Positions 1 through 35,915 of a stretch of 35,915 nucleotides of DNA are shown one piece after another. This stretch comes from Aquabacter sp. L1I39 (GTDB taxonomy: Bacteria; Pseudomonadota; Alphaproteobacteria; Rhizobiales; Xanthobacteraceae): NCBI RefSeq assembly GCF_017742835.1, contig NZ_CP072392.1, positions 165,544 through 201,458 on the forward strand. The letters are read 5' to 3'. The notes under the pieces are model-generated. The model did no database searches. It worked only from the letters and a program-made list of their open reading frames with translations, and was not told the DNA's origin. The stretch's first letter is position 1, and each line of letters opens with the position of its first letter. The position numbers and the translations under genes were made by a program.

Positions 1-972
1 ACCCCAGCTGATACCCTGAACGAAGCCGTTGCCCTGACCGGTTGAACCCACCGCGGCGTCCTTCGCCAAGGATGCAAAGTGAAGTAAGCGTTCATCGCCG
101 CGCATCGCCTGCAGTTTTCGATCCGCGCCATGTGTCGGTGCCTGCGTGTCCAGCCCAGCGGCTTTTACGCCTGGCTGAAGGATCCGCTGAGCAAGCGCGC
201 GCAGGAAGACCAGCGACAGATCGAGCTGATCCGCGCGGCATGGAGCGAGAGCGGCAAGGTCTATGGCTATCGTAAGCTTCACGACGATCTGGCGGATATG
301 GGCGAGAGCTGCTGCCCGAACCGGGTGGCGCGTCTCGAGCGTTTGGTTAGCATTCGGCCGCAGATCGGCTACAAACGCCGGCCCGGCCACTATGCCGGCA
401 AGCTGCCCCTGGCCGTCGTTAACACGCTCGATCGCCGGTTCGATGTGGAGGTGCCTGACAAGGCCTGGGTGACCGACATCACCTACATCCACACCCACAA
501 AGGCTTCGCCCATCTGGCGGTCGTGATCGACCTCTTCTCCCGCCGCGTCGTCGGCTGGTCCATGCAGGCCCGGCAGACCACCAACGTCGTGCTTCAGGCG
601 TTGCTGGCTGCTGTCTGGCGACGCAAGCCGAAGGACCGGGTGCTGGTGCATTCGGATCAGGGCAGCCAATTCACCAGCATGGAGTGGGCTTCGTTCCTGA
701 AACACCACGAGCTGCAGCCCTCCATGAGCCGTCGCGGCAACTGCCATGACAACGCCGTCGCCGAAAGCTTCTTCAACCTGCTCAAGCGCTAACGGATCCG
801 CCGCAAGGTCTACCGCACCCGCGACGAGGCACGTCGGGACGTGTTCGACTAAATCGAGATATTCTACATCCCCACCCGCAAACACGCACGGAACCGGATG
901 CTGTCGCCAATCGAGTTCGAACGCCGGCACAAAGCCAAAGCCGAAGGCGTCTAGAAAACTCGGGGCGGTTCA
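1..972 (+). mobile_element. Degenerate IS3-family insertion sequence (left end not in window or eroded)
   Basis: The body is a broken IS3-family orfB with an integrase-type DDE domain. The right end is seen directly: shortly after the orfB stop, the sequence up to 972 ends in CTCGGGGCGGTTCA, whose reverse complement begins TGAACCGCCCC, a typical IS3-family terminal repeat. No matching left repeat is visible in the first bases, so the element either starts outside the window or has lost that end. The orfA reading frame is not recognisable apart from a possible tail near 55-80. Its right flank is an rmlB-like gene remnant, so the element probably landed in a polysaccharide gene. Confidence 0.75.
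79..954 (+). pseudogene. IS3-family transposase orfB, inactivated by three in-frame stops
   Basis: One reading frame encodes a recognisable IS3-family orfB. It has an N-terminal part with the helix-turn-helix-like CRCLRVQPSGFYAWL segment, then the rve integrase core: first Asp in WVTDITYI, second Asp in VHSDQGSQF, Glu in DNAVAESFFNLLK. The frame is interrupted by TAA at 85-87, 790-792 and 850-852. The homologous continuation (RIRRKVYRTRDEARRDVFD, then SPIEFERRHKAKAEGV) resumes after the stops and ends at TAG 952-954. The longest intact piece is 130-792, which keeps all three catalytic residues but lacks the C-terminal tail. I infer no active transposase is made from this copy. Confidence 0.85.
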
Positions 973-990
973 CTGGAGCTGATCGCCCCC

Positions 991-1305
991 AGCGGTCGGA
1001 TCGGCGAGACATACAATATCGGCAGCAACAACGAGCGCCAGAACATCAAGTGGCGGGCACCATTTGCGATGCCATGGAGCGCCTCGTTCCCGACGCCAAG
1101 ATCGGCCCGCGCCACGGGCTGTTAGCCTTCGTCGCCGACCGCCCCACCCAAGACGGGCGCCGCACCATCACGCCGCCAAGGTCTAGACCGAGGTCAGCTC
1201 GGCTCCGGTGGACCACCTCGCGAGCGCAGTGCACTCGTACTTTGAGAACGAGGAGTTGCGCAAGGTGCTGAAGGCGCGTCACCGCTGCGTGAAGCTCGGC
1301 TGCCA
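991..1305 (+). pseudogene. Remnant of dTDP-glucose 4,6-dehydratase (RmlB/RfbB) C-terminal part
   Basis: The segment at 991-1050 reads GRIGETYNIGSNNERQNIK, matching the conserved GETYNIGGxNER motif of RmlB. After a frame change near 1047-1050 the next frame reads ICDAMERLVPDAKIGPRHGL then AFVADRP, the following RmlB block. After further frame changes a stretch reads YFENEELRKVLKAR, like the RmlB tail WYLxNExWWR. All the pieces are in the right order but spread over more than one frame, with no start codon and no upstream Rossmann domain. RmlB makes dTDP-4-keto-6-deoxyglucose for dTDP-rhamnose synthesis, so the locus once belonged to a polysaccharide cluster. The recognition is from memory of the family motif; no alignment was run. 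Confidence 0.7.
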
Positions 1306-1311
1306 CGGGCT

Positions 1312-1344
1312 AAAAAGGGAAGGCAAAGCAGGCCATTCCCCTTT
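1312..1344 (-). terminator. Likely intrinsic terminator of the methyltransferase-glycosyltransferase gene
   Basis: Read on the minus strand, AAAGGGGAATGGC pairs with GCCTTCCCTTT with two single-base bulges, and the right arm runs into TTTTTA. It lies about 37 bases beyond the stop codon of the minus-strand gene at 1381-3105, as expected for its terminator. Confidence 0.55.
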
Positions 1345-1380
1345 GTCGCGCTCTCGACACGCATATATGCACAGATTATC

Positions 1381-3105
1381 TTACTCTACCATCGACAATA
1401 TACCGTTCACAGCTTGTTCAGTATCGATGTTCCATTCATCCAGCATGGGCACCTCCTTACCAGCCGATCGACCGGTGATGTAGGTTATTTGTGAATTGGA
1501 TTGGCGATTCACCAATGCGTCATTCAAAGTCACGAACTTTTCGGGTGCGAGAATAACGCGCTGCCCCTTGATCGAATTGTAGATGCAATTGTAGAAACCC
1601 GAGCCGGACGTTCCTGCGACAAACTTCGCCTGAGAAATGATCGATATCTGCTGAGGGACGGTGAGATCCTCCGGATGAACGATTTCGAAGCCTTTCTCTT
1701 GCAGGCGTTGCTCAATGTCCTCCTCCTGGTTGAGGTAACGTTGTTTCTTCCAGCGTGAGCGTGAGAGGTACAGAACCGCAGAGGTGGATGGAGTGCGATA
1801 ATACTCGGCAATATGTCTCCACACCCGCAAGCTCAGATCAGAGACAGAACGCTCCAGGATATAGTCCTGGCTGGCAACTATCAGATTGTCGCACCGAATG
1901 GGTCGATTGAAATGATGAATCTGCTCGGGCTTAACGCCAAATGGCGCCAAGAGTTCGGCGATCCGCGGGTTCGGTTTGGCAGAGGTCACGATTTTCAATG
2001 ATGACAAATCACACTTCTGAAACGGCCAGAGCCGACTTAGAACCTCCAACGTGAAATGCCCATAGTGATCGACATGCTCGCCATCAAGATAGAAGCAAGG
2101 TTCTTTGACAATCTGCGCAATATTGCGATGCGCGTACTCAAACTCAATCTCGTCATCAGAGACTGGCTTGAGATAAACATGCTTATCCTTTGCATTCCGA
2201 CGCCGGAACGACTCAGGGAGCAACTTTCCGTCTTGGATAAGTATCTGTCGCGGAAGACAAATTACTCCCTTCAGACGTGAGAGCGTCGAAGGAGGAACTT
2301 CGATTTTTTTGATGGCGGCGGCTCGCGAAAAGCTTCCGATGCAACGAGGGACTACAAGGTCATAATAGCTGCGGATACGTTCAATATTAACATCTTTATA
2401 TAGAATATAATCTTTCTCGTCAAATATACCAACGCTCTGCGGAATTTCTTCAGGTCGGGGCCGTGGGGGCGCCTTCGCATCCGACCTTTTGTGAATAATA
2501 CACGCACGGGGAACAAACTCAATATAATCGATCTGCCTTGCAACGCTTGAAGCCGCTGGTGAGTATAGCTTTTCGTAGTCCTCCCGTCGAGTTCCGCGCA
2601 AGTGTAAAAAATCGATACGATCTTTCAAATAATTGACAAACGGGGTGCTTTCCTTGCCTGAAAAGCCGGGCTCGTAGCTACTGTGCAGATCCTCAATAAC
2701 GTAGAAACCATTATTCTCGAGCTGCGGCAACAGTGTCTCTAGCCCGATGCGCTGATGATCCCAGCGATGACTTCCATCATCCACGACAAGGAGTGGACGG
2801 CCATGCTTCGAAATGGCAGCATCGAAGAAATCTGGAGATAGTACATCTCCGACTTCGACCCTTATGCGATCAGACGAAAACTCGATGGCAGCTTCCTTAT
2901 AATGAAGGCAGACAATGGACGCTTCCGGAAAATAATCAGCCCACACATTCAATGTTGAGGCGGTTGGACTACCGATTTCAAATAAAACAAATTTAGACTT
3001 CCTCAACTTTGAGATATGACGCTCATAGTGACGGAGGAGGTCGTGACCTTTAGACGATCGATCAACCTCATGCAGAATTCCGACAGAGTCAAGGTCCACT
3101 GGCAT
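1381..3105 (-). CDS. Bifunctional MycE-like methyltransferase / GT61-type glycosyltransferase
   Basis: A 574-residue cytoplasmic protein with two apparent domains. Residues about 35-215 look like a class I SAM-dependent methyltransferase of the MycE/macrocin O-methyltransferase type: a glycine-motif strand (FEIGSPTAS, about 43-50), VVDDGSHRWDH (about 107-117) and YVIEDLHSSY (about 135-144), where acidic residues bind metal in MycE. Residues about 290-560 resemble glycosyltransferase family 61 (DUF563): HYGHFTLEVLSRLWPF, a YLSRSRW strand, VHPEDLTVPQQISI and FVAGTSGSGFYNCIY. No signal peptide or membrane segment is seen. It probably modifies and transfers a sugar during surface-polysaccharide assembly, which fits the rmlB remnant next door. 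Base composition is clearly AT-richer than the rest of the window, suggesting transfer. Substrates cannot be predicted. Confidence 0.75.
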   Translation of the reverse strand: MPVDLDSVGILHEVDRSSKGHDLLRHYERHISKLRKSKFVLFEIGSPTASTLNVWADYFPEASIVCLHYKEAAIEFSSDRIRVEVGDVLSPDFFDAAISKHGRPLLVVDDGSHRWDHQRIGLETLLPQLENNGFYVIEDLHSSYEPGFSGKESTPFVNYLKDRIDFLHLRGTRREDYEKLYSPAASSVARQIDYIEFVPRACIIHKRSDAKAPPRPRPEEIPQSVGIFDEKDYILYKDVNIERIRSYYDLVVPRCIGSFSRAAAIKKIEVPPSTLSRLKGVICLPRQILIQDGKLLPESFRRRNAKDKHVYLKPVSDDEIEFEYAHRNIAQIVKEPCFYLDGEHVDHYGHFTLEVLSRLWPFQKCDLSSLKIVTSAKPNPRIAELLAPFGVKPEQIHHFNRPIRCDNLIVASQDYILERSVSDLSLRVWRHIAEYYRTPSTSAVLYLSRSRWKKQRYLNQEEDIEQRLQEKGFEIVHPEDLTVPQQISIISQAKFVAGTSGSGFYNCIYNSIKGQRVILAPEKFVTLNDALVNRQSNSQITYITGRSAGKEVPMLDEWNIDTEQAVNGILSMVE

Positions 3106-3458
3106 ATAACTGGCTCACTCTATTTTTGGTGAGAACGTCTCATCCTACCGGCCTCAATGTCCTGCCGCGGCCGAGTGCTTAAAAACATCGCTTCCTTGCT
3201 TCATCCATGCGTCATGCCTATTCTCCTGTCACAACGAATTCGTCGATGTGTCCAACAATTACCTGACACTTCCCAGATAGAGGGTCCACGCCCCCCCCCG
3301 GGGGGGTGGCTGCAGAGTACCGCAAATGCGGCAAAATGGAAGACGGGATGGCGCGGCGATAGCCTGCGCCCCAACAAAATCTCCAAACCTAATGTTGCCC
3401 CGGCTAGCCAATCCAGCGTGAAGTTCCTTCCGGCCCAATTGATCTGATCCCCGAGAAC
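3106..3458. other. Gene-free gap with a C9G7 palindrome
   Basis: About 350 bases upstream of the minus-strand fusion gene and left of an IS element. I see no convincing coding sequence; short frames on both strands have no family resemblance. The promoter of the fusion gene should lie here, but I cannot place it. The tract at 3291-3306 is nine C followed by seven G, flanked by CCAC and TGG, forming a strong palindrome. GTGTC...GACAC half-sites lie near 3247-3270. Confidence 0.5.
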
Positions 3459-3520
3459 TGGACCGTTTGAAGCTGGAGTTTTCCGCGCCATGATCCCTTG
3501 GCTGGGAGGAGCGGAAGACG

Positions 3521-3787
3521 ATGAAGGCATCGAAATTTTCGGACGCACAGAAGGCGCTCATCCTGAAGCAGGGAGCGGACGGTGTCCCGGTGGCGGAGAT
3601 CTGCCGGCGGGCCGGAATCAGCCCGGCGACCTACTTCGACTGGAAGAAGAAATATGAAGGGCTCGCCCCGCTCGAGATGCGGCGGCTGAAGCAGCTCGAG
3701 GACGAGAATACGAAGCTGAGGAAGCTCGTAGCCGACCTCTCGCTCGACCGGGAGATGCTGCAGGATATCGTCCGCCGAAAAATCTGA
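3521..3787 (+). CDS. IS3-family transposase OrfA (IS407-like)
   Basis: An 88-residue protein of the usual OrfA length. Residues about 5-45 form a helix-turn-helix (FSDAQKALILKQ, then VAEICRRAGISPATYFDWKKKY), and residues about 52-85 form a leucine-zipper-like coiled coil (MRRLKQLEDENTKLRKLVADL). OrfA binds the element's ends and is fused to OrfB by frameshifting. The final codons run through an A5 tract at 3778-3782 just before the TGA, the expected place for a -1 slip: CGA-AAA-ATC-TGA becomes AAA-AAT-CTG-AGG in the orfB frame. A purine-rich ribosome site (GGGAGGAG) lies about 9 bases before the ATG. Confidence 0.9.
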   Translation: MKASKFSDAQKALILKQGADGVPVAEICRRAGISPATYFDWKKKYEGLAPLEMRRLKQLEDENTKLRKLVADLSLDREMLQDIVRRKI

Positions 3788-3816
3788 GGCCTGGTCGCAA
3801 GCGCGAGCTCGTCGGC

Positions 3817-4623
3817 ATGATGTGTGGTGAGTGGCAGGTGTCGATCCGGCGGGCTTGTGCGGCTCTGGAGTTTGACCGGTCCACCCACCACTACAAGTCC
3901 TGCCGACCCGACCAGGCCGGCCTCGCGGCACGGATCAAGACGATCTGCGAGACGCGTGTGCGCTACGGCTACCGGCGCGTGCAGGTGCTGCTACGACGGG
4001 AAGGCTGGGCGATCAATCAGAAGAGAACCCGCAGAATTTACAATGAGTTAGGTCTCCAGCTGCGCAATAAGACACCGAAGCGTCGCGTGAAGGCGAAGTT
4101 GCGGGAGGATCGGGCGCCTGCCACTCGGCCGAACGATGTCTGGGCGATGGATTTTGTCCATGACCAGCTGGCCACCGGCCGCAAGATCCGGGTGCTGACC
4201 GTGGTCGACACCTTCTCGCGCTTCTCGCCGGTGGTCGATCCGCGTTTCAGCTATCGGGCCGAGCACGTGGTCGCGACCCTCGAACGGGTCTGCGCCAAGG
4301 TGGGCTATCCGCGGATCATCCGGGTCGACCAGGGCTCGGAGTTCGTCTCCCGGGATCTCGACCTGTGGGCCTATGCGAAGGGCGTCACGCTGGACTTCTC
4401 CCGGCCGGGAAAGCCCACCGACAACGCCTTCATCGAGGCATGCAACGGGCGCTTCCGAAGTGAATGCCTGAACACCCACTGGTTCCTGACGCTTGCCGAC
4501 GCGGCCGAAAAGATGGAGGCTTGGCTCAGATACTACAACGAGGATCGGCCGCATGGGACCATCGGCCATAAGCCGCCGATCACGCTGCAGAACTCCGGCG
4601 GCGCACCCAGCCCACCGCCGTGA
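3817..4623 (+). CDS. IS3-family transposase OrfB (IS407-like), DDE integrase
   Basis: A 268-residue product counted from the first ATG. The frame is open back through the A5 slip site at 3778-3782, so the working transposase is probably an OrfAB fusion whose join reads KNLRPGRKRELVGMM. An N-terminal HTH_21-like region (VRYGYRRVQVLLRREGW) precedes the rve core, with catalytic Asp in DVWAMDFVHD, Asp in RVDQGSEF and Glu in DNAFIEACNGRF. The C-terminal RYYNEDRPHGTIGHKPP is characteristic of the IS407-like group. No internal stop or frameshift, so probably functional. Confidence 0.9.
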   Translation: MMCGEWQVSIRRACAALEFDRSTHHYKSCRPDQAGLAARIKTICETRVRYGYRRVQVLLRREGWAINQKRTRRIYNELGLQLRNKTPKRRVKAKLREDRAPATRPNDVWAMDFVHDQLATGRKIRVLTVVDTFSRFSPVVDPRFSYRAEHVVATLERVCAKVGYPRIIRVDQGSEFVSRDLDLWAYAKGVTLDFSRPGKPTDNAFIEACNGRFRSECLNTHWFLTLADAAEKMEAWLRYYNEDRPHGTIGHKPPITLQNSGGAPSPPP

Positions 4624-4710
4624 GCAAGGCCGGAAACTCTAACCTCCGGCGGTCCAAGGAATGGTCTCGGATCAATCAACCTGCGGACTCTCTCCTCAAC
4701 CGGAGGAAAA

Positions 4711-4887
4711 ATGGGGCTCACGTCAAGAGCGCTCGAGTGCAAGATCGTGGTGCACATCTGGGACAAGCTGACCGCACTCGAAAAACTGGCCCGGCACCTC
4801 GGTTTGTTCTCCTGTAATGGTCACAAAGAGAACCAAAGTGAGAATCCGATCACCGCTTTGACCCAGGGCTTTGAAAGAGGCCGCTAA
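4711..4887 (+). pseudogene. Possible remnant of a phage terminase small subunit (C-terminal scrap)
   Basis: A 58-codon frame directly after the IS element, with GGAGG four bases before its ATG. Residues about 13-32 read KIVVHIWDKLTALEKLARHL followed by GLF, resembling the conserved end of terminase small subunits (K-x-H-DK-x-x-AL-x-x-L-G-x-H-L-G-x-F). The DNA-binding N-terminus is missing and the tail after GLF looks random, so this is best read as a decayed prophage fragment. It could also be chance similarity over about 20 residues. The rest of the 4657-4980 gap shows nothing I recognise. Confidence 0.4.
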
Positions 4888-4980
4888 ATTTCCCGTGTGC
4901 CCATGCCTTGACCACCCTCCCGTACGGCATGCGAACATGCTCTGGGATCGACGCACGGTTGTGCGAGTGGGTAGCCAGAT

Positions 4981-7900
4981 ATGAGCGATGCGTTCTTTCA
5001 GTCTCCAATTCTCAACTCGCCCTATGAAGAGCCCACGCGTCATTGGGAACTGGATTCCGCAGGGCAGCCCACCAATCAGCTGATTGCGCGCCGCCGCCCC
5101 AGTGCCCTGGTCTCCCCCATCCCCAAGCCCAAGAAGGTGCGCGGGAAAGCTGTGCAGGCGGATCTCCTCGCCGACGCGATGGGGCAGGAGTACAACCCAA
5201 CCGAGGTCATTAACGGCGTCCGCTCGGCCGTCGAGAGCTGGAGGCGGCTGCCGGAGAGCCAGTGGAACGTCACGCCTTCCACAGCCCGCCTTCTACGTCA
5301 TTGGCGCGCCTTCGCGTTTGCGAATCAGAAGCCGTTTTTCTGCCAGGTGGAAGCGGTAGAAACGGTCATCTGGCTGACGGAGGTGGCGCCCAAATCGTCC
5401 TCGCAGGGACGGCGTTTCTGGACGCATCTGGAGGCGGCCAATGCCGCGTCCAATCCCGAATTGATGCGCATGGCGCTGAAGCTGGCCACGGGGGCTGGCA
5501 AGACCACGGTGATGGCCATGCTCATTGCCTGGCAGACCATCAATGCCGTCCGCCACCCCAATGCGCGCAGGTTTTCCCGTGGCTTCCTGGTGGTCGCGCC
5601 CGGCATCACCATCAAGGACCGGCTGCGCGTGCTCCAGCCCAACGATCCCGACAGCTATTACAGCACGCGCCAATTGGTGCCGGAGGACATGCTGCCGGAC
5701 ATGGGCCGGGCCAAGATCGTCATCACCAATTTTCACGCCTTCAAGAAGAAGGACGAGGTGCCGCTCAACAAGGTGCAGCAGGCCGCACTCAAGACCAAGC
5801 CGCGTGAGGAAAGCGACGGCAGCATGATCCGCAGGGTGGCCGGCGCCTTGATGGGCATGAAGAACATCGTCGTACTCAACGACGAAGCCCATCACTGCTA
5901 CCGCGAGCGGCCGCTCACGCCGGAGGAGCAGGCGGCCCTCAAGGGCGATGAGCTGGCGGAGGCCAAGGAGAATAACGAGGCGGCGCGGCTTTGGATTTCC
6001 GGCCTGGAGGCGGTGAAGCGCGAGCTGGGAATCCAGATGGTCTATGACCTCTCGGCGACGCCCTTCTTCCTGCGCGGCTCGGGCTATCGGGAAGGCTCGC
6101 TGTTCGGCTGGGTGATGAGCGACTTCTCCCTCATGGATGCGATCGAATGCGGCATCGTGAAACTGCCGCGCGTGCCCATCATGGACAACGTGCCCGGCGG
6201 GGACACGCCCATGTTCAGCAATCTGTGGGAGTATGTGGGCAAGAGCCTGCCCAAGAAGGGGCGGGCGAGCGCTAAGGGCTATGATCCGCAGCGTCTGCCG
6301 AACGAGCTTTTGACCGCCATCGATGCCCTCTATGGCCATTATGCCAAGACCCACGCCTTATGGCGGGAGAGCGGCGTCGAGGTGGACCCGGTCTTCATCG
6401 TGGTGTGCAACAACACCGCCACGTCCAAGCTGGTGCATGATTATATCGCCGGCTACGAGGTGGAGGACGCGCACGGCAACCGGACGCTTGTCGCGGGCAA
6501 ATGCGAGCTGTTCCGCAATTTCGATCCCGATGGCGTCGCCATCCCCCGCATGCGCACCTTGCTCATCGACAGCCAGCAATTGGAGAGCGGGGAGGCCATC
6601 GGCCCCGAATTCCGCGAGGCGGCGAAGGAGGAGATCCAGCGTTTCAAGGACGAACTGATCGCGCGGCACCAGGATGCGCAGGCGGGCAACCAAATCGACG
6701 ACGCCACCCTCCTGCGCGAGGTGATGAACACGGTCGGCCGCAAGGGGGCGCTGGGCGAGGGCATTCGCTGTGTTGTGTCGGTCTCCATGCTCACGGAAGG
6801 GTGGGATGCCAACACGGTCACCCACGTGCTGGGGGTGCGCGCCTTCGGCACTCAGCTTCTGTGCGAGCAGGTGATCGGCCGCGCGCTGCGGCGCCAGTCC
6901 TACCAGTTACAGGCGAATGGCCACTTCAAGGTGGAATATGCCGACGTGCTGGGCATCCCCTTCGATTTCACGGCCCAGCCGGTGGTGTCGAAGCCCAGCC
7001 CGCCGGACGACATGTTCCGCGTGTTCGCGGTCAGCCCGGAGCGCGACGCCAGCGAAATCCGCTTCCCGCGGGTGGAAGGCTATCGCACTGAATTGCCGCA
7101 GGATGTGCTGCGCGCCGAATTCTCCCCCGACTCGACCCTGGAACTGACGCCGGAACTGGTGGGCGCCACCGAGACCATCAATGCCGGCATCATCGGCGAG
7201 CAGGCGGACTTGACGCTCGATCATCTAAAGGATGTGCGCCTGCCCAAGATCTATTTCCATCTCGCGGATTGGATCGTAAAGCGGCGCCTCACCGAGGCGG
7301 GCCAGCAACCCAGCCCCCGGCTTATCATGCAGATGAAGCCCATTGTGCGGCGCTGGATGGCCGAGCATCTGGTCTGCTCCGGCGGCACGCAGCCCGCGCA
7401 ACTGCTTTATTACGGCGTGGCCGACCGGGTGGCGGAGCGCATCATGGCGGCGCTCACGCGGGCGCAGGGCGAGGGCAGCGGCGTCATCGCTCTGCTCGAT
7501 CCCTATAATCGCGAGGGCACCACCCGCCACGTGCGCTTCACCACCAGCAAGGACCGCTATGAGACCGGCCCCCGCTGCCACATCAATGCGGCCGTGATCG
7601 ACAGCGATTGGGAGGCCGAATTCTGCCGGGTGGCTGACCGCCACCCGCGCGTGCTGGCCTGGGTGAAGAACCACAATCTCGGCTTTGAGGTGCCCTACCG
7701 GGCCGCCGGCGAGGTGCGTCGCTATCGCCCCGATTTCATCGTCCGCCTGGATGACGGCCACGGGCCGGACAATCCGCTGAACCTGGTGGTGGAAATCAAG
7801 GGCGCGCGGGACGAGGCTGACAAGGACAAGGCCGAGACCATGCGCACCCTCTGGGTGCCCGGCGTGAACCGGCTGGGTTTCCTGGGGCGCTGGGACTATG

Positions 7901-8001
7901 CGGAATTCCGCGACGTCTGGACCATCCGCACCGAGTTTGCGGCGAAGGTTGAGGCGTGGCTGGATGAGGTGACGCGTGATGCTGGGGGAGCAGGACGGTG
8001 A
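4981..8001 (+). CDS. Type III-like restriction enzyme Res subunit (SF2 helicase plus PD-(D/E)xK nuclease)
   Basis: A 1006-residue ATP-dependent DNA translocase/endonuclease. Helicase motifs appear in order: Walker A ATGAGKTT (about 168-175), Walker B/DEAH in VVLNDEAHHCYRE (about 297-309), motif III LSATPF (about 358), motif V-like LTEGWDANTV (about 603) and motif VI EQVIGRALRR (about 627-636). The C-terminus carries a nuclease site, YRPDFIVRL (about 914-922) then VVEIKGARD (about 936-944), giving PD...ExK. Overall shape matches type III Res, which cleaves DNA between unmethylated sites using ATP, normally with a Mod subunit; that partner is two genes downstream. This is the first gene of a coupled operon: its TGA overlaps the next gene's GTG. 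No strong ribosome site precedes the ATG. An IS element and a phage scrap lie just upstream, typical of defence genes. Confidence 0.88.
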   Translation: MSDAFFQSPILNSPYEEPTRHWELDSAGQPTNQLIARRRPSALVSPIPKPKKVRGKAVQADLLADAMGQEYNPTEVINGVRSAVESWRRLPESQWNVTPSTARLLRHWRAFAFANQKPFFCQVEAVETVIWLTEVAPKSSSQGRRFWTHLEAANAASNPELMRMALKLATGAGKTTVMAMLIAWQTINAVRHPNARRFSRGFLVVAPGITIKDRLRVLQPNDPDSYYSTRQLVPEDMLPDMGRAKIVITNFHAFKKKDEVPLNKVQQAALKTKPREESDGSMIRRVAGALMGMKNIVVLNDEAHHCYRERPLTPEEQAALKGDELAEAKENNEAARLWISGLEAVKRELGIQMVYDLSATPFFLRGSGYREGSLFGWVMSDFSLMDAIECGIVKLPRVPIMDNVPGGDTPMFSNLWEYVGKSLPKKGRASAKGYDPQRLPNELLTAIDALYGHYAKTHALWRESGVEVDPVFIVVCNNTATSKLVHDYIAGYEVEDAHGNRTLVAGKCELFRNFDPDGVAIPRMRTLLIDSQQLESGEAIGPEFREAAKEEIQRFKDELIARHQDAQAGNQIDDATLLREVMNTVGRKGALGEGIRCVVSVSMLTEGWDANTVTHVLGVRAFGTQLLCEQVIGRALRRQSYQLQANGHFKVEYADVLGIPFDFTAQPVVSKPSPPDDMFRVFAVSPERDASEIRFPRVEGYRTELPQDVLRAEFSPDSTLELTPELVGATETINAGIIGEQADLTLDHLKDVRLPKIYFHLADWIVKRRLTEAGQQPSPRLIMQMKPIVRRWMAEHLVCSGGTQPAQLLYYGVADRVAERIMAALTRAQGEGSGVIALLDPYNREGTTRHVRFTTSKDRYETGPRCHINAAVIDSDWEAEFCRVADRHPRVLAWVKNHNLGFEVPYRAAGEVRRYRPDFIVRLDDGHGPDNPLNLVVEIKGARDEADKDKAETMRTLWVPGVNRLGFLGRWDYAEFRDVWTIRTEFAAKVEAWLDEVTRDAGGAGR

Positions 8002-8975
8002 CTGAATTCAAGCGCATCATGGTCATCAATACCGGCTGGTCAGACGACTACAGCACGCGCGATCCTGTGGGCAATTTCGCCAATCTCGACCATGCGACGG
8101 GTCATGAGAAGTTCAATTTTCGACGCGGAAGGGACGGCCTTTATTACGGCTATGTGCCGCCGCGGAGAGAAAGTCCTCCAAAGCCCAAGGAACCAAGCGG
8201 ATGGCTGGTATTCGCCGTCTCAAAGCGGAAAAACGAAGCGGGTATGGTTCTGGTGGGATGGTATGAGAATGCCCGGTTTCTGGGGGAATACAGAGAGCGC
8301 CCGGATGCAGATGATCTTGGGCCTGACTCCAATGGCAATCCCTTCTACTACACGTTCGTGGCCGACAGAGCGACCATGATCCCCCTGCCGATGAGGCAGT
8401 GGAAGGTGGATGGAACATACATTGGGCGCCCCTTCAATTATTTGCGGGGGAATGGGGAAGGCACGCCGCAAACTGAGGCGATGGCACGTCAGCTTCTTCA
8501 GTTCAGAGAAGAGTGTTTGAAGAACATTATTACCGGAGCGAAGAAGCCGGAGCTGGATCTGACCCCTTCAGATATGGATTCACGGCGCCGCCGGGAAATT
8601 GAATTGAAGGCGGAGGATGCTGTTAAGCTGCACTTTTCTGATTGGAACTGCGAACGGGTGGCAGACGAAAAGTGCGGCTATGATCTGAAGTTCACCCATC
8701 CTGAGAGCGGGCAGGAGTTGCATGTCGAGGTGAAGGGGACAGCGGCGGACTACCCTCAATTTTTCATCACTCATAAAGAATACAGATACGCCGAAGAAAA
8801 ATCAGTCAATGATAATAAGAGCAAACAATCGAAAAGTAGTCTACCGCGCTGGCGGCTTGCAGTGGTGCATGACGTGTATGGGGATTCGACTGTCAATATT
8901 TACACATTCGACGAAATGAAGAACATTTTTGAAATACTCCCCTATGCATATCGCGGCATGTTGAGGAACGCCTGA
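7998..8975 (+). CDS. DUF3883 (NO VEIN C-terminal-like) protein embedded in a restriction operon
   Basis: A 325-residue protein if it starts at GTG 7998, which overlaps the res stop as GTGA and follows a GGGGAG site; an ATG seven codons in is possible. The C-terminal part (about 205-315) fits DUF3883, a PD-(D/E)xK-like fold: DAVKLHFSDWNCERV, GYDLKF (about 226-231) and HVEVKGT (about 240-247), then FFITHKEYRYA. The Asp and Glu-x-Lys of the nuclease site are kept. The N-terminal part (about 10-165) has WLVFAVSKR, VLVGWYENARF and YYTFVADRA blocks that I do not recognise; a modified-base reader is a guess only. AT-richer than both neighbours, most clearly at 8750-8960. Coupling to Res and Mod argues for an accessory nuclease, specificity or regulatory role in restriction. 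Confidence 0.72.
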   Translation: MTEFKRIMVINTGWSDDYSTRDPVGNFANLDHATGHEKFNFRRGRDGLYYGYVPPRRESPPKPKEPSGWLVFAVSKRKNEAGMVLVGWYENARFLGEYRERPDADDLGPDSNGNPFYYTFVADRATMIPLPMRQWKVDGTYIGRPFNYLRGNGEGTPQTEAMARQLLQFREECLKNIITGAKKPELDLTPSDMDSRRRREIELKAEDAVKLHFSDWNCERVADEKCGYDLKFTHPESGQELHVEVKGTAADYPQFFITHKEYRYAEEKSVNDNKSKQSKSSLPRWRLAVVHDVYGDSTVNIYTFDEMKNIFEILPYAYRGMLRNA

Positions 8976-11755
8976 TGTCCAAGTCCCCCCTGCGCGTGGA
9001 TGCGCTGACCCATGATGAGGCCACCCGCAAGAATGCGCCCACCGCCGAGCTGGAGGCCTTTGTGCCGCCGGATGTGAAGGAGCCGATCCGGGTGGCCTAT
9101 CAGCGGCGCGACCCGGATCTGGATCCGCAATTGGTGTGGCGTGGCAAGGATGTGCTGGACTGGTCGGACCTCGTGGTGGAGGCGCCGCCGCTCTATATTC
9201 AGGAGAAGATCCACCCCAAGGCGCTGATCGAGGATCTGAAGCGGGCGAGCGGGAAGCGGCGGGAGCCGGACACGGGGCCGGACCTGTTCGCGGATTTCAA
9301 CGGGCTGGACCCGGAGAAGCGCACGGAATTCTATGCCCACGACCAGCATTGGTCGAACCGCATGATTTTGGGCGACAGCCTGAAGGTGATGGCAAGTCTC
9401 GCCGAGCGGGAGGGGCTGAAGGGCAAGGTGCAGTGCATCTATATCGACCCGCCCTATGGCATCAAGTTCAACTCCAATTTCCAGTGGTCCACCACCAGCC
9501 GGGACGTGAAGGACGGCAAGGCGGATCATCTCACCCGCGAGCCGGAACAGGTGAAAGCCTTCCGCGACACCTGGCGCGACGGCATCCACTCCTACCTCAC
9601 CTATCTGCGCGACCGCCTCACCGTGGCGCGGGACCTGCTGACGGAGAGCGGCTCCATCTTCGTGCAGATCGGGGATGAGAATGTCCACCGCGTGCGGGCG
9701 CTGATGGATGAGGTGTTCGGGGATGAGAATTTTGTTGCTGAAATTGGCATTCCGAAGACAAGCAGCGCAACTTCTGAATTTCTTCCCGGTATAATGGACT
9801 ATGTCTTATTTTTCGCAAGAAAAATAAGTGACCTTAAGTTTAGGCCAGCATTCAAAGAGAAAAGCGATATGGCCGGATTTTCAGGCTATACGCGCGTTCA
9901 ATACGCCGATGGATCCAGAACTAGTCTTTCAGATGCGAAGGGCGACTACAGGGTTTATGCCCAAGGTGATATGACAAGCCAACGCCCCCCTGGTAGCTTT
10001 CCTGTTCATTTTGAAGGCCGGGTTTTCACGCCGAAGTCGAATTTTTGGAAAACGGGCGAGATTGGAATGGCGCGACTCCAAAAGAGTTTACGCCTAGAAA
10101 AAATGAAAGAAACTATACGTTATGTAAGATTTTTGGATGATTTCCCCGCAATACCCGTGAATAATTACTGGTCGGACATAAGTGGCGCAGTTCAGAGTCG
10201 TGTTGATCCGAAGGTATACGTCGTTCAATCATCCAAAGAATTGGTGCAACGCTGCATCCTCATGACCACCGATCCCGGCGATCTGGTGCTCGATCCCACC
10301 TGCGGTTCGGGCACCACGGCCTATGCTGCCGAGCAGTGGGGTCGGCGCTGGATCACCATGGATACCAGCCGCGTGGCGCTGGCACTGGCGCGCGCCCGGC
10401 TCATGGGCGCGCGCTATCCCTGGTATATCCTCGCCGACAGCCGCGAGGGGCAGATGAAGGAAGGGGAGATCACCCGCACCCCGCCGCCGGACACACCCAC
10501 CTATAACCGCCTGCGGCACGGCTTCGTCTATAAGCGCGTGCCGCATATCACGCTGAAATCCATCGCCAACAATGCCGAGATCGACACCATCTGGGAGCAG
10601 TTCCAGAGCGTGCTGGAGCCCCTGCGCGCCGCTCTGAACGCTGCGCTGGGCAAGGCGTGGGAGGAATGGGAAATCCCGCGCGCGGCGGGGGCGGACTGGC
10701 CGGCGGAAGCGAAAGCCGCGCACGCGGAGTGGTGGGCGCAGCGCATCGCGCGGCAGAAGGAGATCGACGCCTCCATCGCCGCCAAGGCGGACACCGAATA
10801 TCTCTATGACCAGCCCTATGAGGACAAGAGCCGCGTGCGCGTGGCCGGTCCCTTCACGGTGGAGAGCCTCTCGCCCCACCGCGTGCCCGCCGTGGACCAT
10901 GATGACAGCCTGTTCGACGAATTGGAGGCCATCGAGGGCCGGCGCCAGCCGGGGCCGGTCTCCGAGACCGCCGATTTCGCCCAGATGGTGCTGGACACGC
11001 TGAAGAAAGCCGGCGTGCAGCAGGCCCACAAGGCGGACCGGCTGGTCTTCTCGTCCTTAAAGCCCTGGCCGGGCCGTTTCGTGTGCGCGGAAGGGCGCGT
11101 GCGGCAGGCCTCGGAGGGGGAAAGCGATACGCTCTCCGACAGCCCCGAGCGGCGCGCCGCCATCATGATCGGCCCGGAATACGGCACCGTGGTGCGCCTC
11201 GACATGACCGCCGCCGCCCGCGAGGCCATGGAAGCCGGCTTCGACATGCTCATCGTCGCCGCCTTCAATTTCGATGCCCATGCCAGCGAGTTCGACCGCA
11301 TGGGCGCGCTGCCCGTGCTCCAGGCCCGCATCAATCCCGACCTGCACATGCCGGACCTCGCCAATACCGGGGCGGGCAACCTCTTCACCGTGTTCGGCGA
11401 GCCGGACATAAAGGTGCATGAGGAAGCCGCCGGGCTGATCTCCATCGAGGTGGCGGGCGTCGACATGTACAAAGGCGGGCAGATCGAGAGCACCGAGGCC
11501 GACGACATCGCGGTGTGGTTCATCGACACCGACTATGATTACGAGAACTTCCGCGTCCGCCACGCTTATTTTCCCGGCGCCGGCGACCCCTACAAGGCGC
11601 TGAAGACCACGCTGAAGGCAGAGATCGACCAGGACGCCTGGGAAAGCCTGCGCCGCACCCGCTCCCGCCCCTTCCTGCGCCCCGTCGGCGGCAAGGTGGC
11701 GGTGAAGGTCATCAACCATCTGGGCGACGAGGTGATGAAGGTGGTGGCGGTGTAG
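8975..11755 (+). CDS. Type III-like DNA adenine methyltransferase (Mod), beta class, with long C-terminal extension
   Basis: A 926-residue protein that starts on the last base of the previous stop (TGATG). Motif IV is YIDPPYG (about 156-162), the catalytic loop of N6-adenine/N4-cytosine methyltransferases. Motif I follows it, LDPTCGSGTTAYAAEQWG (about 436-453), giving the beta-class order of type III Mod proteins. SIFVQIGDENVHRVRALMDEVFG (about 227-249) is the conserved strand before the target-recognition region. Residues about 252-425 (9730-10250) are the presumed recognition domain and are strikingly AT-richer than the rest of the gene. Residues about 550-926 form an extension not present in ordinary type III Mod and have no motif I can name. 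It should methylate the site read by the complex and protect host DNA from the Res protein. Adenine as target is inferred from DPPY. Confidence 0.88.
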   Translation: MSKSPLRVDALTHDEATRKNAPTAELEAFVPPDVKEPIRVAYQRRDPDLDPQLVWRGKDVLDWSDLVVEAPPLYIQEKIHPKALIEDLKRASGKRREPDTGPDLFADFNGLDPEKRTEFYAHDQHWSNRMILGDSLKVMASLAEREGLKGKVQCIYIDPPYGIKFNSNFQWSTTSRDVKDGKADHLTREPEQVKAFRDTWRDGIHSYLTYLRDRLTVARDLLTESGSIFVQIGDENVHRVRALMDEVFGDENFVAEIGIPKTSSATSEFLPGIMDYVLFFARKISDLKFRPAFKEKSDMAGFSGYTRVQYADGSRTSLSDAKGDYRVYAQGDMTSQRPPGSFPVHFEGRVFTPKSNFWKTGEIGMARLQKSLRLEKMKETIRYVRFLDDFPAIPVNNYWSDISGAVQSRVDPKVYVVQSSKELVQRCILMTTDPGDLVLDPTCGSGTTAYAAEQWGRRWITMDTSRVALALARARLMGARYPWYILADSREGQMKEGEITRTPPPDTPTYNRLRHGFVYKRVPHITLKSIANNAEIDTIWEQFQSVLEPLRAALNAALGKAWEEWEIPRAAGADWPAEAKAAHAEWWAQRIARQKEIDASIAAKADTEYLYDQPYEDKSRVRVAGPFTVESLSPHRVPAVDHDDSLFDELEAIEGRRQPGPVSETADFAQMVLDTLKKAGVQQAHKADRLVFSSLKPWPGRFVCAEGRVRQASEGESDTLSDSPERRAAIMIGPEYGTVVRLDMTAAAREAMEAGFDMLIVAAFNFDAHASEFDRMGALPVLQARINPDLHMPDLANTGAGNLFTVFGEPDIKVHEEAAGLISIEVAGVDMYKGGQIESTEADDIAVWFIDTDYDYENFRVRHAYFPGAGDPYKALKTTLKAEIDQDAWESLRRTRSRPFLRPVGGKVAVKVINHLGDEVMKVVAV

Positions 11756-11793
11756 ATCATGCCATCGTTTCAGAGAGACGCCGGCATGATCTA
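11753..11793. terminator. Bidirectional hairpin between convergent genes
   Basis: TAGATCATGCC at 11753-11763 is perfectly complementary to GGCATGATCTA at 11783-11793 (11-bp stem, 19-base loop). The outermost TAG on each strand is the stop codon of the adjoining gene: the methyltransferase on plus and the FAD monooxygenase on minus. There is no U-run, so factor-independent termination is uncertain. Confidence 0.55.
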
Positions 11794-12963
11794 TGGGCGT
11801 GCTGGCGGGATCAGGCTGGGCGCCACCAACTGGCGGGCCCTCAGCTTAAGGAGCGGGCGCGAGGCGAGCAGCGGCAACAGCAGCCGGCTGAGCCGCAGGC
11901 CGGCCCGGCTCTGCGGCACATAGCTGCGCGCCATGGCGCGGGCCTGCCGCTGCACCATGGCGATGGTCGGCCGCAGGCCCGCCTCGAAGGCAGGAAGTGC
12001 CTCATCAAGGGGACCGTGCCCCAATGCCTCCGCCAGCAGGAAGGCGCCAGCCATGGCCATGGAGGCGCCCTGACCGGAGAGGAAGGACAGGCTCCAGGCC
12101 GCATCGCCCACCAGCACCACGCGACCGCGCCACCAGCGCGGCATCTCGATCTGGCAGAGCGCATCGAGATAGGCGCCCTCCCAGTCCACCGGACCATCGA
12201 TGAGCCGGCGGAGAACTGGCCAGGTGCCGGCATAGGCGTGCGAGACCACCGCATGCCGGTGGTCGGCGGACACCAGGCCAGACTCCGCGCTGCGCCAGCA
12301 CAGCAGGGTGGAGAGTTCCTGCGGTCCGGACTGGTAGAGGATCGCCTGCCGCCCGACCTCCATATAGCCCTCATAAGGGGGCTCCAGCGTGCCGGAAAAA
12401 GGCATGCGCCAGGCTGCGCCCCGGTAGCCCAGCGGGCGCCGGAACTCCGCCTCCGGGCCAAAGGCGTGCGCCCGGATCCTGCTATGGGTCCCGTCCGCGC
12501 CCACCACGAGGTCGAAGGTGGCGGCGGCACCGTCGCTGAAGCGCACCACGGCGCCATCCGGCGCATCGTGGATTTCCGTCACCTCGCAGCCAAAGCGCGG
12601 TCCTTCGTGCCCCGCTTCCCCCAAGGCGCGGGCCAGCAGGCGCACCAGCGCATCGCGCGGCACATGGAGCATTTTTCCACCCGTGAGGTCGTGGATCACC
12701 TGCGCCCGATAGCGGAAGACCTCCCGTCCCGTCGCGCCATCGCGATAAACCGAATCTGCCGCAGGCAAGGCCCGTTGGCGCAGCGCTGGCAACACCTCCA
12801 GGCGCTCCGCCACGTCCCAGCCATTGGCCTGGAGACTGACCACGTAGCCACCGGTATTGAGCGTCAAGCCGCGCTCGATGACATGGACCGCCACGCCCCG
12901 CCGCACGAGGCACAAGGCGAGCGTCAGTCCGGCGGGACCGGCTCCGACAATGAGAATCCGCAT
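11791..12963 (-). CDS. FAD-dependent monooxygenase (PHBH/TetX-like)
   Basis: A 390-residue flavoprotein monooxygenase. The dinucleotide-binding motif GAGPAGLTLALCL starts at about residue 7 with the strand-end Glu in VIERG. The DG motif reads VGADGTHSRIR (about 160-170) and the GD motif reads VLVGDAAWSLSFLSGQGASMAM (about 285-306). This is the FAD fold of the p-hydroxybenzoate hydroxylase group, which uses NAD(P)H and O2 to hydroxylate aromatic or polyketide-like substrates. No signal peptide, so cytoplasmic. It starts only seven bases after the upstream TonB-receptor gene, so the two are surely co-transcribed, and an AraC regulator lies above. I infer it acts on a compound brought in by that receptor, perhaps an aromatic siderophore or degradation product; the substrate is unknown. 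Confidence 0.85.
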   Translation of the reverse strand: MRILIVGAGPAGLTLALCLVRRGVAVHVIERGLTLNTGGYVVSLQANGWDVAERLEVLPALRQRALPAADSVYRDGATGREVFRYRAQVIHDLTGGKMLHVPRDALVRLLARALGEAGHEGPRFGCEVTEIHDAPDGAVVRFSDGAAATFDLVVGADGTHSRIRAHAFGPEAEFRRPLGYRGAAWRMPFSGTLEPPYEGYMEVGRQAILYQSGPQELSTLLCWRSAESGLVSADHRHAVVSHAYAGTWPVLRRLIDGPVDWEGAYLDALCQIEMPRWWRGRVVLVGDAAWSLSFLSGQGASMAMAGAFLLAEALGHGPLDEALPAFEAGLRPTIAMVQRQARAMARSYVPQSRAGLRLSRLLLPLLASRPLLKLRARQLVAPSLIPPARP

Positions 12964-12970
12964 GGCGCCC

Positions 12971-15079
12971 TCAGAACCGGGCCCGGGCCTGAACGCCGAT
13001 CATGCGGGGATCACCGGGCGCACCATAAGGCCCGTAGCCATTGTCGGTGGCGACGACATAATAATCCTGGTCGAGAAGGTTCAGCGCCACCAGGTAGAGG
13101 CTCCAATTCTTCGCCTCCACGCCGAGCCGCGCATTCACGATGCCGTAGGCGTCCTGCTCAATGGTGTTGTCCACGTCGAAATAGAAGGCAGACCGCCAGT
13201 TCCAGTCCACCCGGGCGACGCCGTTCAGCTGCGCGGTCAGGGGCGTTGTGTACTGGGCGGACAGGGACAGGGAATATCTGGAGGCCAACGGTTGCCAGTT
13301 CCCATCCGCATTGCCCCCGGTCTGCGAGGCGGGCGCATCCGTGAAGCGGGCATCCAGAAGGCCGAGACCCGCGAACAGTTCAAGCCCCTGCAAGGGCCGC
13401 GCGGTGATTTCGAATTCGGCACCGTAATTGCGCGACTTGGGCGCGTTGGCGATCCAGACCGAATAGCCGTTGAACGAATAGATCTGCTGGTTCTTCCAGT
13501 CGAAATAGAAGACGGAAGCGGCCAGATCGAGCTTGCCCTCGAACAGCGAGGCCTTCACGCCCGCCTCATAGTTCCACGCGCTCTCGGGAGCGTAGGACAG
13601 GTCGCTGGAAGGCGCGAAGGAGATGTTGTAGCCACCCGCCTTGTAGCCGCGGGAGATAGTGGCATACGTGCGCACATCGGGCGCGATCGCATAGGCGAGG
13701 CCGATCTTGGGCGAGATGTCCGAACTGCCCATGGACTGCACCTGCGACTGCCCCGGCGCGCCGAGCGTGACGCCGGCCACGTTCGAGGCGTGCACATAGT
13801 CGATCTCGCGATGGTCATAGCTGAGGCGCATGCCGGCCAGCACATCGAAGCGGTCCGTCAGGTGCCAGGTGGCATCCCCGAACACGGCCGCCGACCAGCC
13901 CTGAAGGTCCGACGTGGTACCCTCCTGATAGCCGGCGGGCAGAGCCGGCTGTCCGGGATAGAAGACGTTGGCGGGCATGGCGATATTGAAGCCGGTATAT
14001 TCGTATCGGTCGTCCTTGCTGCCGAGGAAGAAGGTGCCCAGCGTCCAGTCCAGCGTCTCGTTCGGGGCGGAAACCAAGCGGAACTCCTGGGTCGCCTGGT
14101 TGTAGTCGCGTGAGAAGCCGTTCCGGCGGAATGGTGAGGGGGTAAAATCACCGCCCTCCCCATCTCCTTGCGAGCCGCGCCATGCGGTGACGGAAATAAG
14201 TTGCGCCACCCCCATGTCGTAGCTTGCCTTCAACGAGACGCCATAGCTGGAAATGCTCGAAGTGTAGGGAATGGCGGCATTGTAGCCATCCTGCCAGACG
14301 GTGCCGAACGGCCCGCGATTGCCCCGGCTGCCCTCGTCGGTGGCATAATCCGCGGCGAACAGCAGTTCGAGCCGGTCCGAGGGGCGCGCCGCGAGCTGGA
14401 AGCGCCCGCCGCCGTCCTTGTCCCCGTCATACGCATTGCCATCCGCCGCGTTGGTCACCCAGCCATCGGCATAATCCCCGAAGGCCACGGCGCGCAGGGC
14501 CATGTCCTGTCCGAGCGCGGCATTGAGGACGGCCCGGCCCTGCAGCGTCATGTCGGTCCCGAACAGGGCATCGAACAGGGTATAGGTGGCGCCGTACTCC
14601 GGCACGGCGCTGCGCACATTCACCGCGCCTGCTATGGCATTGCGGCCATAAAGCGTGCCCTGTGGCCCGCGCAGGATCTCGATCTGGGCGAGGTCCACCA
14701 TAGTGAGGTTGAAGGTGGCATCATTGCCGATGAACACGTCGTCCCGATAGATGGCGACCGTCGGATCGGTACCGAACGCGGTGTTCGCGATGCCGCGTAT
14801 GGAAATGACCGACGCATCATTGCCGCCGCGCTGGCTGCGCATCTGAGTGTTGACGCTGGCATCGAACGCATCCTCCAGCCGCTGGATGGTGCGTGCCTCG
14901 ATGTCCCCCCGCGTGTACACGCCGATGCTCGCCGGCACCTCAATCCAGGGCTGGGTGCGGCGCATGGCTTCCACCGTCACGGCGTCCAGCTCGATGACCT
15001 GCCCCGCCTCCTGGGCCTCGGCGGTTACGGGCAGGGTCAGGACAGCGAGAAGCAGGGGCAAGCGCGTGGACTGGGCCAT
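12971..15079 (-). CDS. TonB-dependent outer-membrane receptor (iron-complex type)
   Basis: About 702 residues from the chosen start. The frame extends 20 codons further upstream to 15139, but starting at ATG 15079 gives a clean signal peptide (AQSTRLPLLLAVLTLPVTAEAQ) and a short GGAA-type ribosome site. A plug domain covers about 30-150 with ASVISIRGIANTAFG and the conserved IEILRGPQGTLYGRNAIAGAVNV. A 22-strand barrel follows, ending in an aromatic residue (VQARARF), the usual outer-membrane C-terminal signature. The plug style and the AraC gene immediately upstream recall the FyuA/FptA receptors controlled by YbtA/PchR, which take up phenolate siderophores; that is context, not proof. Followed after seven bases by the FAD monooxygenase. 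Confidence 0.85.
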   Translation of the reverse strand: MAQSTRLPLLLAVLTLPVTAEAQEAGQVIELDAVTVEAMRRTQPWIEVPASIGVYTRGDIEARTIQRLEDAFDASVNTQMRSQRGGNDASVISIRGIANTAFGTDPTVAIYRDDVFIGNDATFNLTMVDLAQIEILRGPQGTLYGRNAIAGAVNVRSAVPEYGATYTLFDALFGTDMTLQGRAVLNAALGQDMALRAVAFGDYADGWVTNAADGNAYDGDKDGGGRFQLAARPSDRLELLFAADYATDEGSRGNRGPFGTVWQDGYNAAIPYTSSISSYGVSLKASYDMGVAQLISVTAWRGSQGDGEGGDFTPSPFRRNGFSRDYNQATQEFRLVSAPNETLDWTLGTFFLGSKDDRYEYTGFNIAMPANVFYPGQPALPAGYQEGTTSDLQGWSAAVFGDATWHLTDRFDVLAGMRLSYDHREIDYVHASNVAGVTLGAPGQSQVQSMGSSDISPKIGLAYAIAPDVRTYATISRGYKAGGYNISFAPSSDLSYAPESAWNYEAGVKASLFEGKLDLAASVFYFDWKNQQIYSFNGYSVWIANAPKSRNYGAEFEITARPLQGLELFAGLGLLDARFTDAPASQTGGNADGNWQPLASRYSLSLSAQYTTPLTAQLNGVARVDWNWRSAFYFDVDNTIEQDAYGIVNARLGVEAKNWSLYLVALNLLDQDYYVVATDNGYGPYGAPGDPRMIGVQARARF

Positions 15080-15223
15080 GAGCAGGATTCCGAAACCGGC
15101 GCCGCACGGAATGGCGGCTTCTTGCGTGAATTTTCGCAAACGCGCGCAAGGATTTGGATCGCGAAGGCGTATGCCTTCGGCTCAATTGCATATGCCAGCG
15201 TGTCAGCGGACGCCGGATCGCGC

Positions 15224-16150
15224 TCACCGCCGCAGATGGGACGGGGCAAACCCGAAGCGCCGGCGGAAAGCGGTCGAGAAATTGGTCGGATGACCATAAC
15301 CCGCCCTGTAGGACGCCTCCGACACCGACAGTCCCTCGCGCTCGATGAGGGCGCGGCCGAGCAGCAGGCGCCGCTCGTTCACATAGGCCCCGGCGCAGGT
15401 GGCGAAGGCGCTGAAGAAATCGCGCTTCAGCTTGCTGGCGCTCACCCCGAACTCCTCCGCCAAGGCAATAAGACTGGTGATGCTCGCGGGGTCCGCATCA
15501 ATGCGCGCGCGGATCGCCATGACCCGGTCGCGGTCCCGCCCGCGCAGGGCCTCCGCGCTTTGGGGACCCGCATTCCCAAGGGTTTCCACCAAAGCGGCGA
15601 GCAGATCCAGCGCACGGCTTTCCAGCATCAGCGCGGCCAGACCCGCTTCCGGCGGGGCCTGGAGCACCTGCCACGCGATCCGCTTCAAATGCGCATCCAA
15701 CGGACGGCGCGTGACGCTGAGCGGACGCTCCATGGACTGGCGCAGCGGCTCGAAGGCCGAGCCGGAATTGCGGCGCGAGGTCTCGAACCATTCTGGCGTC
15801 ACCACCAGTTCCACGGTCCGCACCTGGCGTCCGCCATGAATCACCGTGCGGCAAGGCCGGCGGTCATTGTCGGAGGCGATCCACACCTCGTTTGGCCGGA
15901 AGCCGGCCTCGACCCCCAGCGTCTGGGAGGTCGCCTCCCCATCCAACACCACCGAGAGCGTGCTGGCGGGAAAGCTCTCGCTCTCGAACACAATGGGCTG
16001 CCCAATGGCCATGTCCCGCGAGAGCAGGAACAGACCTGGTTCAATCTCCACCATGACGGAGCGCGCTGCATCGCCGGCCAGGGGACGCAATGGATTATCC
16101 ACCAGCGCACGCAGCTTGGTCAGTGATGTTCGGTAATCAGAAACACTCAT
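15224..16150 (-). CDS. AraC-family transcriptional regulator (PchR/YbtA-like)
   Basis: About 308 residues from ATG 16150; ATG 16189 or TTG 16198 would add 13 or 16. The C-terminal about 100 residues hold the two helix-turn-helix units: SLIALAEEFGVSASKLKRDFFSAF and then LSVSEASYRAGYGHPTNFSTAFRRRFGFAPSHLRR. The N-terminal part is a variable effector domain. Regulators of this form beside TonB receptors (PchR, YbtA) sense the ferric siderophore and activate its uptake genes. It sits 144 bases upstream of the receptor gene on the same strand, so it probably controls the receptor-monooxygenase pair. A TATACT box ends six bases before ATG 16150, which would make the mRNA leaderless if it is the -10; no Shine-Dalgarno is visible. 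Confidence 0.85.
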   Translation of the reverse strand: MSVSDYRTSLTKLRALVDNPLRPLAGDAARSVMVEIEPGLFLLSRDMAIGQPIVFESESFPASTLSVVLDGEATSQTLGVEAGFRPNEVWIASDNDRRPCRTVIHGGRQVRTVELVVTPEWFETSRRNSGSAFEPLRQSMERPLSVTRRPLDAHLKRIAWQVLQAPPEAGLAALMLESRALDLLAALVETLGNAGPQSAEALRGRDRDRVMAIRARIDADPASITSLIALAEEFGVSASKLKRDFFSAFATCAGAYVNERRLLLGRALIEREGLSVSEASYRAGYGHPTNFSTAFRRRFGFAPSHLRR

Positions 16151-16492
16151 AGCACAAGTATAAGTGCAGACTTTTTCCGAAGGTAGCATTTCGGCCAATA
16201 ATCGATTTTGATTAATTGAAAACTACCCAATCGCCCCGGCCGGACGCTCTGGTGAAGTCGGTCACTTCCTGATCCCGTCCTCGCGGTCCAGCTCTGCGCA
16301 GCGCGCTGAAGGCCGAGGCAAGGGGCGTTGGGATTGGGACTTCCCAACATGGGATACCCCTCTCCAGGCTTCAGGAGGCGCCTCCATGGCCATGGCCTCT
16401 ACGACAGGGAAAAGCTGATCTCCCGGTCCGCCGGACGTGAAGGTCACATCGGCCGACGGCATCGGCCGAAATCCAGTTCTGCCTTGTCCCCT
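16151..16492. other. Intergenic region upstream of the AraC gene
   Basis: About 340 bases between the end of the siderophore ABC operon and the AraC gene. The part next to the AraC gene is AT-rich (around 16190-16225) and should hold its promoter. TCGGCCGA occurs twice at 16449-16456 and 16462-16469; the repeat is itself palindromic, so the pair can form a GC-rich hairpin just beyond the ATPase gene, a possible operon terminator without a U-run. I see no gene here. Confidence 0.4.
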
Positions 16493-17278
16493 TCAAAGAG
16501 CCGGCGCACCATGGGCCGGACCGTCGCACGGACCGTCGACCATCACGTGGATTCGTCCGCGGGAGCATCGCTCGATCCGGGCCTCCACATGGAAGGCCGC
16601 CTGCATCATTTTGGCGGAAATGACCTCGGCCGCGCTGCCGCAGCCCAGCATCCGCCCCCCCGCCATTACCAATGCATGGCTGGCGAAGCGCAGGGCGAGG
16701 TTCACATCGTGCAGCGAGACAACCACGATGACGCCGCGCCCTCGGGCCAGATCGCGCAGGACGCCGAGGACCTCCAGTTGGCGATGGAGATCCAGAGCAC
16801 TCGTCGGCTCGTCCATGAGGAGCACGCGTGGCCTCCTCACCAGGGACTGGGCAATGGAGACCATCTGCCGCTGCCCGCCGCTCAGCTCGTCGAGCCCACG
16901 ACCCGCAAGGTCGGTGAGGCCGAGCCGGTCGAGCGTGGCGTCCACTTGCACGAGGGTCTCGGACGCGACGCGCCAGGCGGCATCGCGCTTGGCGGCAAGC
17001 AGGACGGATTCATAGACCGAGAGCCCGACGGGCGCGGCATGATCCTGAGGCAGGTAACCCACCTCGTGCGGCCCTGCCCCGGTGAGCGCAACCTGGCCGG
17101 GGCCCGTCAGCAGGCCGGCCAGGCGCTTGAGCAAAGTGGACTTTCCCGCACCGTTCGGACCCAGGAGGGCGATCACGTCGCCGCCCGCGAAGGCCGGGGT
17201 CGTCACGTCCGCCACCACAGGGCGCCGCCCATAGGAGACGCCCACCTCCACCAGCTTGAGGCTGAGCGGTCCGTTCAT
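16493..17278 (-). CDS. Siderophore ABC transporter ATPase (FhuC/FecE-type)
   Basis: 261 residues from ATG 17278, whose first bases overlap the permease stop as ATGA; a longer open frame upstream is the antisense-free extension inside the permease and is not used. Walker A GPNGAGKST (40-48), Q-loop in YLPQDH (about 75-80), signature LSGGQRQ (132-138), Walker B VLLMDEPTSALD (152-163) and switch His190 in SLHDVNLALR are all present. Length and sequence fit the ATPases of iron-siderophore importers. It powers the FecCD-type permease encoded just upstream. Last gene of the five-gene uptake operon. Confidence 0.92.
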   Translation of the reverse strand: MNGPLSLKLVEVGVSYGRRPVVADVTTPAFAGGDVIALLGPNGAGKSTLLKRLAGLLTGPGQVALTGAGPHEVGYLPQDHAAPVGLSVYESVLLAAKRDAAWRVASETLVQVDATLDRLGLTDLAGRGLDELSGGQRQMVSIAQSLVRRPRVLLMDEPTSALDLHRQLEVLGVLRDLARGRGVIVVVSLHDVNLALRFASHALVMAGGRMLGCGSAAEVISAKMMQAAFHVEARIERCSRGRIHVMVDGPCDGPAHGAPAL

Positions 17279-18366
17279 GGCCGGCGCCTCGCATCGCGCA
17301 CGATGAGGATCACGAAGAAGGGAACGCCGATGACCGCCGTCACGATGCCGACGGGCAAGAGCGTGCCGGGTGCGATGGTCTTGCTGAGAACGGAGCTGGC
17401 GGACAAAAGCACCGCCCCACACAAGGCGGACGCCGGCAGGAAAAAGCGCTGGTCCTCGCCGATGAGGAGGCGGGCCATATGGGGACCGATCAGCCCCACG
17501 AAGCCGATCGTGCCCACGAACGCCACCGGCACCGAGGCCAGCACCGCCACCAGCGCCATGGTCTCCAGCTTGAGGCGACGCACAGGGACGCCGAGGCTCG
17601 CCGCCCGCTCCTCCCCGAGCCGCAAGGTGGTGAGCGACCAGGCCCGGCGCATGAAGACGGGCAGCACCAGCGCCAGGACCGCCGCGCAGATGCCGAGCTT
17701 CGGCCAGGTCACGCGAGCAAGGCTTCCCATGGTCCAAAAGACCACCGCTGCGACCGCCTGCTCGGAGGCGAGGAACTGCACCAGGGTGAGACAGGCGTTG
17801 AAGGAGAAAACCAACGCAATGCCGAGAAGAACGATCCGCTCGGTGGTGGCGCCGCGCTGGAGGCTGAACACATGGATGATGCCGGCCGCAACAAGCGCCA
17901 TCACCAGCGCGTTCAGGGGGACCATGTAGTCCACCAGAGTGGGCACAATGGCGAAGCCGAAGGCGAGCGCCAGCGAGGCGCCGAAGCCCGCGGCGGCGGA
18001 AATGCCGAGGGTGAAGGGTGAGGCGAGGGGATTGGCGAGGATGGTTTGCATCTGCGCCCCCGCCACGGCCAGCGCGGCGCCCACCACCACCGCCATCAAG
18101 GCCGTGGGCATCCGAATGGTCCACAGGATGGCGCGCACGTCCGGCGCCGCGGGATCGGATGCCCAGAGGGCGTAGACCACCTGGCCGAGGGAATAGCGGG
18201 CCGGCCCGAGAGCCAGGTCCAGCAGCACCGCCGCGAACAGCAATACAGCCAGCAGCGCGACCACGGCCAGTTTTCGGCGGACATTGCGGCGATAGGCGCC
18301 CGCGGCCGCCGAAACCGCGGGGCGCGCCTGCTGAGGCGCCTTGAGGAGGGGCGCAGCGCGGTTCAC
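17275..18366 (-). CDS. FecCD-family siderophore ABC permease
   Basis: 363 residues; GTG start at 18366 overlapping the preceding stop as GTGA. After a short Arg-rich N-terminus come about ten hydrophobic segments beginning LAVVALLAVLLFAAVLLDLAL. Family hallmarks are RMPTALMAVVVGAALAVAGAQMQTILANPLASPFTLGISAAAGFGASLAL (about 85-135) and GTIGFVGLIGPHMARLLIGEDQRFFLP near residue 285-310, the coupling-helix region that contacts the ATPase. As the only permease in the operon it presumably works as a homodimer. Inner membrane. High confidence in the family; the siderophore is not identifiable from this gene. Confidence 0.92.
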   Translation of the reverse strand: MNRAAPLLKAPQQARPAVSAAAGAYRRNVRRKLAVVALLAVLLFAAVLLDLALGPARYSLGQVVYALWASDPAAPDVRAILWTIRMPTALMAVVVGAALAVAGAQMQTILANPLASPFTLGISAAAGFGASLALAFGFAIVPTLVDYMVPLNALVMALVAAGIIHVFSLQRGATTERIVLLGIALVFSFNACLTLVQFLASEQAVAAVVFWTMGSLARVTWPKLGICAAVLALVLPVFMRRAWSLTTLRLGEERAASLGVPVRRLKLETMALVAVLASVPVAFVGTIGFVGLIGPHMARLLIGEDQRFFLPASALCGAVLLSASSVLSKTIAPGTLLPVGIVTAVIGVPFFVILIVRDARRRP

Positions 18367-19475
18367 GCTCTCACCGCCTGGCCACCAACGGCGATGATCT
18401 CTTCCTCGCTCATGCCCCGGCGCCAGTGGGAGAAGGCCACGATCTGGCCCACCGGCAGCTTCACCGCATCACGAAGGAAGTGCCGGATGGCGCGGAAGTC
18501 GTGGAATTCGCAGCCCACCCAGACGAAGAGTCCATCAAGGCCCGCACCCCAGTCGAGTGCCCGCACCGCCTCGCAGAGCGGCGTCTCGTCCACCGCCTGC
18601 GGCCCCGCCCGCAGAATCCATCGGACCTCCACCCCCTCGGGCCCCTTCAGAGGCTGCACCTCCCCCGCATCGCCCACCAGGATCAGGGCCTGGCCGCGCG
18701 TGGCGGGAGCGGCCTCCTCCAGGATCCGCGCGATGCCGGGCAATCCGGTCTCGTCGCCCACCAGCAGCACACGGGGCGTCGGCTTCGGGCCATGGGCGGC
18801 CGGGCCGACCGCGCCCACCAGATCCCCCGGCCGTGCTCGGCGCAGCCAGGCGGCGCCAGGTCCCGCAAGGCCGTGGTCGTAAATGTCGATCCACAACCGG
18901 CCCTCGGCCACGTCCACATGGCGCACCGTATAGACGCGGGACTCGAGCCTCTGCCCCCCCCTCGGCCAGACGATGAGGCCGGCATCGTCCAGCGCCGGCC
19001 ATATCGGCGTGAGCACGCCCTCCGGCTGGAACAGCAGGCGCACATGGATCTGATCGGGCGTGTCGAACCGGGTCAGGTCCTCACCCGCCAGAATGACGCG
19101 GCGCATGCGCGGCGTCAGGGGGCGGATCTCCTCCACTGTGAGAATGCGCAGGTCCGGGGGAAAGGTCGGCCCCACCTCGTCGCCGACCCAGGCGATGGAT
19201 AAATCCTCGCTCTTGGCTACGAAGCCGATGAGGCCGGTGATCGCATAGCGCACCCGGTTCAGCTCCGCCGCGCTGGACGCCGAAATCTCGATGGCGAGCC
19301 GCTGCGGCCCCGGCACCAACCGAGCGGTGCCGAAGGGCGACACCGCCACATAGCCCGCAGCGCTGGGAGTGACGGGCATGTCATGGGCGGTGAGTGAATC
19401 CAGGATGTCGCCGAGGAAGTCCTCAATGCGGGGAAAGGAGATGGTGGTGTGGGCGGCTAGCATGGCGGGCCTCAT
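18363..19475 (-). CDS. Siderophore-interacting protein with N-terminal DUF2218 domain (ViuB-like ferric reductase)
   Basis: 370 residues from ATG 19475, which overlaps the upstream stop as ATGA; the frame is open another 18 codons but those have no support. Residues about 1-95 fit DUF2218 (PRIEDFLGDILDSL, RLAIEISASSAAELNRVRYAI). The remainder is a SIP/ViuB flavoreductase: FAD-binding block TPRMRRVILAGEDLTRFD, IHVRLLF, RVYTVRHVDVAEGRLWIDIYDHGLAGPGAAWLRRARPGD, then NAD(P)-side VLLVGDETGLPGIARIL and the C-terminal FSHWRRGMSEEE. Such proteins release iron from the imported ferric siderophore in the cytoplasm by reduction. Lying between binding-protein and permease genes, it ties uptake and iron release into one transcript. 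Confidence 0.9.
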   Translation of the reverse strand: MRPAMLAAHTTISFPRIEDFLGDILDSLTAHDMPVTPSAAGYVAVSPFGTARLVPGPQRLAIEISASSAAELNRVRYAITGLIGFVAKSEDLSIAWVGDEVGPTFPPDLRILTVEEIRPLTPRMRRVILAGEDLTRFDTPDQIHVRLLFQPEGVLTPIWPALDDAGLIVWPRGGQRLESRVYTVRHVDVAEGRLWIDIYDHGLAGPGAAWLRRARPGDLVGAVGPAAHGPKPTPRVLLVGDETGLPGIARILEEAAPATRGQALILVGDAGEVQPLKGPEGVEVRWILRAGPQAVDETPLCEAVRALDWGAGLDGLFVWVGCEFHDFRAIRHFLRDAVKLPVGQIVAFSHWRRGMSEEEIIAVGGQAVRA

Positions 19476-20617
19476 AAGGTCTTTTTGTCGGGGCCCATGA
19501 GAGTGTCGGGGCCCATGAGATCGGCCCACACGGGCATGGCGATCGGAACGGCCAGGAAGCGCTCATTGAGCGCGCGCAGGGTTTGCCCCGGGTCGAGCGC
19601 CCGGCAGGCCTGCGGGTGCAGCCAGGCGGCGACGCGCTCCACGAACAGTCGGTTGAGGGGGCGAATGGCAACCAGCCCCGTCCACACGCCGGCGACCCGG
19701 TTTGCCTCCACCGCCGCCAACAGATCCAGCCCCGGCCGCGCCACCAGCTTGCGCAAGCCGGCGCGGGCTTCATCGAGCGGCAGGCCGGGCGCGATGGCCG
19801 GGCGCGTGCCGCGCGCGAATGCGCCGCCGGAGGCGATGTAGAGGTCCGGCTGCTCCACCACGAGCTGCTCCACATGGAGCTTCTGGAACCAGGGCGCTGT
19901 CACTGCATCCAGGCTGCGCCCGCCGGCCTGGGCCAGAAGCGCGCCCCAGACCTCCCGACCGGCGGCCCAGCAACATTCCTCATAGGTGGACTGGAGCTCG
20001 AGATAGACCTTTCGCTGGGGCTGCCCCGCGAGGCAGGCCTGCACTTGCGCCATGCCCGAGGCGATAAAGGCGATCAGCGCCTCGGCGCGCGCCTCCTCGC
20101 CCAGCACGCGTCCCCACATGCGCAGCAGTGCCGGCAGGTCGTCTCCGCCGCCGCGGCCGGCATTGCTGCTGGTGTCGCTGAACAGGACAGGAAGGCCCCA
20201 GGCGGACAACTGGGCCGAGACGTCTGCGTTCGCGCCCTCCACTTGCCGGGTGGTGACGATCAGGTCCGGCCTCAGTGCGATGATGGCTTCCGCCGAGATG
20301 CTGCCCGGCGCCATGCTGCCGAGGATGGGAACGTCCCGCCCGGCGGCCGCCTTGAGCGCGGCGAGGAGGGCGTCGCTGTCCAGCCCGTCGAGCCCCGCCC
20401 AGCCCGCCACCCGCTCCATGGGCGCGCGGACAAAAAGGGCCATGCTCACCGCATCACGGGCATCCAGGAGGACGATGCGCTCCGGCGCCCGCTTGAGGGC
20501 CACCGCGCGGCCGGCCATGTCGGTGACCGCGATCTCCGCCGCGCCCGTCCGCAGCAGGGGCAGGCCGGACAGGGCGCCGCCAAGCACCGCCCTGCGGGTG
20601 AGGCCGGCGCTCACCAT
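19472..20617 (-). CDS. Periplasmic iron-siderophore binding protein (FecB/FhuD type)
   Basis: 381 residues from ATG 20617, chosen because it overlaps the receptor stop by seven bases (ATGGTGA) and opens with a secretion signal; a longer frame reaching 20914 lies inside the receptor gene and is ignored. The N-terminus LTRRAVLGGALSGLPLLRTGAA carries twin arginines, suggesting Tat export, as for some FhuD-like proteins. The mature protein shows the class III binding-protein pattern: VTDMAGRAVALKRAPERIVLLD, then ISAEAIIALRPDLIVTTRQV and VEQPDLYIASGG. It delivers the ferric siderophore from the receptor to the permease. Family assignment is firm; ligand is unknown. Confidence 0.88.
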   Translation of the reverse strand: MVSAGLTRRAVLGGALSGLPLLRTGAAEIAVTDMAGRAVALKRAPERIVLLDARDAVSMALFVRAPMERVAGWAGLDGLDSDALLAALKAAAGRDVPILGSMAPGSISAEAIIALRPDLIVTTRQVEGANADVSAQLSAWGLPVLFSDTSSNAGRGGGDDLPALLRMWGRVLGEEARAEALIAFIASGMAQVQACLAGQPQRKVYLELQSTYEECCWAAGREVWGALLAQAGGRSLDAVTAPWFQKLHVEQLVVEQPDLYIASGGAFARGTRPAIAPGLPLDEARAGLRKLVARPGLDLLAAVEANRVAGVWTGLVAIRPLNRLFVERVAAWLHPQACRALDPGQTLRALNERFLAVPIAMPVWADLMGPDTLMGPDKKTL

Positions 20618-22761
20618 GTCTTGCGCAGGCCCGCCAGGAAGGTGCGGCCGGTGCCGTACTGGCAATAGATGTCGTAGGTGCAGCTTGTATAGTAGGTGGT
20701 GTCGAACAGGTTGCGGATATCGAGTGTCGCAGTTGCGCCCTGCATTTGACCGGAAAGCCGGGAAAGATCGTAGCGCAGCGACAGGTCCACCAGCGTGAAT
20801 CCGTCCACCTTGATGTCGTTGGTATCGTCGGCATAGCTCGGACCGATCATGCGCACGCCCGCCCCGGTGGTGAGGCCGGTCAAAGGCCCCTGCGTGAACT
20901 TGTAGTTGAGCCAAAGCGAGCCGAAATAGTTGGGCACCGCCTGAGGATGCTTGCCCACCGTGTCGGCAAGGTTGGATTTGGTGATCTCGGTATCGAGGAA
21001 AGTCAGGGCGCCGATCAGCTCCAGGGTGTCGGTGACATTGCCCCTCGCCTCGAACTCAAGGCCGCGTGAGCGGATCTCGCCCGTCTGGACGGAAAAGCCG
21101 AGGACCGGCCCGGGGGTGAGCACGTTCTCCTGCCGGATGTCGAAGGCGGCAACGGTAAAGAGGGCGTTCATGAAGGTGGGCTGGTACTTGAGGCCGACTT
21201 CCACCTGCTCCGCCTGTGTGGGCAGGAAGGCTTGGCCGGAGGCATCGACGCCGACCACCGGCTCGAACGATGTGGAATAGCTCGCATAAGGCGCAAGGCC
21301 ATTCTCGAACAGGTAAAGCAGCGCCGCCCGGTAGGTGGCCGCCGAGGCGGACTGGGTCGAGGTGGAATTGTTCGCGAGGTGGTTCTGCGTGGATTGCGAG
21401 GTCCAGTCCTGGCGCACGCCGAGCACCGCCCGCCAATTGCCAAGAGAGATTTGGTCCTGGAGATAGATCCCGGTCTGCTGCAGATCCTGCGTGTTGTCGA
21501 TGAGCGTCATGAAAGGGCCGACGCTCACCCCGTAGACCGGAAACATGACGTTGAGGCTCGGGGCGACGGCATATTGATAGGTCCAGTCGCTGGAGAACCA
21601 TTGATAGTCGAACCCGGCCACCACCTTGTGGCTCATTGGGCCGGTGGCGAAGGTGAACACCGCGCTATTGTCGGTGGCGACGCCGCCGGCTTGCTCGGTG
21701 GAGATCAGGGCCTGCCGGGGCAAGACGCCGTCCGACGTCATGGGTCCGGACATCTGGATGCCGCGCAGCTCGCTGGACACGTCCGAATAGCGGGTGTTGG
21801 AGCGGATCTGGAGCCACTCATTGACCCGATGCTCGAACGAATAGCCGATGCCCGCCTGCTCACGGCTATATTTGTCGAAGTCGGGGTCGCCCACATTGAA
21901 GGTGGGGCTCAGGAAGCTGCGATACTGTGGCGGCGACAGGAAGGTGGGATAGACGGAATTGAAGTATCCCCCGTCCGGATCGTTCTCATAGAAGGCGCGC
22001 ACGGTGAAGCGCGTGTCCGCATTGGGTTGCCAGGTGATGGCTGGCGCCACGCCGACGCGCGATTCCTTCACGTCCTCATACGGGGTGCCGGAAATGCGGC
22101 CGATGGCCGAGAGGCTGTATTGCCAGATGCCCTGCTCGTCGAAGGCGCCCTGGGTGGTCAGCCCCCCCTGCATGCGCCCGTAAGAGCCCACCTCCATGCG
22201 CATCTCGTTATAGGGCGTGGCGCTAGGGTCGCGGCTGACCATGTTGACGAGGCCCCCCGGGCTCACCTGGCCGTAAAGCACGGCGGAGGGGCCTTTCAGC
22301 ACGTCGATCCGCTCCAGCAGGAAGGGATCGATCTGGAACTGACCGAAGGCCTGTGCGCGGGGCAGCTTCAGCCCGTCGAGGAAGCCGACAAAGGTGCTGG
22401 CCGTGCCGAAGCCGCCGAAGCCGCGAATGAAGAGGCTGTCGAACCGCGTGTTGGCGTCCGGCATGAACACACCGGCCGTATATTCCATCGCATCCCCTAC
22501 GGTCTGCGGGTTCTGGTCGTCGAGTTGCTTGCGCGTGATGACATCCACCGACTGCGGCGTCTGGAGGATGGGCGTGTCAGTCTTTGTGGAGGCGGAATCA
22601 CGCCGGGCGACGATGGTCTCGTTGGACGCCCGCTCGCCGTCGCTCTCCACCACGATGGCATCGAGGGGAATGGCCGTCTGAGCCTGCGCCAAACCAGTAA
22701 TGAAACCAACAGAACTTATAGTCATTCCAAATAGAGCAATGTTCCTGCCGCGCTTTCGCAT
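20611..22761 (-). CDS. TonB-dependent siderophore receptor (FhuA/FpvA-like)
   Basis: 716 residues. A signal peptide (about 1-28, ending GLAQAQ) is followed by a plug domain: TPQSVDVITRKQLDDQNPQTVGDAMEYTAGV, FDSLFIRGFGG, then ERIDVLKGPSAVLYGQVSPGGLVNMVSRDP (about 170-200), the typical siderophore-receptor form (VLKGPSAVLYG). The barrel ends in YGTGRTFLAGLRKTW with the terminal aromatic residue. Length matches hydroxamate-type receptors. It is the first gene of the five-gene uptake operon and faces the TetR gene across a 210-base divergent promoter region containing a 22-bp palindrome. The ferric siderophore probably enters here and is handed to the FecB-type protein. Confidence 0.92.
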   Translation of the reverse strand: MRKRGRNIALFGMTISSVGFITGLAQAQTAIPLDAIVVESDGERASNETIVARRDSASTKTDTPILQTPQSVDVITRKQLDDQNPQTVGDAMEYTAGVFMPDANTRFDSLFIRGFGGFGTASTFVGFLDGLKLPRAQAFGQFQIDPFLLERIDVLKGPSAVLYGQVSPGGLVNMVSRDPSATPYNEMRMEVGSYGRMQGGLTTQGAFDEQGIWQYSLSAIGRISGTPYEDVKESRVGVAPAITWQPNADTRFTVRAFYENDPDGGYFNSVYPTFLSPPQYRSFLSPTFNVGDPDFDKYSREQAGIGYSFEHRVNEWLQIRSNTRYSDVSSELRGIQMSGPMTSDGVLPRQALISTEQAGGVATDNSAVFTFATGPMSHKVVAGFDYQWFSSDWTYQYAVAPSLNVMFPVYGVSVGPFMTLIDNTQDLQQTGIYLQDQISLGNWRAVLGVRQDWTSQSTQNHLANNSTSTQSASAATYRAALLYLFENGLAPYASYSTSFEPVVGVDASGQAFLPTQAEQVEVGLKYQPTFMNALFTVAAFDIRQENVLTPGPVLGFSVQTGEIRSRGLEFEARGNVTDTLELIGALTFLDTEITKSNLADTVGKHPQAVPNYFGSLWLNYKFTQGPLTGLTTGAGVRMIGPSYADDTNDIKVDGFTLVDLSLRYDLSRLSGQMQGATATLDIRNLFDTTYYTSCTYDIYCQYGTGRTFLAGLRKTW

Positions 22762-22814
22762 TGTAATGCTCTGCCTTGCTGTTCCGCGCTCAATCTGAAA
22801 TCCCCGATAACAGA

Positions 22815-22836
22815 AACGGGACGATACCGTCCAGTT
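22815..22836. promoter_or_regulatory. Near-perfect 22-bp palindrome, candidate TetR operator
   Basis: Pattern AAC-N-GGACG-N-TA-N-CGTCC-N-GTT: every base except four symmetric positions is self-complementary. It sits about 55 bases upstream of the receptor ATG and overlaps a plausible minus-strand -35/spacer (CTGGAC, 16 bases, TGTTAT at 22807-22812). A TetR-family gene reads away from it on the plus strand. Position and symmetry fit repression of the siderophore operon by that TetR; this is inference. Confidence 0.5.
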
Positions 22837-22907
22837 AAATTCACCCCTGTCTGGCGCTGGACAGGCCGCTTGTGGCGAATTGGCAACGGAACGATGGCGT
22901 TTGGTTC

Positions 22908-22935
22908 TTGCATTAGATTGTATTTCTTCTAAATA
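22908..22935 (+). promoter_or_regulatory. Possible sigma-70-type promoter for the TetR gene
   Basis: TTGCAT at 22908-22913 and TAAATA at 22930-22935 are separated by 16 bases and lie in a short AT-rich patch 37 bases before the TetR ATG. The TTCTAAA inside (22927-22933) equals one half-site of the Irr (ICE) iron box, but the partner half-site is not there, so iron control through Irr is not supported. Confidence 0.3.
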
Positions 22936-22971
22936 GTTGCACGGTGCAGGCAGTAGCCGGGGGCAGGAGTG

Positions 22972-23706
22972 ATGAAGAGCGGTCGGGTCCAGACTTCGGT
23001 ATCCAGAACACCCCCAGCCCCCGCTTCTCCCACAGCGTCATCGTCCGCCGCCCGGGTGCGACCCAGAGGCGGGCGGCCGACCAAGCAGGCCGCCGAGGAA
23101 TTGGGACAGTTCATTCTCGACACGTCCGCGCGCCTCTTTTCCGAGCAGGGATTTGCCGCCACCACCATGGAGCAGGTGGCTGCCACCTGCGGGGCCGGCA
23201 AGGACACGCTTTATCGCCGCTATCCGTCCAAAGCGGCGCTGTTCACCGCGCTGATGGAGCAGCTGCGCGCGCGCGTGGTGGAGGAGATCGACTCGGCCAT
23301 GGCGACGGAGGGGCCGCCGCTGGAGCGTCTGCGCGCCTATGCCCGCCAATTGCTTGCGATCAATCTGCGGCCCGAGCTGATGGCGCTGAACCGCGTGGCA
23401 CTGGCCGAGGCGGTTCCCGCCGGGGGCGTTCGGGCGCCCGCCATGGCGGACGATCCGCTGATGATCCGCTTTGCCGACCTGGTGCGCGCGGCCCAGAGGG
23501 AAGGGCATTTGGCCGATGGAGACGCCCTCTTCCTGGCCGACCAGCTTCTCTACGCCACCTCCATCAAGCCCATGATCCGCTCGATGCTGGGGGACGCGCA
23601 GTTTTCCGACCCGGCAGAGCAAGAGCGGTATTTCGCGCAAGCCTGGGACCTTGCACTCTCCGGCATGGCGGCAAGCGCATCCACAGCGGGACGCCGCAGC
23701 AGGTAA
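22972..23706 (+). CDS. TetR/AcrR-family transcriptional regulator
   Basis: 244 residues from ATG 22972, with AGGAG just upstream (a GTG one codon earlier is possible). After a disordered Pro/Ser/Arg-rich leader of about 35 residues comes the TetR DNA-binding domain: LGQFILDTSARLFSEQGFAATTMEQVAATCGAGKDTLYRRYPSKAALFTALM (about 42-93). The rest is helical ligand-binding/dimerisation domain. It is divergent from the siderophore receptor operon and separated by one strong palindrome, so local control of that operon and autoregulation are likely. The inducer is unknown. Confidence 0.9.
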   Translation: MKSGRVQTSVSRTPPAPASPTASSSAARVRPRGGRPTKQAAEELGQFILDTSARLFSEQGFAATTMEQVAATCGAGKDTLYRRYPSKAALFTALMEQLRARVVEEIDSAMATEGPPLERLRAYARQLLAINLRPELMALNRVALAEAVPAGGVRAPAMADDPLMIRFADLVRAAQREGHLADGDALFLADQLLYATSIKPMIRSMLGDAQFSDPAEQERYFAQAWDLALSGMAASASTAGRRSR

Positions 23707-23755
23707 TGCATGCCTGGCGCGCCAGTGACCGAACGAGAAGCAGCGCTTGAACCTG

Positions 23756-23852
23756 GAGCAGGGCGTCGCGGCGGCGACGACGCCCTGCTCTGCTGTCCTG
23801 GCAAGGATGGCGTCATGGGTGTTCGGCGCGGCGGCGGCCGCCTTCGGCCGCC
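23756..23852. terminator. GC-rich hairpins between convergent TetR and LysR genes
   Basis: Two stems stand in the 174-base gap. GAGCAGGGCGTCG at 23756-23768 pairs perfectly with CGACGCCCTGCTC at 23778-23790 (13 bp, 9-base loop). GGCGGCCG at 23833-23840 pairs with CGGCCGCC at 23845-23852 (8 bp, CCTT loop). Neither is followed by a U-run. They probably end the two convergent transcripts. Confidence 0.45.
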
Positions 23853-23880
23853 CGGCACCGCCACCCGTACCGTCCGTCGT

Positions 23881-24762
23881 TCAAAGAGCGGCCGTTGAAC
23901 GCTTGGCCGCCTCACTGAGAATGGCGCGGAAAGCGCCCGCGGCCGTGTCCGGGTCGGGTTCCGGCGTGTTGCACTCCACCATGTAGGTGAGCTTGCCGAG
24001 CGGCGGCAGGCCAGCCTCCGGAGGGATTTCTTCGAGAACGGTCTTCTTGAAGCTCTGGCCGATGGCCATCACGCCGAGGCCGCAGCGCGCGGCAGCCAGT
24101 ATGCCCAAAAGGTTGCTGCATTCCCCCATATCGGTCCACGCCCGCCCGCTCGATGTGAGCGCCTCCTCGGCCAAGGCGCGGGTCAGGCTTGGCTTGATAT
24201 AGGAGACCAGAGGAACAGGGTCGGACGGCTTCAGCTGCAATGTCCTGTGCCCCAGCCAGACCAATTGCTCCTGCCACAGCGTCGCCCCTTCCGCGCCCCC
24301 GTGGCTCTTGCCCAGGATGACGTCCACTTCGTGGGACCGCAGCACGTCATGGAGATGCTCGTTGCGGCCGGTGATGAACTTCAGGCCGAAGTCGGGGAAT
24401 TGCGTGCGGAAAATGCCCAGCACTTCCGGCAGGCGCGTCCTGGCGAACTCGTCTTCTATGCCGACCCGGAGAATCCCCTTAATTCCCGGCCGCGCCAGCA
24501 GGCTTCGCGCCTCATTGGACAGCGCCAGGATAGACCGCGCATAGATCAACATCGCCTCCCCATCCGGTGTCAGGCTGACCTTGCGCGTGGTGCGAAACAC
24601 CAGCCGCCGGTTGAGGCGTTTTTCCAGGCGCGCAATCCGCTGGCTTACTGTTGATTGGGAAGCGCCCACCTCCACGGCCGCGAGACTGAAGCTTCGTTTC
24701 GTCGCCACGGCGTCAAATGCCCGCAACTCATCCGTATCGATGAGATTGCCCTGATCCCGCAT
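23881..24762 (-). CDS. LysR-family transcriptional regulator
   Basis: 293 residues from ATG 24762 (an alternative upstream start adds 19 residues with no family similarity). The N-terminal winged helix reads LIDTDELRAFDAVATKRSFSLAAVEVGASQSTVSQRIARLEKRLNRRLVFRTTRKVSLTPDGEAMLIYARSIL, a textbook LysR domain. The effector domain follows with GILRVGIEDEFARTRLPEVL and ILGKSHGG. It is divergent from the urease operon across about 650 bases. LysR proteins such as NAC control urease in enterics, so control of ureA is possible, but the distance is large and no clear T-N11-A box stood out. Confidence 0.9.
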   Translation of the reverse strand: MRDQGNLIDTDELRAFDAVATKRSFSLAAVEVGASQSTVSQRIARLEKRLNRRLVFRTTRKVSLTPDGEAMLIYARSILALSNEARSLLARPGIKGILRVGIEDEFARTRLPEVLGIFRTQFPDFGLKFITGRNEHLHDVLRSHEVDVILGKSHGGAEGATLWQEQLVWLGHRTLQLKPSDPVPLVSYIKPSLTRALAEEALTSSGRAWTDMGECSNLLGILAAARCGLGVMAIGQSFKKTVLEEIPPEAGLPPLGKLTYMVECNTPEPDPDTAAGAFRAILSEAAKRSTAAL

Positions 24763-25080
24763 GATTGCTGCCCAGCCTGCTGTTGCTCTTGCCCTTATGC
24801 CCGCGAGTGACGGGCACATCCAGGCATGCGATTGATTTCAGGGGATATATCTGGAAATCCGATTAATATAGCGCGCTACAAATGGAGCCCAAATCATAAC
24901 ACCTCATTCACCGTGCAAACAATACTTTGACTTAGAGCACAATCATCGCGCCCGACCTTCGATCATTAATTTGAATCAGTTGGAAGACTGGCGAAAACAA
25001 AACCGGACTTGCCACAGGGCTCGACGGCACACCCCCGGGAATGCGCGCATCGATAACTGGCCGCCTCTTTGTAACGCCGT

Positions 25081-25155
25081 CTACCGCGAGCTGGAACGTA
25101 GCGGAAGGTCGGCACAGGCGCAAATTTTCCGCGCGTCGACATAAGACGCGACCAT
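25081..25155 (-). CDS. Possible 24-residue leader peptide
   Basis: On the minus strand AGGAGGT (25159-25165) lies three bases before ATG 25155, giving a 24-residue frame that starts MVASYVDARKICACADLPLR and stops at TAG 25081. The ribosome site is the best in the window and the frame sits about 320 bases upstream of the LysR start on the same strand. The Cys-Ala-Cys run could stall or be sensed in a leader-peptide mechanism, but I recognise no family and short frames arise by chance. Confidence 0.3.
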   Translation of the reverse strand: MVASYVDARKICACADLPLRSSSR

Positions 25156-25244
25156 GATACCTCCTAATATTAACGCATATGTTCACGACAAACGAAACTA
25201 CAAATCAAACATAATAAATAAACTTCATTTATTCGATGCGGTTA

Positions 25245-25272
25245 TTGCACCGCTTAAGGTTCCGATTATTTA
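25245..25272 (+). promoter_or_regulatory. Candidate promoter of the urease operon
   Basis: TTGCAC (25245-25250), a 16-base spacer and TATTTA (25267-25272) lie about 150 bases before ureA. The -35 overlaps the GCGGT-TATTGC-ACCGC inverted repeat at 25238-25253, which could be an operator. This is pattern matching only. Confidence 0.3.
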
Positions 25273-25419
25273 TTCAGATTCCCAATAATTACTCACTTCG
25301 AGGCTGTTTTAGCTGGCGTGGCATTGGGGCTTTCTGTTACCAATAAGGCGATCTCGCAGATCGAGCCGGCAGCGCCCGCGCAGCATTGCCGAAGGTTCGC
25401 GCGCGTCGAGGATTCTCCC

Positions 25420-25722
25420 ATGCATTTCACGCCCCGAGAAATCGACAAGCTCCTCATCTACACGCTCGCCCAAGTGGCTCAGAGGCGTAAGGATCAGGGG
25501 CTGAAGCTCAACCATCCCGAGACGGTTTCCCTCATCTCCGTCGCTGCGCTTGACGGCGCCCGCGCGGGCAAGACCGTTGAAGAGGTTATGGAATTGGCCA
25601 GCAAGGCGATCACGCGCGACGACGTTATGGACGGCGTCGCCGAGATGATTCCCTACGTGCAGGTGGAGGCGGTGTTCACCGACGGAAGCCGGCTCGTCAC
25701 CGTACACGATCCCATCAAGTAA
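25420..25722 (+). CDS. ureA: Urease gamma subunit
   Basis: 100 residues, the standard gamma-subunit length, starting [20 protein letters not shown] with a GAGGA ribosome site seven bases upstream. Family signatures [21 protein letters not shown] and VEVMELA-type helices lead to [24 protein letters not shown] at the C-terminus. It is one of three structural subunits of nickel urease (urea to ammonia and carbamate). An open frame continues upstream to 25318 but those codons do not resemble UreA. Followed 21 bases later by ureB. Confidence 0.97.
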
Positions 25723-25743
25723 CCGGATGAGGGGCGTCGTCAG

Positions 25744-26154
25744 ATGAGCGATCAAAGCAAGAAAACTCCTGTGGGAGGACTTGTCCTTGGCAAGGGCGAC
25801 ATTGAATTCAATGCCGGCTATCCCACGACAACACTGAAAGTGCGCAATACCGGAGACCGGCCCATCCAGGTCGGTTCCCATTTCCACTTCTTTGAGGTGA
25901 ATGCCGCCCTGGCATTCGACCGGGAGCAGGCATTCGGCAAGCGGCTGAACATTCCCGCGACCACCGCTCTGCGCTTCGAGCCCGGCGACGAGAAAGAAGT
26001 GGTTCTCGTGCCCTATCAAGGAAAGCAGCGCGTTCTTGGCTTCAATGGCCTCGTCAATGGCTGGGTCGGCGACGAGAACTATGACGATTACCGTCCGCGC
26101 CTGACCGATGCACTGGAGCGCGCCAAGCGCTACGGGTTCAAAAGCAAGTCGTGA
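25744..26154 (+). CDS. ureB: Urease beta subunit
   Basis: 136 residues, somewhat longer than the usual 100-110 because of a C-terminal extension ([25 protein letters not shown]). The core is typical: [44 protein letters not shown] and [23 protein letters not shown]. The beta subunit packs on the active-site flap of UreC. It starts 21 bases after ureA and ends 33 bases before ureC. Confidence 0.97.
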
Positions 26155-26187
26155 TGGCCACCTTTATTCAGGCTGCGGAGCTCTGAG

Positions 26188-27906
26188 ATGCCAAAGATCT
26201 CGAGACAACAATATTCCGACCTTTTTGGACCCACGACGGGCGACAAGATCCGGCTCGGAGATACCGATCTTTATATCGAGATCGAGAAGGACTTGCGCGT
26301 CTACGGCGAAGAGGCCGTCTATGGTGGCGGCAAGACGCTGCGCGACGGCATGGGCTATGATAACGAGCTCACCAGCGCAGCGGGCGCGCCCGATCTCGTC
26401 ATCACCAATGTCACCATCCTCGACGCGGTCCAGGGTGTCATCAAGGCGGATGTGGGCATCAAGAACGGCCTGGTCTGCGCCATCGGCAAGGCCGGAAATC
26501 CCTCCACCATGTCCGGCGTCACGCCGGGCCTGGCACTCGGGCCCGGAACGGATGCCATTTCCGGTGAGCATCTCATCTTGACGGCGGGCGGCATCGACGC
26601 TCACGTTCACTATATCTCGCCCCAGCAGGCGCAGGCCGCGCTCTCCAACGGCGTCACCACCGTCTTTGGCGGCGGCATCGGACCGAGCGACGGCACCAAC
26701 GGCACCACCATCACGCCGGGCACCTGGAACATCGAAATGATGCTCCGCTCCTTCGATGCCTGGCCCGTCAATGCTGGCGTGCTCGGCAAGGGCAATGGCT
26801 CGGCGCCGGTGCCCATCGAGGAGCAGATCCGCGCCGGCGCCATGGGGCTGAAGATCCACGAGGATTGGGGCAGCACCCCGGCCGCCATCCGCAACGCCCT
26901 GACGGTGGCCGATAATTTCGACGTGCAGGTGTGCATCCACACCGACACGCTGAACGAGGCGGGCTTCGTGGAAAACACGATCGCCGCCTTCGAGGGACGC
27001 ACGATCCACACCTACCACACCGAGGGCGCCGGCGGCGGGCATGCGCCGGACATCATCCGGGTGGCGGGGCTGTACAACGTCATTCCCAGCTCCACCAATC
27101 CGACCTTGCCCTATGGGATCAACTCCCAGGCCGAATTGTTCGACATGACGATGATCTGTCACAATCTCAGCCCGAAGATCCCCACCGATGTCGCCTTCGC
27201 CGAGAGCCGCGTGCGCGCGGAGACTATCGCGGCGGAGAACGTGCTGCACGATCTCGGCGCCATCTCCATCCTGTCCAGCGACAGCCAGGCCATGGGGCGC
27301 ATCGGCGAGAACTGGACCCGCACCATCCAGACCGCCGACCTGATGAAGCAGCGGCGTGGCGCCTATGCGGGCGATCGCTCGGGCAATGACAATGAGCGCG
27401 TGCTGCGGTTCGTGGCGAAAGTCACCATCAACCCCGCCATCGCGCAGGGCGTGGCCCATGTGATCGGCTCGGTCGAGGTGGGCAAGATGGCCGACCTCGT
27501 CCTGTGGGAGCCTGCTTTCTTCGGAGCCAAGCCGAAGATGGTCATCAAGGGCGGCATGATCTCCTGGGCGCTGATGGGCGATCCCAACGCCTCCCTGCCC
27601 ACGCCCCAGCCGGTGATCTACCGGCCCATGTTCGGCGCCATGGGATCGGCTTTGCCCAAGACCCGCGTGACCTTCACCTCCCACGCCGCCTGCGAGGCGG
27701 GCATCGTGGAGCGCTACGAGCTGAAGTCGCAGGTGGTGCCGGTCTATGGCACGCGCACCATCACCAAGACCTCCATGGTGCGCAATACCGCCATGCCCGT
27801 CATCGAGGTGAACCCGGAAACCTTCGCCGTCACGGTGGATGGCACGCACGCCACCATCGAGCCGGCCACGCGCCTTCCGCTCGGCCAGCTCTATTTCTTC
27901 AGCTGA
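26188..27906 (+). CDS. ureC: Urease alpha (catalytic) subunit
   Basis: 572 residues, near the usual 566-570. Nickel ligands and catalytic residues are all found, five positions beyond the Klebsiella numbering: His139 and His141 (DAHVHY), the carbamylated Lys222 (GLKIHEDWG) with His224, His251 (IHTDT), His277 ([13 protein letters not shown]), flap Cys324-His325 (MICHNL) and Asp365 (SSDSQAMGR). Position 326 is Asn where the classic sequence is CHHL, a variant I recall in other non-enteric ureases. The enzyme should be active. The stop is followed 14 bases later by a perfect GC hairpin and then by the crcB pair. Confidence 0.98.
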
Positions 27907-27920
27907 GCCGGCAACGCAGT

Positions 27921-27940
27921 GGGGAGGGCGCGCCCTCCCC
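27921..27940. promoter_or_regulatory. Perfect 20-bp palindrome between ureC and crcB
   Basis: GGGGAGGGCG followed immediately by its own reverse complement, 14 bases after the ureC stop. No U-run follows, so full termination is unlikely. It could protect the ureABC mRNA from 3' exonucleases or lower expression of the downstream accessory genes. It does not look like a fluoride riboswitch. Confidence 0.5.
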
Positions 27941-27962
27941 ATCAACAGGGTGGCATTGTCCC

Positions 27963-28346
27963 ATGCACGCGATCGACATCCTGTGGGTTGGGCTCGGAGG
28001 CGGCATCGGCTCCCTGCTGCGCTGGCAGGTGGGACGGCTGGTGGAGCAGCGCTTCCGCACGTCCTTCAAGGTCGGCACCTTCCTGGTGAATGTCTCGGGC
28101 GCCTTCGTGATCGCCTACCTGTCCGCGTCGCTGGCGCTGGGCTGGGAGCATCGTTTTGGCGGCGTCATGTCGTCCAAGGTCCTGACCGGCGTGCTCGGCG
28201 GATACACCACCTTCAGCACTATGCAGCTGGATGCTGTGCAGATGGCTGGGGCGCGCCGACGGAGACTGGCCCTCGCCTATCTGGCGACGTCCGTGGGGGG
28301 AGGCCTCCTGGCCGCTGCCGCCGGCGTTGCCCTGGCGCGGGCATAG
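27963..28346 (+). CDS. crcB: Fluoride channel CrcB/Fluc family, first copy
   Basis: 127 residues with four hydrophobic helices. Hallmarks: GGGIGSLLRW (about 11-20), GTFLVNVSGAFV with the pore Asn (about 37-48), and GVLGGYTTFSTM (about 77-88). The second Phe of the fluoride-coordinating Phe pair (FSTF) is Met here. Positive charges cluster in the helix 1-2 loop (RWQVGRLVEQRFRTSFK) and the helix 3-4 loop (ARRRRL), implying those loops are cytoplasmic and both termini periplasmic. Fluc channels let fluoride leak out of the cell and work as antiparallel dimers. Lies 56 bases after ureC, with only a weak ribosome site. Forms a pair with the next gene. Confidence 0.9.
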   Translation: MHAIDILWVGLGGGIGSLLRWQVGRLVEQRFRTSFKVGTFLVNVSGAFVIAYLSASLALGWEHRFGGVMSSKVLTGVLGGYTTFSTMQLDAVQMAGARRRRLALAYLATSVGGGLLAAAAGVALARA

Positions 28347-28356
28347 GAGGCTGGCC

Positions 28357-28743
28357 ATGTCGCCACTGCCCGTCATCATCGTCTTCGTCGGGGGCGGCCT
28401 CGGCGCCATCGCCCGCGAGGGCGCCATCCTGCTTGTGGGGCGCTACAGCACGGCATTTCCCGTGGACATCTTCGCGGCGAATAGTCTCGCGTGTCTTCTG
28501 CTTGGCCTGATCTCGGGCCTGCACCAGAAGGGACGCGTGTCCGAGCATGTCACGCTTCTGATTTCCACAGGCTTTTGCGGCGGGATGTCGACCTTTTCGA
28601 CGTTCATTTTCGGAGCCTATTCTGAACTGAACACGCCGAGTCACGTGGCTCTGTCCGTCCTATACATCCTCTTCAGCCTTGTGGTCGGCTATTGCGCGAC
28701 TTTGACTGGCCTAACTCTGGCAACGAAAGTGCGTGGCACTTGA
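28357..28743 (+). CDS. crcB: Fluoride channel CrcB/Fluc family, second copy
   Basis: 128 residues; ribosome site TAGGAGG overlaps the stop of the first crcB, six bases before ATG. Four helices with GGGLGAIARE (about 12-21), AANSLACLLLG (pore Asn, about 40-50) and TGFCGGMSTFSTF (complete Phe pair, about 71-83). The helix 2-3 loop (HQKGRVSEH) and C-terminus (ATKVRGT) are positive while the helix 3-4 loop (YSELNTPSH) is not, implying termini inside, the opposite of the first copy. The two therefore look like the halves of a fixed-orientation heterodimer. Only 22 bases precede ureE, so it is part of the urease transcript. Confidence 0.9.
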   Translation: MSPLPVIIVFVGGGLGAIAREGAILLVGRYSTAFPVDIFAANSLACLLLGLISGLHQKGRVSEHVTLLISTGFCGGMSTFSTFIFGAYSELNTPSHVALSVLYILFSLVVGYCATLTGLTLATKVRGT

Positions 28744-28765
28744 GACAAGCGCCTGGGAGACTCAC

Positions 28766-29449
28766 ATGATCCTGGTCGAGACGACGCTCGGCAATCTTCG
28801 CGATCCGCTCTGGCAGGAGCGGTCGCGAAACGCAAAGGTGGATCCGCTCACCCTGGAGCAGTGGGAAGCGCCCAAGAACCGGCTGCGCAAGGAGAGTGAG
28901 GGCGGCATCGAGCTGGCCATCTCGCTGCCGCGCTCCCAGCACCTGCATGACGGCGACGTGCTGCATTTCGACGAAGCCGCAGGGGTTATCGTCGTCGCCC
29001 GTGTGGCCTTGAAGGATGTGCTCGTTATCGAGCTGGAAGGCATCGAGAAGCTCTCGCCGGCGGAAATCGTGCGCACCTGCTTCGAGCTCGGCCATGGGCT
29101 CGGCAACCAGCATTGGCCGGCGGTCATCAAGGGTTCAACCGTCTATGTGCCGCTGTCCGTGGACCAGAAGGTCATGGCCTCGGTCATGCGCACCCATGCG
29201 TTCGAGCATGTGAAGACGCGCTTTGCACCCGGCGAGGAGATCGCCGCCAAGCTCGATGCCCGCGAGGTGCGCCTGCTCTTCGCCGGGGCCGACGCCACGC
29301 CGCATCATCATCACGGAAATGGGGCGCATGGACATGATCATGCCCATACCGACGGCCACGGTCATTCCCACGCGCATGACCACCCTCACGATCATCACCA
29401 CGACCACAGCCACCCGCACGACCACGCCAACGCGGTGGTGAAGCCATGA
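28766..29449 (+). CDS. ureE: Urease accessory protein UreE (nickel metallochaperone) with His-rich tail
   Basis: 227 residues from ATG 28766 (TGGGAGA ribosome site); an in-frame start 11 codons earlier overlaps crcB and is less likely. The N-terminal domain reads RSRNAKVDPLTLEQWEAPKNRLRKES, and the metal-binding domain contains CFELGHGLGNQHWPAVI with the conserved dimer-interface His motif. The last about 48 residues hold 21 histidines (HHHHGNGAHGHDHAH and so on), a nickel-storing tail like that of Klebsiella UreE. UreE passes nickel to UreG. Its TGA overlaps ureF as ATGA. Confidence 0.95.
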   Translation: MILVETTLGNLRDPLWQERSRNAKVDPLTLEQWEAPKNRLRKESEGGIELAISLPRSQHLHDGDVLHFDEAAGVIVVARVALKDVLVIELEGIEKLSPAEIVRTCFELGHGLGNQHWPAVIKGSTVYVPLSVDQKVMASVMRTHAFEHVKTRFAPGEEIAAKLDAREVRLLFAGADATPHHHHGNGAHGHDHAHTDGHGHSHAHDHPHDHHHDHSHPHDHANAVVKP

Positions 29450-30168
29450 CGGAGGCCGGCAGGACGGGGGGCACGAGCCCCTCCGGCATGGTGCATCTGG
29501 CGCGCCTGCTGCAATTCTCGGATTCCACGCTGCCGATCGGTTCCTTCGCCTTCTCCAACGGCTTGGAATCCGCGCTGCAGACGGGCGTGGTCACCGATCC
29601 GGAGAGCCTGCTTGCCTATGTGGACCTGATCCTGCGGCAGACGGCGCGGATGGACGGCATCGCGCTCCTCCATGCCCACCGCGCCGCGCGGGCGGGCGAC
29701 TATGAGGCCATTCTCGTGGCCGACAGCGAGCTGTTCTGCCGCCGCGTGGGCGAAGAGCAGCAGATGATGCTGACCCGCGTCGGCAAGAAGCTCGCCGAGC
29801 TGGTGCTGAAGATCATGCCTTCGCCGCTTCTGGCGCGGTGGCTGGAGGACATCAGGGCCGGCGCCACGCCGGGCTGCCTGCCGGTCGGCCAGGCCATCGC
29901 CCTCGCTCACATGGAGGTGGACGAGGCGGAGGCCTTCGTCATGCACCAATATGGCGTCGCCTCCATGATCCTGAGCGCGGCGCTGCGCCTGATGCGCATC
30001 GACCATCTGGACACCCAGCGCATCCTCTTCACCGCACAAAGCCGGGTCGATGGCGACTACCAGGCGGTGCGCGACCTCTCGCTCGATGAGATGGCGTCCT
30101 TCGCCCCCGTCTTCGACGTCCTCGTCGCCCATCACACCACCACCCATGTCCGCCTGTTCATGAACTGA
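29446..30168 (+). CDS. ureF: Urease accessory protein UreF
   Basis: 240 residues, all-helical. Family marks: LLQFSDSTLPIGSFAFSNGLESALQTGVV near residues 21-50, and the C-terminal LDEMASFAPVFDVLVAHHTTTHVRLFMN. UreF bridges UreD and UreG in the apo-urease activation complex and controls GTP hydrolysis by UreG. Start overlaps the ureE stop by four bases, so the two are translationally coupled. A hydrophilic N-terminal extension of about 15 residues (Gly/Thr/Ser-rich) is present. Confidence 0.95.
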   Translation: MTEAGRTGGTSPSGMVHLARLLQFSDSTLPIGSFAFSNGLESALQTGVVTDPESLLAYVDLILRQTARMDGIALLHAHRAARAGDYEAILVADSELFCRRVGEEQQMMLTRVGKKLAELVLKIMPSPLLARWLEDIRAGATPGCLPVGQAIALAHMEVDEAEAFVMHQYGVASMILSAALRLMRIDHLDTQRILFTAQSRVDGDYQAVRDLSLDEMASFAPVFDVLVAHHTTTHVRLFMN

Positions 30169-30195
30169 GCGCGGCACGGGCGAGGGAGGCAATCC

Positions 30196-30843
30196 ATGAA
30201 GAAAATCACCCGCATCGGCATTGGTGGTCCCGTCGGATCGGGCAAGACCGCCGTCATCGAAACCATCACGCCACGGCTGATCGACCTCGGCATCAAGCCG
30301 CTCATCATCACCAATGACGTGGTGACCACGGAGGATGCCAAGCAGGTCCGCCGCACCCTCAACGGCATCCTGGTGGAAGAGAAGATCGTGGGCGTCGAGA
30401 CCGGCGCCTGCCCCCACACGGCCGTGCGCGAAGACCCCTCCATGAACATCGCCGCGGTGGAGGAGCTGGAAGAGAAATACCCCGACAGCGACGTGATCCT
30501 GATCGAGTCCGGCGGCGACAACCTGACCTTGACCTTCAGCCCCGCTTTGGCGGACTTCTACATCTATGTGATCGACGTGGCGGCGGGCGACAAGATCCCG
30601 CGCAAGAACGGGGCGGGCGTCTGCCAGTCGGACATCCTCGTCATCAACAAGAAGGACCTCGCCCCCTATGTGGGCGCGAGCCTTGAGGTGATGGACCGCG
30701 ACTCGAGGCTGATGCGCGGCAAGAAGCCGTTCCTCTTCACCAATTGCAAGACGGGCGAGGGCATTGACGACCTCATCCGCCTTATCCTCGACATGGCGTT
30801 GTTCGACGTGAAGACCACGCCTGCGACGAGCGCGGTGGCCTGA
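30196..30843 (+). CDS. ureG: Urease accessory GTPase UreG
   Basis: 215 residues, standard length. P-loop [13 protein letters not shown] (about 9-21), the nickel-binding Cys-Pro-His of [13 protein letters not shown] (about 74-86), [16 protein letters not shown] and the guanine-specificity region [11 protein letters not shown]. It is a SIMIBI-class GTPase that delivers nickel to apo-urease. A GAGGGAGG site lies 7-8 bases before ATG. Followed after four bases by ureD. Confidence 0.97.
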
Positions 30844-30847
30844 CGCC

Positions 30848-31783
30848 ATGGCGCTCCACGCGCAACTCGGCCTCCTTGATGCGGCGCGCGAAGTCCGGGA
30901 CTTCCAGGACGAGCCGGCGCAGATGCGCGCGGCTGCGCCGGGCAAGGTCGGCGAGCTGCGCCTTGGCTTTGGCATGCGCGGCGGCCGGTCCGTCCTGCAT
31001 GACCTCTACCGGGTGGCGCCCCTGCTGGTGCAGCGGGCACTCTACTGGGACGAGGCCATGCCGGACCTGCCCATCTGCTCCATCATCTCGGTGGGCGGCG
31101 GCATCCTGCAGGGCGACCGCTACAAGATCGACATCTGCGTGGGCGAAGAGGCATGCGCCCATGTGACCACCCAGAGCGCCAACCGCATCCACCTGATGGA
31201 TGCCAATTATGCCTCCCAGCACCAGACCCTCACGCTCGAAGCCGGCGCCTATCTGGAATATCTGCCCGACTTCACCATCCCCTACCGGGATTCCCGCTTC
31301 ATCAACCAGACCGACATCGTCATCGCTGAGGACGCCACGCTCCTTTATGGCGAGATGGTTCTGGCCGGGCGCAAGCATCATCACGAGAGCGAGCGGTTCG
31401 GCCTCGACCTGCTCTCGGTGGCCGTCGCGGTGCGCCGGCCGGGCGGGCGCAAGCTGTTCGCGGAAAAGATCCTGATCGAGAAGGGCGATGGGTCGGTGGA
31501 CCTGCCGGCGGTCATGCGCGGCTACGACGCCTTCGCGAACATCCTCTGCCTCACTCCGCCCCCCATCGCTGCCCGCATCAAGGGGCGGTTCGGCACCCAT
31601 TTCCCGGCCGAGGCGCCCCGCGCCATTTCCGGCGTGTCCCGCCTGCCGAATGACGCCGGCCTGATGCTGCGCGCGGTGGGCATGGAGACCTACGACGTGC
31701 GCCGCGAGGTGCGCCGCTTCTGGCAGATCGTCCGCGAGGAAGCCCGCGGCCAGACCCTGCCGCAGGACTTCCTCTGGCGTTGA
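30848..31783 (+). CDS. ureD: Urease accessory protein UreD (UreH)
   Basis: 311 residues, slightly long because of an N-terminal extension of about 35 residues. Family marks: GGRSVLHDLYRVAPLLVQRALYWDE, SVGGGILQGDRYKIDICVGEEACAHVTTQSANRIHLMD, LEYLPDFTIPYRDSRFINQTDI, and MVLAGRKHHHESERF. UreD scaffolds the UreDFG complex and channels nickel to UreC. It comes at the end of the accessory genes, as in Yersinia and in the Brucella ure-2 cluster, and not at the front as in Klebsiella. Confidence 0.95.
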   Translation: MALHAQLGLLDAAREVRDFQDEPAQMRAAAPGKVGELRLGFGMRGGRSVLHDLYRVAPLLVQRALYWDEAMPDLPICSIISVGGGILQGDRYKIDICVGEEACAHVTTQSANRIHLMDANYASQHQTLTLEAGAYLEYLPDFTIPYRDSRFINQTDIVIAEDATLLYGEMVLAGRKHHHESERFGLDLLSVAVAVRRPGGRKLFAEKILIEKGDGSVDLPAVMRGYDAFANILCLTPPPIAARIKGRFGTHFPAEAPRAISGVSRLPNDAGLMLRAVGMETYDVRREVRRFWQIVREEARGQTLPQDFLWR

Positions 31784-31798
31784 CCAAGGACCGCAGCC

Positions 31799-32812
31799 AT
31801 GGCCGCACATAAAAACAACTTCCTGATCGAAGCCCTGAAGGGAACGAGCCAGGTCTTCTTCATGGAGAACCCGATCACGGGGGCCCTGTTCTTCGTCGCG
31901 ATGGCCTATGCCTCCTATGCGTCCGGCAACTGGACCACCACCATCGGAGCGGCGCTCGGTGTTTGTGTCGCCACCCTGACGGCTCGGCTGCTGGATTGCG
32001 ACGAGCCATCGGTGGCCGCCGGCCTGTTCGGCTTCAACGGCGTCCTGGTGGGCGCGGCGCTGCCGACCTTCATTGCCGCCGCTCCGCAGCTTTGGGCCTA
32101 TGTGATCGTGGGCGCCGCGGCGAGCACCGTCATCACCGCCGCCTGCAGCGCGACACTCACCGCCAAGTGGGGCATTCCCGGCTCCACCGGCCCCTTCGTG
32201 CTGACCGGCTGGCTGATGGTCGCCGGGGCCTATTCCTTCGGCGGCCTTCATGTCACCGGCGACGCGCCGAAGCTGGCCACCGACTATGTGCAGGGCGTCG
32301 TCTTCCTGCCCCAGCCGATGGAACTGGTTCAGATCTTCTTTTGCAATATCGGCCAGGTCTATCTGCTGGGAAACGAGATTTCCGGCGCCATCATCCTGCT
32401 CGGGATCTTCATCGCCTCCGTTCCCGCCGGCATCGCCGCCGCCGCCGGCTCTCTGGTCGCCATGGCGGTCGCCATCGGCATGGGGGCGGATCCAGCTGTG
32501 GTCAGCCAGGGTCTCTATGGCTTCAGCCCCGTGCTCACGGCGCTGGCGGTGGGCGTCATCTTCCTGAAGCCGTCGCCAAGGGTGACGCTCTATGCACTGC
32601 TGGCCACCATCACCACCGTCTTCGTGCAGGGCGCCCTGGACGTGATCGTCGCCCCCTCCGGCATTCCCTCGTTCACCGCGCCCTATGTCCTGACCATGTA
32701 TCTGTTCATCGCGCCGAAGAAGCTCATGGCGCCCCACCCCCACCAGCCGGTGGAGGGCCACATGATCGGACACGACCATCCCACATCGGCCCCGACTCGC
32801 ACGGCGGCCTGA
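31799..32812 (+). CDS. Urea transporter (UT family, Yut/UreT-like)
   Basis: 337 residues, inner-membrane channel-like urea transporter. It shows the duplicated UT architecture: first half ending LLDCDEPSVAAGLFGFNGVLVGAALPTF (about 60-90), second half repeating it as GADPAVVSQGLYGFSPVLTALAVGVIF (about 228-256). About ten hydrophobic helices. The last 30 residues are His-rich (HPHQPVEGHMIGHDHP), perhaps metal-binding. It starts 15 bases after ureD. Supplies urea for the enzyme upstream. Family assignment is confident. Confidence 0.92.
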   Translation: MAAHKNNFLIEALKGTSQVFFMENPITGALFFVAMAYASYASGNWTTTIGAALGVCVATLTARLLDCDEPSVAAGLFGFNGVLVGAALPTFIAAAPQLWAYVIVGAAASTVITAACSATLTAKWGIPGSTGPFVLTGWLMVAGAYSFGGLHVTGDAPKLATDYVQGVVFLPQPMELVQIFFCNIGQVYLLGNEISGAIILLGIFIASVPAGIAAAAGSLVAMAVAIGMGADPAVVSQGLYGFSPVLTALAVGVIFLKPSPRVTLYALLATITTVFVQGALDVIVAPSGIPSFTAPYVLTMYLFIAPKKLMAPHPHQPVEGHMIGHDHPTSAPTRTAA

Positions 32813-32851
32813 CCCTCGGCATGCCTTCGCGGCGCACCGAGGCGGCATGGC

Positions 32852-32880
32852 CCTGCCCCCGCCGGCGCCCATGGGGCAGG
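32852..32880. promoter_or_regulatory. Hairpin between urea transporter and amt
   Basis: CCTGCCCC at 32852-32859 pairs with GGGGCAGG at 32873-32880 across a 13-base loop in the 123-base gap. No U-run follows. It could be a partial terminator or a processing site that separates amt expression from the urease genes. Confidence 0.35.
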
Positions 32881-32935
32881 CAGCACGAAGCGATCCCCCA
32901 GAGTTCATAGACGCAGCCACGAAAGGCGAAATGAG

Positions 32936-34177
32936 ATGCAAGCCATCAATGCAGGCGATACCGCCTTCATCCTCCTGTGTACCGCCCTGGTGTGCATGAT
33001 GACCCCGGCTCTGGCGCTGTTCTATGGCGGCCTCGTCAAGCAGCGGGACATGATCTCGATCATGATCCAGAACTTCGTCTGTATGGGCGTTGTCGGCCTG
33101 ATCTGGGTGTTCGGCGGCTTCAGCCTGGCGTTCGGCCCGGACATGGGTGGCGTCATCGGCAATATCGCGCCCTATTTCGGCATGTACCATGTGGGCATTC
33201 AGCCCAACCCCGCCTATGGGCCGAACATCCCGTTCATCATGGTCTTCGCCTACCAGATGATGTTCGCCATCATCACACCGGCCTTGATGACCGGTGCCTT
33301 TGTCGGGCGTTTCCGCTTCGGGGCCTATCTCTTCTTCATCGCGCTGTGGACCATCCTGGTCTATCTGCCAGCTGCCCATTGGATCTGGGGCGGCGGCTTC
33401 CTCGCCAAGCTGGGCGTCGTGGACTTTGCCGGCGGCATCGTCATCCACACCGCCGCCGGCTTCTCCGCCCTGGTGACGGCGGCCTATCTCGGCAAGCGCA
33501 AGCTCGCGCCGGGCGAGAGCGAGTCGGAGCCCGCCAGCCTGCCTTTGGTGGCGCTGGGCGCCGGCCTTCTGTGGTTCGGCTGGTTCGGCTTCAATGCGGG
33601 CGGCGCCTATGCGGCGGATGCGCTGGCTGCCTATGCCTTCACCAACACCATGCTGGCGGGCTCCATCGCCATGCTCGTTTGGATGTTCTGGGAATGGCGC
33701 GAGAACGGGCGTCCTTCCTTCTCGGGGGTCCTGGTGGGCGCGGTGGCCGGCCTTGCCACCATCACCCCGGCCTCGGGCTATGTGGAACCCATGTCCGCCC
33801 TTCTGATCGGGGCCGTGGGCGCGACGGTGTGCTACCATGCCAAGCATGTCCAGGCTTGGCTCAAGATCGACGATTCCCTTGAGGTCTGGCGGGCGCATGG
33901 CGTCGGCGGCCTGACCGGAGCGCTGCTCATCGGCGTGCTGGCCAGTTCTCACATCAACCAGGTGTCGGCTGGTCTTCACCAGCTGGGCGTGCAGGTTCTG
34001 GCCGTGGTTCTCGTCGCCGCCTATGCCAGTCTCGTCACCTTCGTCCTGCTGAAGATCCTCGACGGGCTCGGCATCCTGCGGGTGTCCGAAACGATCCAGG
34101 TGGAAGGCCTCGACACCCCGCTCTACGGCGAGCGGGCCATCAATTTCTGGAACATGGATCGCGGCAATCCCAAGTGA
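32936..34177 (+). CDS. Ammonium transporter (Amt family)
   Basis: 413 residues, eleven-helix inner-membrane Amt. The N-terminus (NAGDTAFILLCTALVCMMTPALALFYGGLV) is the first helix of the mature form, without a separate signal. Pore hallmarks: His171 in GGIVIHTAAGFSALV and His321 in WRAHGVGGLTGALLIG are the twin histidines; Phe gate positions lie in QMMFAIITPAL and LWFGWFGFNAGGAYAAD. The C-terminal tail carries DGLGILRVSETIQVEGLDTPLYGE, close to the conserved cytosolic tail contacted by GlnK. No glnK gene is adjacent, which is unusual. Position after the urea transporter suggests recapture of ammonium released from urea. Confidence 0.94.
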   Translation: MQAINAGDTAFILLCTALVCMMTPALALFYGGLVKQRDMISIMIQNFVCMGVVGLIWVFGGFSLAFGPDMGGVIGNIAPYFGMYHVGIQPNPAYGPNIPFIMVFAYQMMFAIITPALMTGAFVGRFRFGAYLFFIALWTILVYLPAAHWIWGGGFLAKLGVVDFAGGIVIHTAAGFSALVTAAYLGKRKLAPGESESEPASLPLVALGAGLLWFGWFGFNAGGAYAADALAAYAFTNTMLAGSIAMLVWMFWEWRENGRPSFSGVLVGAVAGLATITPASGYVEPMSALLIGAVGATVCYHAKHVQAWLKIDDSLEVWRAHGVGGLTGALLIGVLASSHINQVSAGLHQLGVQVLAVVLVAAYASLVTFVLLKILDGLGILRVSETIQVEGLDTPLYGERAINFWNMDRGNPK

Positions 34178-34297
34178 TGTCCGGCGGGGCCGTGCGATGG
34201 CCGCGCGGACCTCTCCCCATTGGCCGAAGGCCTGGGCGCGGATGTCCTCACCACGCCTGCCCCCCTTCCGGCTGCGACGCGTTGCAGGAGGGGCCCC

Positions 34298-35539
34298 ATG
34301 GACGTGACGCTCGCCATCTTCATCCTGGTCTATGTGGCCATGGGCGTCGGCCATCTGCCGGGTTTCCGGCTGGACCGGACGGGCGCCGCCACGGTAGGGG
34401 CGATGGTGCTCATCGCAGCCGGCCAGATTTCGCCGGCCGCGGCCTGGGACGCGGTGGATTATCGCGTCATCGGCTTGCTGTTCGGCCTCATGACGGTTTC
34501 CGCAGCCTTCGCAGTGGCCGGCTTCTATGACTTCGTCGCCGGAAAAATCGGCGGACTGAATGTCGGACCCAAGGGGCTTCTGGCCATCCTGATCGCTGTG
34601 TCCGGTGTGATGGCCGCGCTCTTGAACAAGGATGTCGTCGCGGTGGCGATGACGCCCATCTTCTGCGCCATATGCATCGCGCGCCGGCTCAACCCGCTAC
34701 CCTTCCTGCTCGGCCTGTGCTTCGCCGCCAATTTCGCCTCGGCGGCAACCCTCCTCGGCAGCCCGCAGAACATGATCGTCGCGGAGACGCTGCAGCTCTC
34801 CTTCCTGGGCTTCATGGCGGCCGCGGCCCCGCCAGCCGTGCTCAGCCTGCCGGTGGTGTGGAGCGTGATCGCGCTATGCTATCGAGGCCGATGGGCACTG
34901 ACAGACACGGCGCAGCCCCCAGCGGTTCCGCAGGCCGCCTTCATCCCTGCTCCCCTTGATCGCGTCGAGGCGCTGAAAGCGGGGCTGGTGGCAGTGGCCG
35001 TGGTCTCGGCCTTCATCTTCACCGACGTGCCGCACATGCTGATCGCGCTGGCGGGCGCGAGCGTTCTCCTGGTCAGCCGGCGGATGGAGTCGAAAAGCCT
35101 CCTGCATCACGTGGACGGCGACCTATTGGTGCTGCTGTTCGGCCTGTTCGTGGTTAATGCCGCGCTCACGGCCACTGGGCTGCCCGAGCAGGTCCTCGCC
35201 GGCCTGCGCAGCATTGGGGTCGACCTACACGACCCACAGTCCATGCTCATCGCCATGGCGGTGCTCAGCAACATCGTAGGCAACAATCCGGCGGTGATGC
35301 TCGCGGCACCGTTCATCGGCGGCACTTCCCATCCGGAGGCGCTCGGTGCGGCCATTGCGCTCGGCACGGGCTTTTCTTCCAGCGCAGTGATCTTCGGCAG
35401 CCTGGTCGGCATCATCGTGGCCGAGGAATGCCGCAAGCGGGGCATCGCGCTCTCCTTCGCGGAGTTCGCGCGCGCCGGCGTTCCGGCCTCCCTCCTCTGC
35501 CTGCTGATGGCCGCAGCTTGGATCCACCATCTGGGCTAG
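34298..35539 (+). CDS. ArsB/NhaD-superfamily (SLC13-like) permease
   Basis: 413 residues from ATG 34298, which has a CAGGAGGGG ribosome site; the frame is open 26 codons further but those are not hydrophobic and overlap nothing conserved. About 11-12 helices with an internal repeat typical of the ion-transporter superfamily: GVMAALLNKDVVAVAMTPIF in the first half and VLSNIVGNNPAVMLAAPFIGG in the second. These match ArsB/NhaD/SLC13 permeases for arsenite, sodium or organic/inorganic anions. Substrate cannot be told. Its TAG stop is the first three bases of the palindromic repeat at 35537-35653. Probably the last gene of the urease transcript. Confidence 0.85.
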   Translation: MDVTLAIFILVYVAMGVGHLPGFRLDRTGAATVGAMVLIAAGQISPAAAWDAVDYRVIGLLFGLMTVSAAFAVAGFYDFVAGKIGGLNVGPKGLLAILIAVSGVMAALLNKDVVAVAMTPIFCAICIARRLNPLPFLLGLCFAANFASAATLLGSPQNMIVAETLQLSFLGFMAAAAPPAVLSLPVVWSVIALCYRGRWALTDTAQPPAVPQAAFIPAPLDRVEALKAGLVAVAVVSAFIFTDVPHMLIALAGASVLLVSRRMESKSLLHHVDGDLLVLLFGLFVVNAALTATGLPEQVLAGLRSIGVDLHDPQSMLIAMAVLSNIVGNNPAVMLAAPFIGGTSHPEALGAAIALGTGFSSSAVIFGSLVGIIVAEECRKRGIALSFAEFARAGVPASLLCLLMAAAWIHHLG

Positions 35540-35653
35540 AGCGCGATCCCCATCAGATTGAATCAATCTGATGGGTGAATCGCCCTCTAACCCATTGATA
35601 GAGAATGCGTGATGCGATCAGATGGCGATGCCATCTGATCGGCGCATGCTCTA
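35537..35653. repeat. Double palindromic repeat element, 117 bp
   Basis: Two back-to-back palindromes. Unit 1 (35537-35589) runs TAGAGCGCGAT to ATCGCCCTCTA around a 13-bp stem with a single-base centre at 35549-35575 (CCCATCAGATTGA). Unit 2 (35599-35653) runs TAGAGAATGCG to CGCATGCTCTA around a 12-bp stem with a 3-base loop (CGATCAGATGGC). Both share the TAGAG...CTCTA ends and an ATCAGAT core. This looks like a dispersed intergenic palindromic element of the kind common in alphaproteobacteria. It may also terminate the urease operon. Confidence 0.7.
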
Positions 35654-35876
35654 AGGACCGGGCCTGCGCCTGAGGATCGAGGAGAGCAACGCGAGGCGGA
35701 GAGGCGCCGGAAACCAAGTGCTGCCCGGCTTTTGTCTCCTGTTCGTGCTGGTTCGGCCGTGGCCTTTTCCTCTGGAGCCCGCAGGACGCTTTTTGGGCGG
35801 GTGCGGGGCTGGGGGAGAAGCAGAGGGGAGGCGGATCGGCCCCCTTCTCGCGCGCGAGTTCTGTGTGTCGGACACG
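35654..35876. other. Non-coding stretch at right edge
   Basis: About 220 bases between the palindromic repeat and the edge terminator. Open frames on the minus strand here are low-complexity Arg/Pro-rich and cross the repeats, so I do not call a gene. Nothing else is recognised. Confidence 0.4.
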
Positions 35877-35914
35877 AAAAACCCCCGGTGCTCTTTCGAG
35901 CATCGGGGGTTTTG
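35877..35914. terminator. Strong intrinsic terminator
   Basis: CCCCCGGTGCTC, loop TTTC, then GAGCATCGGGGG, giving a 12-bp stem with one G-T wobble. It is flanked by a run of A on the left and TTTT on the right, so it can work in both directions. It may serve the urease operon on plus or a gene beyond the window on minus. Confidence 0.85.
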
Positions 35915-35915
35915 T

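Follow-up and report, generated by a model that had tools for sequence, protein, structure and literature searches.

A distinct two-gene pair of the CrcB/Fluc fluoride-channel family is associated, genuinely and recurrently, with an acid-type urease. The pair lies inside the urease cluster of the window, by which we mean the whole 35,915-nucleotide stretch of the Aquabacter sp. L1I39 genome analysed here, and its relatives accompany the same type of urease in other genomes in several different arrangements. We assign a probability of roughly one half to the reading that the two genes encode a heteromeric Fluc-family channel, which would provide an exit path for F- in the service of the acid-type urease module.

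Results

A crcB pair within a urease cluster

The genes of the cluster follow one another on the + strand in the order ureA-ureB-ureC-crcB1-crcB2-ureE-ureF-ureG-ureD, after which come genes for a UT-family urea transporter, an ammonium transporter and an SLC13-type permease. The features, numbered from the first nucleotide of the window, are:

23881..24819, - strand: LysR-type regulator (Pfam), upstream of the cluster and a possible regulator of it
25420..25722, + strand: ureA, gamma subunit (Pfam Urease_gamma); ATG start chosen, GTG at 25318 in the ORF list
25744..26154, + strand: ureB, beta subunit (Pfam Urease_beta)
26188..27906, + strand: ureC, alpha subunit (Pfam), carrying Phe at -7 and Asn at +1 relative to the presumed catalytic His
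27919..27942, + strand: GC-rich stem-loop of 10 bp in the gap between ureC and crcB1
27963..28346, + strand: crcB1 (ATG start), Fluc-family subunit of 127 aa (Pfam CRCB)
28357..28743, + strand: crcB2, Fluc-family subunit of 128 aa (Pfam CRCB)
28766..29449, + strand: ureE, nickel accessory protein with a His-rich tail; ATG start chosen, GTG at 28733 in the ORF list
29446..30168, + strand: ureF
30196..30843, + strand: ureG
30848..31783, + strand: ureD
31799..32812, + strand: urea transporter of the UT family (Pfam UT)
32936..34177, + strand: ammonium transporter (Pfam Ammonium_transp)
34310..35539, + strand: SLC13/CitMHS-type permease (Pfam CitMHS), start codon uncertain

The original prediction placed two crcB genes between ureC and ureE with operon-type spacing, and this is what the window contains: the gaps measure 56 bp (ureC-crcB1), 10 bp (crcB1-crcB2) and 22 bp (crcB2-ureE), with all genes on the + strand. 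A simple scan of positions 24800-31900 found no terminator-like site on the + strand, the two sites it did find both being on the - strand. The ureE product matches Pfam UreE_N above the cut-off and UreE_C slightly under it. Compared by eye, the LysR-type protein looks similar to the one encoded ahead of the cluster in Ancylobacter loci, and an SLC13/CitMHS-type permease is a neighbour in 19 of 84 clustered loci.

Control of the crcB genes by a fluoride riboswitch was considered and rejected, since none was found at gathering score in the window or in nine further loci (L001, L002 and seven related ones). The stem-loop at 27919-27942 was likewise rejected as a crcB element. Stem-loops 3' of ureC, changed in sequence, recur in many relatives, several of which have ureE directly next, and the stem-loop therefore probably belongs to the ureC 3' end, where it may stabilise the ureABC portion of the message; compared with shuffled sequence, this stretch is no more stable than chance (z -0.93). 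On the - strand, antisense to ureC, positions 26338-26634 match the Rfam 5' ureB small RNA (RF02514, 57 bits); the same antisense match occurs in six related loci scanned and may merely mirror conserved coding sequence. Further upstream, a ResIII-domain protein and a DNA methylase are encoded close together at 4981-11755, with integrase-core genes at 130-792 and 3817-4623, likely a restriction-type island near the urease cluster, and a siderophore-interacting protein together with a long ORF resembling by eye a TonB-type receptor (18363-22761) suggests an iron-uptake cluster.

Two unlike subunits of the Fluc family

Both proteins belong to the CrcB/Fluc family. They match Pfam CRCB with 77.2 (CrcB1) and 75.3 bits (CrcB2) against a cut-off of 32.9, all 16 sequence matches of each to solved structures are CrcB/Fluc or FEX chains, and the top 31 fold-search matches of each predicted model are Fluc chains. 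The CrcB2 model (pLDDT 79.3) aligns to Fluc chains with TM scores of about 0.79-0.84; the CrcB1 model is weaker (pLDDT 69.5, TM about 0.74-0.78, E 0.001-0.06). The genome, a single contig of 5.39 Mb, has four CRCB genes in all, the other two carrying the standard Phe box; a congener genome has two, together with a single strong urease-alpha match.

The two genes stood next to each other in all 80 loci examined in a scan of relatives (the best 80 of 235), and their products differ in a consistent manner. The Lys/Arg bias of the loops is opposite: positive in 115 of 120 CrcB1 sequences, with five at zero and none negative (mean +2.32), and negative in 60 of 60 CrcB2 sequences (mean -3.0). In the published La1/La2 heteromer, either subunit alone is inactive and loop charges served as evidence (PMC3755343; this and the other papers are cited from excerpts). 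Because of the opposite charge bias and the unlike pore changes described below, crcB1 and crcB2 more likely encode the dissimilar halves of a single channel than a channel each, and the idea of two independent channels is disfavoured on the same grounds. Hence, of the original description as paired fluoride channels, the pair and its CRCB/Fluc family membership stand, and the plural is better replaced by two subunits of a single channel.

Both predicted pores depart from model channels

The CrcB1 and CrcB2 rows were aligned to parts of Fluc-Ec2 and Bpe, and residues are given in Ec2 numbering. Among the 120 CrcB1 sequences listed, of 2879 matches, the departures are Met at F83 (119/120), Asp at E86 (120/120), Gly at S110 (120/120) and Ala at T114 (113/120), while T37 (118/120), N41 (119/120) and F80 (120/120) are kept; CrcB1 of the window retains the GTxxxN and YxxxS motifs. 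For CrcB2, counted over the window's protein and the first 59 of 111 matches with the 52 more distant ones excluded, F80, F83 and N41 are each kept in 60 of 60 sequences, and the departures are Ile at T37 (57/60), Gly at E86 (60/60) and Gly at S110 (60/60), with Thr (38/60) or Ala (20/60) at T114. The YxxxS track is kept in all or nearly all sequences counted for either protein.

Residues were assigned to pores with the layout borrowed from FEX (PMC5417652; motifs ooFooX/ooXooF), one sentence of which reverses the order of the Phe residues. On this layout, the predicted CrcB1-lined pore would combine Met83 of CrcB1 with F80 of CrcB2, and the predicted CrcB2-lined pore would have both Phe residues without Thr37 and Glu86. 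The full pore set of the model channels (both central Phe, the TM2 Thr/Asn, the TM3 Glu and the TM4 track) is complete in neither predicted pore: the CrcB1-lined one has Met for F83, Asp for Glu86, Gly for S110 and mostly Ala for T114, and the CrcB2-lined one Ile for Thr37, Gly for Glu86 and Gly for S110. In Fluc-Ec2, F83M and T114A are inactive and F80M and S110A active, and in La and Sa heterodimers Met or Leu replaces one central Phe (PMC5636608); for FEX, the reported cost is 120-fold for the corresponding Thr change, 88-fold for the Glu change and 1.4-fold for F330A alone (PMC5417652). Both predicted pores thus depart from working model channels, and the pore chemistry may have changed. 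We infer that the working pore is the CrcB1-lined one, since the Met it bears is almost constant and a non-functional pore would be expected to drift. The Ec2 data argue against this assignment.

The partner urease is predicted to be of the acid type

In ureases with acidic optima, a Phe seven residues ahead of the catalytic site and an Asn directly after it have been reported (PMC2806259), and UreC of the window has both, F(-7) and N(+1). A survey of UreC residues covered 86 rows in which the motif was found, some overlapping in the same genomes, of which 83 share at least 66% identity with the window's UreC and are referred to here as the clade. Within it, 80 rows have F/N, two F/H and one Y/H. 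Outside it, all three canonical rows have L/H, among them the second, canonical urease that the Aquabacter genome encodes at about 2.11 Mb. From these residues the partner urease would be of the acid type, the relation between residues and pH optimum being a published correlation. F/N also occurs in clade-urease genomes without CrcB1, so the residues alone do not predict the pair.

The neighbours of the cluster in relatives fit acid stress: HdeA-family genes lie near it in Yersinia and Methylorubrum loci, and others encode FUSC proteins, a CLC protein and a K+-channel-like Ion_trans_2/TrkA_N protein. In Yersinia, Pseudomonas and Providencia, this last protein (cluster c10, 27 loci) is encoded next to the UT gene and the crcB pair, with its gene between the two in L059, L073, L036 and others.

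The pair recurs near the same urease clade

One genome per species was scanned with a 17-row CrcB1 alignment and two peptide patterns, one of which contains the Met, so that the scan is biased to this CrcB1 subfamily; it returned 235 relatives, of which the best 80 were examined. A locus was called linked when at least one urease gene was found in the stretch examined (tblastn, E up to 1e-3). The organisms belong to the Alpha-, Beta- and Gammaproteobacteria. Urease genes lie near the pair in 58 of these 80 loci, in four arrangements: the pair is placed between ureC and ureE in 21, on the opposite strand in 28, and on the same strand downstream in five and upstream in four. The predicted gene order is therefore found in 21 of 80 loci, and also on a Roseomonas marmotae plasmid, where ureC-crcB-crcB is followed by a protein at the UreE position; a metagenome-assembled Laribacter genome (L057) reads ureC-crcB-crcB-ureE. 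That the pair might be unique to one strain is rejected by the same scan (80/80 paired, 58/80 linked). The original prediction also put the crcB genes on a single transcript with urease, which agrees with the operon spacing in the window and does not extend to a general rule, given the 28 of 58 linked loci with the pair on the opposite strand.

Where no urease gene was near, the same type of urease was often present elsewhere: in genome searches, 15 of the 22 unlinked genomes had a UreC with 69% or more identity to that of the window. Clade urease was not found in the genomes of seven of the 80 loci (L080, L097, L098, L110 and L116-L118), the CrcB1 of L116-L118 being the most divergent (37-43% identity). 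CrcB1-type genes in genomes without clade urease were noted in L110 (Shewanella) and G696. On a Providencia rettgeri plasmid, the pair follows an SLC13 permease and the first crcB gene appears shortened. CrcB was absent from the stretch examined of two plasmid urease clusters of the same type, in Escherichia albertii and Microvirga.

The association was also assessed in samples drawn without regard to CrcB, each centred on a genome picked for having the pair. With the centres included, the order of the window's genome comprises 249 genomes, eight with clade UreC, five with the CrcB1 type and five with both (four adjacent); the order of the Morganella genome 197, with five, four and two; and the family of the Pseudomonas genome 91, with two, one and one. 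CrcB1 E-value limits were 1e-30 in the window's order and 1e-22 in the other two. Excluding the three centres, the pooled 534 genomes contain 12 with clade urease, seven with CrcB1 and five with both, and clade urease is present in 4/4 CrcB1 genomes of the window's order, 1/3 of the Morganella order and 0/0 of the Pseudomonas family. The hypergeometric p-values, also without centres, are 4.6e-8 pooled, 2.3e-7 for the window's order and 0.06 for the Morganella order, and serve as guides, the genomes being related and several of them also in the CrcB1 scan. Taken alone, the Morganella order shows a weak association, and the link is incomplete overall: seven of the 12 clade-urease genomes are without CrcB1 and two of the seven CrcB1 genomes without urease. 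Across 385 genomes sampled from the whole class, a CrcB1 match above 80 bits, or a UreC above 62% identity, was seen in the window's genome alone. As a control, none of 68 other CRCB matches in 61 genomes (our own included) lay within 50 kb of a urease-alpha match on the same contig, as read by eye and limited by the many draft genomes; in G026 a weak amidohydrolase-like match lies about 99 kb from a CRCB gene. The assumption that every low-scoring urease-alpha match among relatives belonged to the same clade was dropped after further UreC searches.

The pair has moved relative to the urease genes

On a UreC tree of 76 rows, the observed arrangements require at least 16 changes over all states and at least six among linked states. 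The tree was made by a quick method with 21 of 71 inner branches weak; L003, L004, L119-L121, L141 and L143 were excluded as duplicates (L121 and L141 not strictly), incomplete UreC rows were also excluded, and two rows are without label. Given at least six changes among linked arrangements, the pair has moved and yet remained, or returned, near the same urease type. Over 62 loci, distances between CrcB1 and UreC correlate with r 0.60, compared with 0.96 for UreG and UreC; the pair is therefore not locked to the urease genes, and strict co-evolution of CrcB1 with UreC is only partly supported. A Kaistia genome (K. terrae) has the operon-internal pair disrupted in three forward frames (L130, 10780-11400) and a second pair standing elsewhere (L054, 9971-10700).

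Discussion

Inhibition of urease by fluoride, on which the original prediction relied, is documented: in one test, 1 mM NaF inhibited urease by 100% both in K. pneumoniae cells and in the jack bean preparation, and lower NaF partly inhibited the plant enzyme and left K. pneumoniae unaffected (PMC7244745). Fluoride is also among the inhibitors of acid urease in wine (PMC11353287). Acid is the element that the original prediction lacked, as the partner urease has acid-optimum residues. Acid raises fluoride sensitivity, since HF enters the cell and F- is trapped along the pH gradient, accumulating 100-fold at pH 5 outside and 7 inside (PMC11077948). Because HF enters acid-exposed cells and F- is trapped there, an exit path for F- would suit an acid urease. 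In the mechanism that we propose, the products of crcB1 and crcB2 would assemble, in opposite orientations, into a single heteromeric Fluc-family channel, expressed with a module made up of ureABC-EFGD, the urea transporter and the ammonium transporter. In acid surroundings, external fluoride would enter as HF; urease activity, by keeping the cytoplasm less acid, would trap F- there, where it would bind the dinickel site of urease. The channel would let F- out down the membrane potential, so that urease and other fluoride-sensitive enzymes could stay active during the acid response. Such protection is plausible.

Several observations count against an F- channel with this role. F83M and T114A are inactive in Ec2, and CrcB1 has Met83 and, in 113 of 120 sequences, Ala114; the CrcB2-lined predicted pore lacks the Thr and Glu found to be important in yeast FEX; two other CRCB genes of the same genome carry the standard Phe box; no fluoride riboswitch reached the gathering score in the window or the nine further loci; and the link to the urease is incomplete. 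In Y. pseudotuberculosis, the ure genes and a crcB gene whose locus number is close to theirs responded to different conditions (PMC12607645), so that co-regulation is unsupported there, and Brucella abortus draws its structural urease from ure1 and not from the yut-type ure2 cluster (PMC2868824). A related formulation, which we regard as tentative and clearly less probable than the F- exit path, is that the pair represents a functionally distinct, heteromeric Fluc subfamily and a working part of acid urease systems, in which a near-invariant Met replaces Phe at the ion, or the ion is not F-, and which was selected because acid-driven urease activity traps that ion.

The pair might instead protect the whole cell from HF with no special role for urease, being grouped with urease, HdeA, CLC, FUSC exporters and the K+-channel-like protein in an island whose members all serve acid survival. 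The HdeA, FUSC, CLC and Ion_trans_2/TrkA_N neighbours in relatives speak for this, as do the 28 opposite-strand arrangements among 58 linked loci and the 15 of 22 unlinked genomes that carry pair and urease separately. We consider it somewhat unlikely, since in 21 of 80 loci, spread over several orders, the pair sits exactly between the ureC and ureE genes, a tighter placement than an island needs, and it tracks one urease clade whereas HdeA or CLC occurs in some loci only. It is more unlikely still that the linkage is functionally meaningless, with the pair carried along by chance on mobile urease islands. The cluster is patchy and occurs on plasmids, the CrcB1/UreC correlation (0.60) falls below that of UreG and UreC (0.96), and the operon-internal pair of the Kaistia genome is disrupted, all of which speak for chance carriage; yet linkage was kept or regained over at least six arrangement changes, the same urease type accompanies the pair even when unlinked, and that Kaistia genome keeps its second pair. 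We rate such hitchhiking as very improbable.

Between these two in probability, and in our view improbable, stands a Fluc-derived pair that passes another small ion for the acid urease, for example an anion balancing urea and ammonium traffic, or F- by a different chemistry. The near-invariant Met83, Asp86, Gly110 and Ala114 of CrcB1 and Ile37 and Gly86 of CrcB2 favour it, as does the presence of two standard CRCB genes in the same genome. We know of no Fluc with a physiological ion other than F-, which counts against it, and N41, F80 and the YxxxS track are retained with few or no exceptions. The loss of transport in Ec2 F83M and T114A points towards such a change, but La and Sa heterodimers also have Met or Leu at one central Phe (PMC5636608).

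With La1/La2 of Lactobacillus acidophilus and Sa1/Sa2 of S. aureus, a heteromeric F- channel of the kind proposed here would share two CRCB genes, the Fluc fold, opposite charge bias, the TM2 Asn and the change of one of four central Phe residues, as reported there. It differs from them, compared by published description, in the near-invariant Met83/Asp86 and Ile37/Gly86 and in its association with an acid-type urease. The asymmetric halves also resemble the single-barrelled FEX exporters of eukaryotes, and the FxxM pattern of CrcB1 recurs in yeast Fex1p, in its N-terminal half (SSFSSMxxE; PMC5417652). Unlike the FEX fusion, the window's pair consists of two genes, and its loss of Phe and losses of Thr and Glu fall in different predicted pores, whereas in FEX they fall in one.

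The order of the ure genes and the UT-family transporter are shared with the ureABCEFGD-yut clusters of Yersinia, Morganella and Brucella (ure2). Acidic pH optima have been reported for the Yersinia and Morganella ureases (PMC2806259), and Brucella ure2 carries a nickel transporter (PMC2868824); the main texts of these two papers contain no mention of crcB or fluoride. In contrast to those clusters, the operon in the window encloses the pair and is followed by genes for an ammonium transporter and an SLC13 permease. For Laribacter hongkongensis, which has a urease cassette, two crcB genes (LHK_01038/01039) are listed whose best matches come from Brucella and Yersinia; they are filed under camphor resistance, with no link to urease drawn in the excerpted text (PMC3125207). 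In excerpts of the Morganella genome paper, crcB is placed in the flagellar region, in agreement with the flagellin-like neighbours of L063-L065 and L077. Among titles and abstract openings of the open-licence literature, we found no description of a crcB pair with urease, an absence that is weak evidence.

Fluoride channels are usually seen as general detoxifiers. Here, a distinct two-gene form accompanies one type of enzyme in several proteobacterial orders, which suggests a physiological reason, the acid-driven trapping of fluoride, that is directly testable. Furthermore, these natural Met-pore relatives may be useful for studying why F83M fails in Fluc-Ec2.
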